This document shows, piece after piece, positions 1 through 64,000 of a stretch of 64,000 nt of DNA; within the stretch, counting starts at the first letter, position 1; every line of letters starts with the position of its first letter. Source of the DNA: Patagioenas fasciata. Taxonomy: Eukaryota; Chordata; Aves; Columbiformes; Columbidae. The DNA is taken from positions 111,378,605 to 111,442,604 of the forward strand of contig NC_092521.1 in the NCBI RefSeq assembly GCF_037038585.1, read 5' to 3'. The position numbers were made by a program, and so were the translations under genes. Under the pieces are notes generated by a model. It searched no databases, was not told the origin of the DNA, and saw only the letters and a list, made by a program, of their open reading frames with translations.

Positions 1-680
1 TTGAAGAGCTCTGCAGTGCTCCTCAAGAAGAAATTCCCTTTGTCTTGCCACTGCTACCCAGCTGAAAAGGATTTCCATCCATGAGCTGAGGTTTGAAGGT
101 GGCCCTGGCAGCAGATTGTCTTACAGTGGAGAACCTCCAGCAGCCTCACGCAAGCTCTTCCTCCCTCAGCCCCTGCCCTGTGATGCCACCAGCTCCTCAA
201 GTGCTTCCTCCGGGATGTGTTGGGGCTGCCCCCGGGCCAGCTCTGGCAGTGGACACGGGACCCGGCTGCTCCTTTTGATCCTGCCCAGGGCATTGTGAGC
301 TCTGCGTTGCCGGGTGCTGGCATTGTGACGTGGGGGTGACAGAGCCCCACGTGTGCAGCCCCGCCCGCCCCCAATCCGCCCAGCACCCTATGGAGGAAGC
401 CTTTGGGGTGCTGGCCCCAGATCAGTCCCTGAGCTGAAGAGGCCCAGGAGGCTGTCCCTGCCCTTGGTGTGCATTCGCTGGGCAGAGCTGCTGGGTGTCC
501 CTGAGGCCTCCTCTGCCGCTCGGCTCCCCAGAACAAACCTCCTGCTGTTTCTCTTCTCTCAGGCAGAAACCAGCCCTGCAGCCTCGAGGCCACCCTAGTA
601 TAGCCATCTCCTCTCTGCCCCACATAAAATGCCCACTGGGTCCCACAGCAAGGAAGACCAGGGACTCAATCCAGCTGGAC
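1..680 (+). repeat. Unit head, no gene seen
   Basis: GC-rich non-coding sequence, identical in L2 (9978-10657). Parts also appear at 19800-20180 and, inverted, at 27616-27835 and 57440-57660. Its first 100 bases are a diverged duplicate of 9681-9780 in the unit tail (same order of 'gagctctgcagtgctcct', 'cttgccactgctacccagctgaaaagg'). Open frames of 60-189 codons occur on both strands, but none has a recognisable domain, so I treat them as chance frames in GC-rich DNA. Confidence 0.6.
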
Positions 681-717
681 ACAAACCCTTTCCTGAGGCA
701 TAAAGAGAGTGATTTTG

Positions 718-1060
718 AGAGCTGCAGAGAGCAGCAGCAGGAATAGAGGCCAAGCTTTCCCTGGTTCGTAAGAGGGAGAACCTTGAGAATCAGGCGCAGG
801 ACTGACCATGCCCAAAAGAAGAAGAAGAAGTAGAAGATGATGATGACGGGTGTGGTACCGTGGGATGTTTTCCAGAGCTACGTGACACGTAGCGACAACG
901 AGCGGACTTTTTGCCTTCCACAGCTTGTTTTGCTGCTGTGCTTCTTGGGCAGGGATGCACGAGAAGCGCTTTGGTCCCTGCCAGGCGCTTGTGTTGCCCG
1001 CAGGGAGAGGTGCCGAGTGGCAGCTGCGGATGTTGCAGCCGGGCTGGAGCCCTTCCAAGC
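718..1060 (+). repeat. Module P (twice per full unit)
   Basis: A block of about 350 bases starts 'agctgcagagagcagcagcagg' in short form and ends near the 'ctgccactcgg' landmark (reverse sense). It occurs at 718-1060 and 6598-6900 in L1, 10695-11037 and 16742-17040 in L2. Inverted copies lie near 31115-31420, 39410-39730, 47733-48053, 56052-56372 and 60780-61090. The two copies inside one unit are clearly diverged, while the same copy in different units is nearly identical. That means an older duplication inside the unit preceded the recent amplification. No protein family is recognisable. Confidence 0.7.
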
Positions 1061-1385
1061 AGGGGCTGTTTTGGTGGAGGGAGGTTTTTGGTTTTGGTAG
1101 CTTGGTTGAGGTTGTTGAGGTGGTTGGAGGTGGTTTGTTTGAGGCAGGTTCTTCTTTGAGGGTGGTTGTGGGAGGCTGGGTTGTTGAAGGCTGGTGGGTT
1201 TAGGTAGCTTGATGTAGGTGATACTTGGTTGAAGTTGTTTTCCCTTGGTTGTTTTAGGTGGGGTATGTGAAGTTGTTTTCATTGAGGTTGTTTCCAGTAT
1301 TTTGTTTGAGGTTGGTGTAGGTGGTTTGGTTGAGGTTGTTGAGATGGTTTGAGGTTGGGTGGCTTAGGTTGGTTCTGTTATAAAG
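1060..1385 (+). repeat. Degenerate G+T-rich array
   Basis: Irregular runs of GGTTG, GGTTTAGG and TTGAGGTTG with almost no C and few A on the plus strand. The L2 copy is 11037-11362. It ends where the ERV leader begins. Confidence 0.75.
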
Positions 1386-1400
1386 CTTCAGTTGCCATGG

Positions 1401-1411
1401 GGACTCGAACC
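1401..1411 (-). promoter_or_regulatory. tRNA-like B box in ERV leader
   Basis: The minus strand reads GGTTCGAGTCC, a perfect RNA polymerase III B-box. It is preceded by CAGACTCT and GCAAGTGGG, which loosely resemble anticodon-arm and A-box parts of a tRNA-Lys. The acceptor and T stems do not pair properly, so this is a tRNA-derived or tRNA-like fragment, not a tRNA gene. The L2 copy is at 11378-11388. Confidence 0.4.
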
Positions 1412-1836
1412 CATGACTGGAGAGTCTGTTTACCCTTCTCCCACTTGCATGCAGTCATTAGCGGGTCCATCCTGGCTCCAGTGACCGGGACGCAACAGAA
1501 GGCTCACTCAGGGTTACTCGATCTACCCCCAAGATCGCTAGCGGCAGACCCCCTTCTGGTGGAGTCAAGTCAGTAGCCCCCTTAGGTAGGTGCCCATTTA
1601 CAGCAATATGGGGAATCTGGCCATGCGGAGGCTTCCCTCGCCAGTTGCTGGCCCCCATGTTACAGGCCCACGTTACAGTAAAACAAAAGCATACCTTATC
1701 CGCTTAATTCAAAAAGTCGTTGTCTGCCCCCGCGGTGACCAGCCGGAGTGGAACGGAGCCCCTGTGAAATAAAAGGTGCGGGACACGTCTGGGAGGTCCG
1801 TTTCTCTCAGGCGGTCCGCACAGCCGGGCAGAGCTT

Positions 1837-1854
1837 GTCCCTTCGTGGTCGCCA
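1837..1854 (-). other. Retroviral primer-binding site, tRNA-Arg(UCG) type
   Basis: The 18 bases read on the plus strand as the 3' end of a tRNA-Arg(UCG), from the T-arm to CCA. On the minus strand they begin TGGCGACC, as a PBS should, four bases after the LTR terminal CA. The tRNA assignment rests on my recollection of the vertebrate tRNA-Arg(UCG) 3' half. The L2 copy is at 11814-11831. Confidence 0.7.
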
Positions 1855-2507
1855 AAATTGATATGTGGAAACAACTTTACAGCCTATAAAGTCATAAAAC
1901 TTTACAACGTGCAAGCCTATAAAGCGGGTACGTTTATCTGATATCAGGCGCAAGGGGGATCGTTCCACCATTCATGCGCACCTTCTAACACTATGAGGTG
2001 TGTTTAAATACAGCAAGGTGTTAGGTATTCATAATGACCCCAGGAACGCCTATACTTATTCATAACCTTTCCCCGCTTCTTATTAAAATGAGTCCCAGGT
2101 CATAATTTCCAAAGCCTCCTCCTAGACAGCTCCCTGTTGCGCCTGCGCGGTGCCATCTGGTGGTCTTGAGGAGGGGTCTTTGGATGAAGGCTCCTTCAGC
2201 TTCGTCACAGTGAACTTTTTACCTTTGGCTCATTATGTTGAATTGACTGGGACCCAAGCGGCCAAGTCAATTGAAACCAGGCTGGCGCCCCCTTTTGCTC
2301 TAAGTCTTTGTTACCTCGTCTCCTCAAGTTTACAGCTGGGTGCAGTAAAACTTCTTATCTTGGCATTCGAGGGGGTTCTGTTTTTCTTAGCATGAGTCTA
2401 CATAAAGCTCTAAACTAAGCACTTATTGTGTGCCTAAGCCTTAAAGTGGTAGTTCATTAGTAGGCACCCATTATATGTTTAGTTAACCCTTAAAATGGTA
2501 GTTCCCT

Positions 2508-2676
2508 CTATCATGTCCCCTCCCCCCCCATCCCCTGTCTCTCACCCCTTCTCCCCCCCTCTTCCCCCCACCCCCTTCCCCTCTCCCCGCTCTGTCCCCC
2601 CTCCCCGTCCTATCCCTCTCTCTTCACTTCCCCTCCCTCCTTCTCCCTCTCTCCCCCCTCCCTCCTCTTTTCCCTA
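2508..2676 (+). repeat. C+T (polypyrimidine) tract
   Basis: About 170 bases of CCCT/CCCCCT/TCTCC with almost no purines, copied at 12485-12653 in L2. In the M units the equivalent is a shorter G+A tract with a 10-base G run (35232-35340, 43558-43663, 51880-51981). Confidence 0.9.
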
Positions 2677-2735
2677 AAAAAGACTTTCAAGGACACAAAA
2701 CACAATGGATACAAAGTGTTCCTTTTTATTTTATT
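2677..2735 (+). repeat. Tail module: CCCTAAAAA / GGACACAAAAC / T-rich
   Basis: After each pyrimidine tract comes 'ccctaaaaa', a gap, 'aaggacacaaaac(a/g)caatgg', 'atacaa(a)gtgtt' and then a T-rich run. It recurs at 6350-6430, 12654-12712, 16450-16565, and inverted near 31575-31650, 35185-35230, 39885-39950, 43510-43555, 48205-48270, 51835-51878, 56525-56590 and 61235-61385. The constant order looks like the 3' tail of one retroelement copied twice within the ancestral unit. I cannot name the element. Confidence 0.6.
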
Positions 2736-2839
2736 ATAGGTTCTTGAAGGTTGGTTAGTTGCTTGCTGTTGTTGTAGGTTGCTTTAGGTGAGTTGTTCTA
2801 TGCTGGTTTGGGTGTGCTGTTCTAGCTAAGTTTAGGACC

Positions 2840-3245
2840 ACCTCGTGGAGCAGCAGGCACCCAGCCCAAATGGCCCAAAGAAGCCATGGCAAGGGGCCGT
2901 GCTCAGCGCTGCAGAGGAAGGCAAAAAACCCCCGGAGACGCTTGCTGTCCCACCTGGGGGAAAAAAAAGCCTTCCTCCCCCCAGCTGCAGGGCACGAGAG
3001 GCCATCTTCCTGGTGCTTGAGCAGCAGGCAGGATCCGAGCCAAAAGGGCCCAGAGGAGCTCTGCAAAGTGGTCATGCTCAATGCTGCAGAGGAAGGCAAA
3101 AAACCCCCGGGGACCAGTGCCAATCTGCCCCGGGGGAAAAAATTCCTTCCTGACCCCAGTGCTGGCGATCGGCTGTTCCCTGAGCATGTGAGCCAGACCT
3201 GGCTCCTTGTCCCACAGGCTGCTCACGCCTCCCAGGACCTGCCCA
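2840..3245 (+). repeat. Module Q, with internal tandem duplication
   Basis: About 400 bases made of two diverged halves of about 173 bases, each opening with 'gcagaggaaggcaaaaaacc' (2911 and 3084). Other copies: 8985-9375, 12817-13222, 19129-19520, and inverted 28520-28920, 34680-35085, 43003-43408, 51321-51726, 58315-58715. A fragment of about 90 bases lies beside the CR1 at 38925-39015, 47248-47338 and 55567-55657. Open frames run through it in several frames on both strands because stops are rare, not because a protein is conserved. It resembles an interspersed sauropsid sequence I have seen before but cannot name with confidence. Confidence 0.65.
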
Positions 3246-3299
3246 AGCCCTATCTTATCCTATCCTCTCCTACCCTACCCTAGGCTATCCTACCTTGCG

Positions 3300-3625
3300 C
3301 TGGAGCCATCTCCTGGACTTGGGAGAGTGCCCAAAGGCCTCCGACCTAACGGACCTTGGCGGGGGGCAAGAACGCTTCGGAAAATCCTGCTTCCAGCTGT
3401 CCTGTCAAGAATTCATGACCAAACCTGGGCAGAGAAAACAAAATGCCAGAGATGAAACTTACTGCACGTAACAAGAGGACACAACAGAGATGACGGAGGA
3501 AAACAGCAAGAGGGGAAGGAGAGGAGGAGCAGAGAACACAGAAGGAAACGAGACCCTTGAATCTCACCCAATCAGAGGAGTAAGAGAAGGCTTCCAAAAG
3601 ACCAGGCTCTGAATACAAAGCATAC
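3300..3625 (-). other. CRTAP-like intron segment
   Basis: The minus strand immediately downstream of the splice donor at 3625/3626 ('gtatgctttgtattcagagcctggtctt') matches, with divergence, the sequence downstream of the CRTAP-like exon donor in the spacer (20514 down to about 20220). It contains no coding exon that I can see. Copies: 13277-13602 in L2, and inverted 34282-34610, 42604-42935 and 50922-51250. Confidence 0.65.
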
Positions 3626-3832
3626 CTCGTAAGGTTTTGTCTCCAAACTTTTCCTCTTTTGAAGGCAAGCTGCAGATCCCACGCTGTCCTTTGGTCTCCG
3701 ACGCGGCGTCCTTCGGTCCCCGGCGGTCTCTGGCGCTCTCCAGCGGGCTTCTGTGCACACACACACGCACATATCTGGTTTTTATTTTCTATATCTACAC
3801 ATTTCTATTAACTCTAGAGTCTGTATACACGT
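3626..3832 (-). other. Exon 2 of the PM(E/D)VDPP gene, chimeric, L1
   Basis: On the minus strand a strong acceptor (a pyrimidine run, then CTGTAG, at 3833-3855) opens this exon, and the donor GAG|gtatgc closes it at 3626. The exon's last codons in one frame read SLETKPYE, which matches the end of a CRTAP exon (DLETKSYE in the family); the donor position matches too. AATAAA occurs inside it (3781-3786), so the transcript could end here or splice onward. It lies after the stop codon of exon 1 and would be 3' UTR. Confidence 0.5.
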
Positions 3833-4086
3833 CTACAGGGAGAAGGAGAAAAAGTCTGAATTATTTGTGCCATGTGCAAACCTTTTCCCTTGAAGGCAAG
3901 CTCCAGCTCCAGCGCTGCCCTTGGGTGTCCTGGCCGTCTGTGGGGGCTCCTGAGGACTCCTCCCGGTGCTCTGGGGCTGCCGACCAGAAGATGGCAGCGA
4001 CTCTCCTCGCCTCTTCCCCAGGCCCCAGGGCAGAGGAGATGCCCCGGCATGAGGGCCGGGGCTGCGGGCTGGGAAGCCGGGCTCAC
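3833..4086 (-). other. Intron of the PM(E/D)VDPP gene, L1
   Basis: About 254 bases with a GTGAGC donor at the upper end and a TTTTTCTCCTTCTCCCTGTAG-type acceptor at the lower end, the expected short GC-rich intron. Equivalent introns: 13821-14074 (L2), 33814-34067 (M1), 42136-42389 (M2), 50454-50707 (M3). Confidence 0.55.
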
Positions 4087-4158
4087 CTGCGGCTCCAGAG
4101 CGGCTGCTGCTCCGGCCCGGCCCATCCCGTCCCGTCCCGTCCCATGCCCCGGAGGCGG

Positions 4159-4476
4159 CTAGTGGCGGCTGCGGGGGCGGCGCCGCTTGTGCCCAGGCGC
4201 CTGCTTGGGGGCTCTGGGAGAGCCCCCGGCCGTCCTGCGGCGCTTCGGGCACCACGGCGCTGGGGGCAGCCCGCCCACGCTGCTCTTGTGCCCCAGCAGC
4301 CCTGCCTGAGGCGGGTCCACGTCCATCGGCTCCGCCTCCTCCCGAGGCGGGTCGATGTCCATGGGCTGCTCCTCCTCCTCCCGGGGTGGGTCAACCTCCA
4401 TCGGCTCCTCCTCTCGCCTGGGGGCGGTGCTGCTGCTCCCGGCAGGCTGCCGCCGTTTCTTGGGCGGCGGAGCCAT
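4159..4476 (-). CDS. Unrecognised basic/Pro-rich protein with PM(E/D)VDPP repeats, L1
   Basis: 105 codons. I chose the start at 4476 because CCCATGG is a good Kozak context and the protein then begins MAPPPKKRRQ; an upstream in-frame ATG would add 49 residues. Residues 4-8 (PPKKRR), 75-79 (PKRRR) and the C-terminal HKRRRPRSRH are basic clusters like nuclear localisation signals. Residues about 22-56 hold three acidic repeats, PMEVDPP, PMDIDPP and PMDVDPP, each preceded by REE/EEE. The repeats keep the peptide while codons vary (GTT/ATC/GTG, CCA/CCG), which supports this frame over the other long GC-rich frames. A donor CAG|gtgagc at 4087/4086 and exon 2 follow. It lies head to head with LSM5 exon 1, ATG to ATG about 560 bases. 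Function unknown; a nuclear location is inference. Five copies in the window. Confidence 0.6.
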   Translation of the reverse strand: MAPPPKKRRQPAGSSSTAPRREEEPMEVDPPREEEEQPMDIDPPREEAEPMDVDPPQAGLLGHKSSVGGLPPAPWCPKRRRTAGGSPRAPKQAPGHKRRRPRSRH

Positions 4477-4700
4477 GGGCCGGGGGGTCCGTGAGCCTCC
4501 TCTTCTTTCTTCTGCTCGCTGCGGCCTCTTCTCTCCGAGCGCTGGCGCGGCTGGCACGGCTCTGCTCCAACTGCCACAACAGAGGCTCGCGGCGTCCCCA
4601 GCGAACGCTGCGGTGGCCGGCATGGCGGCCCACAGGGCCACGAGGGCCCCGTCGCGGGGCCATTTTGCTCTGCAGTGCTGTCAATGCTTATACTTGGTTT

Positions 4701-4726
4701 GCCTCGCCTCGCCTCGCCTCGCCTCA
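4701..4726 (+). repeat. (GCCTC)n short tandem repeat in divergent promoter
   Basis: Five GCCTC units between the two divergent genes. Copy number differs between units: 14689-14714 in L2, and inverted 33180-33204 (M1), 41486-41526 (M2, longest), 49809-49844 (M3). Confidence 0.9.
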
Positions 4727-4929
4727 GGTGGAACCAACTCATTTGCCTTTTGTCTAAAGGAAAGACCGACAGCCGCACATCTTTTGACAGTATCTTTGAC
4801 CAGCACGACAAACCTGGCACTTGTATTGCACAATTATCCTGTGCTAAGGGATTCTGCTGTTTCTTTAGTGCTGTACGATGAAGAATGCAAAAGGTGTTTG
4901 AAGAGACAGTGCTCGTTCCCGCGTTTACC

Positions 4930-5036
4930 GGCACACGGGGCGGGGCCGAGGAGCGACGGCTCTGCCATCCGCTCGTCAGGGCTGCTGGCTCGGTCTTTGC
5001 GGGAGGCGGTAGCGATTGGTCGGCTCTGTGTCCAGC
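4930..5036 (+). promoter_or_regulatory. LSM5: LSM5 promoter / divergent CpG-rich promoter, L1
   Basis: GC box GGGGCGGGGCC at 4937-4947 and an inverted CCAAT box (ATTGG, 5015-5019) lie 90 and 20 bases before the LSM5 ATG. There is no TATA box, as usual for a housekeeping CpG promoter. The same elements are kept in L2 (14918-15024) and, inverted, in M1 (32869-32975), M2 (41176-41282) and M3 (49499-49605). The PM(E/D)VDPP gene is transcribed away on the other strand, so this interval may drive both. Confidence 0.65.
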
Positions 5037-5085
5037 ATGGCGGCCAAGGCGAGCAGCAGCCCCTCTCAGCTGCTGCTGCCGCTCG
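5037..5085 (+). pseudogene. LSM5: LSM5 first coding exon, L1 (5' gene fragment)
   Basis: Sixteen codons plus one base, MAAKASSSPSQLLLPL, then G|gtaagc. It aligns with the N-terminus of LSM5 (MAANATTNPSQLLPL in mammals), the U6 snRNA/mRNA-decay LSm ring subunit, and the donor falls at the expected place. The start is in context AGCATGG. Only intron 1 follows; it is cut after about 750 bases by an ERVL LTR piece at about 5838, and no further LSM5 exon follows within the left arm. So this copy can start transcription but cannot by itself encode LSM5. I call it a fragment, not a dead exon: promoter, start codon and donor are all intact. Confidence 0.8.
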
Positions 5086-5837
5086 GTAAGCGGCGCCGCG
5101 ACGCTTCCGCGCTCTCCCGGTGCCCGGGCGGGGCTGCGCTGGGGCCCGGCCTGTGCCCGGCGGGCGGGCGGGGAGGCCGAGGCCGCTTGCGGGCACGCGT
5201 GGGTGGCGCGGTCGGCGCCGCCGCTTGGCGGGCAGCTGGAGCGGGGGGAGCGGGTGTGCCCGCCGGGTCCGGCGGTGTCGGCCGGTGCGGGAAAATCCCG
5301 TCGAAGATGTTACAGGCTTGTGAGTATTATTTCTGCTTGTTGTTGCTGTTTAAGTTTGTGTTTCCTGAGGGAAAACTTGCTGTAAGGTCTGTAAGCAAAA
5401 CGTGCTTGTTTTTTTGGAATGAATGTTTGCCAGCTGAGTAGTTTCTGCCTTGGACTGAATCCTTGGGGTGATCTGTTCGGGGCAGCCCTTTCATAGAGTA
5501 GCAGTTGCGTGACTGATCCTTGTCATCGGGTTCCTAACTGGTAGCCTTTATTTGGCGTGGGTTGTTGTGTTGAACTTCTCCGTAGTTCGTTTGCTTTTCC
5601 ATTTCCTGAAGGTCTAGGCAAAGATTAAACAAATGAGTGGACTTAAAGAGAAGTATTTGTTATTTGGCCATGCCATGTTGCTATTTGAAACCTGTTTTGA
5701 TTCTTGGTGATATTCAAGAAGTTGCCGCGACTCAGAGGGCAAATCTTGATGTGCTGAGCAGAAGAGTGCAATGGATCTTTTTGGTTGCCAGGTAGCTTTC
5801 CTGACCCATGTGGCCAGTTGATCGAGATTCCACTGCA
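5086..5837 (+). other. LSM5 intron 1 segment, L1
   Basis: Intronic sequence shared by all units and also present beside the spacer (27006-27540, inverted), where it adjoins the intron leading to the LSM5 3' exons. The shared sequence stops at 'ccactgca' in the units, and the LTR piece begins there. Copies: 15074-15842 (L2), and inverted 32060-32819, 40367-41126 and 48690-49449; truncated at 57009-57412. Confidence 0.75.
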
Positions 5838-6060
5838 CGCCTGAGAGAGTGAGAAAGATCCCCTCCCTCCTTAAAGAATGACCGTGATGCTAATGGGATG
5901 AAATACGCTTGTTGATCAGCCTGGATGTCAGTCAAGCTCTGTCCCATCTCTGCCCCCCTTCCTCGACAGGTCCCATCTGTGGGCAGAGCGGTCAGAATGT
6001 CCCTGGCTCTCAGACCAGAGCAATTACAAACATTAGTTCTGTGCTGGGGTGTTAGCTCTT
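5838..6060 (-). mobile_element. Truncated ERVL-type LTR piece
   Basis: On the minus strand this matches the LTR at the right edge of the array (61742-61925: 'gaggaaggggggcagagatggg', 'ttaaggagggaggggatct'). It is cut at 'ctctctcaggcg', exactly where LSM5 intron 1 begins. Other unit copies: 15843-16065 (minus), and plus-strand 31840-32059, 40147-40366, 48470-48689 and 56789-57008. Confidence 0.65.
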
Positions 6061-6207
6061 GTTCTCAACCTAATTCCAAAGAATGACTGTGCGAGCTGTG
6101 AAAAAGAAAGGTTTCTAACCGCGTGAAGAAAATCAGTTCGCTTTCGGCGAAAAGAGCACAATTTCTTTCAGGTATGGAGCCCTCAGGGCTCTGTCAGGGC
6201 TTTCTTT

Positions 6208-6345
6208 TCTCCTCTGCCTTCCCTTCCCTTCCTTTCCCTTCCCTTCCCTTCCCTTCCCTTCCCTTCCCTTCCCTTCCCTTCCCTTCCCTTCCCTTCCCTT
6301 CCCTTCCCTTCCCTTCCCTTCCACCTTCCCTCTCCCTTCCTTCAC
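6208..6345 (+). repeat. (TTCCC)n pentanucleotide array
   Basis: About 20 uninterrupted CCCTT/TTCCC units in L1. The L2 copy (16215-16435) is longer with several CCCCCTT interruptions. S2 carries the longest uninterrupted version, as GGGAA (61400-61570). M1-M3 and S1 keep only 3-6 units (for example 31655-31685, 39955-39990). Confidence 0.95.
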
Positions 6346-7014
6346 TCTTCCCTAAAAACCACTTCCCAGGACACAAAACGCAATGGATACAAGTGTTTCT
6401 ATTTGATTTTGTTTTATTTTCTTTTTTAATTTACTTCCTTTGATGTTATTTCATGTCATTTCTGTTTCTCACTCTGTTTCAGAGCCAGTGCTCACAATCC
6501 TTAACACAAGCCCACGTGTAGCCAGGAGCAGGCTGATGCATTCTTCAGTTTAGCTTGAACAAACAGCCCTTGCAGGCTGGCAAAGGCAAGTCCCAGAGCT
6601 GCAGAGAGCAGCAGCAGGAATAGAGGCCAAGCTTTCCCTGGTTGTTGAAGAGGGAGAACCTTGAGAATGAGGCGCGGGCCTGACCATGCACAAAAGAAGA
6701 GGTATGTGGTACTGTGGGATCTTTTCCGAAGCATCACATGTAGCGATGACAAGCAGACGTTTTGCCTTCCACACCTTGTTTTGCTGCTGTGCTTCTCGGG
6801 CAGGGATGCACGAGAAGCGCTCTGGTCCCTGCCAGGCGCTGGTGTTGCCCGCAGGGAGAGCTGCCGAGTGGCAGCTGCGAATCCTTCCTGTTCCTGACAG
6901 GACACCAGTGGCTGCTCCAAAGCACTGGGTCCCCATGCAACATCTCTGCATCCTGTTGCCTACATCTGCCTTCTTTGTCTGTAACTTGTTTGGGTTTTGC
7001 CTGTTTCTTTCTAC

Positions 7015-8105
7015 CTTGTTTGTTTTTTTGTTGTGGTGGTGGTGGTGGTGTTGTTTCTCTTGTTGCTGTTGTTCTGGTTTTGTTGGGGCTTTTGAAGTTT
7101 GTTTCGTTTGGTTGGTTTAGGTCAGTTTCTATGAGTTGGTTTTGGTAGGCTTTTTGAGAGTGGTTGTTCGAAGGTGGTTGTTTGACGCTGTATTACGTTG
7201 TTGGTAGGTTGTGTGTTCGTAGGTCACTGAAGGCGGGTTGTTTTAGGTTAAGGTTTGTTAAGTTTGGTTTAGGTTGGCGGTCTTAGCTGCTTGTTTCAGG
7301 TTTGATGGTTTAGCTTGGTTTGGGTTGGTTAGTTTAGGTGGGCAGGTTCAGGTTGTTTGATGTGATTTTCTTAGCGCTGCTCTGTGTGGTTTAGCTTAGG
7401 AGCTTTCTTTTTCTTGGTTTTGCTGGGTTCTTTGGTTGGTGCTGTTTTCTGAGGATTCTTTAGCACTGGTTGTGTTAGTTTGGTTTAGGTTTCTGGTTTT
7501 AGTAGCTTGGTTCAGTTTGTTGCGGTCGTTTGAGGTTGGTTTGAGGCAGGTTCTTTGAGGGTGGTTGTGAGAGGCTGGTTGTTGAAGGCTGGTGGGTTGA
7601 GGTTGCTTGATGCAGGTGATTTTTGGTTGAAGTTGTCTTCCGTCGGTTGTTGTAGGTGGCGTATCTGAAGCCGTTTTCATGGAGGCTGTTTTCTTTAGTT
7701 TGGTTGAGGTTTGTTTAGATGATTTTAAGTTGGGGGTGGGTTGGTTATTTGAGGTTGTTTCTTTTCAGTAAGCAGTTTAGGTGGGTTGGTGGGTGTCTGT
7801 GTTTTTAGGTAGGTTGGTTTAGGCAGGTTTGGTTTACATTGTTTAGGTCGCTTGAAGGGTTTCTGTTAAGGTTGGTTCAGGTTGTTTGGTTTAGGTTGGT
7901 TTAGTTATTTCCTGGTAGGTTGTTTAGGGCAGTGTTATGCACGGTGCATGTTTTGAAGATGGGTTCCTTCAGGCTGGGGTGGCTTAGATTGGTTGTTGAG
8001 GGTGCTTTAGGTGGTTTGGTTAGATGTACATTGTGTTTTGTTGGTTTTAGGTTGTGTCTGGATGCTTTGGATGTGACTGCAATCTCGCTGGGACATGTGT
8101 CCCCC
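7015..8105 (+). repeat. Long degenerate G+T-rich array, block 1
   Basis: About 1.1 kb built from irregular GGTTTAGGTT, GGTTGGTTT and TTGTTGTGGTGG words with C below a few percent on the plus strand. It begins with a (GGT)n/(TTG)n stretch at about 7028-7060. The complementary strand has a stop-free frame of 94 codons rich in T, N, Q and P (7396-7680), which I regard as low-complexity. The L2 copy is 17165-18250. Confidence 0.85.
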
Positions 8106-8384
8106 CACTAATCACCAGGCTCGATTGGGCTGTTTCTGCTGTCTCGGCAGATGTCCCCTTCCTCCTTCCCTGCTCCACGTGTTTCCCTGCCTTGCTCAAA
8201 GAGGATGACGTTCCCCGCTAGAGGCGAACCATTGCTAGGTCAAGGGTATACGGTAGCTGCGCTGTGCTTGAGAACCTCCCTCCAAACAAGCTCAGGGTCC
8301 GTTAGGAGGAGAACCTGGGGTAGTCAAGCTTCCAAGACTGCAGGCACATCCAAGTGAGACACTGCCTGGGGTAGGGTGGCTGGT
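8106..8384 (+). other. Complex-sequence island inside the G+T array
   Basis: About 280 bases of normal composition interrupt the array. It contains an acceptor-like sequence directly before an ATG ('ctgtctcggcagATG', ATG at 8151) and a 68-codon frame (8151-8357, MSPSSFPAP... to ...KTAGTSK). The frame is open in all four copies (18295-18501, and minus 29513-29719 and 59308-59514) with about four amino-acid changes. No family is recognised; it may be a remnant of a mobile element or exon, or chance. Confidence 0.3.
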
Positions 8385-8965
8385 GGTTGGGTTTTTGTTG
8401 TTGAGGTTTTTTAGGGTGTTTTAGCTTTGTTGTTGAAGTTGAGTTGATCTAGATTGGTTTTTAGCTTGGTCATTGTAGGCTGGTTTCAGTGGTTCTATTT
8501 AGCTTTGGGTTGTTTGCTTTAGGTCATTTTGGTCAGGTTATGTCATTGGGTTTCGTATTTTTGAGGCTGGTTTAGATCGGTCGCTTTAGGTAGTTTTATC
8601 CTTTATTAGATTGGTTTTAAGTTGTTTGAGATTGTTTAATGGTTATTTTAGGTTAAGATTGGTTGGTTTCAGTTTGTTTAGCTTGTTTGGTTCTAGGTTG
8701 CTTAAGGTTGGTTGAGAAATGCCGGTTTATGTAGTTTTAGATTGTTTTAGGTAGGATTTTTTTAGATCATTTGGTTTAGGTAGGTTTGTTTTAGGGTGTT
8801 TAGGTTGGTTTATTTTGTTTGGTTTAGGTAATTTGTTGTAGATTGTTTAAGGTTCTGTTTAGGTTGTTGGTGGCTGATTGAAGTTTTTTAAGGCAGACTG
8901 GTTTAGCTTCTTTAAGGTTGGTTTAGGTGAGCTGTTCTATGCTGGTTTGGGTAGGCTGTTCTAGC
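8385..8965 (+). repeat. Long degenerate G+T-rich array, block 2
   Basis: About 580 bases of GGTTTAGG/GGTTGGTTT-type words with interspersed TTTTAG, continuing block 1 beyond the island. The L2 copy is 18530-19110. Confidence 0.85.
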
Positions 8966-9384
8966 TAAGTTTAGGGCCAGCTCGTGGAGCAGCAGGCACC
9001 CAGCCCAAATGGCGCAAAGAAGCCGTGGCAAGGGGCCGTGCTCAGCGCTGCAGAGGAAGGCAAAAAACCCCCGGAGACGCTTGCTGTCCCACCTGGGGGA
9101 AAAAAAAAGCCTTCCTCCCCCCAGCTGCAGGGCACAAGAGGCCATCTCCCTGGTGCTTGAGCAGCAGGCAGGATCCGAGCCAAAAGGGCCCAGAGGAGCT
9201 CTGCAAAGTGGTCATGCTCAATGCTGCAGAGGAAGGCAAAAAACCCCCGGGGACCAGTGCCAATCTGCCCCGGGGGAAAAAATTCCTTCCTGACCCCAGT
9301 GCTGGCGATCGGCTGTTCCCTGAGCATGTGAGCCAGACCTGGCTCCTTGTCCCACAGGCTGCTCACGCCTGCCAGGACCTGCCC

Positions 9385-9478
9385 AAGCCCTATCCTATCC
9401 TATCCTATCCCATCCTATCCTATCCCATCCTATCCTATCCCATCCTATCCTATCCCATCCCATCCCATCCTATCCTCC
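9385..9478 (+). repeat. (TATCC)n array with CATCC variants
   Basis: Units TATCC and CATCC alternate in a higher-order pattern (TATCC TATCC CATCC). Other copies: 3250-3290 (very short), 13227-13267, 19535-19658 (about 24 pure units), and inverted 28335-28495, 34613-34668, 42938-42990, 51254-51308 and 58153-58290. Confidence 0.95.
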
Positions 9479-9479
9479 C

Positions 9480-9977
9480 TTGAGCTGGAGTCATCTCCCG
9501 GACTCCCGAGAGTGCTCAAATGCCCCTGACCTGATGGACCTTGGCGGGGACTAGAATGCTTCCTGTGCCTGGTGGGACACCAGTGGTTGTCCCAAAGCAC
9601 TGCAATCCCTTGCAACCCCTTTACATCCTAGTTCTTACGGCTCCTGAGCCTGGCTCCACAGGGGATGAAGATGGTGAGCTCTGCAGTGCTCCTCCCGAAG
9701 GAATTCCCTTGGTCTTGCCACTGCTATCCAGCTGAAAAGGATTTCCAGCCATCAGATAAGCTTGGCAGGTGGCCCTGGCAGTCCGTGTGCCATTCCTTCC
9801 CAATGCAGCAAGTGACTTGTGCTGCCCAACGCAGCAAGTGGCGTGCTGCTACGCTGTCATTTATGGTGACGCTGTCTGCTCGGGAAGAAGTCCTGAATGG
9901 TTTTGTGCTGTTTACCGTCTCTTTCCCTGGACTTGATAGCTCTTTTCCTGCTTTGGCTTTCATCCTTGATATCGTCC
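9480..9977 (+). repeat. Unit tail with internal near-duplicate
   Basis: About 500 bases without a recognisable gene. 9681-9780 is a diverged duplicate of the beginning of the next unit (9981-10085), about 300 bases apart. In L2 the two are fused (19745-19865), as expected from recombination between them. Inverted copies: 27836-28260 and 57660-58085. Confidence 0.65.
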
Positions 9978-11361
9978 TTGAAGAGCTCTGCAGTGCTCCT
10001 CAAGAAGAAATTCCCTTTGTCTTGCCACTGCTACCCAGCTGAAAAGGATTTCCATCCATGAGCTGAGGTTTGAAGGTGGCCCTGGCAGCAGATTGTCTTA
10101 CAGTGGAGAACCTCCAGCAGCCTCACGCAAGCTCTTCCTCCCTCAGCCCCTGCCCTGTGATGCCACCAGCTCCTCAAGTGCTTCCTCCGGGATGTGTTGG
10201 GGCTGCCCCCGGGCCAGCTCTGGCAGTGGACACGGGACCCGGCTGCTCCTTTTGATCCTGCCCAGGGCATTGTGAGCTCTGCGTTGCCGGGTGCTGGCAT
10301 TGTGACGTGGGGGTGACAGAGCCCCACGTGTGCAGCCCCGCCCGCCCCCAATCCGCCCAGCACCCTATGGAGGAAGCCTTTGGGGTGCTGGCCCCAGATC
10401 AGTCCCTGAGCTGAAGAGGCCCAGGAGGCTGTCCCTGCCCTTGGTGTGCATTCGCTGGGCAGAGCTGCTGGGTGTCCCTGAGGCCTCCTCTGCCGCTCGG
10501 CTCCCCAGAACAAACCTCCTGCTGTTTCTCTTCTCTCAGGCAGAAACCAGCCCTGCAGCCTCGAGGCCACCCTAGTATAGCCATCTCCTCTCTGCCCCAC
10601 ATAAAATGCCCACTGGGTCCCACAGCAAGGAAGACCAGGGACTCAATCCAGCTGGACACAAACCCTTTCCTGAGGCATAAAGAGAGTGATTTTGAGAGCT
10701 GCAGAGAGCAGCAGCAGGAATAGAGGCCAAGCTTTCCCTGGTTCGTAAGAGGGAGAACCTTGAGAATCAGGCGCAGGACTGACCATGCCCAAAAGAAGAA
10801 GAAGAAGTAGAAGATGATGATGACGGGTGTGGTACCGTGGGATGTTTTCCAGAGCTACGTGACACGTAGCGACAACGAGCGGACTTTTTGCCTTCCACAG
10901 CTTGTTTTGCTGCTGTGCTTCTTGGGCAGGGATGCACGAGAAGCGCTTTGGTCCCTGCCAGGCGCTTGTGTTGCCCGCAGGGAGAGGTGCCGAGTGGCAG
11001 CTGCGGATGTTGCAGCCAGGCTGGAGCCCTTCCAAGCAGGGGCTGTTTTGGTGGAGGGAGGTTTTTGGTTTTGGTAGCTTGGTTGAGGTTGTTGAGGTGG
11101 TTGGAGGTGGTTTGTTTGAGGCAGGTTCTTCTTTGAGGGTGGTTGTGGGAGGCTGGGTTGTTGAAGGCTGGTGGGTTTAGGTAGCTTGATGTAGGTGATA
11201 CTTGGTTGAAGTTGTTTTCCCTTGGTTGTTTTAGGTGGGGTATGTGAAGTTGTTTTCATTGAGGTTGTTTCCAGTATTTTGTTTGAGGTTGGTGTAGGTG
11301 GTTTGGTTGAGGTTGTTGAGATGGTTTGAGGTTGGGTGGCTTAGGTTGGTTCTGTTATAAA

Positions 11362-12467
11362 GCTTCAGTTGCCATGGGGACTCGAACCCATGACTGGAGA
11401 GTCTGTTTACCCTTCTCCCACTTGCATGCAGTCATTAGCGGGTCCATCCTGGCTCCAGTGACCGGGACGCAACAGAAGGCTCACTCAGGGTTACTCGATC
11501 TACCCCCAAGATCGCTAGCGGCAGACCCCCTTCTGGTGGAGTCAAGTCAGTAGCCCCCTTAGGTAGGTGCCCATTTACAGCAATATGGGGAATCTGGCCA
11601 TGCGGAGGCTTCCCTCGCCAGTTGCTGGCCCCCATGTTACAGGCCCACGTTACAGTAAAACAAAAGCATACCTTATCCGCTTAATTCAAAAAGTCGTTGT
11701 CTGCCCCCGCGGTGACCAGCCGGAGTGGAACGGAGCCCCTGTGAAATAAAAGGTGCGGGACACGTCTGGGAGGTCCGTTTCTCTCAGGCGGTCCGCACAG
11801 CCGGGCAGAGCTTGTCCCTTCGTGGTCGCCAAAATTGATATGTGGAAACAACTTTACAGCCTATAAAGTCATAAAACTTTACAACGTGCAAGCCTATAAA
11901 GCGGGTACGTTTATCTGATATCGGGCGCAAGGGGGATCGTTCCACCATTCATGCGCACCTTCTAACACTATGAGGTGTGTTTAAATACAGCAAGGTGTTA
12001 GGTATTCATAATGACCCCAGGAACGCCTATACTTATTCATAACCTTTCCCCGCTTCTTATTAAAATGAGTCCCAGGTCATAATTTCCAAAGCCTCCTCCT
12101 AGACAGCTCCCTGTTGCGCCTGCGCGGTGCCATCTGGTGGTCTTGAGGAGGGGTCTTTGGATGAAGGCTCCTTCAGCTTCGTCACAGTGAACTTTTTACC
12201 TTTGGCTCATTATGTTGAATTGACTGGGACCCAAGCGGCCAAGTCAATTGAAACCAGGCTGGCGCCCCCTTTTGCTCTAAGTCTTTGTTACCTCGTCTCC
12301 TCAAGTTTACAGCTGGGTGCAGTAAAACTTCTTATCTTGGCATTCGAGGGGGTTCTGTTTTTCTTAGCATGAGTCTACATAAAGCTCTAAACTAAGCACT
12401 TATTGTGTGCCTAAGCCTTAAAGTGGTAGTTCATTAGTAGGCACCCATTATATGTTTAGTTAACCCT
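11362..12467 (-). mobile_element. ERV fragment in L2: LTR, PBS and leader
   Basis: Second copy of the L1 ERV fragment, at offset 9977 with only about one visible base change (for example near 11923). The PBS is 11814-11831 and the LTR lies about 11836-12467. No coding region is attached. Confidence 0.7.
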
Positions 12468-13602
12468 TAAAATGGTAGTTCCCTCTATCATGTCCCCTCC
12501 CCCCCCATCCCCTGTCTCTCACCCCTTCTCCCCCCCTCTTCCCCCCACCCCCTTCCCCTCTCCCCGCTCTGTCCCCCCTCCCCGTCCTATCCCTCTCTCT
12601 TCACTTCCCCTCCCTCCTTCTCCCTCTCTCCCCCCTCCCTCCTCTTTTCCCTAAAAAAGACTTTCAAGGACACAAAACACAATGGATACAAAGTGTTCCT
12701 TTTTATTTTATTATAGGTTCTTGAAGGTTGGTTAGTTGCTTGCTGTTGTTGTAGGTTGCTTTAGGTGAGTTGTTCTATGCTGGTTTGGGTGTGCTGTTCT
12801 AGCTAAGTTTAGGACCACCTCGTGGAGCAGCAGGCACCCAGCCCAAATGGCCCAAAGAAGCCATGGCAAGGGGCCGTGCTCAGCGCTGCAGAGGAAGGCA
12901 AAAAACCCCCGGAGACCCTTGCTGTCCCACCTGGGGGAAAAAAAAGCCTTCCTCCCCCCAGCTGCAGGGCACGAGAGGCCATCTTCCTGGTGCTTGAGCA
13001 GCAGGCAGGATCCGAGCCAAAAGGGCCCAGAGGAGCTCTGCAAAGTGGTCATGCTCAATGCTGCAGAGGAAGGCAAAAAACCCCCGGGGACCAGTGCCAA
13101 TCTGCCCCGGGGGAAAAAATTCCTTCCTGACCCCAGTGCTGGCGATCGGCTGTTCCCTGAGCATGTGAGCCAGACCTGGCTCCTTGTCCCACAGGCTGCT
13201 CACGCCTCCCAGGACCTGCCCAAGCCCTATCTTATCCTATCCTCTCCTACCCTACCCTAGGCTATCCTACCTTGCGCTGGAGCCATCTCCTGGACTTGGG
13301 AGAGTGCCCAAAGGCCTCCGACCTAACGGACCTTGGCGGGGGGCAAGAACGCTTCGGAAAATCCTGCTTCCAGCTGTCCTGTCAAGAATTCATGACCAAA
13401 CCTGGGCAGAGAAAACAAAATGCCAGAGATGAAACTTATTGTACGTAACAAGAGGACACAACAGAGATGACGGAGGAAAACAGCAAGAGGGGAAGGAGAG
13501 GAGGAGCAGAGAACACAGAAGTAAACGAGACCCTTGAATCTCACCCAATCAGAGGAGTAAGAGAAGGGTTCCAAAAGACCAGGCTCTGAATACAAAGCAT
13601 AC

Positions 13603-13820
13603 CTCGTAAGGTTTTGTCTCCAAACTTTTCCTCTTTTGAAGGCAAGCTGCAGATCCCACGCTGTCCTTTGGTCTCCGACGATGTTCTCCAGCGGCGTCCT
13701 TCGGTCCCCGGCGGTCTCTGGCGCTCTCCAGCGGGCTTCTGTGCACACACACACGCACATATCTGGTTTTTATTTTCTATATCTACACATTTCTATTAAC
13801 TCTAGAGTCTGTATACACGT
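13603..13820 (-). other. Exon 2 of the PM(E/D)VDPP gene, chimeric, L2
   Basis: As in L1, with the same acceptor and GAG|gtatgc donor. It has an 11-base insertion near 13680 ('atgttctccag') relative to L1, so it is 218 bases long; M1-M3 share the insertion region. AATAAA is kept on the minus strand. Confidence 0.48.
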
Positions 13821-14146
13821 CTACAGGGAGAAGGAGAAAAAGTCTGAATTATTTGTGCCATGTGCAAACCTTTTCCCTTGAAGGCAAGCTCCAGCTCCAG
13901 CGCTGCCCTTGGGTGTCCTGGCCGTCTGTGGGGGCTCCTGAGGACTCCTCCCGGTGCTCTGGGGCTGCCGACCAGAAGATGGCAGCGACTCTCCTCGCCT
14001 CTTCCCCAGGCCCCAGGGCAGAGGAGATGCCCCGGCATGAGGGCCGGGGCTGCGGGCTGGGAAGCCGGGCTCACCTGCGGCTCCAGAGCGGCTGCTGCTC
14101 CGGCCCGGCCCGGCCCATCCCATCCCGTCCCATGCCCCGGAGGCGG

Positions 14147-14464
14147 CTAGTGGCGGCTGCGGGGGCGGCGCCGCTTGTGCCCAGGCGCCTGCTTGGGGGC
14201 TCTGGGAGAGCCCCCGGCCGTCCTGCGGCGCTTCGGGCACCACGGCGCTGGGGGCAGCCCGCCCACGCTGCTCTTCTGCCCCAGCAGCCCTGCCTGAGGC
14301 GGGTCCACGTCCATCGGCTCCGCCTCCTCCCGAGGCGGGTCGATGTCCATGGGCTGCTCCTCCTCCTCCCGGGGTGGGTCAACCTCCATCGGCTCCTCCT
14401 CTCGCCTGGGGGCGGTGCTGCTGCTCCCGGCAGGCTGCCGCCGTTTCTTGGGCGGCGGAGCCAT
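14147..14464 (-). CDS. PM(E/D)VDPP-repeat protein, L2
   Basis: 105 codons with the same start context and repeats as L1. It differs from L1 by a single residue, Q for H in the LLG(H/Q)KSS segment between the repeats and the second basic cluster. Donor CAG|gtgagc follows at 14075/14074. The divergent LSM5 exon 1 copy starts at 15025. Confidence 0.6.
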   Translation of the reverse strand: MAPPPKKRRQPAGSSSTAPRREEEPMEVDPPREEEEQPMDIDPPREEAEPMDVDPPQAGLLGQKSSVGGLPPAPWCPKRRRTAGGSPRAPKQAPGHKRRRPRSRH

Positions 14465-15024
14465 GGGCCGGGGGGTCCGTGAGCCTCCTCTTCTTTCTTC
14501 TGCTCGCTGCGGCCTCTTCTCTCCGAGCGCTGGCGCGGCTGCCACGGCTGTGCTCCAACTGCCACAACAGAGGCTCGCGGCGTCCCCAGCGAACGCTGCG
14601 GTGGCCGGCATGGCGGCCCACAGGGCCACGAGGGCCCCGTTGCGGGGCCATTTTGCTCTGCAGTGCTGTCAATGCTTGCACTTGGTTTGCCTCGCCTCGC
14701 CTCGCCTCGCCTCGGCTGGAACCAACTCATTTGCCTTTTGTCTTAAGGAAAGACCGACAGCCGCACATCTTTTGACAGTATCTTTGACCAGCACGACAAA
14801 CCTGGCACTTGTATTGCACAATTATCCTGTGCTAAGGGATTCTGGTATTTCTTTAGTGCTGTACGATGAAGAATGCAAAAGGTGTTTGAAGAGACAGTGC
14901 TCGTTCCCGCGTTTAGCGGCACACGGGGCGGGGCCGAGGAGCGACGGCTCTGCCATCTGCTCGTCGGGGCTGCTGGCTCGGTCTTTGCGGGAGGCGGTAG
15001 CGATTGGTCGGCTCTGTGTCCAGC

Positions 15025-15073
15025 ATGGCGGCCAAGGCGAGCAGCAGCCCCTCTCAGCTGCTGCTGCCGCTCG
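15025..15073 (+). pseudogene. LSM5: LSM5 first coding exon, L2 (5' gene fragment)
   Basis: Identical to the L1 exon (MAAKASSSPSQLLLPL, then G|gtaagc), with the GC box and ATTGG upstream. Intron 1 differs by an expanded GGCCGA run (about 15160-15190) and a few bases. Intron 1 again ends in the ERVL LTR piece, so no downstream LSM5 exon is in cis on this strand. Confidence 0.8.
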
Positions 15074-16496
15074 GTAAGCGGCGCCGCGACGCTTCCGCGC
15101 TCTCCCGGTGCCCGGGCGGGGCTGCGCTGGGGCCCGGCCTGTGCCCGGCGGGCGGGCGGGCGGGGAGGCCGAGGCCGAGGCCGAGGCCGCTTGCGGGCAC
15201 GCGTGGGTGGCGCGGTCGGCGCCGCCGCTTGGCGGGCAGCTGGAGCGGGGGGAGCGGGTGTGTCCGCCGGGTCAGGCGGTGTCGGCCGGTGCGGGAAAAT
15301 CCCGTCGAAGATGTTACAGGCTTGTGAGTATTATTTCTGCTTGTTGTTGCTGTTTAAGTTTGTGTTTCCTGAGGGAAAACTTGCTGTAAGGTCTGTAAGC
15401 AAAACGTGCTTGTTTTTTTGGAATGAATGTTTGCCAGCTGAGTAGTTTCTGCCTTGGACTGAATCCTTGGGGGTGATCTGTTCGGGGCAGCCCTGTCACA
15501 GAGTAGCAGTTGCGTGACTGATCCTTGTCATCGGGTTCCTAACTGGTAGCCTTTATTTGGCGTGGGTTGTTGTGTTGAACTTCTCCGTAGTTCGTTTGCT
15601 TTTCCATTTCCTGAAGGTCTAGGCAAAGATTAAACAAATGAGTGGACTTAAAGAGAAGTATTTGTTATTTGGTCATGCCATGTTGCTGTTTGAAACCTGT
15701 TTTGATTCTTGGTGATATTCAAGAAGTTGCCGCGACTCAGAGGGCAAATCTTGATGTGCTGAGCAGAAGAGTGCAATGGATCTTTTTGGTTGCCAGGTAG
15801 CTTTCCTGACCCATGTGGCCAGTTGATCGAGATTCCACTGCACGCCTGAGAGAGTGAGAAAGATCCCCTCCCTCCTTAAAGAATGACCGTGATGCTAATG
15901 GGATGAAATACGCTTGTTGATCAGCCTGGATGTCAGTCAAGCTCTGTCCCATCTCTGCCCCCCTTCCTCGACAGGTCCCATCTGTGGGCAGAGCGGTCAG
16001 AATGTCCCTGGCTCTCAGACCAGAGCAATTACAAACATTAGTTCTGTGCTGGGGTGTTAGCTCTTGTTCTCAACCTAATTCCAAAGAATGACTGTGCGAG
16101 CTGTGAAAAAGAAAGGTTTCTAACCGCGTGAAGAAAATCAGTTCGCTTTCGGCGAAAAGAGCACAATTTCTTTCAGGTATGGAGCCCTCAGGGCTCTGTC
16201 AGGGCTTTCTTTTCTCCTCTGCCTTCCCTTCCCTTCCCTTCCCCCTTCCCTTCCCCCTTCCCTTCCCTTCCCTTCCCTTCCCTTCCCTTCCCTTCCCTTC
16301 CCTTCCCTTCCCTTCCCTTCCCTTCCCTTCCCTTCCCTTGCCTTCCCTTCCCCCTTCCCTTCCCTTCCCTTCCCCCTTCCCTTCCCCCTTCCCTTCCCTT
16401 CCCCCTTCCCTTCCCCCTTCCCTTCCTTCACTCTTCCCTTACTCTTCCCTAAAAACCACTTCCCAGGACACAAAACGCAATGGATACAAGTGTTTC

Positions 16497-16565
16497 TATT
16501 TTATTTTATTTTATTTTATTTTATTTTATTTTATTTTATTTTATTTTATTTTATTTTATTTTTAT
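16497..16565 (+). repeat. (TTTTA)n expansion
   Basis: About 13 TTTTA units, present in L2 but not in L1 at the same point (6400-6425). S2 has the matching (TAAAA)n at 61238-61330, while S1 and M1-M3 do not. Confidence 0.95.
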
Positions 16566-17164
16566 TTTTTTAATTTACTTAATTTGATGTTATTTCATGT
16601 CATCTCCGTTTCTCACTCTGTTTCAGAGCCAATGCTCACAATCCTTAACACAAGCCCACGTGTAGCCGGGAGCAGGCTGATGCGTTCTTCACTTTAGCTT
16701 GAACAAACAGCCCTTGCAGGCTGGCAAAGGCAAGTCCCAGAGCTGCAGAGAGCAGCAGCAGGAATAGAGGCCAAGCTTTCCCTGGTTGCTGAAGAGGGAG
16801 AACCTTGAGAATGAGGCGCGGGCCTGACCATGCACAAAAGAAGAGGTATGTGGTACTGTGGGATCTTTTCCGAAGCATCACATGTAGCGATGACAAGCAG
16901 ACGTTTTGCCTTCCACAGCTTGTTTTGCTGCTGTGCTTCTCGGGCAGGGATGCACGAGAAGCGCTCTGGTCCCTGCCAGGCGCTGGTGTTGCCCGCAGGG
17001 AGAGCTGCCGAGAGGCAGCTGCGAATCCTTCCTGTTCCTGACAGGACACCAGTGGCTGCTCCAAAGCACTGGGTCCCCATGCAACATCTCTGCATCCTGT
17101 TCCCTACATCTGCCTTCTTTGTCTGTAACTTGTTTGGGTTTTGCCTGTTTCTTTCTACCTTGTT

Positions 17165-19110
17165 TGTTTTTTTGTTGTGGTGGTGGTGGTGGTGGTGTTT
17201 CTCTTGTTGCTGTTGTTCTGGTTTTGTTGGGGCTTTTGAAGTTTGTTTCGTTTGGTTGGTTTAGGTCAGTTTCTATGAGTTGGTTTTGGTAGGCTTTTTG
17301 AGAGTGGTTGTTCGAAGGTGGTTGTTTGACGCTGTATTACGTTGTTGGTAGGTTGTGTGTTCGTAGGTCACTGAAGGCGGGTTGTTTTAGGTTAAGGTTT
17401 GTTAAGTTTGGTTTAGGTTGGCGGTCTTAGCTGCTTGTTTCAGCTTTGATGGTTTAGCTTGGTTTGGGTTGGTTAGTTTAGGTGGGCGGGTTCAGGTTGT
17501 TTGATGTGATTTTCTTAGCGCTGCTCTGTGTGGTTTAGCTTAGGAGGTTTCTTTTTCTTGGTTTTGCTGCGTTCTTTGGTTGGTGCTGTTTTCTGAGGAT
17601 TCTTTAGCACTGGTTGTGTTAGTTTGGTTTAGGTTTCTGGTTTTAGTAGCTTGGTTCAGTTTGTTGCGGTCGTTTGAGGTTGGTTTGAGGCAGGTTCTTT
17701 GAGGGTGGTTGTGAGAGGCTGGTTGTTGAAGGCTGGTGGGTTGAGGTTGCTTGATGCAGGTGATTTTTGGTTGAAGTTGTCTTCCGTCGGTTGTTGTAGG
17801 TGGCGTATCTGAAGCCGTTTTCATGGAGGCTGTTTTCTGTAGTTTGGTTGAGGTTTGTTTAGATGATTTTAAGTTGGGGGTGGGTTGGTTATTTGAGGTT
17901 GTTTCTTTTCAGTAAGCAGTTTAGGTGGGTTGGTGGGTGTCTGTGTTTTTAGGTAGGTTGGTTTAGGCAGGTTTGGTTTACATTGTTTAGGTCGCTTGAA
18001 GGGTTTCTGTTAAGGTTGGTTCAGGTTGTTTGGTTTAGGTTGGTTTAGTTATTTCCTGGTAGGTTGTTTAGGGCAGTGTTATGCACGGTGCATGTTTTGA
18101 AGATGGGTTCCTTCAGGCTGGGGTGGCTTAGATTGGTTGTTGAGGGTGCTTTAGGTGGTTTGGTTAGATGTACATTGTGTTTTGTTGGTTTTAGGTTGTG
18201 TCTGGATGCTTTGGATGTGACTGCAATCTCGCTGGGACATGTGTCCCCCCACTAATCACCAGGCTCGATTGGGCTGTTTCTGCTGTCTCGGCAGATGTCC
18301 CCTTCCTCCTTCCCTGCTCCACGTGTTTCCCTGCCTTGCTCAAAGAGGATGACGTTCCCCGCTAGAGGCGAACCGTTGCTAGGTCAAGGGTATACGGTAG
18401 CTGTGCTGTGCTTGAGAACCTCCCTCCAAACAAGCTCAGGGTCCGTTAGGAGGAGAACCTGGGGTAGTCAAGCTTCCAAGACTGCAGGCACATCCAAGTG
18501 AGACACTGCCTGGGGTAGGGTGGCTGGTGGTTGGGTTTTTGTTGTTGAGGTTTTTTAGGGCATTTTAGCTTTGTTGTTGAAGTTGAGTTGATCTAGATTG
18601 GTTTTTAGCTTGGTCATTGTAGGCTGGTTTCAGTGGTTCTATTTAGCTTTGGGTTGTTTGCTTTAGGTCATTTTGGTCAGGTTATGTCATTGGGTTTCGT
18701 ATTTTTGAGGCTGGTTTAGATCGGTCGCTTTAGGTAGTTTTATCCTTTATTAGATTGGTTTTAAGTTGTTTGAGATTGTTTAATGGTTATTTTAGGTTAA
18801 GATTGGTTGGTTTCAGTTTGTTTAGCTTGTTTGGTTCTAGGTTGCTTAAGGTTGGTTGAGAAATGCCCGTTTATGTAGTTTTAGATTGTTTTAGGTAGGA
18901 TTTTTTTAGATCATTTGGTTTAGGTAGGTTTGTTTTAGGGTGTTTAGGTTGGTTTATTTTGTTTGGTTTAGGTAATTTGTTGTAGATTGCTTAAGGTTCT
19001 GTTTAGGTTGTTGGTGGCTGATTGAAGTTTTTTAAGGCAGACTGGTTTAGCTTCTTTAAGGTTGGTTTAGGTGAGCTGTTCTATGCTGGTTTGGGTAGGC
19101 TGTTCTAGCT
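17165..19110 (+). repeat. G+T-rich arrays of L2 (with island 18250-18530)
   Basis: Same as the L1 arrays at 7015-8965 with scattered substitutions, and the same 68-codon island frame at 18295-18501. Confidence 0.85.
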
Positions 19111-20514
19111 AAGTTTAGGGCCAGCTCGTGGAGCAGCAGGCACCCAGCCCAAATGGCCCAAAGAAGCCGTGGCAAGGGGCCGTGCTCAGCGCTGCAGAGG
19201 AAGGCAAAAAACCCCCGGAGACGCTTGCTGTCCCACCTGGGGGAAAAAAAAGCCTTCCTCCCCCCAGCTGCAGGGCACGAGAGGCCATCTTCCTGGTGCT
19301 TGAGCAGCAGGCAGGATCCGAGCCAAAAGGGCCCAGAGGAGCTCTGCAAAGTGGTCATGCTCAATGCTGCAGAGGAAGGCAAAAAACCCCCGGGGACCAG
19401 TGCCAATCTGCCCCGGGGGAAAAAATTCCTTCCTGACCCCAGTGCTGGCGATCGGCTGTTCCCTGAGCATGTGAGCCAGACCTGGCTCCTTGTCCCACAG
19501 GCTGCTCACGCCTCCCAGGACCTGCCCAAGCCCTATCCTACCCTACCCTATCCTATCCTATCCTATCCTATCCTATCCTATCCTATCCTATCCTATCCTA
19601 TCCTATCCTATCCTATCCTATCCTATCCTATCCTATCCTATCCTATCCTATCCTATCCTCCCTTGAGCTGGAGCCATCTCCCGGACTTCCGAGAGTGCCC
19701 AAACGCCTTTGACCTTATGGACCTTGGGGGCAAGAATCCTTTCTGTGCCTGGTGGGACATCAGTGGGCATTCCAAGCAGAGAAGAAATTCCCTTGGTCTC
19801 TCCACTGCTACCCAGCTGAAAAGGATTTCCATCCATGAGCTGAGGTTTGAAGGTGGCCCTGGCAGCAGATTGTCTTACAGTGGAGAACCTCCAGCAGCCT
19901 CACGCAAGCTCTTCCTCCCTCAGCCCCTGCCCTGTGATGCCACCAGCTCCTCAAGTGCTTCCTCCGGGATGTGTTGCCCCTGGGCCAGCTCTGGCAGTGG
20001 ACACGGGACCCGGCTGCTCCTTTTGATCCTGCCCAGGGCACTGTGAGCTCTGCGTTGCCGGGTGCTGGCATTGTGACGCGGGGGTGACAGAGCCCCACGT
20101 GTGCAGCCCCGCCCACCCCAACTCTGACCAGCACCCTTGGGAGGAAGCCTTTGGGGTGCTGGCCCCGAATCAGTCCCTGTCATCTCCAAGACAGGGGAGT
20201 AATCCACCTAACCATGTCCCTATTTTGCCAAAATACAGTGTGGATTTGTTGCCAGTCCAGCCTTACTTCCAGTACTTCTTCCAACAGCCCTGTTTACGAA
20301 TTCATGAGCAAACCTGTGAAGAAAAAACAAAATGCCAGAGATGAGAATTACTGCATGCAACAAGAAGACACAACAGAGATGATGGAGGAAAATAGCAAGA
20401 GGGGAGGGAGAGGAGGAGCAGAGGATACTTAAGCAAACGAGACCCTTGAATCTCACCCCATCAGAGGAGTGATAGAAGGGTTTCCAAAGACCAGGCTCTG
20501 AATAAAAAGCGTAC

Positions 20515-20664
20515 CTCGTCAGCTTTTGTCTCCAAGTCTCTAATTTGCTCCTCAGCCTCAGGTCTGCTGTGACAGCAGGCCACATTTCTCTGCATTATTT
20601 CAGCATCTGGATGCTTCAGAAGTAATGTGTGAGCTGCTGCAATAGCTTTTGGAAGGTTATGAGC
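20515..20664 (-). pseudogene. CRTAP: CRTAP-like exon relic
   Basis: The minus strand encodes [20 protein letters not shown], a near-exact match to the cartilage-associated protein segment [20 protein letters not shown], and continues to [10 protein letters not shown] before a donor GAG|gtacgc at 20515/20514. CRTAP is an ER partner of prolyl 3-hydroxylase in collagen modification. The middle of the exon has diverged ([13 protein letters not shown] where CRTAP has MAYYKSLPGAEDY). The 3' splice site upstream of the exon reads GGGCTC where an AG is expected. I see no other CRTAP exon nearby. I therefore call it a decayed exon. The sequence below its donor is related to the unit segment 3300-3625. 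Confidence 0.72.
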
Positions 20665-20665
20665 C

Positions 20666-21383
20666 CAAACAGGGATGGTAAAAAGAGGAAGGGGGGAAAG
20701 GGTTAATGGGAAGGGGGGAAAAAAAATAAAAAGTTTACCTGTTTTTGTCAACAAATTTTCCTGCAGCTTCTAGAGTCCCAGCTTACTTCTACTGAAGCCA
20801 CAGTCTCGGCAGATACAGTCGTACACTAGGTCTGATACAATTCTTCTCAGTTTTACTAACAGATACATAATGAGGAATTTTTTTTTTAATGTTAAAATCC
20901 ATTACTGCTGCAGATAGCATAGGTGATGACTTTAAGTTAAAAGAAGAGCACCTTTCCCCTCCACCTGCCCTGTTCATAAAGCTGACAAGGCACAAGCATA
21001 TACTGTTGCTCCTGTGTGGGATTAATCTCACAGCAATTACTGAGCCCAGCTGACCGGGAACCATCACTGCCCATGTTTACACGGTGTTTGTGTCACTTCT
21101 TGGCCCAGCAGCACACAAGACAATATGCCAGTAAGGTATCTGCCTGATGGTGTTACAAAGTTTGAGCAAAGGGCAGGGACTTGCTCCATCCTTGTGTCCT
21201 AGTGAACTATGTGATTTCCTCTACCTATTTTTAAACTAAGTTTTAACCCCGTTAGAGACTCTTTGTGAAGCACGTACTGCTCATTTACAACTGCATGTGG
21301 CAGGTGTACTCTGTGTGCATGCATGGCCTGCTGGACAGAGGGAACAGGGTGAGCCTAAAGCACAGGCTTTGATAAAGCCCCAG
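20666..21383. other. Spacer segment, no gene seen
   Basis: AT-rich non-coding DNA with a G+A-rich patch (20685-20722). A possible exon end 'gacaaaaacag|gtaaac' on the minus strand at about 20740 has no recognisable protein, and I do not call it. Confidence 0.5.
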
Positions 21384-21780
21384 TGTCGTGGTTGAGACAG
21401 ACAAACGACATAGACCAAGTTCTTCCAGGATGAAAGTAGTAGATGCCATTTATTGCCACAAGTGCATTTTTATACAGTTTTACCAATTCATGTGTCTCTT
21501 CACTATTGGTTACAATTTACAGCAGTAACATCTCATTGGCTATTTTTGCTACCATCAATTTTACTCTTTTACTCCCTTTTCTCTCATGGGTACATCCTTA
21601 ACATCTCTGGATACTCTGTTACTCCCATCTTTCTCACGGGTAGGCCTTCATATGTTCAATATCTTCTTCTGTTCCAATGCCCTCTGTCAGGGAATCCACA
21701 GACCCACTGTAGTCCCCCACAGGCCATCTGAAAGGAACCTTCACTGTGCATTTCATAAGCACAAAGTTTTTTTCACCTGA
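21384..21780 (-). mobile_element. Avian ERV LTR (solo or fragment), minus strand
   Basis: The plus strand begins TGTCGTGGTTGAGACAG, so on the minus strand this is the LTR 3' end ...AACCACGACA. AATAAA (about 21448-21455 on the minus strand) sits where a polyadenylation signal should. The far edge is uncertain (about 21740-21780). No internal retroviral genes are attached. It lies only in the spacer, not in the repeat units. Confidence 0.6.
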
Positions 21781-24700
21781 TGACTACCCTGCTCTAATCT
21801 TTACACATCATTAACTTTTACACCTTTTTAAAGCCCAAGGTTATTCTTTTAAATGACCTACTTATAATGGCACCCTAAGTAGCATTCTGGAGAGCACCAG
21901 CGTCCACAACTTCTACAGGAGAGAACAGCACCGTTTCTAGGGGAAGAAAAACAAAACCCACCACTTCTTGTTCAATCAAGTGAAAAGATTATTACCTGCA
22001 CTTCCAAAGCAGCAGGCTACAGGAATATTGATTACACAGGAAAATAGACCCATCTGGAATACTCTGAATTCTCAGCTCCAAGTTGCACATCTTTCCTTTC
22101 ATATTATTAAAAAAAAAAATCTTCTTTTCTTTTTTTTAAACAATCTTATACCTTAATCCTTATTTTTTTCACCTTTTTTTTTTTTTTTTTCTGATGAGAA
22201 TCAACACAGGAAAATTCTAAATTGTTTAAGCACATCAAGTATTTGCTACAGTTGCACTTGATCAACATCCTGTTCTTTCCAACAAGTGAACAAGTGCAAC
22301 CAAGTTTCTTTCAAGAGCCATACAGAAGGAGAAAGTACAGATTCTGCTCTGTATGATAGCAAGTAGGTAAAGGACCTGCCACTGATTTGAGAACTCCATG
22401 GGCTCTGCTGTGTCAGTTTTGATCCGCGGGAAGAAAAACAGCCCTTATTGTTTCAATATTTAGGTCCATCTTTTCTCACTTGCAAAGTAGATCAATTGCT
22501 TGGAGAGACTGACGTGAATTACCTGGAACAAACACTATTTTAGCATAGGATCTGTTTGTTTCCTGGCCAAAGAGTCACTATGTCTTGGTTAATAACACTA
22601 CACGATTTCATCAACATATTTCTGTCTCAAGGGGCCCAGTCCTGTTTTATTTTCCAGTAAGACATTCCTTCCTAATTCCTATCTCGGACTTAGAAATGAG
22701 CAGCATATAATTCTTCAGTGTCTGCTTATCACCCGAGGAAGTCAACAAATCTCTTTTCCGTAGCTACAAGGAGTTTTCAAAGATGTGACAGTTCCCTCCA
22801 GGCATCAACTGACCTTAAAGAAGGAGCAAAATACAGAAGGATCAATAAATGTGAAAAAGACCTTTGGTATTAGGGAACTGAGATGAACTGGTACAACTTT
22901 CTTCCTTAGTGATTTGAAAAGAATGCTGTTTGACTGCTGCTCAGACTGATAATCCACAAAATATTTGCTACACTTTGTAGCCAAAGGCATTGCCATCAGC
23001 AGCTTCAGAACACACCCTGAAACAAAAGTCAGATACTACAGCTCGAACTCCGAGGAAACAGCATCAATGCCTAATGACAGCTGTAACGTGGAAGGCATGG
23101 TAAGCAACAGCTGTAGAAGTTCATTAATAATTTATCATGGCTCTGTTTTGAATACTGACATTTTCCATTACTTTCATTATACCTGTTATTATGAGATCAT
23201 TACATCACCTATCAGACAACTGTAACTTTCTTAACATTGAAATGAAAGCTTCTAGACAATACACAAAGTTACACAAGCGAGGGAAGTACACAGTGATTTC
23301 ACAGGCAATTTGGAACTGGGCTCCTGACTTGCATTTCTGACTTTGAAAACCTCTCTCCAAATCATTTGCCATCTTTCATTAAGATCCAGCAGCAGCTCTC
23401 TCCCGTGCCTCCTGCTTTCCTTTAGTCATCCAAAGCCCACAGGGCTGCACCGCAAGCTTGAAGAACAGCATGCCAGCCTCATGTCCTGTTTCTGTCACCT
23501 AGCTTTTATGTACCATTTCTCACTAATTAAAACACCCAGTGACTCCTCATCACACGTGACACTTCAGTAGGTACATCCACGCATTATTTTTGCAGCATTG
23601 TATTTGCACAGATTAGCTGTTGAACCCTCCAGATGATGTCTTGCCTTTCAAGAAGGGTGTAGTACAACTGCTGGGGTTCTACAGAAAGTCCAAAGGGGAA
23701 CAAAAGTCCGACTTCAAAGTGCAAATTGAAAACCAGCTGCTTAACCTGTAAAGGGCAATCGTGAAGAGAAACAAGTGTGTTTAAACATGTAAAAGACAGC
23801 TATGAAGAAAAACTTTTGTGTACATCCGCTGCACACAGGACACAGAATAATGAGGCTTAAGTTGAACACCTGAAAAACTTAGGGTATGCAGCAACCTGTG
23901 CAACAGCAGTAACATTAAAGGAATTTATAAAGAACAAATTAGACAAGCATTTGTAAGGAATGATACGGAAAACTCATCATCCTCCTTTGGGATGTGAGCA
24001 GCACCAGACTATCTTTAAAGGTTCTTCTTTCCTCATTGCTGCCCCCCTGTGTGTTTCTGTGGTCATCACACAACCATCATATTATCAAAGATTAACAGCA
24101 TTTGGATGCACAGAAACTTCCTTTAGAGTGATGTCCGTAGACCTTGGAGTCAAGATCTGCTCTTTTTCTCTCCCAAGCTTGAAAGCTCTCTTCAGTTTAA
24201 GGCTGTTTTCAAAATACTGAGTGAAGTAGAAATTAAATGCACACACTGGAACATGAAGAAGATGATTTAACACCAGCCCTCTTTTAGGTTTGCTCCAGGT
24301 TTCGTTTTTAACCCCTGGAACATGAACTGGGTCTGGTCTGTCTGTCCTCGCTTGCCAAATACCATTCCGGCACCTTCACTACAAGAAAGTGGAGCTACCG
24401 AGCAAAAGAAGTCCAAGAGAGCTGAACCTCAAAGCCAGCAGAACCAAAGGCTGCTGAGCACCACACAGATGCATCCACTTGGAGGAGCTGCCAGAATTCT
24501 ACAGCATTTTATCACATGGTTTCTGGTGACAAAGCCTGAAGATATGTTTAAACACATGATCCAGCTTAGTATCTGCCTGTACCCCAAAGAAGAGCAACAC
24601 CAGCTCACAACTGGTGATTTCTACAGACCTGGGCCATAAACAAACGCACCAGACACTGAAAAACCAAAGGCTTAGAGCAGCTGAAATACAACTATTATTT

Positions 24701-25025
24701 TTCCATTCCATCAACCAGTCAGGAAACTACCTACGGCTTGTGCACTTACAGAACAGAACACAATAACTAACAAAAAGAAAGTCTTTGATTCCGAAGAGAT
24801 CAGTGCGTCTTTACAAGACGCCATGAGTTCAACATACAAAGTCAGTATTCTCATTAGCAACGCACATTCCCTGAATAGGAACTGCTCACCTTTTATCAAA
24901 TGTCAGCTGCAAGAGCGTGTAAACGAAACAAAACAACCCACACCAAAACCCACCCACACCCCAAAAGCTCTATTTAGATTATACATCTACATAAAACATG
25001 TCTTTGTAGATGATAACTGTTGAAT
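21781..25025 (-). other. LSM5 3' UTR and downstream spacer, no gene seen
   Basis: AT-rich, with homopolymer A and T runs at 22108-22195. It lies immediately downstream of the LSM5 stop codon on the minus strand, so its upper part is probably 3' UTR. Possible poly(A) signals (TTTATT on the plus strand, for example about 22646) are too common here to choose among. Frames of up to 105 codons exist, but none looks conserved. Confidence 0.5.
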
Positions 25026-25058
25026 TCATACTTCAGGTCCTTCTCTTCCAGGAACCAG
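25026..25058 (-). CDS. LSM5: LSM5 last coding exon
   Basis: Acceptor 'tttcatag' followed by codons LVPGREGPEV and TGA. LSM5 ends LVPGGEGPEV in vertebrates, so one residue differs (G to R). The reading phase follows directly from the upstream exon ending ...NNITM. Intact splice site and stop. The GGEG motif is nearly invariant, so the change may mean relaxed constraint or a non-functional copy. Confidence 0.82.
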   Translation of the reverse strand: MVPGREGPEV

Positions 25059-25060
25059 CT

Positions 25061-26816
25061 ATGAAAGATAAACACGATTTTCTGCTTGAATTCTACAAAC
25101 CCATATGCAACCGTTCTTGTTTTACAACATTTTAGCAGATGGAGACTTCAGGGTTGACCACAAAAGCGGTTTTTATATTCAATATGATCTTACTCTCCCA
25201 GCAGATGAAGTCAGTTACTGCCAGACAAGCAGACAGACAACGCTTTACAAAACAGAAGTGAGTTCCCAGAGAACACACATTTTGGCTTTTGTCTTTGTTA
25301 TTCGCTTCAAGGAAACAACTCTGTCTAGAAACGCTACAGTTCATTTCTAAAAGGACAAAGAACATGCTTCCTTTCATGAAGCATTTCTCCAGTCACTCAT
25401 TCTTCCCCAGACTGGCGCTGGACTGGGAAGGTGGCTTCCTCTTGTCAACTTCTAGTGCTATGCACAGTGCAACAAGTAATAGAGCCTGAACCCTTCTACA
25501 GGCAGCAGGGAGCCAGGCAGCATTGCACTTTCCTGTGAAAAAAGTAAAGAACTGACCAATAGAAAAAGAAATACAAAAGGAAAAACACAGATAAGGGACA
25601 AAAAGGAGAGCCACTCCTTTAACTAACATCTTCTGAAGAAATAGCTGAACACTTCTAGAGACAAAGAGCTGAGCTGCCCTTGGGACTGACCTAAGAAAAA
25701 GACTAAAGCACAGGTTTCCATGTGGGAAAACGTGTCCTCAAAAGACACAAGATCTAATACAGAAACATGCTGATGTCTTGCTGAAAATTTGCACTCTTAT
25801 GAATCACCAGCTTCTGCTTCAAGGACAGCACACCACCAGCTTCACTGGATGGGAGTAACTTTTCCCCATACAAGAAGCCACAACATGCACCATCCCTTAA
25901 GGATGAAGGACAATAAGCAGAGCAGAAAGAGGCTTCAACTTTAAGTCAAGGTGGCACTTGCTCAGACACACAGTGACGAGGTGCAAGGTGGACAAGACAG
26001 CAAAATGGAGATTATTCCTTCCTCATTCACACACAGCTGCCTTAGACTCAAGTCAGTCTTACTCGTGCCGCAAAATCAGGAATCCCCTCCTGCAGGAATC
26101 TCAGAGTTTGCAGCCATCTATGCAGACAAGCAAAAAACTACTGTGGGTCTGTTTTTCTGCTACTTAGGAAGTTGCAGAATTCAGCTTAGGGATGGATAAT
26201 CACAAGATTTAACTACTGTTTCAGAACTGATCTACATACATCAGCACATGATAAACTAGATATTGGAATGCTTCTGAATTGGTATAATCCAACAGACGTC
26301 CAGGTTTTCTTTTCGGAGTACGTCAAGGTACAACTCTCTGGGGATCACATGCTGTCATAATTGCCAAATGGCTTAATGAGCTCATAAACATCCAAACTGC
26401 TGCAAATACAACTATACATGCGATAATGGATGAAATGCAGATGTATCCCATCCTACACCGTTATGCAGGCAAAGACTCATGAACTGTAGGAGCCGGCCTA
26501 CAGACTGGGCAACAAAGCCAGCGGTTCCCTTGCACACCTGAAGACCAGAAAAGCATCCACTGAAACAAAGTTACGGCTATGCTCTCTTCATGGGTTTTTT
26601 GTTTGTTTTACTTCTAACCGTAACATGTACCAAGTAAGGCAATAAGATCACTTTTCCAGCACCACTCACACATCGATATGCCCTGAAGCTACCTGAAAGT
26701 AGCTTATGGAACAGACCTGTCTGGAAAGCTCAGCTTTAAGTAGTTGAACTAAATTACCGATTGCTTTACAGGCAGAGAAAATAAATGCATGCAGCATTTG
26801 AACAATGAGGACTTAC
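25061..26816 (-). other. LSM5 last intron
   Basis: About 1.75 kb between a gtaagt donor (26816-26811) and a tag acceptor (25061-25059). No exon or mobile element is recognised in it. Confidence 0.7.
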
Positions 26817-26889
26817 CATTGTTATGTTATTTCCGTTGAGCAAAATCTGGTCTAGCTTTGTGATTCTTCTGCCCTCAGGTGGAATCTCA
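26817..26889 (-). CDS. LSM5: LSM5 penultimate coding exon (Sm2 motif)
   Basis: The 73-base exon opens after 'gatgctacttcag' with one base completing a codon, then EIPPEGRR followed by ITKLDQILLNGNNITM and the donor gtaagt. It covers the Sm2 region and the RNA-binding NGNN loop of LSM5. One residue differs from the usual EITPEGRR (T to P). The exon that should precede it (LVDKCIGS... through ...VTEFE, the Sm1 motif) is not found between here and LSM5 intron 1 at 27006, nor elsewhere in the spacer by eye. So as assembled the gene lacks its Sm1-coding exon. Confidence 0.85.
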
Positions 26890-27005
26890 CTGAAGTAGCA
26901 TCAGAAAAAGGAAGTAAGAACAAATAACCAGGGACAATGACTGCAGTCTCGATTACACAACTGACATAACTGACTAAGACGATATTTGCTGGAACTAACA
27001 AATAC
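26890..27005 (-). other. LSM5 intron remnant at spacer/array junction
   Basis: Only 116 bases separate the penultimate exon from intron-1 sequence ('cactgca', at about 27005-27020) that is shared with every unit. The missing LSM5 exon should lie here. Its absence points to a deletion at this junction. Confidence 0.6.
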
Positions 27006-27588
27006 ATTAGCCACACTGCAGTGTAATCTTGATCAAGTGGCCACATGGGTCAAGAAAGCTACCTGGCAACCAAAAAGATCCATTGCACTCTTCTGCTCAG
27101 CACATCAAGATTTGCCCTCTGAGTCGCGGCAACTTCTTGAATATCACCAAGAATCAAAACAGGTTTCAAACAGCAACATGGCATGACCAAATAACAAATA
27201 CTTCTCTTTAAGTCCACTCATTTGTTTAATCTTTGCCTAGACCTTCAGGAAATGGAAAACCAAACTCACTACGGAGAAGTTCAACACAACAACCCACGCC
27301 AAATAAAGGCTACCAGTTAGGAACCCGATGACAAGGATCAGTCACGCAACTGCTACTCTATGACAGGGCTGCCCCGAACAGATCAGCCCCTAGAGATTCA
27401 GTCCAAGGCAGAAACTACTCAGCTGGCAAACACTATACGAACACAAACTCCTTTTGCTTACAGACCTTACAGCAAGCTTTCCCTCGGGAAACACAAAATT
27501 AAACAGCAAGAACAAGCAGAAATAATACTCACAAGCCTGTAACATCTTCTACTGGATTTTCCCGCACCGGCCGACACCGCTGGACCCG
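27006..27588 (-). pseudogene. LSM5: LSM5 intron-1 and exon-1 flank fragment in S1
   Basis: Matches intron 1 back to within about 200 bases of exon 1, then breaks at a palindrome. It is the piece physically closest to the LSM5 3' exons but contains no exon 1. The nearest exon 1 on the same strand is at 32820, more than 5 kb away across S1. Confidence 0.7.
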
Positions 27589-27615
27589 GCGGGCACACCC
27601 GCCGGGTGTGCCCGC
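27589..27615. repeat. Perfect 27-base palindrome at rearrangement breakpoint
   Basis: Thirteen-base arms GCGGGCACACCCG / CGGGTGTGCCCGC around one central C. In other units the left arm continues normally into 'ctccccc'; here it folds back and joins unit-head DNA. The identical junction is in S2 at 57413-57439. Confidence 0.9.
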
Positions 27616-28334
27616 TGGTGGAATCACAGGGAGGAACTGGTGGCATCACAGGGCAGGGGCTGAGGGAGGAAGAGCTTGCGTGAGGCTGCTGGAGGTTCTC
27701 CACTGTAAGACAATCTGCTGCCAGGGCCACCTTCAAACCTCAGCTCATGGATGGAAATCCTTTTCAGCTGGGTAGCAGTGGCAAGACAAAGGGAATTTCT
27801 TCTTGAGGAGCACTGCAGAGCTCTTCAAGGACGATATCAAGGATGAAAGCCAAAGCAGGAAAAGAGCTATCAAGTCCAGGGAAAGAGATGGTAAACAGCA
27901 CAAAACCATTCAGGACTTCTTCCCGAGCAGACAGCGTCACCATAAATGACAGCGTAGCAGTTCGCCACTTGCTGCATTGGGCAGCACATGTCACTTGCTG
28001 CATTGGGAAGGAATGGCACACGGACTGCCAGGGCCACCTGCCAAGCTTATCTGATGGCTGGAAATCCTTTTCAGCTGGATAGCAGTGGCAAGACCACGGG
28101 AATTCCTTCGGGAGGAGCACTGCAGAGCTCACCATCTTCATCCCCTGTGGAGTCAGGCTCAGGAGCCGTAAGAACTAGGATGTAAAGGGGTTGCAAGGGG
28201 TTGCAGTGCTTTGGGACAACCACTGGTGTCCCACCAGGCACAGGAAGCATTCTAGTCCCCGCCAAGGTCCATCAGGTCAGGGGCATTTGAGCACTCTCTG
28301 GAGTCCAGGAGATGACTCCAGCTCAACGGAGGAT

Positions 28335-28495
28335 AGGATGGGATAGCATAGGATGGGATAGCATAGGACGGGATAGCATAGGACGGGATAGCATAGGATG
28401 GGATAGCATAGGATGGGATAGCATAGGATGGGAGAGGATAGGATGGGAGAGGATAGGATGGGAGAGGATAGGATGGGAGAGGATAGGATGGGATA
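28335..28495. repeat. GGATGGGATAGCATA / GGATGGGAGA higher-order array
   Basis: Inverted counterpart of the (TATCC)n array, here organised as 15-base units of three pentamers. S2 has a related array with different proportions at 58153-58290. Confidence 0.9.
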
Positions 28496-28914
28496 GCGCT
28501 TGGGCAGGTCCGGGGAGGCGTGAGCAGCCTGTGGGACAAGGAGCCAGGTCTGGCTCACATGCTCAGGGAACAGCCGATCGCCAGCACTGGGGTCAGGAAG
28601 GAATTTTTTCCCCCGGGAGAGATTGGCACTGGTCCCCGGGGGTTTTTTGCCTTCCTCTGCAGCATTGAGCATGACCACTTTGCAGAGCTCCTCTGGGCCC
28701 TTTTGGCTCGGATCCTGCCTGCTGCTCAAGCACCAGGAAGATGGCCTCTCGTGCCCTGCAGCTGGGGGGAGGAAGGCTTTTTTTTCCCCCAGGTGGGACA
28801 GCAAGCGTCTCCGGGGGTTTTTTGCCTTCCTCTGCAGCGCTGAGCACGGCCCCTTGCCACGGCTTCTTTGGGCCATTTGGGCTGGGTGCCTGCTGCTCCA
28901 CGAGCTGGCCCTAA

Positions 28915-30990
28915 ACTTAGCTAGAATGGCCTACCTAAACCAGCATAGAACAGCTCACCTAAACCACCCTTAAAGAAGCTAAACCAATCTGCCTTAAAAA
29001 ACTTCAATCAGCCACCAACAACCTAAACAGAACCTTAAACAATCTACAACAAATTACCCAAAACTACCTAAACCAAACTAAATACACCAACCTAAACCAA
29101 ATGATCGAAATAATCCTACCTAAAACAAACTAAATCTACACAAACCGGCATTTCTCAGCCAACCTTAAGCAACCTAGAACCAAACAAGCTAAACAAACCG
29201 AAATCAACCAATCTTAACCCTAGATAACCATTAAACAATCTCAAATAACTTCAAAACAATCTAATAAAGGACAAAACTACCTAAAACAACCGATCTAAAC
29301 CAACCTCAAAAATATGAAACCGAATGACATAACCTGACCAAAATGACCTAAAGCAAACAACCCAAAGCTAAATAGAACCACTGAAACCAGCCTACAATGA
29401 CCAAGCTAAAAACCTATCTAGATCAACTCAACTTCAACAACAAAGCTAAAACACCCTAAAAAACCTCAACAACAAAAACCCAACCACCAGCCACCCTACC
29501 CCAGGCAGTGTCTCACTTGGATGTGCCTGCAGTCTTGGAAGCTTGACTACCCCAGGTTCTCCTCCTAACGGACCCTGAGCTTGTTTGGAGGGAGGTTCTC
29601 AAGCACAGCGCAGCTACCGTATAACCTTGACCTAGCAATGGTTCGCCTCTAGCGGGGAACGTCGTCCTCTTTGAGCAAGGCAGGGAAACACGTGGAGCAG
29701 GGAAGGAGGAAGGGGACATCTGCCGAGACAGCAGAAACAGCCCAATCGAGCCTGGTGATTAGTGGGGGGACACATGTCCCAGCGAGATTGCAGTCACATC
29801 CAAAGCATCCAGACACAACCTAAAACCAACAAAACACAATGTACATCTAACCAAACCACCTAAAGCGCCCTCAACAACCAATCTAAGCCACCCCAGCCTG
29901 AAGGAACCCATCTTCAAAACATGCACCGTGCATAACACTGCCCTAAACAACCTACCAGGAAATAACTAAACCAACCTAAACCAAACAACCTGAACCAACC
30001 TTAACAGAAACCCTTCAAGCGACCTAAACAATGTAAACCAAACCTGCCTAAACCAACCTACCTAAAAACACAGACACCCACCAACCTAAAACAACCTACC
30101 AAACCATAACTAAACCAACTAAACCAACCTTAACAGAAACCTTTCAAGCAACCGAAACAACGTAAACCAAACCTGCCTAAACCAACCTACCTAAAAACAC
30201 AGACACCCACCAACCCACCTAAACTGCTTACTGAAAAGAAACAACCTCAAATAACCAACCCACCCCCAACTTAAAATCATCTAAACAAACCTCAACCAAA
30301 CTACAGAAAACAGCCTCCATGAAAACGGCTTCAGATACGCCACCTACAACAACTGACGGAAGACAACTTCAACCAAAAATCACCTGCATCAAGCAACCTC
30401 AACCCACCAGCCTTCAACAACCAGCCTCTCACAACCACCCTCAAAGAACCTGCCTCAAACCAACCTCAAACGACCGCAACAAACTGAACCAAGCTACTAA
30501 AACCAGAAACCTAAACCAAACTAACACAACCAGTGCTAAAGAATCCTCAGAAAACAGCACCAACCAAAGAACCCAGCAAAACCAAGAAAAAGAAACCTCC
30601 TAAGCTAAACCACACAGAGCAGCGCTAAGAAAATCACATCAAACAACCTGAACCCGCCCACCTAAACTAACCAACCCAAACCAAGCTAAACCATCAAAGC
30701 TGAAACAAGCAGCTAAGACCGCCAACCTAAACCAAACTTAACAAACCTTAACCTAAAACAACCCGCCTTCAGTGACCTACGAACACACAACCTACCAACA
30801 ACGTAATACAGCGTCAAACAACCACCTTCGAACAACCACTCTCAAAAAGCCTACCAAAAGCAACTCACAGAAACTGACCTAAACCAACCAAACGAAACAA
30901 ACTTCAAAAGCCCCAACAAAACCAGAACAACAGCAACAAGAGAAACACCACCACCACCACCACCACAACAAAAAAACAAACAAGGTAGAA
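28915..30990 (-). repeat. A+C-rich arrays of S1 (inverted G+T arrays)
   Basis: Reverse complement of 7015-8965. The complex island lies at 29490-29790 with the 68-codon frame on the minus strand (29513-29719). A segment of about 125 bases is tandemly duplicated at about 29965-30210. The 94-codon T/N/Q/P frame is at 30319-30603 (plus). Confidence 0.85.
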
Positions 30991-32819
30991 AGAAACAGGC
31001 AAAACCCAAACAAGTTACAAAGAAGGCAGATGTAGGGAACAGGATGCAGAGATGTTGCATGGGGACCCAGTGCTTTGGAGCAGCCACTGGTGTCCTGTCA
31101 GGAACAGGAAGGATTCGCAGCTGCCACTCGGCAGCTCTCCCTGCGGGCAACACCAGCGCCTGGCAGGGACCAGAGCGCTTCTCGTGCATCCCTGCCCGAG
31201 AAGCACAGCAGCAAAACAAGCTGTGGAAGGCAAAACGTCTGCTTGTCATCGCTACCTGTGATGCTTTGGAAAAGATCCCACAGTACCACATACCTCTTCT
31301 TTTGTGCATGGTCAGGCCCGCGCCTCATTCTCAAGGTTCTCCCTCTTCAGCAACCAGGGAAAGCTTGGCCTCTATTCCTGCTGCTGCTCTCTGCAGCTCT
31401 GGGACTTGCCTTTGCCAGCCTGCAAGGGCTGTTTGTTCAAGCTAAACTGAAGAATGCATCAGCCTGCTCCTGGCTACACGTGGGCTTGTGTTAAGGATTG
31501 TGAGCATTGGCTCTGAAACAGAGTGAGAAACAGAAATGACATGAAATAACATCAAAGGAAGTAAATTAAAAAAGAAAATAAAACAAAATCAAACAGAAAC
31601 ACTTGTATCCATTGCGTTTTGTGTCCTGGGAAGAGGTTTTTAGGGAAGAGTGAAGGAAGGGAAAGGGAAGGGGGAAGGGAAGGCAGAGGAGAAAAGAAAG
31701 CCCTGACAGAGCCCTGAGGGCTCCATACCTGAAAGAAATTGTGCTCTTTTCACCGAAAGCTAACTGATTTTCTTCACGCGGTTAGAAACCTTTCTTTTTC
31801 ACAGCTCGCACAGTCATTCTTTGGAATTAGGTTGAGAACAAGAGCTAACACCCCAGCACAGAACTAATGTTTGTAATTGCTCTGGTCTGAGAGCCAAGGA
31901 CATTCTGACTGCTCTGCCCACAGATGGGACCTGTCGAGGAAGGGGGGCAGAGATGGGACAGAGCTTGACTGACATCCAGGCTGATCAACAAGCGTATTTC
32001 ATCCCATTAGCATCACGGTCATTCTTTAAGGAGGGAGGGGATCTTTCTCACTCTCTCAGGCGTGCAGTGGAATCTCGATCAACTGGCCACATGGGTCAGG
32101 AAAGCTACCTGGCAACCAAAAAGATCCATTGCACTCTTCTGCTCAGCACATCAAGATTTGCCCTCTGAGTCGCGGCAACTTCTTGAATATCACCAAGAAT
32201 CAAAACAGGTTTCAAACAGCAACATGGCATGACCAAATAACAAATACTTCTCTTTAAGTCCACTCATTTGTTTAATCTTTGCCTAGACCTTCAGGAAATG
32301 GAAAACCAAACTCACTACGGAGAAGTTCAACACAACAACCCACGCCAAATAAAGGCTACCAGTTAGGAACCCGATGACAAGGATCAGTCACGCAACTGCT
32401 ACTCTGTGACAGGGCTGCCCCGAACAGATCACCCCCAAGGATTCAGTCCAAGGCAGAAACTACTCAGCTGGCAAACATTCATTCCAAAAAAACAAGCACG
32501 TTTTGCTTACAGACCTTACAGCAAGTTTTCCCTCAGGAAACACAAACTTAAACAGCAACAACAAGCAGAAATAATACTCACAAGCCTGTAACATCTTCGA
32601 CGGGATCTTCCCGCACCGGCAGACACCGCCGGACCCGGCGGGCACACCCGCTCCCCCCGCTCCAGCTGCCCGCCAAGCGGCGGCGCCGACCGCGCCACCC
32701 ACGCGTGCCCGCAAGCGGCCTCGGACTCCCCGCCCGCCCGCCCGCCGGGCACAGGCCGGGCCCCAGCGCAGCCCCGCCCGGGCACCGGGAGAGCGCGGAA
32801 GCGTCGCGGCGCCGCTTAC

Positions 32820-32868
32820 CGAGCGGCAGCAGCAGCTGAGAGGGGCTGCAGCTCGCCTTGGCCGCCAT
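32820..32868 (-). pseudogene. LSM5: LSM5 first coding exon, M1
   Basis: MAAKASCSPSQLLLPL, with one substitution (S to C at residue 7) relative to the other copies, and an intact donor. It is the exon 1 copy nearest to the spacer LSM5 exons on the same strand. A transcript would have to cross S1, with its LTR, arrays and fragment of intron 1, to reach 26889. The GC box and CCAAT box are present upstream. Confidence 0.8.
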
Positions 32869-33428
32869 GCTGGACACAGAGCCGACCAATCGCTACCGCC
32901 TCCCGCAAAGACCGAGCCAGCAGCCCCGACGAGCGGATGGCAGAGCCGTCGCTCCTCGGCCCCGCCCCGTGTGCCGCTAAACGCGGGAACGAGCACTGTC
33001 TCTTCAAACACCTTTTGCATTCTTCATCCTCCAGCACTAAAGAAATACCAGAATCCCTTAGCACAGGATAATTGTGCAATACAAGTGCCAGGTTCGTCGT
33101 GCTGGTCAAAGATACTGTCAAAAGATGTGCGGCTGTCGGTCTTTCCTTAAGACAAAAGGCAAATGAGTTGGTTCCAGCCGAGGCGAGGCGAGGCGAGGCG
33201 AGGCAAACCAAGTGCAAGCATTGACAGCACTGCAGAGCAAAATGGCCCCGCAACGGGGCCCTCGTGGCCCTGTGGGCCGCCATGCCGGCCACCGCAGCGT
33301 TCGCTGGGGACGCCGCGAGCCTCTGTTGTGGCAGTTGGAGCACAGCCGTGCCAGCCGCGCCAGCGCTCGGAGAGAAGAGGCCGCAGCGAGCAGAAGAAAG
33401 AAGAGGAGGCTCACGGACCCCCCGGCCC

Positions 33429-33746
33429 ATGGCTCCGCCGCCCAAGAAACGGCGGCAGCCTGTCGGGAGCAGCAGCACCGCCCCCAGGCGAGAGGAGGAG
33501 CCGATGGAGGTTGACCCACCCCGGGAGGAGGAGGAGCAGCCCATGGACATCGACCCGCCTCGGGAGGAGGCGGAGCCGATGGACGTGGACCCGCCTCAGG
33601 CAGGGCTGCTGGGGCACAAGAGCAGCGTGGGCGGGCTGCCCCCAGCGCCGTGGTGCCCGAAGCGCCGCAGGACGGCCGGGGGCTCTCCCAGAGCCCCCAA
33701 GCAGGCGCCTGGGCACAAGCGGCGCCGCCCCCGCAGCCGCCACTAG
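33429..33746 (+). CDS. PM(E/D)VDPP-repeat protein, M1
   Basis: 105 codons, same architecture as L1. It differs from the left-arm copies by RRQPVG for RRQPAG near residue 11 and otherwise keeps all three repeats and basic clusters. Donor CAG|gtgagc at 33813/33814, intron of 254 bases, exon 2 at 34068. Confidence 0.6.
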   Translation: MAPPPKKRRQPVGSSSTAPRREEEPMEVDPPREEEEQPMDIDPPREEAEPMDVDPPQAGLLGHKSSVGGLPPAPWCPKRRRTAGGSPRAPKQAPGHKRRRPRSRH

Positions 33747-34067
33747 CCGCCTCCGGGGCATGGGACGGGATGGGATGGGCCGGGCCGGAGCAGCAGCCGC
33801 TCTGGAGCCGCAGGTGAGCCCGGCTTCCCAGCCCGCAGCCCCGGCCCTCATGCCGGGGCATCTCCTCTGCCCTGGGGCCTGGGGAAGAGGCGAGGAGAGT
33901 CGCTGCCATCTTCTGGTCGGCAGCCCCAGAGCACCGGGAGGAGTCCTCAGGAGCCCCCACAGACGGCCAGGACACCCAAGGGCAGCGCTGGAGCAGGAGC
34001 TTGCCTTCCAGGGAAAAGGTTTGCACATGGCACAAATAATTCAGACTTTTTCTCCTTCTCCCTGTAG

Positions 34068-34281
34068 ACGTGTATACAGACTCTAGAGTTAATAGAAATG
34101 TGTAGATACAGAAAATAAAAACCAGATATGTGCGTGTGTGCACAGAAGCCCGCTGGAGAGCGCCGGAGACCGCCGGGGACCAAAGGCCGCTGCTGGAGAA
34201 CATCGTCGGAGACCAAAGGACAGCGTGGGATCTGCACCTTGCCTTCAAAAGAGGAAAAGTTTGGAGACAAAACCTTACGAG
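34068..34281 (+). other. Exon 2 of the PM(E/D)VDPP gene, chimeric, M1
   Basis: Acceptor CCCTGTAG|ACGTG, AATAAA at 34114-34119, then the CRTAP-derived end (SLETKPYE in one frame) and donor GAG|gtatgc. As in L1 it can be a terminal 3' UTR exon or an internal exon. Confidence 0.5.
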
Positions 34282-35364
34282 GTATGCTTTGTATTCAGAG
34301 CCTGGTCTTTTGGAACCCTTCTCTTACTCCTCTGATTGGGTGAGATTCAAGGGTCTCGTTTCCTTCTGTGTTCTCTGCTCCTCCTCTCCTTCCCCTCTTG
34401 CTGTTTTCCTCCGTCATCTCTGTTGTGTCCTCTTGTTACGTGCAGTAAGTTTCATCTCTGGCATTTTGTTTTCTCTGCCCACGTTTGGTCATGAATTCTG
34501 ACAGGACAGCTGGAAGCAGGATTTTCCGAAGCGTTCTTGCCCCCCCGCAAGGTCCGATAGGTCGGAGGCCTTTGGGCCCTCTCCCAAGTCCAGGAGATGG
34601 CTCCAGCGCAAGGTAGGATAGCCTAGGATAGCCTAGGATGGGATAGGATGGGATAGGATAGGCTAGGGCTTGGGCAGGTCCTGGGAGGCGTGAGCAGCCT
34701 GTGGGACAAGGAGCCAGGTCTGGCTCACATGCTCAGGGAACAGCCGATCGCCAGCACTGGGGTCAGGAAGGAATTTTTTCCCCCGGGGCAGATTGGCACT
34801 GGTCCCCGGGGGTTTTTTGCCTTCCTCTGCAGCATTGAGCATGACCACTTTGCAGAGCTCCTCTGGGCCCTTTTGGCTCGGATCCTGCCTGCTGCTCAAG
34901 CACCAGGAAGATGGCCTCTTGTGCCCTGCAGCTGGGGGGAGGAAGGCTTTTTTTTCCCCCAGGTGGGACAGCAAGCGTCTCCGGGGGTTTTTTGCCTTCC
35001 TCTGCAGCGCTGAGCACGGCCCCTTGCCACGGCTTCTTTGGGCCATTTGGGCTGGGTGCCTGCTGCTCCACGAGTTGGCGCTAAACTTAGCTAGAACAGC
35101 CTACCTAAACCAGCATAGAACAACTCACCTAACCCAACCTTCAACAACTGCAAGCAACTACCCAACTTTCATAGCCTAAAATAAAGTAAAAATAAACACT
35201 TGTATCCATTGTGTTTTGTGTCCTTGAAAGTGCTTTTGGGGGGGGGGGAGGGAGAGATGGGGGAGAGAGAGGGGAGGGGGGAAGAGAGGAGAAGGGGTGA
35301 GAGACTGGGGCCAGAGGGGGAGGAGATGATAGAAGGAACTAACATTTTAAGGGTTAACTAAACA

Positions 35365-35969
35365 TAAAATGCAACAGAAAGTCAGAATTTGGAAACATTG
35401 TTGGATGAAGCCTGGAGAGTATTTAGTAACAGGGAAGAAGACTGTGGGAAGGATAAGTATCTGCTAATAGCAGCACTACAAGAGAGTAGGGAACTGAGAA
35501 CTGGAAGGGCAGGAAGGTTTCCAAAGGCTTTAGAAAGAGACCAGTGCGCATGGTGCAGGAAAAAAGGACGTTGGCACAACGAATGTCGAGAAAGGCGCAG
35601 AGGAAGTAGGCAAAGGGAGAATCAGACGGTAGCAAATGTTGAAAGAGACCGATGGAGACCTGGGGAATCCACCCTAGCGGATCCACTGGTTATAATGAAG
35701 CCAGGGAAAGAACAAAAACAAGTGAAACTTTGGTAGATACAGGAGCAACATTCTCAATTCTCAATGCCAATAAGTAAAGACTACATAGTAGTAAAGGGAG
35801 CCACTGGCCAAAGTGAAAGAGCATGTTTTTGTGAACCTTTGAAATACAGATTGGGTAAACAAGTAGACATTCACAAACTTCTGTATACACCTAACTCCGT
35901 GAAAGCTCTTTTGGAAAGAGACCTAAAGCTCTACCCGAGTGACTGCATAAGAAACCCGGAAGGTTAATA
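35365..35969 (+). mobile_element. ERV gag-nucleocapsid / protease remnant, M1
   Basis: 35389-35736 encodes the C-terminal part of a gammaretrovirus-like Gag. A Cys-rich knuckle reads CAWC...C with the usual His ligand position occupied by R (a His sits two residues later). The protease signature LVDTGA lies at about 35730-35750 in another frame, followed by a stop. 35764-35967 continues the protease C-terminal half (GATGQ, LLERDL) in a third frame. The upstream Gag, the rest of Pol and Env are missing. The frames are broken, so the element is dead. A mariner-like element follows directly at its 3' end. Confidence 0.75.
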
Positions 35970-36183
35970 TACAGGGTGTTTCCAAAAGGCGGACCCTGTT
36001 TGAAGTCACTGCATTTCTGCAACCACAAACTATCAACTATCCTCTCGATGTTGTCCATACGGCAGGTGATGGGAATACTGCGCATTTATAAAAAGCTTAC
36101 TAAAACCTGATGAACCATTAAACTGCTAGTAATTTTTTGTGTAATTGTAACATATTTGGCCCGTCTTTTTGAAACGCTCTCTA
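35970..36183. mobile_element. Mariner/Tc1-like short non-autonomous element, M1
   Basis: 214 bases bounded by TA. Imperfect 26-base terminal inverted repeats start TACAGGGTGTTTCCAAAAGG on the left and TAGAGAGCGTTTCAAAAAGA as the reverse complement of the right end (about 20 of 26 positions agree). No transposase. Copies: 44293-44506 and 52611-52824. Confidence 0.6.
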
Positions 36184-37110
36184 ACTTCCAGCGACCTCCT
36201 TCACCCCCCAAAAAAACAGCCCCCTCCCCACATCGCACCACTGGAGCAAACAGCGCTCTGCCTCTGAACAAGCCCCCTCCGCTTCCTCGCTGGGCGGGGG
36301 GAAAGATGGCCGAGGGTGGGCTCTTCCCCTCCACACGCCAGGGCACCCCCTGCCCTTCCCCTTCCACTCGGGGCTGCGCCGCCCGCCGCCGCTTGGCGAG
36401 CCCCGCGCCGAGGAAGCGGCGGGGGCGGCCGGGTGCCGGCGGCGGCTGCGGGGGGCCCCGGCGGTCCCGCCTCCCCTCGCTGAAGCTCACGGGCGCCGGG
36501 GCTGCGGGTGGGTGCCGGGGGCTCCGCGGGGCCGCCCGCTTCCTCCTCCTCCTCCTCCTCCTCTTCTTCCTCCGTCTCCTCCTCCTCGTCCTCCCCGCGG
36601 GGCCTCAGCACCGCGGACAGCGGCGGCGGGGCCCGGGGAGGGCGGCGGGGGGCGGCTCGGTGCCCACCCGCACCAGGGCGCGCCGCGGCCGGCCCAGGGC
36701 CGAGGTCACGGAGCCCATGGCCGCCCCGCGCCGCCCGCTGCGCCCCGCCGGTCCCGCCTCTGCGCGGGCAGCGGCCCCCGGCACGGCCCGAGCGCCGCTC
36801 CCCTGGCCCCACCTCCCCGCACGGAAGAAAAGCTCCCGCTCCTGGCGCGGCCGAGCCCCCCCGCCTCACCGGGACGTTGTGTTTCTTCTCCCGCCCCACG
36901 CAAAGAGTGTGGGGAGACAGGAGGGGAAGGACCCATCCCGAGCACCCCCAGACCGGCGCGCCCTCCTCCACCCTCCCCGGAGAGCCCCGTCCCAACCCAC
37001 AGGTGTCGGCTGCGGTGCGTGAGCGCCATTGGCACCAGGGAGTTCACGGCACCGTTTCAAAAGACACATTCACGCTGCTCTTCATCCTCTTCATAAGGGA
37101 GCGGGAGTAA
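36184..37110. other. CpG island, possible first exon, M1
   Basis: Very GC- and CpG-rich DNA of about 850 bases, then a drop to normal composition. On the minus strand a Kozak-quality ATG at about 36720 (GGCCATGGGCTCCG) and a (GAG)n tract coding poly-Glu (36541-36595) suggest a gene 5' end. On the plus strand 'aagATGGCC' at about 36305 is another candidate. Long frames exist on both strands, as expected in CpG islands, and I cannot decide on one or name a gene. Copies: 44507-45433 and 52825-53751. Confidence 0.5.
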
Positions 37111-38070
37111 ATCCAACACTTTCTGCTCTTTCTTAATGTCCTTATTTGTCGTTCAGCATTGTCTCTTGGGACCAGTAAGAGGGCTCTCTGCTCGCAGACG
37201 GAGAGGCAGCACGGTGGTATCCAGTGGACTCAGCACTGTGCGCTCTGCTCTAGCCGACCCTGCCTTTCCAGAGACACCTTCCAACCTCAACTGCTCTGCG
37301 CTATTAGACATTACAATACCATGTACCATGCTGTATTGATAGCTTCTAACTGCAGAGCGTAGTACTATAGATATAGTCCCCAAGTATAACAGCATCACTT
37401 GCAGAGGTCTTGTACAATCCAGATGCAGCTCTGAGCTGCTGGAGATTTCCAAATCGGACTTTAATCTCGTAGCCGTAAAACAGATATTGTAAAACTTCAC
37501 CAGGGCACTGCAAGTTGTTAAGGCACTTCAGTACCATCCTAACTGTGATAGATATTTCCTTAGATGTTTAAAACAACAACAGAACATAGATACGCTTCCA
37601 TGAGCATATTGTCCCTGTTTCTTCACCTAACGGTTCAGCAATACTGACTAGCAACACAAAAGTAATCGGCTGCATCCCTACCAAGAACAGAAGTCAGGTG
37701 ATTGCAGCCTGTAGTCCCAGGCTTGTCTGGAAAGAATGTGCCCCTTTCCCAAGCAGTTCTGTGCCTCAGAGCTGACTGCCACCAGCTGCTCTGCTCTTCT
37801 GTTACAGCGAGATCCCAAAACAACTCGACACTGATGCAATAAACTGTGAATGGGAATTTCTTTGCTAGGGCGGTCTGCCTCTTCTGGATGAAAACAGTGC
37901 CACTACTGCATCGGAAAGCAAGAAAACAATGGCACACGCAGCCTGTTCTTTTTAACCCTCTGCAACCGTTCCACTAACTTTTTTTTTTTTTTGGTCTCAG
38001 TGTCTCTACCTGTATTTTCTTCTTGATTCTACTTGCAGAGAAGACAGTTTAAGCACCAAGTAGCACTTCA
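37111..38070. other. Unclassified 1-kb segment, no gene seen, M1
   Basis: Normal-composition DNA between the CpG island and the CR1, with a 12-base T run at 37980. Nothing recognisable. Copies: 45434-46393 and 53752-54712. Confidence 0.5.
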
Positions 38071-38710
38071 CAGAATCACAGGATCACAGAATGTTAGGGA
38101 TTGGAAGGGACCTCGAAAGATCATCCAGTCCAATCCCCCTGCCGGAGCAGGAACACCTAGATGAGGTTACACACGAAGGTGTTCAGGCAGGTCTTGAATG
38201 TCTCCAGAGTAGGAGACTCCACAACCTCCCTGGGCAGCCTGTTCCAGTGCTCGGTCACCCTCACTGTGAAGAAGTTTCTTCTCAAATGTAAATGGAACCT
38301 CCTGTGTTCCAGTTTGTACACACTGACCCTTGTCTTACCATTGGTTGTCACTGAGAAGAGCCTGGCTCCATCCTCCTGACACTCACCCTTTACATATTTA
38401 TAAACATTAATGAGGTCATCCCTCAGTCTCCTCTTCTCCAAACTAAAGAGACCCAGCTCCCTCAGCCTTTCCTCGTAAGGGAGATGCTCCACCCCCTTAA
38501 TCAACTTCATGGCTCTGCGCTGGACTCTCTGCAGCAGTTCCCTGTCCTTCTTGAATGGAGGGGCCCAGAACTGGACACAATATTCCAGATGTGCTCTCAC
38601 CAGGGCAGAGTAGAGGGGAAGGAGAACCTCTCTCGACCTGCTAACCACCCCCCTTCTAACACACCCCAGGACGCCATTGGCTTTTCTGGCGACAAGGTTC
38701 AGCTGCCAGG
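38071..38710 (-). mobile_element. CR1 LINE, 5'-truncated, M1
   Basis: On the minus strand the frame from about 38710 to the stop at 38157 encodes the end of the CR1 reverse-transcriptase ORF2 ([41 protein letters not shown]). The short 3' UTR ends in ATTCTGTG repeats at 38071-38095. The frame is uninterrupted over this length, so the copy is fairly young, but it is truncated well inside the reverse transcriptase. A fragment of module Q follows at 38925. Confidence 0.92.
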
Positions 38711-39009
38711 GCTGGTCCCTGCCTGGGAGCACAAACATTCGCCTGCCGAGGGGAAGTGCCAACTGCAACGGGATGCCCTTTCCCTCCACCAGACGACAAG
38801 ACTGCAGCAAAACCCAATAACTTTTCAATTCTTGTGAAAGAGGCCAGAGAGAGACCAGCAGATAGGGCAAAGCACTGACTACGCAAATGCTATTTGATCT
38901 TTTGGAAGACAAGCGGGGCTGCTGTGGCAGATCGCCAGCACTGGGGTCGGGAAGGAATTTTTTCCCCTGGGGCAGACTGGCACTGGTCCCCGGGGGTTTT
39001 TTGCCTTCC

Positions 39010-39375
39010 TCTGAGTAACAGACAACCTACAAACACACAACCAGCCTCAGACAGCACAAAGCAACTGAAAACAACAAATCCCAAAGCACCTCAACCAAGC
39101 TAAGCCAAATGACCAAAAAAACCTAAACCACCAAACAACCAAAACCAAACCTACCAAGAAACCCAAACTAGACCACCTATTCAACCTAAACCACCAGAAA
39201 ACACCTCAACAACCTCCAACAGCCTACCCAAATCAAATCCCCTAACCCAAACTACGCAAAAACAACTAAACTAACCTCAACCAAACCACCCGAACCAACC
39301 TCAACACAAACCACCTCCAACCACCTCAACAACCTCAACCAAGCTACCAAAACCAAACACCTCCCTCCACCAAAA
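39010..39375 (-). repeat. A+C-rich array, M1/M2 border
   Basis: Inverted relative of 1060-1385 with words such as AACCTCAACC and CCTAAACCA. Copies: 47333-47698 and 55652-56017. Confidence 0.85.
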
Positions 39376-41126
39376 CAGCCCCTGCTTGGAAGGGCTCCAG
39401 CCTGGCTGAACCATCCACAGCTGCCACTCGGCACCTCTCCCTGCGGGCAACACAAGCGCCTGGCAGGGACCAGAGCACTTCTCGTGCATCCCTGCCCAAG
39501 AAGCACAGCAGCAAAACAAGCTGTGGAAGGCAAAACATCTGCTTGTCATCGCTACCTGTGATGCTTTGGAAAAGATCCCACAGTACCACAGACCTCCTCT
39601 TCTTTTGGGCATGGTCAGGCCCGCGCCTCATTCTCAAGGTTCTCCCTCTTAGGAACCAGAGAAAGCTTGGCCTCTATTCCTGCGGCTGCTCTCTGCAGCT
39701 CTGGGACTTGCCTTTGTCAGTCTGCAAGGGCTGTTTGTTCAAGCTAAACTGAAGAATGCATCAGCCTGCTCCTGGCTACACGTGGGCTTGTGTTAAGGAT
39801 TGTGAGCATTGGCTCTGAAACAGAGTGAGAAACAGAAATGACATGAAATAACATCAAAGGAAGTAAATTAAAAAAGAAAATAAAACAAAATCAAACAGAA
39901 ACACTTGTATCCATTGCGTTTTGTGTCCTGGGAAGAGGTTTTTAGGGAAGAGTGAAGGAAGGGAAAGGGAAGGGGGAAGGGAAGGGAAGGCAAAGGAGAA
40001 AAGAAAGCCCTGACAGAGCCCTGAGGGCTCCATACCTGAAAGAAATTGTGCTCTTTTCACCGAAAGCTAACTGATTTTCTTCACGCGGTTAGAAACCTTT
40101 CTTTTTCACAGCTCGCACAGTCATTCTTTGGAATTAGGTTGAGAACAAGAGCTAACACCCCAGCACAGAACTAATGTTTGTAATTGCTCTGGTCTGAGAG
40201 CCAAGGACATTCTGACTGCTCTGCCCACAGATGGGACCTGTCGAGGAAGGGGGGCAGAGATGGGACAGAGCTTGACTGACATCCAGGCTGATCAACAAGC
40301 GTATTTCATCCCATTAGCATCACGGTCATTCTTTAAGGAGGGAGGGGATCTTTCTCACTCTCTCAGGCGTGCAGTGGAATCTCGATCAACTGGCCACATG
40401 GGTCAGGAAAGCTACCTGGCAACCAAAAAGATCCATTGCACTCTTCTGCTCAGCACATCAAGATTTGCCCTCTGAGTCGCGGCAACTTCTTGAATATCAC
40501 CAAGAATCAAAACAGGTTTCAAACAGCAACATGGCATGACCAAATAACAAATACTTCTCTTTAAGTCCACTCATTTGTTTAATCTTTGCCTAGACCTTCA
40601 GGAAATGGAAAACCAAACTCACTACGGAGAAGTTCAACACAACAACCCACGCCAAATAAAGGCTACCAGTTAGGAACCCGATGACAAGGATCAGTCACGC
40701 AACTGCTACTCTATGACAGGGCTGCCCCGAACAGATCACCCCCAAGGATTCAGTCCAAGGCAGAAACTACTCAGCTGGCAAACATTCATTCCAAAAAAAC
40801 AAGCACGTTTTGCTTACAGACCTTACAGCAAGTTTTCCCTCAGGAAACACAAACTTAAACAGCAACAACAAGCAGAAATAATACTCACAAGCCTGTAACA
40901 TCTTCGACGGGATCTTCCCGCACCGGCAGACACCGCCGGACCCGGCGGGCACACCCGCTCCCCCCGCTCCAGCTGCCCGCCAAGCGGCGGCGCCGACCGC
41001 GCCACCCACGCGTGCCCGCAAGCGGCCTCGGACTCCCCGCCCGCCCGCCCGCCGGGCACAGGCCGGGCCCCAGCGCAGCCCCGCCCGGGCACCGGGAGAG
41101 CGCGGAAGCGTCGCGGCGCCGCTTAC

Positions 41127-41175
41127 CGAGCGGCAGCAGCAGCTGAGAGGGGCTGCTGCTCGCCTTCGCCGCCAT
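41127..41175 (-). pseudogene. LSM5: LSM5 first coding exon, M2
   Basis: MAAKASSSPSQLLLPL with intact ATG and donor; one silent-looking change near the start codon (GCGGCGAAG). Promoter elements at 41176-41282. It leads only into the unit's intron-1 fragment and LTR piece. Confidence 0.8.
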
Positions 41176-41750
41176 GCTGGACACAGACCCGACCAATCGC
41201 TACCGCCTCCCGCAAAGACCGAGCCAGCAGCCCCGACGAGCGGATGGCAGAGCCGTCGCTCCTCGGCCCCGCCCCGTGTGCCGCTAAACGCGGGAACGAG
41301 CACTGTCTCTTCAAACACCTTTTGCATTCTTCATCCTCCAGCACTAAAGAAATACCAGAATCCCTTAGCACAGGATAATTGTGCAATACAAGTGCCAGGT
41401 TCGTCGTGCTGGTCAAAGATACTGTCAAAAGATGTGCGGCTGTCGGTCTTTCCTTAAGACAAAAGGCAAATGAGTTGGTTCCAGCCGAGGCGAGGCGAGG
41501 CGAGGCGAGGCGAGGCGAGGCGAGGCAAACCAAGTGCAAGCATTGACAGCACTGCAGAGCAAAATGGCCCCGCAACGGGGCCCTCGTGGCCCTGTGGGCC
41601 GCTATGCCGGCCACCGCAGCGTTCGCTGGGGACGCCGCGAGCCTCTGTTGTGGCAGTTGGAGCAGAGCCGTGCCAGCCGCGCCAGCGCTCGGAGAGAAGA
41701 GGCCGCAGCGAGCAGAAGAAAGAAGAGGAGGCTCACGGACCCCCCGGCCC

Positions 41751-42068
41751 ATGGCTCCGCCGCCCAAGAAACGGCGGCAGCCTGTCGGGAGCAGCAGCAC
41801 CGCCCCCAGGCGAGAGGAGGAGCCGATGGAGGTTGACCCACCCCGGGAGGAGGAGGAGCAGCCCATGGACATCGACCCGCCTCGGGAGGAGGCGGAGCCG
41901 ATGGACGTGGACCCGCCTCAGGCAGGGCTGCTGGGGCACAAGAGCAGCGTGGGCGGGCTGCCCCCAGCGCCGTGGTGCCCGAAGCGCCGCAGGACGGCCG
42001 GGGGCTCTCCCAGAGCCCCCAAGCAGGCGCCTGGGCACAAGCGGCGCCGCCCCCGCAGCCGCCACTAG
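41751..42068 (+). CDS. PM(E/D)VDPP-repeat protein, M2
   Basis: 105 codons, identical in protein to M1 and M3. Donor at 42135/42136. The upstream GGCGA tract is longest in this copy. Confidence 0.6.
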   Translation: MAPPPKKRRQPVGSSSTAPRREEEPMEVDPPREEEEQPMDIDPPREEAEPMDVDPPQAGLLGHKSSVGGLPPAPWCPKRRRTAGGSPRAPKQAPGHKRRRPRSRH

Positions 42069-42389
42069 CCGCCTCCGGGGCATGGGACGGGACGGGATGG
42101 GCCGGGCCGGAGCAGCAGCCGCTCTGGAGCCGCAGGTGAGCCCGGCTTCCCAGCCCGCAGCCCCGGCCCTCATGCCGGGGCATCTCCTCTGCCCTGGGGC
42201 CTGGGGAAGAGGCGAGGAGAGTCGCTGCCATCTTCTGGTCGGCAGCCCCAGAGCACCGGGAGGAGTCCTCAGGAGCCCCCACAGACGGCCAGGACACCCA
42301 AGGGCAGCGCTGGAGCAGGAGCTTGCCTTCCAGGGAAAAGGTTTGCACATGGCACAAATAATTCAGACTTTTTCTCCTTCTCCCTGTAG

Positions 42390-42603
42390 ACGTGTATACA
42401 GACTCTAGAGTTAATAGAAATGTGTAGATATAGAAAATAAAAACCAGATATGTGCGTGTGTGCACAGAAGCCCGCTGGAGAGCGCCGGAGACCGCCGGGG
42501 ACCAAAGGCCGCTGCTGGAGAACATCGTCGGAGACCAAAGGACAGCGTGGGATCTGCACCTTGCCTTCAAAAGAGGAAAAGTTTGGAGACAAAACCTTAC
42601 GAG
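42390..42603 (+). other. Exon 2 of the PM(E/D)VDPP gene, chimeric, M2
   Basis: Same acceptor, AATAAA and GAG|gtatgc donor as M1; one base differs ('gatatag' for 'gatacag'). Confidence 0.5.
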
Positions 42604-43687
42604 GTATGCTTTGTATTCAGAGCCTGGTCTTTTGGAACCCTTCTCTTACTCCTCTGATTGGGTGAGATTCAAGGGTCTCGTTTCCTTCTGTGTTCTCTGC
42701 TCCTCCTCTCCTTCCCCTCTTGCTGTTTTCCTCCGTCATCTCTGTTGTGTCCTCTTGTTACGTGCAGTAAGTTTCATCTCTGGCATTTTGTTTTCTCTGC
42801 CCACGTTTGGTCATGAATTCTTGACAGGACAGCTGGAAGCAGGATTTTCCGAAGCGTTCTTGCCCCCCCGCAAGGTCCGATAGGTCGGAGGCCTTTGGGC
42901 CCTCTCCCAAGTCCAGGAGATGGCTCCAGCGCAAGGTAGGATAGCCTAGGATAGCCTAGGATGGGATAGGATGGGATAGGATAGGCTAGGGCTTGGGCAG
43001 GTCCTGGGAGGCGTGAGCAGCCTGTGGGACAAGGAGCCAGGTCTGGCTCACATGCTCAGGGAACAGCCGATCGCCAGCACTGGGGTCAGGAAGGAATTTT
43101 TTCCCCCGGGGCAGATTGGCACTGGTCCCCGGGGGTTTTTTGCCTTCCTCTGCAGCATTGAGCATGACCACTTTGCAGAGCTCCTCTGGGCCCTTTTGGC
43201 TCGGATCCTGCCTGCTGCTCAAGCACCAGGAAGATGGCCTCTTGTGCCCTGCAGCTGGGGGGAGGAAGGCTTTTTTTTCCCCCAGGTGGGACAGCAAGCG
43301 TCTCCGGGGGTTTTTTGCCTTCCTCTGCAGCGCTGAGCACGGCCCCTTGCCACGGCTTCTTTGGGCCATTTGGGCTGGGTGCCTGCTGCTCCACGAGTTG
43401 GCGCTAAACTTAGCTAGAACAGCCTACCTAAACCAGCATAGAACAACTCACCTAACCCAACCTTCAACAACTGCAAGCAACTACCCAACTTTCATAGCCT
43501 AAAATAAAGTAAAAATAAACACTTGTATCCATTGTGTTTTGTGTCCTTGAAAGTGCTTTTGGGGGGGGGGGAGGGAGAGATGGGGGAGAGAGAGGGGAGG
43601 GGGGAAGAGAGGAGAAGGGGTGAGAGACTGGGGCCAGAGGGGGAGGAGATGATAGAAGGAACTAACATTTTAAGGGTTAACTAAACA

Positions 43688-44292
43688 TAAAATGCAACAG
43701 AAAGTCAGAATTTGGAAACATTGTTGGATGAAGCCTGGAGAGTATTTAGTAACAGGGAAGAAGACTGTGGGAAGGATAAGTATCTGCTAATAGCAGCACT
43801 ACAAGAGAGTAGGGAACTGAGAACTGGAAGGGCAGGAAGGTTTCCAAAGGCTTTAGAAAGAGACCAGTGCGCATGGTGCAGGAAAAAAGGACGTTGGCAC
43901 AACGAATGTCGAGAAAGGCGCAGAGGAAGTAGGCAAAGGGAGAATCAGACGGTAGCAAATGTTGAAAGAGACCGATGGAGACCTGGGGAATCCACCCTAG
44001 CGGATCCACTGGTTATAATGAAGCCAGGGAAAGAACAAAAACAAGTGAAACTTTGGTAGATACAGGAGCAACATTCTCAATTCTCAATGCCAATAAGTAA
44101 AGACTACATAGTAGTAAAGGGAGCCACTGGCCAAAGTGAAAGAGCATGTTTTTGTGAACCTTTGAAATACAGATTGGGTAAACAAGTAGACATTCACAAA
44201 CTTCTGTATACACCTAACTCCGTGAAAGCTCTTTTGGAAAGAGACCTAAAGCTCTACCCGAGTGACTGCATAAGAAACCCGGAAGGTTAATA
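43688..44292 (+). mobile_element. ERV gag-nucleocapsid / protease remnant, M2
   Basis: Copy of 35365-35969 with the same frame breaks (gag part 43712-44059, protease half 44087-44290), so the decay preceded the amplification. Confidence 0.75.
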
Positions 44293-44506
44293 TACAGGGT
44301 GTTTCCAAAAGGCGGACCCTGTTTGAAGTCACTGCATTTCTGCAACCACAAACTATCAACTATCCTCTCGATGTTGTCCATACGGCAGGTGATGGGAATA
44401 CTGCGCATTTATAAAAAGCTTACTAAAACCTGATGAACCATTAAACTGCTAGTAATTTTTTGTGTAATTGTAACATATTTGGCCCGTCTTTTTGAAACGC
44501 TCTCTA
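44293..44506. mobile_element. Mariner/Tc1-like short element, M2
   Basis: Copy of 35970-36183, same ends. Confidence 0.6.
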
Positions 44507-45433
44507 ACTTCCAGCGACCTCCTTCACCCCCCAAAAAAACAGCCCCCTCCCCACATCGCACCACTGGAGCAAACAGCGCTCTGCCTCTGAACAAGCCCCC
44601 TCCGCTTCCTCGCTGGGCGGGGGGAAAGATGGCCGAGGGTGGGCTCTTCCCCTCCACACGCCAGGGCACCCCCTGCCCTTCCCCTTCCACTCGGGGCTGC
44701 GCCGCCCGCCGCCGCTTGGCGAGCCCCGCGCCGAGGAAGCGGCGGGGGCGGCCGGGTGCCGGCGGCGGCTGCGGGGGGCCCCGGCGGTCCCGCCTCCCCT
44801 CGCTGAAGCTCACGGGCGCCGGGGCTGCGGGTGGGTGCCGGGGGCTCCGCGGGGCCGCCCGCTTCCTCCTCCTCCTCCTCCTCCTCTTCTTCCTCCGTCT
44901 CCTCCTCCTCGTCCTCCCCGCGGGGCCTCAGCACCGCGGACAGCGGCGGCGGGGCCCGGGGAGGGCGGCGGGGGGCGGCTCGGTGCCCACCCGCACCAGG
45001 GCGCGCCGCGGCCGGCCCAGGGCCGAGGTCACGGAGCCCATGGCCGCCCCGCGCCGCCCGCTGCGCCCCGCCGGTCCCGCCTCTGCGCGGGCAGCGGCCC
45101 CCGGCACGGCCCGAGCGCCGCTCCCCTGGCCCCACCTCCCCGCACGGAAGAAAAGCTCCCGCTCCTGGCGCGGCCGAGCCCCCCCGCCTCACCGGGACGT
45201 TGTGTTTCTTCTCCCGCCCCACGCAAAGAGTGTGGGGAGACAGGAGGGGAAGGACCCATCCCGAGCACCCCCAGACCGGCGCGCCCTCCTCCACCCTCCC
45301 CGGAGAGCCCCGTCCCAACCCACAGGTGTCGGCTGCGGTGCGTGAGCGCCATTGGCACCAGGGAGTTCACGGCACCGTTTCAAAAGACACATTCACGCTG
45401 CTCTTCATCCTCTTCATAAGGGAGCGGGAGTAA
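44507..45433. other. CpG island, M2
   Basis: Copy of 36184-37110, apparently base-for-base identical. Confidence 0.5.
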
Positions 45434-46393
45434 ATCCAACACTTTCTGCTCTTTCTTAATGTCCTTATTTGTCGTTCAGCATTGTCTCTTGGGACCAGTA
45501 AGAGGGCTCTCTGCTCGCAGACGGAGAGGCAGCACGGTGGTATCCAGTGGACTCAGCACTGTGCGCTCTGCTCTAGCCGACCCTGCCTTTCCAGAGACAC
45601 CTTCCAACCTCAACTGCTCTGCGCTATTAGACATTACAATACCATGTACCATGCTGTATTGATAGCTTCTAACTGCAGAGCGTAGTACTATAGATATAGT
45701 CCCCAAGTATAACAGCATCACTTGCAGAGGTCTTGTACAATCCAGATGCAGCTCTGAGCTGCTGGAGATTTCCAAATCGGACTTTAATCTCGTAGCCGTA
45801 AAACAGATATTGTAAAACTTCACCAGGGCACTGCAAGTTGTTAAGGCACTTCAGTACCATCCTAACTGTGATAGATATTTCCTTAGATGTTTAAAACAAC
45901 AACAGAACATAGATACGCTTCCATGAGCATATTGTCCCTGTTTCTTCACCTAACGGTTCAGCAATACTGACTAGCAACACAAAAGTAATCGGCTGCATCC
46001 CTACCAAGAACAGAAGTCAGGTGATTGCAGCCTGTAGTCCCAGGCTTGTCTGGAAAGAATGTGCCCCTTTCCCAAGCAGTTCTGTGCCTCAGAGCTGACT
46101 GCCACCAGCTGCTCTGCTCTTCTGTTACAGCGAGATCCCAAAACAACTCGACACTGATGCAATAAACTGTGAATGGGAATTTCTTTGCTAGGGCGGTCTG
46201 CCTCTTCTGGATGAAAACAGTGCCACTACTGCATCGGAAAGCAAGAAAACAATGGCACACGCAGCCTGTTCTTTTTAACCCTCTGCAACCGTTCCACTAA
46301 CTTTTTTTTTTTTTTGGTCTCAGTGTCTCTACCTGTATTTTCTTCTTGATTCTACTTGCAGAGAAGACAGTTTAAGCACCAAGTAGCACTTCA
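45434..46393. other. Unclassified 1-kb segment, M2
   Basis: Copy of 37111-38070; no gene seen. Confidence 0.5.
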
Positions 46394-47033
46394 CAGAATC
46401 ACAGGATCACAGAATGTTAGGGATTGGAAGGGACCTCGAAAGATCATCCAGTCCAATCCCCCTGCCGGAGCAGGAACACCTAGATGAGGTTACACACGAA
46501 GGTGTTCAGGCAGGTCTTGAATGTCTCCAGAGTAGGAGACTCCACAACCTCCCTGGGCAGCCTGTTCCAGTGCTCGGTCACCCTCACTGTGAAGAAGTTT
46601 CTTCTCAAATGTAAATGGAACCTCCTGTGTTCCAGTTTGTACACACTGACCCTTGTCTTACCATTGGTTGTCACTGAGAAGAGCCTGGCTCCATCCTCCT
46701 GACACTCACCCTTTACATATTTATAAACATTAATGAGGTCATCCCTCAGTCTCCTCTTCTCCAAACTAAAGAGACCCAGCTCCCTCAGCCTTTCCTCGTA
46801 AGGGAGATGCTCCACCCCCTTAATCAACTTCATGGCTCTGCGCTGGACTCTCTGCAGCAGTTCCCTGTCCTTCTTGAATGGAGGGGCCCAGAACTGGACA
46901 CAATATTCCAGATGTGCTCTCACCAGGGCAGAGTAGAGGGGAAGGAGAACCTCTCTCGACCTGCTAACCACCCCCCTTCTAACACACCCCAGGACGCCAT
47001 TGGCTTTTCTGGCGACAAGGTTCAGCTGCCAGG
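46394..47033 (-). mobile_element. CR1 LINE, 5'-truncated, M2
   Basis: Copy of 38071-38710 at offset 8323, no visible change; ORF2 stop at 46480. Confidence 0.92.
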
Positions 47034-49449
47034 GCTGGTCCCTGCCTGGGAGCACAAACATTCGCCTGCCGAGGGGAAGTGCCAACTGCAACGGGATGCC
47101 CTTTCCCTCCACCAGACGACAAGACTGCAGCAAAACCCAATAACTTTTCAATTCTTGTGAAAGAGGCCAGAGAGAGACCAGCAGATAGGGCAAAGCACTG
47201 ACTACGCAAATGCTATTTGATCTTTTGGAAGACAAGCGGGGCTGCTGTGGCAGATCGCCAGCACTGGGGTCGGGAAGGAATTTTTTCCCCTGGGGCAGAC
47301 TGGCACTGGTCCCCGGGGGTTTTTTGCCTTCCTCTGAGTAACAGACAACCTACAAACACACAACCAGCCTCAGACAGCACAAAGCAACTGAAAACAACAA
47401 ATCCCAAAGCACCTCAACCAAGCTAAGCCAAATGACCAAAAAAACCTAAACCACCAAACAACCAAAACCAAACCTACCAAGAAACCCAAACTAGACCACC
47501 TATTCAACCTAAACCACCAGAAAACACCTCAACAACCTCCAACAGCCTACCCAAATCAAATCCCCTAACCCAAACTACGCAAAAACAACTAAACTAACCT
47601 CAACCAAACCACCCGAACCAACCTCAACACAAACCACCTCCAACCACCTCAACAACCTCAACCAAGCTACCAAAACCAAACACCTCCCTCCACCAAAACA
47701 GCCCCTGCTTGGAAGGGCTCCAGCCTGGCTGAACCATCCACAGCTGCCACTCGGCACCTCTCCCTGCGGGCAACACAAGCGCCTGGCAGGGACCAGAGCA
47801 CTTCTCGTGCATCCCTGCCCAAGAAGCACAGCAGCAAAACAAGCTGTGGAAGGCAAAACATCTGCTTGTCATCGCTACCTGTGATGCTTTGGAAAAGATC
47901 CCACAGTACCACAGACCTCCTCTTCTTTTGGGCATGGTCAGGCCCGCGCCTCATTCTCAAGGTTCTCCCTCTTAGGAACCAGAGAAAGCTTGGCCTCTAT
48001 TCCTGCGGCTGCTCTCTGCAGCTCTGGGACTTGCCTTTGTCAGTCTGCAAGGGCTGTTTGTTCAAGCTAAACTGAAGAATGCATCAGCCTGCTCCTGGCT
48101 ACACGTGGGCTTGTGTTAAGGATTGTGAGCATTGGCTCTGAAACAGAGTGAGAAACAGAAATGACATGAAATAACATCAAAGGAAGTAAATTAAAAAAGA
48201 AAATAAAACAAAATCAAACAGAAACACTTGTATCCATTGCGTTTTGTGTCCTGGGAAGAGGTTTTTAGGGAAGAGTGAAGGAAGGGAAAGGGAAGGGGGA
48301 AGGGAAGGGAAGGCAAAGGAGAAAAGAAAGCCCTGACAGAGCCCTGAGGGCTCCATACCTGAAAGAAATTGTGCTCTTTTCACCGAAAGCTAACTGATTT
48401 TCTTCACGCGGTTAGAAACCTTTCTTTTTCACAGCTCGCACAGTCATTCTTTGGAATTAGGTTGAGAACAAGAGCTAACACCCCAGCACAGAACTAATGT
48501 TTGTAATTGCTCTGGTCTGAGAGCCAAGGACATTCTGACTGCTCTGCCCACAGATGGGACCTGTCGAGGAAGGGGGGCAGAGATGGGACAGAGCTTGACT
48601 GACATCCAGGCTGATCAACAAGCGTATTTCATCCCATTAGCATCACGGTCATTCTTTAAGGAGGGAGGGGATCTTTCTCACTCTCTCAGGCGTGCAGTGG
48701 AATCTCGATCAACTGGCCACATGGGTCAGGAAAGCTACCTGGCAACCAAAAAGATCCATTGCACTCTTCTGCTCAGCACATCAAGATTTGCCCTCTGAGT
48801 CGCGGCAACTTCTTGAATATCACCAAGAATCAAAACAGGTTTCAAACAGCAACATGGCATGACCAAATAACAAATACTTCTCTTTAAGTCCACTCATTTG
48901 TTTAATCTTTGCCTAGACCTTCAGGAAATGGAAAACCAAACTCACTACGGAGAAGTTCAACACAACAACCCACGCCAAATAAAGGCTACCAGTTAGGAAC
49001 CCGATGACAAGGATCAGTCACGCAACTGCTACTCTATGACAGGGCTGCCCCGAACAGATCACCCCCAAGGATTCAGTCCAAGGCAGAAACTACTCAGCTG
49101 GCAAACATTCATTCCAAAAAAACAAGCACGTTTTGCTTACAGACCTTACAGCAAGTTTTCCCTCAGGAAACACAAACTTAAACAGCAACAACAAGCAGAA
49201 ATAATACTCACAAGCCTGTAACATCTTCGACGGGATCTTCCCGCACCGGCAGACACCGCCGGACCCGGCGGGCACACCCGCTCCCCCCGCTCCAGCTGCC
49301 CGCCAAGCGGCGGCGCCGACCGCGCCACCCACGCGTGCCCGCAAGCGGCCTCGGACTCCCCGCCCGCCCGCCCGCCGGGCACAGGCCGGGCCCCAGCGCA
49401 GCCCCGCCCGGGCACCGGGAGAGCGCGGAAGCGTCGCGGCGCCGCTTAC

Positions 49450-49498
49450 CGAGCGGCAGCAGCAGCTGAGAGGGGCTGCTGCTCGCCTTCGCCGCCAT
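49450..49498 (-). pseudogene. LSM5: LSM5 first coding exon, M3
   Basis: Same as M2: MAAKASSSPSQLLLPL, intact donor, promoter at 49499-49605. Confidence 0.8.
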
Positions 49499-50068
49499 GC
49501 TGGACACAGACCCGACCAATCGCTACCGCCTCCCGCAAAGACCGAGCCAGCAGCCCCGACGAGCGGATGGCAGAGCCGTCGCTCCTCGGCCCCGCCCCGT
49601 GTGCCGCTAAACGCGGGAACGAGCACTGTCTCTTCAAACACCTTTTGCATTCTTCATCCTCCAGCACTAAAGAAATACCAGAATCCCTTAGCACAGGATA
49701 ATTGTGCAATACAAGTGCCAGGTTCGTCGTGCTGGTCAAAGATACTGTCAAAAGATGTGCGGCTGTCGGTCTTTCCTTAAGACAAAAGGCAAATGAGTTG
49801 GTTCCAGCCGAGGCGAGGCGAGGCGAGGCGAGGCGAGGCGAGGCAAACCAAGTGCAAGCATTGACAGCACTGCAGAGCAAAATGGCCCCGCAACGGGGCC
49901 CTCGTGGCCCTGTGGGCCGCTATGCCGGCCACCGCAGCGTTCGCTGGGGACGCCGCGAGCCTCTGTTGTGGCAGTTGGAGCAGAGCCGTGCCAGCCGCGC
50001 CAGCGCTCGGAGAGAAGAGGCCGCAGCGAGCAGAAGAAAGAAGAGGAGGCTCACGGACCCCCCGGCCC

Positions 50069-50386
50069 ATGGCTCCGCCGCCCAAGAAACGGCGGCAGCC
50101 TGTCGGGAGCAGCAGCACCGCCCCCAGGCGAGAGGAGGAGCCGATGGAGGTTGACCCACCCCGGGAGGAGGAGGAGCAGCCCATGGACATCGACCCGCCT
50201 CGGGAGGAGGCGGAGCCGATGGACGTGGACCCGCCTCAGGCAGGGCTGCTGGGGCACAAGAGCAGCGTGGGCGGGCTGCCCCCAGCGCCGTGGTGCCCGA
50301 AGCGCCGCAGGACGGCCGGGGGCTCTCCCAGAGCCCCCAAGCAGGCGCCTGGGCACAAGCGGCGCCGCCCCCGCAGCCGCCACTAG
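50069..50386 (+). CDS. PM(E/D)VDPP-repeat protein, M3
   Basis: 105 codons, identical in protein to M1 and M2. Donor at 50453/50454. Confidence 0.6.
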   Translation: MAPPPKKRRQPVGSSSTAPRREEEPMEVDPPREEEEQPMDIDPPREEAEPMDVDPPQAGLLGHKSSVGGLPPAPWCPKRRRTAGGSPRAPKQAPGHKRRRPRSRH

Positions 50387-50707
50387 CCGCCTCCGGGGCA
50401 TGGGACGGGACGGGATGGGCCGGGCCGGAGCAGCAGCCGCTCTGGAGCCGCAGGTGAGCCCGGCTTCCCAGCCCGCAGCCCCGGCCCTCATGCCGGGGCA
50501 TCTCCTCTGCCCTGGGGCCTGGGGAAGAGGCGAGGAGAGTCGCTGCCATCTTCTGGTCGGCAGCCCCAGAGCACCGGGAGGAGTCCTCAGGAGCCCCCAC
50601 AGACGGCCAGGACACCCAAGGGCAGCGCTGGAGCAGGAGCTTGCCTTCCAGGGAAAAGGTTTGCACATGGCACAAATAATTCAGACTTTTTCTCCTTCTC
50701 CCTGTAG

Positions 50708-50921
50708 ACGTGTATACAGACTCTAGAGTTAATAGAAATGTGTAGATATAGAAAATAAAAACCAGATATGTGCGTGTGTGCACAGAAGCCCGCTGGAGAG
50801 CGCCGGAGACCGCCGGGGACCAAAGGCCGCTGCTGGAGAACATCGTCGGAGACCAAAGGACAGCGTGGGATCTGCACCTTGCCTTCAAAAGAGGAAAAGT
50901 TTGGAGACAAAACCTTACGAG
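50708..50921 (+). other. Exon 2 of the PM(E/D)VDPP gene, chimeric, M3
   Basis: Same features as M2. Confidence 0.5.
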
Positions 50922-52005
50922 GTATGCTTTGTATTCAGAGCCTGGTCTTTTGGAACCCTTCTCTTACTCCTCTGATTGGGTGAGATTCAAGGGTCTCGTT
51001 TCCTTCTGTGTTCTCTGCTCCTCCTCTCCTTCCCCTCTTGCTGTTTTCCTCCGTCATCTCTGTTGTGTCCTCTTGTTACGTGCAGTAAGTTTCATCTCTG
51101 GCATTTTGTTTTCTCTGCCCACGTTTGGTCATGAATTCTTGACAGGACAGCTGGAAGCAGGATTTTCCGAAGCGTTCTTGCCCCCCCGCAAGGTCCGATA
51201 GGTCGGAGGCCTTTGGGCCCTCTCCCAAGTCCAGGAGATGGCTCCAGCGCAAGGTAGGATAGCCTAGGATAGCCTAGGATGGGATAGGATGGGATAGGAT
51301 AGGCTAGGGCTTGGGCAGGTCCTGGGAGGCGTGAGCAGCCTGTGGGACAAGGAGCCAGGTCTGGCTCACATGCTCAGGGAACAGCCGATCGCCAGCACTG
51401 GGGTCAGGAAGGAATTTTTTCCCCCGGGGCAGATTGGCACTGGTCCCCGGGGGTTTTTTGCCTTCCTCTGCAGCATTGAGCATGACCACTTTGCAGAGCT
51501 CCTCTGGGCCCTTTTGGCTCGGATCCTGCCTGCTGCTCAAGCACCAGGAAGATGGCCTCTTGTGCCCTGCAGCTGGGGGGAGGAAGGCTTTTTTTTCCCC
51601 CAGGTGGGACAGCAAGCGTCTCCGGGGGTTTTTTGCCTTCCTCTGCAGCATTGAGCACGGCCCCTTGCCACGGCTTCTTTGGGCCATTTGGGCTGGGTGC
51701 CTGCTGCTCCACGAGTTGGCGCTAAACTTAGCTAGAACAGCCTACCTAAACCAGCATAGAACAACTCACCTAACCCAACCTTCAACAACTGCAAGCAACT
51801 ACCCAACTTTCATAGCCTAAAATAAAGTAAAAATAAACACTTGTATCCATTGTGTTTTGTGTCCTTGAAAGTGCTTTTGGGGGGGGGGGAGGGAGAGATG
51901 GGGGAGAGAGAGGGGAGGGGGGAAGAGAGGAGAAGGGGTGAGAGACTGGGGCCAGAGGGGGAGGAGATGATAGAAGGAACTAACATTTTAAGGGTTAACT
52001 AAACA

Positions 52006-52610
52006 TAAAATGCAACAGAAAGTCAGAATTTGGAAACATTGTTGGATGAAGCCTGGAGAGTATTTAGTAACAGGGAAGAAGACTGTGGGAAGGATAAGTA
52101 TCTGCTAATAGCAGCACTACAAGAGAGTAGGGAACTGAGAACTGGAAGGGCAGGAAGGTTTCCAAAGGCTTTAGAAAGAGACCAGTGCGCATGGTGCAGG
52201 AAAAAAGGACGTTGGCACAACGAATGTCGAGAAAGGCGCAGAGGAAGTAGGCAAAGGGAGAATCAGACGGTAGCAAATGTTGAAAGAGACCGATGGAGAC
52301 CTGGGGAATCCACCCTAGCGGATCCACTGGTTATAATGAAGCCAGGGAAAGAACAAAAACAAGTGAAACTTTGGTAGATACAGGAGCAACATTCTCAATT
52401 CTCAATGCCAATAAGTAAAGACTACATAGTAGTAAAGGGAGCCACTGGCCAAAGTGAAAGAGCATGTTTTTGTGAACCTTTGAAATACAGATTGGGTAAA
52501 CAAGTAGACATTCACAAACTTCTGTATACACCTAACTCCGTGAAAGCTCTTTTGGAAAGAGACCTAAAGCTCTACCCGAGTGACTGCATAAGAAACCCGG
52601 AAGGTTAATA
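52006..52610 (+). mobile_element. ERV gag-nucleocapsid / protease remnant, M3
   Basis: Third copy (gag part 52030-52377, protease half 52405-52608), with identical breaks. Confidence 0.75.
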
Positions 52611-52824
52611 TACAGGGTGTTTCCAAAAGGCGGACCCTGTTTGAAGTCACTGCATTTCTGCAACCACAAACTATCAACTATCCTCTCGATGTTGTCCATA
52701 CGGCAGGTGATGGGAATACTGCGCATTTATAAAAAGCTTACTAAAACCTGATGAACCATTAAACTGCTAGTAATTTTTTGTGTAATTGTAACATATTTGG
52801 CCCGTCTTTTTGAAACGCTCTCTA
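52611..52824. mobile_element. Mariner/Tc1-like short element, M3
   Basis: Third copy, same ends. Confidence 0.6.
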
Positions 52825-53751
52825 ACTTCCAGCGACCTCCTTCACCCCCCAAAAAAACAGCCCCCTCCCCACATCGCACCACTGGAGCAAACAGCGCTCT
52901 GCCTCTGAACAAGCCCCCTCCGCTTCCTCGCTGGGCGGGGGGAAAGATGGCCGAGGGTGGGCTCTTCCCCTCCACACGCCAGGGCACCCCCTGCCCTTCC
53001 CCTTCCACTCGGGGCTGCGCCGCCCGCCGCCGCTTGGCGAGCCCCGCGCCGAGGAAGCGGCGGGGGCGGCCGGGTGCCGGCGGCGGCTGCGGGGGGCCCC
53101 GGCGGTCCCGCCTCCCCTCGCTGAAGCTCACGGGCGCCGGGGCTGCGGGTGGGTGCCGGGGGCTCCGCGGGGCCGCCCGCTTCCTCCTCCTCCTCCTCCT
53201 CCTCTTCTTCCTCCGTCTCCTCCTCCTCGTCCTCCCCGCGGGGCCTCAGCACCGCGGACAGCGGCGGCGGGGCCCGGGGAGGGCGGCGGGGGGCGGCTCG
53301 GTGCCCACCCGCACCAGGGCGCGCCGCGGCCGGCCCAGGGCCGAGGTCACGGAGCCCATGGCCGCCCCGCGCCGCCCGCTGCGCCCCGCCGGTCCCGCCT
53401 CTGCGCGGGCAGCGGCCCCCGGCACGGCCCGAGCGCCGCTCCCCTGGCCCCACCTCCCCGCACGGAAGAAAAGCTCCCGCTCCTGGCGCGGCCGAGCCCC
53501 CCCGCCTCACCGGGACGTTGTGTTTCTTCTCCCGCCCCACGCAAAGAGTGTGGGGAGACAGGAGGGGAAGGACCCATCCCGAGCACCCCCAGACCGGCGC
53601 GCCCTCCTCCACCCTCCCCGGAGAGCCCCGTCCCAACCCACAGGTGTCGGCTGCGGTGCGTGAGCGCCATTGGCACCAGGGAGTTCACGGCACCGTTTCA
53701 AAAGACACATTCACGCTGCTCTTCATCCTCTTCATAAGGGAGCGGGAGTAA
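52825..53751. other. CpG island, M3
   Basis: Third copy, apparently identical. Confidence 0.5.
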
Positions 53752-54712
53752 ATCCAACACTTTCTGCTCTTTCTTAATGTCCTTATTTGTCGTTCAGCAT
53801 TGTCTCTTGGGACCAGTAAGAGGGCTCTCTGCTCGCAGACGGAGAGGCAGCACGGTGGTATCCAGTGGACTCAGCACTGTGCGCTCTGCTCTAGCCGACC
53901 CTGCCTTTCCAGAGACACCTTCCAACCTCAACTGCTCTGCGCTATTAGACATTACAATACCATGTACCATGCTGTATTGATAGCTTCTAACTGCAGAGCG
54001 TAGTACTATAGATATAGTCCCCAAGTATAACAGCATCACTTGCAGAGGTCTTGTACAATCCAGATGCAGCTCTGAGCTGCTGGAGATTTCCAAATCGGAC
54101 TTTAATCTCGTAGCCGTAAAACAGATATTGTAAAACTTCACCAGGGCACTGCAAGTTGTTAAGGCACTTCAGTACCATCCTAACTGTGATAGATATTTCC
54201 TTAGATGTTTAAAACAACAACAGAACATAGATACGCTTCCATGAGCATATTGTCCCTGTTTCTTCACCTAACGGTTCAGCAATACTGACTAGCAACACAA
54301 AAGTAATCGGCTGCATCCCTACCAAGAACAGAAGTCAGGTGATTGCAGCCTGTAGTCCCAGGCTTGTCTGGAAAGAATGTGCCCCTTTCCCAAGCAGTTC
54401 TGTGCCTCAGAGCTGACTGCCACCAGCTGCTCTGCTCTTCTGTTACAGCGAGATCCCAAAACAACTCGACACTGATGCAATAAACTGCGAATGGGAATTT
54501 CTTTGCTAGGGCGGTCTGCCTCTTCTGGATGAAAACAGTGCCACTACTGCATCGGAAAGCAAGAAAACAATGGCACACGCAGCCTGTTCTTTTTAACCCT
54601 CTGCAACCGTTCCACTAACTTTTTTTTTTTTTTTGGTCTCAGTGTCTCTACCTGTATTTTCTTCTTGATTCTACTTGCAGAGAAGACAGTTTAAGCACCA
54701 AGTAGCACTTCA
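53752..54712. other. Unclassified 1-kb segment, M3
   Basis: Third copy, with one T/C difference near 54488 and one extra T in the T run at about 54620; no gene seen. Confidence 0.5.
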
Positions 54713-55352
54713 CAGAATCACAGGATCACAGAATGTTAGGGATTGGAAGGGACCTCGAAAGATCATCCAGTCCAATCCCCCTGCCGGAGCAGGAACACCT
54801 AGATGAGGTTACACACGAAGGTGTTCAGGCAGGTCTTGAATGTCTCCAGAGTAGGAGACTCCACAACCTCCCTGGGCAGCCTGTTCCAGTGCTCGGTCAC
54901 CCTCACTGTGAAGAAGTTTCTTCTCAAATGTAAATGGAACCTCCTGTGTTCCAGTTTGTACACACTGACCCTTGTCTTACCATTGGTTGTCACTGAGAAG
55001 AGCCTGGCTCCATCCTCCTGACACTCACCCTTTACATATTTATAAACATTAATGAGGTCATCCCTCAGTCTCCTCTTCTCCAAACTAAAGAGACCCAGCT
55101 CCTTCAGCCTTTCCTCGTAAGGGAGATGCTCCACCCCCTTAATCAACTTCATGGCTCTGCGCTGGACTCTCTGCAGCAGTTCCCTGTCCTTCTTGAATGG
55201 AGGGGCCCAGAACTGGACACAATATTCCAGATGTGCTCTCACCAGGGCAGAGTAGAGGGGAAGGAGAACCTCTCTCGACCTGCTAACCACCCCCCTTCTA
55301 ACACACCTCAGGACGCCACTGGCTTTTCTGGCGACAAGGTTCAGCTGCCAGG
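54713..55352 (-). mobile_element. CR1 LINE, 5'-truncated, M3
   Basis: Third copy with three visible base changes that alter the encoded residues slightly (E to K, G to R, N to S). The frame is still open; ORF2 stop at 54799. Confidence 0.92.
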
Positions 55353-57412
55353 GCTGGTCCCTGCCTGGGAGCACAAACATTCGCCTGCCGAGGGGAAGTG
55401 CCAACTGCAACGGGATGCCCTTTCCCTCCACCAGACGACAAGACTGCAGCAAAACCCAATAACTTTTCAATTCTTGTGAAAGAGGCCAGAGAGAGACCAG
55501 CAGATAGGGCAAAGCACTGACTACGCAAATGCTATTTGATCTTTTGGAAGACAAGCGGGGCTGCTGTGGCAGATCGCCAGCACTGGGGTCGGGAAGGAAT
55601 TTTTTCCCCTGGGGCAGACTGGCACTGGTCCCCGGAGGTTTTTTGCCTTCCTCTGAGTAACAGACAACCTACAAACACACAACCAGCCTCAGACAGCACA
55701 AAGCAACTGAAAACAACAAATCCCAAAGCACCTCAACCAAGCTAAGCCAAATGACCAAAAAAACCTAAACCACCAAACAACCAAAACCAAACCTACCAAG
55801 AAACCCAAACTAGACCACCTATTCAACCTAAACCACCAGAAAACACCTCAACAACCTCCAACAGCCTACCCAAATCAAATCCCCTAACCCAAACTACGCA
55901 AAAACAACTAAACTAACCTCAACCAAACCACCCGAACCAACCTCAACACAAACCACCTCCAACCACCTCAACAACCTCAACCAAGCTACCAAAACCAAAC
56001 ACCTCCCTCCACCAAAACAGCCCCTGCTTGGAAGGGCTCCAGCCTGGCTGAACCATCCACAGCTGCCACTCGGCACCTCTCCCTGCGGGCAACACAAGCG
56101 CCTGGCAGGGACCAGAGCACTTCTCGTGCATCCCTGCCCAAGAAGCACAGCAGCAAAACAAGCTGTGGAAGGCAAAACATCTGCTTGTCATCGCTACCTG
56201 TGATGCTTTGGAAAAGATCCCACAGTACCACAGACCTCCTCTTCTTTTGGGCATGGTCAGGCCCGCGCCTCATTCTCAAGGTTCTCCCTCTTAGGAACCA
56301 GAGAAAGCTTGGCCTCTATTCCTGCGGCTGCTCTCTGCAGCTCTGGGACTTGCCTTTGCCAGCCTGCAAGGGCTGTTTGTTCAAGCTAAACTGAAGAATG
56401 CATCAGCCTGCTCCCGGCTACACGTGGGCTTGTGTTAAGGATTGTGAGCATTGGCTCTGAAACAGAGTGAGAAACAGAAATGACATGAAATAACATCAAA
56501 GGAAGTAAATTAAAAAAGAAAATAAAACAAAATCAAACAGAAACACTTGTATCCATTGCGTTTTGTGTCCTGGGAAGAGGTTTTTAGGGAAGAGTGAAGG
56601 AAGGGAAAGGGAAGGGGGAAGGGAAGGGAAGGCAGAGGAGAAAAGAAAGCCCTGACAGAGCCCTGAGGGCTCCATACCTGAAAGAAATTGTGCTCTTTTC
56701 ACCGAAAGCTAACTGATTTTCTTCACGCGGTTAGAAACCTTTCTTTTTCACAGCTCGCACAGTCATTCTTTGGAATTAGGTTGAGAACAAGAGCTAACAC
56801 CCCAGCACAGAACTAATGTTTGTAATTGCTCTGGTCTGAGAGCCAAGGACATTCTGACTGCTCTGCCCACAGATGGGACCTGTCGAGGAAGGGGGGCAGA
56901 GATGGGACAGAGCTTGACTGACATCCAGGCTGATCAACAAGCGTATTTCATCCCATTAGCATCACGGTCATTCTTTAAGGAGGGAGGGGATCTTTCTCAC
57001 TCTCTCAGGCGTGCAGTGGAATCTCGATCAACTGGCCACATGGGTCAGGAAAGCTACCTGGCAACCAAAAAGATCCATTGCACTCTTCTGCTCAGCACAT
57101 CAAGATTTGCCCTCTGAGTCGCGGCAACTTCTTGAATATCACCAAGAATCAAAACAGGTTTCAAACAGCAACATGGCATGACCAAATAACAAATACTTCT
57201 CTTTAAGTCCACTCATTTGTTTAATCTTTGCCTAGACCTTCAGGAAATGGAAAACCAAACTCACTACGGAGAAGTTCAACACAACAACCCACGCCAAATA
57301 AAGGCTACCAGGAAACACAAACTTAAACAGCAACAACAAGCAGAAATAATACTCACAAGCCTGTAACATCTTCGACGGGATCTTCCCGCACCGGCAGACA
57401 CCGCTGGACCCG

Positions 57413-57439
57413 GCGGGCACACCCGCCGGGTGTGCCCGC
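57413..57439. repeat. Perfect 27-base palindrome at S2 breakpoint
   Basis: Same sequence and same downstream junction as 27589-27615. It shows that S1 and S2 descend from one rearranged ancestor. Confidence 0.9.
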
Positions 57440-58714
57440 TGGTGGAATCACAGGGAGGAACTGGTGGCATCACAGGGCAGGGGCTGAGGGAGGAAGAGCT
57501 TGCGTGAGGCTGCTGGAGGTTCTCCACTGTAAGACAATCTGCTGCCAGGGCCACCTTCAAACCTCAGCTCATGGATGGAAATCCTTTTCAGCTGGGTAGC
57601 AGTGGCAAGACAAAGGGAATTTCTTCTTGAGGAGCACTGCAGAGCTCTTCAAGGACGATATCAAGGATGAAAGCCAAAGCAGGAAAAGAGCTATCAAGTC
57701 CAGGGAAAGAGATGGTAAACAGCACAAAACCATTCAGGACTTCTTCCCGAGCAGACAGCGTCACCATAAATGACAGCGTAGCAGCACGCCACTTGCTGCA
57801 TTGGGCAGCACATGTCACTTGCTGCATTGGGAAGGAATGGCACACGGACTGCCAGGGCCACCTGCCAAGCTTATCTGATGGCTGGAAATCCTTTTCAGCT
57901 GGATAGCAGTGGCAAGACCACGGGAATTCCTTCGGGAGGAGCACTGCAGAGCTCACCATCTTCATCCCCTGTGGAGTCAGGCTCAGGAGCCGTAAGAACT
58001 AGGATGTAAAGGGGTTGCAAGGGGTTGCAGTGCTTTGGGACAACCACTGGTGTCCCACCAGGCACAGGAAGCATTCTAGTCCCCGCCAAGGTCCATCAGG
58101 TCAGGGGCATTTGAGCACTCTCTGGAGTCCAGGAGATGACTCCAGCTCAACGGAGGATAGGATGGGATAGCATAGGATGGGATAGCATAGGATGGGAGAG
58201 GATAGGATGGGAGAGGATAGGATGGGAGAGGATAGGATGGGAGAGGATAGGATGGGAGAGGATAGGATGGGAGAGGATAGGATGGGATAGCGCTTGGGCA
58301 GGTCCGGGGAGGCGTGAGCAGCCTGTGGGAAAAGGAGCCAGGTCTGGCTCACATGCTCAGGGAACAGCCGATCGCCAGCACTGGGGTCAGGAAGGAATTT
58401 TTTCCCCCGGGGCAGATTGGCACTGGTCCCCGGGGGTTTTTTGCCTTCCTCTGCAGCATTGAGCATGACCACTTTGCAGAGCTCCTCTGGGCCCTTTTGG
58501 CTCGGATCCTGCCTGCTGCTCAAGCACCAGGAAGATGGCCTCTCGTGCCCTGCAGCTGGGGGGAGGAAGGCTTTTTTTTTCCCCCAGGTGGGACAGCAAG
58601 CGTCTCCGGGGGTTTTTTGCCTTCCTCTGCAGCGCTGAGCACGGCCCCTTGCCACGGCTTCTTTGGGCCATTTGGGCTGGGTGCCTGCTGCTCCACGAGC
58701 TGGCCCTAAACTTA

Positions 58715-60650
58715 GCTAGAATGGCCTACCTAAACCAGCATAGAACAGCTCACCTAAACCACCCTTAAAGAAGCTAAACCAATCTGCCTTAAAAAACTTC
58801 AATCAGCCACCAACAACCTAAACAGAACCTTAAACAATCTACAACAAATTACCCAAAACTACCTAAACCAAACTAAATACACCAACCTAAACCAAATGAT
58901 CGAAATAATCCTACCTAAAACAAACTAAATCTACACAAACCGGCATTTCTCAGCCAACCTTAAGCAACCTAGAACCAAACAAGCTAAACAAACCGAAATC
59001 AACCAATCTTAACCCTAGATAACCATTAAACAATCTCAAATAACTTCAAAACAATCTAATAAAGGACAAAACTACCTAAAACAACCGATCTAAACCAACC
59101 TCAAAAATATGAAACCGAATGACATAACCTGACCAAAATGACCTAAAGCAAACAACCCAAAGCTAAATAGAACCACTGAAACCAGCCTACAATGACCAAG
59201 CTAAAAACCTATCTAGATCAACTCAACTTCAACAACAAAGCTAAAACACCCTAAAAAACCTCAACAACAAAAACCCAACCACCAGCCACCCTACCCCAGG
59301 CAGTGTCTCACTTGGATGTGCCTGCAGTCTTGGAAGCTTGACTACCCCAGGTTCTCCTCCTAACGGACCCTGAGCTTGTTTGGAAGGAGGTTCTCAAGCA
59401 CAGCGCAGCTACCGTATACCCTTGACCTAGCAATGGTTCGCCTCTAGCGGGGAACGTCGTCCTCTTTGAGCAAGGCAGGGAAACACGTGGAGCAGGGAAG
59501 GAGGAAGGGGACATCTGCCGAGACAGCAGAAACAGCCCAATCGAGCCTGGTGATTAGTGGGGGGACACATGTCCCAGCGAGATTGCAGTCACATCCAAAG
59601 CATCCAGACTCAACCTAAAACCAACAAAACACAATGTACATCTAACCAAACCACCTAAAGCGCCCTCAACAACCAATCTAAGCCACCCCAGCCTGAAGGA
59701 ACCCATCTTCAAAACATGCACCGTGCATAACACTGCCCTAAACAACCTACCAGGAAATAACTAAACCAACCTAAACCAAACAACCTGAACCAACCTTAAC
59801 AGAAACCCTTCAAGCGACCTAAACAATGTAAACCAAACCTGCCTAAACCAACCTACCTAAAAACACAGACACCCACCAACCCACCTAAACTGCTTACTGA
59901 AAAGAAACAACCTCAAATAACCAACCCACCCCCAACTTAAAATCATCTAAACAAACCTCAACCAAACTACAGAAAACAGCCTCCATGAAAACGGCTTCAG
60001 ATACGCCACCTACAACAACCGACGGAAGACAACTTCAACCAAAAATCACCTGCATCAAGCAACCTCAACCCACCAGCCTTCAACAACCAGCCTCTCACAA
60101 CCACCCTCAAAGAACCTGCCTCAAACCAACCTCAAACGACCGCAACAAACTGAACCAAGCTACTAAAACCAGAAACCTAAACCAAACTAACACAACCAGT
60201 GCTAAAGAATCCTCAGAAAACAGCACCAACCAAAGAACCCAGCAAAACCAAGAAAAAGAAACCTCCTAAGCTAAACCACACAGAGCAGCGCTAAGAAAAT
60301 CACATCAAACAACCTGAACCCGCCCACCTAAACTAACCAACCCAAACCAAGCTAAACCATCAAACCTGAAACAAGCAGCTAAGACCGCCAACCTAAACCA
60401 AACTTAACAAACCTTAACCTAAAACAACCCGCCTTCAGTGACCTACGAACACACAACCTACCAACAACGTAATACAGCGTCAAACAACCACCTTCGAACA
60501 ACCACTCTCAAAAAGCCTACCAAAACCAACTCATAGAAACTGACCTAAACCAACCAAACGAAACAAACTTCAAAAGCCCCAACAAAACCAGAACAACAGC
60601 AACAAGAGAAACACCACCACCACCACCACCACAACAAAAAAACAAACAAG
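58715..60650 (-). repeat. A+C-rich arrays of S2
   Basis: Inverted copy of 7015-8965, without the extra 125-base repeat of S1. The island frame is at 59308-59514 (minus). Confidence 0.85.
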
Positions 60651-61234
60651 GTAGAAAGAAACAGGCAAAACCCAAACAAGTTACAAAGAAGGCAGATGTA
60701 GGGAACAGGATGCAGAGATGTTGCATGGGGACCCAGTGCTTTGGAGCAGCCACTGGTGTCCTGTCAGGAACAGGAAGGATTCGCAGCTGCCACTCGGCAG
60801 CTCTCCCTGCGGGCAACACCAGCGCCTGGCAGGGACCAGAGCGCTTCTCGTGCATCCCTGCCCAAGAAGCACAGCAGCAAAACAAGCTGTGGAAGGCAAA
60901 ACGTCTGCTTGTCATCGCTACATGTGATGCTTCGGAAAAGATCCCACAGTACCACAGACCTCTTCTTTTGTGCATGGTCAGGCCCGCACCTCATTCTCAA
61001 GGTTCTCCCTCTTCAGCAACCAGGGAAAGCTTGGCCTCTATTCCTGCGGCTGCTCTCTGCAGCTCTGGGACTTGCCTTTGCCAGCCTGCAAGGGCTGTTT
61101 GTTCAAGCTAAACTGAAGAATGCATCAGCCTGCTCCTGGCTACACGTGGGCTTGTGTTAAGGATTGTGAGCATTGGCTCTGAAACAGAGTGAGAAACGGA
61201 AATGACATGAAATAACATCCAAGGAAGTAAATTA

Positions 61235-61335
61235 AAAAATAAAATAAAATAAAATAAAATAAAATAAAATAAAATAAAATAAAATAAAATAAAATAAAAT
61301 AAAATAAAATAAATACAATAAAATAAAATAGAAAC
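61235..61335. repeat. (TAAAA)n tract
   Basis: About 18 AAAAT units, the inverted match to the L2 expansion at 16497-16565. Confidence 0.95.
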
Positions 61336-61394
61336 CCTTGTATCATTGCGTTTTGTGTCCTGGGAAGTGGTTTTTAGGGAAGAGTGAGGGAAAA

Positions 61395-61570
61395 GTGAAG
61401 GAAGGGAGAGGGAAGGGGGAAGGGAAGGGAAGGGAAGGGAAGGGAAGGGAAGGGAAGGGAAGGGAAGGGAAGGGAAGGGAAGGGAAGGGAAGGGAAGGGA
61501 AGGGAAGGGAAGGGAAGGGAAGGGAAGGGAAGGGAAGGGAAGGGAAGGGAAGGGAAGGGAAGGGAAGGGA
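61395..61570. repeat. (GGGAA)n tract
   Basis: About 30 nearly perfect GGGAA units, the longest such array in the window. Confidence 0.97.
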
Positions 61571-61741
61571 AAAGAAAGCCCTGACAGAGCCCTGAGGGCT
61601 CCATACCTGAAATTGTGCTGTTTTCACCGAAAGTGAACTGATTTTCCTCATGCGGTTAGAAACCTTTCTTTTTCACAGCTCGCACAGTCATTATTTGGAA
61701 TTAGTTTGAGAACAAGAGCTAACACCCCAGCACAGAACTAA

Positions 61742-62354
61742 TGTTTGTAATTGCTCTGGTCTGAGAGCCAGGGACATTCTGACTGCTCTGCCCAGGGATG
61801 GGACCTATCGAGGAAGGGGGGCAGAGATGGGACAGAGCTTGGCTGACATCCAGGCTGATCAGTACAAGAATTTCATCCCATTAGCGTCATGCTAATTATT
61901 TAAGGAGGGAGGGGATCTCTCTCACTCTCTCGGGCGCCTTCTCTTGCGCACATAGTTTTGTTTCTTCCCTCTTTTTCTGTCAGAGCCGGGGGAGTTTTGG
62001 TGCGGGATGTTTTGTTCGGCCCTTTGCCGTTTTGCAGAGGCCTCTGGGCTTTTCTGCCTTTTTCCTTTTTTATCTTTCGGATCAACTGTGGGCACCAGGT
62101 GCCCCTTCCTGGGACCGACTACTCAGTGTGGACAGAGTTTCTGAGAATTGGCTTGAGTACCTTTTATTTCTATTTATATATGTATTTACTAGTAGTATAT
62201 TAGTATTTTGTTATTTTATTACACTGTGTTTATCTCACTCCAAGTTTCTCCCTTCCCTTTTGATTCTCTCCCCTATTGGGGAGGGTAAAGCGGGGTGGGG
62301 GTGGGTGTGAGCAGCTGTCGTGGTTGTATTGCTAGCTCGAGTTAAACCACAACA
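61742..62354 (+). mobile_element. ERVL-type LTR at the array's right edge
   Basis: The 3' part has the layout typical of avian ERVL LTRs: a T-rich stretch, 'ctgtgtttatctcactcc', 'gattctctccccta', a G-rich patch, and the end 'tgtcgtggtt...ttaaaccacaaca' (62316-62354). The 5' part (61742-61925) is what the repeat units carry. The 5' edge is uncertain. No internal coding region follows, so it is a solo LTR or fragment. Confidence 0.65.
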
Positions 62355-63600
62355 AAATGGTAAAATCAGTTTAACTCAATATTTTTTTTTAGATCTGGGT
62401 AGTTTACGGAGTCCTTTTCCATGCATGCAGGCCACACTTCAAGGCACTCTTCCCCTCTCTAGACAACCATTTCTCATTTCCCTCATGTCCAGACACCTTC
62501 ACTGTGATGGCAGCAGCACTCACTTATTACTTTCTCAGCAGAAGTAACTTTCAAACATGTAAAATAACCTGAGGCAGTTCTGGGGTGTTTAAAAAAATAG
62601 AAGTCTTCAACCACTTTTGCAAGCAAACAAACAGGATAAGATAACTAACAGGATTTTTCCAAAGGCATCTTCTGATACTTCAGTCTGACTCCTAGATTCT
62701 AAAACAGGACATTGTAAACTGTTATTTATATATTCTCCGATTTGTTGTCCGGCAACATCTCATCCATATGTGCGGTATTACTGTATTTCACAGAGTGGTA
62801 TTGATTTCAGAAGCAATGGTGATCTCAAATGTTAAGAATTAACTGTCATTAACACATGTAGCTGTGAGCTATTATCTAGATGCATATTATACTAACGAGA
62901 TCAGAGACTCGTAATCCCTAAGAACACAGCAGCACAGGTTGAATAAGAAATCTTTGCTAATGAAGTGAACTGTCTCTGTTGCAGCTCTTAGACCCGAAAT
63001 ATTACTTTACACATTTAGCTACCTGAGCCTCAAATGACACAAAACAACTCTGTGTCAGGACGTCACATAAGTGTGGAAGACTGTGATAGGGTGAATTTTT
63101 TGTCTCAAAGCTTGCTTTCTAAAATAATATTCTTAAGGCCCGCTTGTTACAGAGAAATGCTCGCTCATGCTGCTTGCTTAATTGGGCCTGCTGTAAAGGT
63201 CTAAATACAGTGAGTTGAGGTGCAAAATGCATGATCACTGTGAATTGCTAAAACTAAAAGAGTGCTTGAAGCTTACATATTAAAATTAAATAGATTGTCT
63301 TTACTCTGTCTTTAGGCATAAAAATAAAATAAGATTGTTTAGCAGCGTCTGACGTCGTTTGTGTCTTGATCTTTCTCGGAATAATTTTTGAAACTTCCTG
63401 AGTCCAAAATTGGACTGAGAAGCCACACTGCGGGCAAACACCACAACTACAACATAGCTGACTTCCATAGCAGCTGCACATTGGTCTGAATTCATGTTAC
63501 AATTTAGTAGGTTTATAGGTGTATGGGGATATAGCGGAAGATATGGCGAGGAGATTAGTTAAATGTAAATACGCTGAAGTGACTTGCATCTGTCTGTAGA
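62355..63600. other. Right flank, no gene seen
   Basis: AT-rich single-copy DNA outside the array. No exon or known repeat recognised. Confidence 0.5.
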
Positions 63601-63935
63601 AAAAGCACGTACATCACACTCATTGTTTTACTGACCTTGTGTGCTGGATGGGTAGAACCTCTGTGTTAGATAACGTAGGCCTGTGAGGAACTCTAGGCAC
63701 CTTATCACTATGTCTGAGATTCCTGCTTTGTTGTAAGAAAGAGCGGGAGGCTGCGCCTGCCTGAAGCCTTGAAATACAGGTGAGCTCAGCAGGCCCAGCG
63801 ATTTCAGCAGGGCTGAACTGACCAGGGCCTGCGTCCCTGTTGGTGTCACCTCTGCCTGGGAGCTCAGGTGTGGCTTCAGAGATCCCCCAGTAGAGAGATT
63901 ACTAAAATAAAACTTGCTCTTTACAATGCATTCGT
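63601..63935 (+). mobile_element. Possible LTR-like end
   Basis: AATAAAACTTGCTC at about 63907 after a moderately GC-rich stretch resembles the polyadenylation region of an LTR. No matching start or target duplication is visible, so this is weak. Confidence 0.2.
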
Positions 63936-64000
63936 GGCCTCTGACTCTTCTTGCGACGTGCTTGTGTATGTGTACACAGTCAGTTCTTTGCTTTCTTCAC

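What the first reader, a model, noticed from the sequence alone, without database searches (positions are those of the whole stretch)
4159..4476. Multi-copy, apparently undescribed small nuclear-protein gene with PM(E/D)(V/I)DPP repeats
The same 105-codon frame is open in all five full units (4159-4476, 14147-14464, 33429-33746, 41751-42068, 50069-50386), with only two amino-acid positions seen to vary. The three repeats keep their peptide while synonymous codons differ, which points to past selection on this frame. It has a Kozak start, a splice donor, a good acceptor and AATAAA in a second exon. Three basic clusters surround an acidic/Pro core. Not a family I can name.
Basis: partly seen in the sequence, partly recalled or inferred. 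Interest (0 to 1): 0.85.

Follow-up and report, generated by a model that had tools for sequence, protein, structure and literature searches.

The report
Bird-wide undescribed small charged-protein gene family
The window holds five near-identical copies of a small gene that belongs to a large family of short, highly charged, possibly nuclear proteins found in many birds, for which I found no name or function, so it is a real but apparently unstudied gene family whose role has to be found by experiment.

Summary
A 105-codon frame is open in all five units and varies at two codons; units 1 and 2 read on the minus strand. The open frame alone proves nothing: random sequence of like composition gives one as long in 951 of 2000 trials. 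Homology decides. Three protein searches (capped lists) listed 153 relatives. The 21 with an organism name are all birds, 11 species; the other 132 carry none. With the repeats cut away, 97 of 117 C-terminal tails, the window's included, form one single-linkage cluster above shuffled scores. So the gene belongs to a large, diversified bird family: usually two to five EPMEVDPP-type acidic/proline repeats (98 of 120) between often basic ends. No Pfam or solved-structure match was found for the window protein. Its structure model is of low confidence, compatible with disorder. Best reading: a nuclear, multivalent short-motif adaptor held on nucleic acid or chromatin by its tail, amplified for dosage. 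The family is shown; nuclear location and mechanism are inferred. Expression and dN/dS could not be tested, and the proposed spliced transcript would be NMD-prone.

The parts
4159..4476 (-). coding frame, unit 1 (105 aa + TAG)
   Evidence: translation; variant V12A
14147..14464 (-). coding frame, unit 2 (105 aa + TAG)
   Evidence: translation; variants V12A and H63Q
33429..33746 (+). coding frame, unit 3 (105 aa + TAG); residues 1-21 net +6, residues 22-56 with three acidic/Pro repeats net -14, residues 57-105 net +13
41751..42068 (+). coding frame, unit 4
50069..50386 (+). coding frame, unit 5; unit 4 and unit 5 are identical over the 2876 bases compared around the gene
33282..33428 (+). possible 49-aa in-frame N-terminal extension from an upstream ATG with the better start context (unit 3; frame also open in the other four)
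   Evidence: (P0002)
33814..34067 (+). proposed 254-nt intron in the 3' UTR (CAG/GTGAGC ... CCCTGTAG); junction 67 nt after the stop
   Evidence: sequence; signals in 5 of 5 copies; splicing itself not shown
34114..34119 (+). AATAAA poly(A) signal of the proposed second exon, followed by a GT-rich stretch
32300..34100 (.). CpG-island-like region over promoter and gene, unit 3 (CpG observed/expected 0.56-1.01 in 400-base windows)
5037..5085 (+). divergent exon-like start (ATGGCGGCCAAG...) followed by GTAAGC, 561 bases from the unit 1 start codon; may mark a two-way promoter
   Evidence: sequence; transcription not shown; the frame beyond the donor differs between copies (listing)
31118..57311 (.). 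direct tandem array of about 8.32-kb units (units 3-5), 99.4-99.6% alike
1..16360 (.). tandem pair of about 10-kb units (units 1-2), inverted relative to units 3-5

Best explanation
A protein-coding gene in five local copies, member of a large bird gene family. The product is a small, probably disordered, basic-acidic-basic protein. Proposed working: the basic N-terminus (PPPKKRR) carries it into the nucleus; the EPMEVDPP repeats are copies of one short binding motif and hold a partner protein multivalently; the arginine/lysine-rich tail anchors it on nucleic acid or chromatin; the arrayed, near-identical copies with CpG-rich promoters give dosage, perhaps in germ line or early embryo. Shown: the copies, the family, the charge pattern and the repeats. 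Inferred: coding activity of these copies, nuclear location, partner binding, anchoring, expression site.
For: 153 other listed relatives, of which all 21 with an organism name are birds. Tail similarity outside the repeats: five relatives score above the best of 200 shuffled tails; 97 of 117 tails form one single-linkage cluster above the best shuffled score. Repeat spacing is 10-12 residues in 145 of 166 neighbouring pairs, and in a 17-sequence alignment with 23% mean column identity most motif columns are among the few that are 90% or more identical, as expected of a kept binding motif. Two of three repeat pairs in the window show an excess of synonymous change. Charges +6/-14/+13 in the window; basic-acidic-basic in 50 of 91 members with two or more repeats and both flanks. 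Model pTM 0.18, mean pLDDT 67.9, compatible with disorder. Five listed bird records carry isoform numbers (X1, X2, X3, X5), which in NCBI annotation usually rests on RNA evidence (recalled).
Against: No transcript seen. Both changes among the five copies alter the protein. The third repeat pair shows no significant excess. The 3'UTR junction would make the spliced form NMD-prone. The N part is basic by the cut-off used in only 54 of 91 members, and all three charge features hold in only 50 of 91. The model is of low confidence and the tool returned no secondary-structure assignment, which may be a failure and not an absence. Many relatives are mechanical predictions from short contigs; some are fused to other sequence (P0140 carries part of a lectin domain; P0099 a stretch weakly like EFCAB6), so part of the set is pseudogene or mis-prediction.
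Confidence: 0.55

Rival explanations
1. These five copies are pseudogenes or passive passengers: the family is real elsewhere, but here the frame is open only because the copies are young and GC-rich, and the amplification carries no function.
For: Copies 98.3-100% alike; a random frame of this length is common here (951 of 2000); only amino-acid-changing differences (2 of 2); NMD-prone exon model; units 4 and 5 identical over 2876 bases, possibly an assembly duplicate.
Against: The coding stretch is less variable than its near flanks (2 of 318 against 29 of 1111 columns, p 0.029), though only marginally so against all flanks compared (59 of 2521, p 0.061), and gene conversion could do the same; the tail aligns over its length with intact relatives (P0003, P0008); splice and poly(A) signals kept in 5 of 5.
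Confidence: 0.3
2. The frame belongs to a transposable element or satellite: a repeat-borne ORF spread through bird genomes.
For: Many diverged copies; some records stand for many contigs (P0031: 141, P0072: 108); the units are rich in repeats.
Against: No Pfam transposon or virus domain in any member scanned; CpG-island context and poly(A) signal; several distinct conserved tail types, which looks like a gene family; contig counts may only reflect repeated sequencing of one species. Weak hint of a shared position: one crane member bears the label EFCAB6 (P0057) and one bamboo partridge member runs into a stretch whose only PDB matches are EFCAB6 (P0099, E 0.1-0.22).
Confidence: 0.1
3. Not a gene: an artefact of a GC-rich CpG island in which a long frame is expected.
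For: 951 of 2000 random sequences give such a frame; several other long frames overlap.
Against: Relatives at E down to 4.1e-29 in the first search apart from the window's own record, with similarity outside the repeats.
Confidence: 0.04

Closest known systems
Unnamed bird proteins (duck Anapl_17589 and Anapl_18080, both partial; Lagopus muta LOC125695660 and LOC125686119; Cygnus olor LOC121065891; Anser cygnoides LOC125179780; Tympanuchus pallidicinctus LOC128076015 and LOC128076263; Grus japonensis GRJ2 entries; Bubo scandiacus partial product)
   Same: EPMEVDPP-type repeats, mostly basic ends, 69-243 aa; the family this gene belongs to
   Different: Other tail types; the relatives with the CPKRRR tail nearest to the window's (P0003, P0008, P0009, P0004, P0005) come from sources without an organism name
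VCX/VCY (variable charge X/Y) family of primates
   Same: Small multi-copy few-exon genes; VCY copies in palindrome arms kept alike by gene conversion; VCY protein reported largely in germ-cell nuclei (PMC3055243 and PMC6790999, passages seen); short repeated acidic units (recalled)
   Different: No sequence relationship found; sex-linked in primates, here on a 170-Mb contig, which I take as too long for a bird W or Z (inference); expression unknown here
REST (label 're1-silencing transcription factor-like' on the bar-tailed godwit relative P0131)
   Same: Repeated acidic/Pro stretches of similar flavour (recalled)
   Different: P0131 has no Pfam match at E 0.01, hence no zinc fingers found; the label looks automatic
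HMGN nucleosome-binding proteins
   Same: Small, charged; an RSAR-like string (HMGN motif recalled) occurs in 7 relatives' tails
   Different: String absent from the window protein; no HMGN match among the Pfam results

Membership tests
Unnamed bird EPMEVDPP multigene family | two or more PM[ED][VI]DPP-type repeats | tested here: met
   three repeats in 5 of 5 copies; in the set of the first two searches 98 of 120 proteins, the window's own record included, have two to five by the pattern used, 21 have one and 1 has none
Unnamed bird EPMEVDPP multigene family | sequence similarity outside the repeats | tested here: met
   tail of the window protein against 153 repeat-masked relatives: P0003 89.0, P0008 67.0, P0009 43.9, P0004 33.1, P0005 32.7 bits; best of 200 shuffles 30.4. 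All other relatives fall below that directly, e.g. P0130 27.7, P0011 26.2, P0039 25.8. By single linkage 97 of 117 tails and 83 of 132 N-terminal pieces cluster with the window's
Unnamed bird EPMEVDPP multigene family | occurs in birds | tested here: met
   21 of 21 organism-named rows are birds; the other 132 of 153 rows carry no organism. Lineages of four of the 11 species were looked up. The window itself looks avian from a CR1-like stretch near 38060 (recalled motif)
VCX/VCY | homologous sequence | tested here: inconclusive
   no VCX/VCY row among the listed hits (120 of 143 and 120 of 140), which cover proteins of about 58-306 aa that share exact words with the query; no direct comparison was made
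VCX/VCY | multi-copy in palindromic or inverted arms | tested here: met
   units 1-2 inverted against units 3-5
VCX/VCY | expression only in male germ cells | not testable with these tools
   no expression data held
REST | C2H2 zinc fingers | tested here: not met
   no Pfam match in the window protein or in P0131
HMGN | RRSARLSA nucleosome-binding motif (recalled) | tested here: not met
   absent from the window protein (sequence); no Pfam match
Transposable element ORF | transposase, integrase, reverse transcriptase or capsid domain | tested here: not met
   0 Pfam families at E up to 1 for three window copies; isolated weak hits to unrelated families in 17 and 12 relatives; none of these domains in 10 and 5 more

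The most novel reading that the evidence does not exclude
A bird-wide gene family of many paralogues, all built on one repeated eight-residue motif between exchangeable basic ends, has been missed because annotation calls its members uncharacterized or mislabels them; the repeats bind a single conserved nuclear partner, and fast turnover of copies and tails reflects a germ-line conflict or a dosage race, an autosomal bird counterpart of the primate VCX/VCY type.
Probability: 0.2. Interest if true: 0.8.

Novelty: new variant of a known kind. Interest (0 to 1): 0.5.

Why it matters
If the family is expressed, bird genomes carry a large, diversified set of genes for small charged proteins that domain libraries do not see. 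The single repeated motif makes the question testable: one synthetic EPMEVDPP repeat peptide can be used to pull down its partner. It also gives what looks like an autosomal case of tandem and inverted amplification of a charged-protein gene, to set against the primate VCX/VCY palindromes.

Tried and rejected
Open frame as evidence: rejected, 951 of 2000 random sequences have one as long. dN/dS between the units: not usable, two non-synonymous and no synonymous differences. Known domains and structures: none for the window protein; in relatives only weak isolated hits, except P0140, a latrophilin-3 model with part of a lectin domain beyond the family part. NCBIfam is built for bacteria and archaea, so its silence says little. 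AlphaFold model: mean pLDDT 67.9, pTM 0.18, no secondary-structure assignment returned; no fold search was made. DNA of relatives for codon tests: scans of viral contigs and of bacterial and archaeal genome contigs found none, as could be expected for a bird gene. Further diverged copies in the window: none; the repeat motif occurs only in the five copies. Weaker rows, such as 36381-36854 (42.0 bits, E 1.1e-7), are at chance level, because shuffled versions of the protein reach 45.8 bits in the window. Link to the 7SK-like repeats: considered and dropped; all four copies lack GATC strings and a TATAA within 110 bases upstream, so they look like 7SK pseudogenes. HMGN-like RSAR string: 7 relatives, not the window, dropped. 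REST: label only. Literature: ten searches. Searches gave 0 papers; some searches gave listings (14, 1, 8 of 33, and 7) of which I saw titles and abstract starts, and none pointed to this family; only passages of PMC3055243 and PMC6790999 were read. Subscription papers are mostly not held. Rows left out before counts: one search used 91 of 154 (two or more repeats and both flanks); one search used 117 tails and 132 N-termini of 154. The homologue lists show 120 of 143 and 120 of 140 hits, down to E 0.04.

Full report
What is there. Two of the five lie on the minus strand. The protein is 105 aa, pI 9.99, with net charge +6, -14 and +13 in its three parts. Only two codons vary among the copies, both changing the amino acid. 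The repeat motif occurs 15 times in six frames of the window, three per copy and nowhere else. Self-comparison shows units 3 to 5 as an 8.32-kb direct tandem, 99.4-99.6% alike, and units 1 and 2 as a tandem of about 10 kb in the opposite orientation. Units 4 and 5 are identical over 2876 compared bases. The database row for the window's own protein stands on a contig of 170,067,140 bases, which points to a large autosome and not to W or Z (inference).

In sequence of this composition a frame of 105 codons or more is no surprise: 951 of 2000 first-order random sequences have one. The start context is mixed: -3 is C, +4 is G. An in-frame ATG 147 bases upstream has the better context and yields 154 aa, though the inner methionine is the one that lines up with the start of the duck relative. 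Donor, acceptor and AATAAA are kept in five of five copies, but the junction lies 67-72 nt after the stop, where the usual 50-55 nt rule (recalled) predicts nonsense-mediated decay. The repeat argument survives counting in part: two of three repeat pairs show an excess of synonymous change (p 0.014 and 0.018; third pair 0.18). Coding columns are less variable than near flanks (2 of 318 against 29 of 1111, p 0.029) but only marginally so against all flanks compared (59 of 2521, p 0.061). Gene conversion could also produce this.

What decides it. A search with the protein gave four relatives besides its own record, among them a duck predicted protein. A profile search gave 143 hits (120 listed, down to E 0.04) and a second, with longer members, 140 (120 listed). 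In all, 153 distinct relatives were listed. Of these, 21 carry an organism name, from 11 species: Anas, Anser, Cygnus, Aix, Lagopus, Tympanuchus, Bambusicola, Grus, Patagioenas, Bubo and Limosa. All are birds; Charadriiformes, Strigiformes, Columbiformes and Gruiformes were looked up, Anseriformes and Galliformes are recalled. The other 132 have no organism, so the family's limits are not known; no non-bird name appeared among the listed rows. To rule out that the repeats alone make the matches, the repeats were masked or cut off. The window's tail then matches P0003, P0008, P0009, P0004 and P0005 above the best of 200 shuffles; no other relative does so directly. Across the set, 97 of 117 tails and 83 of 132 N-terminal pieces fall in the window's single-linkage cluster above the best score of shuffled sequences. 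Single linkage is permissive: wider members connect only through intermediates such as P0008.

What the family looks like. The commonest core is EPMEVDPP; repeats sit 10-12 residues apart in 145 of 166 neighbouring pairs. Tails fall into several types, for example CPKRRR, WHHYTVPGLP, RGARIRPPP and GSRF. Basic ends around an acidic middle hold in 50 of 91 members with two or more repeats and both flanks. The precomputed Pfam column is empty in all listed rows but one, P0140, a latrophilin-3 model with part of a lectin domain; my own scans of members gave no convincing domain otherwise. No solved structure matches the window protein or the profile. The model of the window protein has mean pLDDT 67.9 and pTM 0.18; no secondary-structure assignment was returned. 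The label REST-like on P0131 is not borne out by domains. The label EFCAB6 on crane P0057 has no domain support either, but bamboo partridge P0099 runs beyond the family part into a stretch whose only four PDB matches are EFCAB6, at weak E of 0.1-0.22; this may mean that some members sit beside EFCAB6 in two bird orders.

How it most likely works. A probably disordered protein with repeated near-identical short motifs between basic ends is best read as a multivalent adaptor: basic start for nuclear entry, repeats for a partner, basic tail for nucleic acid or chromatin. This is inference from anatomy. Conservation of the core while the rest diverges is the main support. The closest system in working and in genome setting is primate VCX/VCY: multi-copy, VCY in palindrome arms homogenised by gene conversion, VCY protein largely in germ-cell nuclei, biological function unexplained (passages in PMC3055243 and PMC6790999). 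There is no sequence evidence of kinship, so it is not filed there.

Verdict. A real gene family, wide among birds as far as names allow, for which I found no supported name or function in the libraries and the papers searched. Whether these five copies are active is open.

Noticed in passing
window 8069-8387 (+), 18213-18531 (+), 29483-29801 (-), 59278-59596 (-): Four near-identical 7SK-like sequences (139.6-143.2 bits, gathering score 35) embedded in degenerate TTTAGG-like repeats; no GATC strings and no TATAA within 110 bases upstream, so probably an amplified 7SK pseudogene.
   Followed up: partly
window 36200-37100 (composition measured) and, by position, the copies near 44520-45420 and 52840-53740: A second CpG-island-like stretch (GC up to 0.81) in the 8.32-kb units, with long overlapping frames on both strands; not identified.
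   Followed up: no
window 35360-35960, copies near 43690-44060 and 52010-52370: Short broken retrovirus-like piece with a zinc-knuckle-like and a protease-start-like string, judged by eye.
   Followed up: no
window 38060-38730: CR1-like bird repeat in the 8.32-kb unit (recognised from memory).
   Followed up: no
window 5037-5085 and counterparts: Divergent exon-like start with a GTAAGC donor, 561 bases from the gene's start codon in unit 1; may be the other half of a two-way promoter.
   Followed up: partly
units around 41751 and 50069: Units 4 and 5 identical over 2876 bases around the gene; very recent duplication, conversion, or an assembly duplicate.
   Followed up: no
window 6217-6353, 16222-16450, 61400-61571; 19532-19659; 28333-28497, 58153-58287: Five-base CCTTC/GGAAG and CCTAT arrays and 15-base GGATGGGATAG-type arrays, of differing length between units.
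   Followed up: no
relatives P0057 (Grus japonensis) and P0099 (Bambusicola thoracicus): One is labelled EFCAB6, the other runs into an EFCAB6-like stretch (PDB matches E 0.1-0.22); perhaps a shared chromosomal neighbourhood of some family members.
   Followed up: partly
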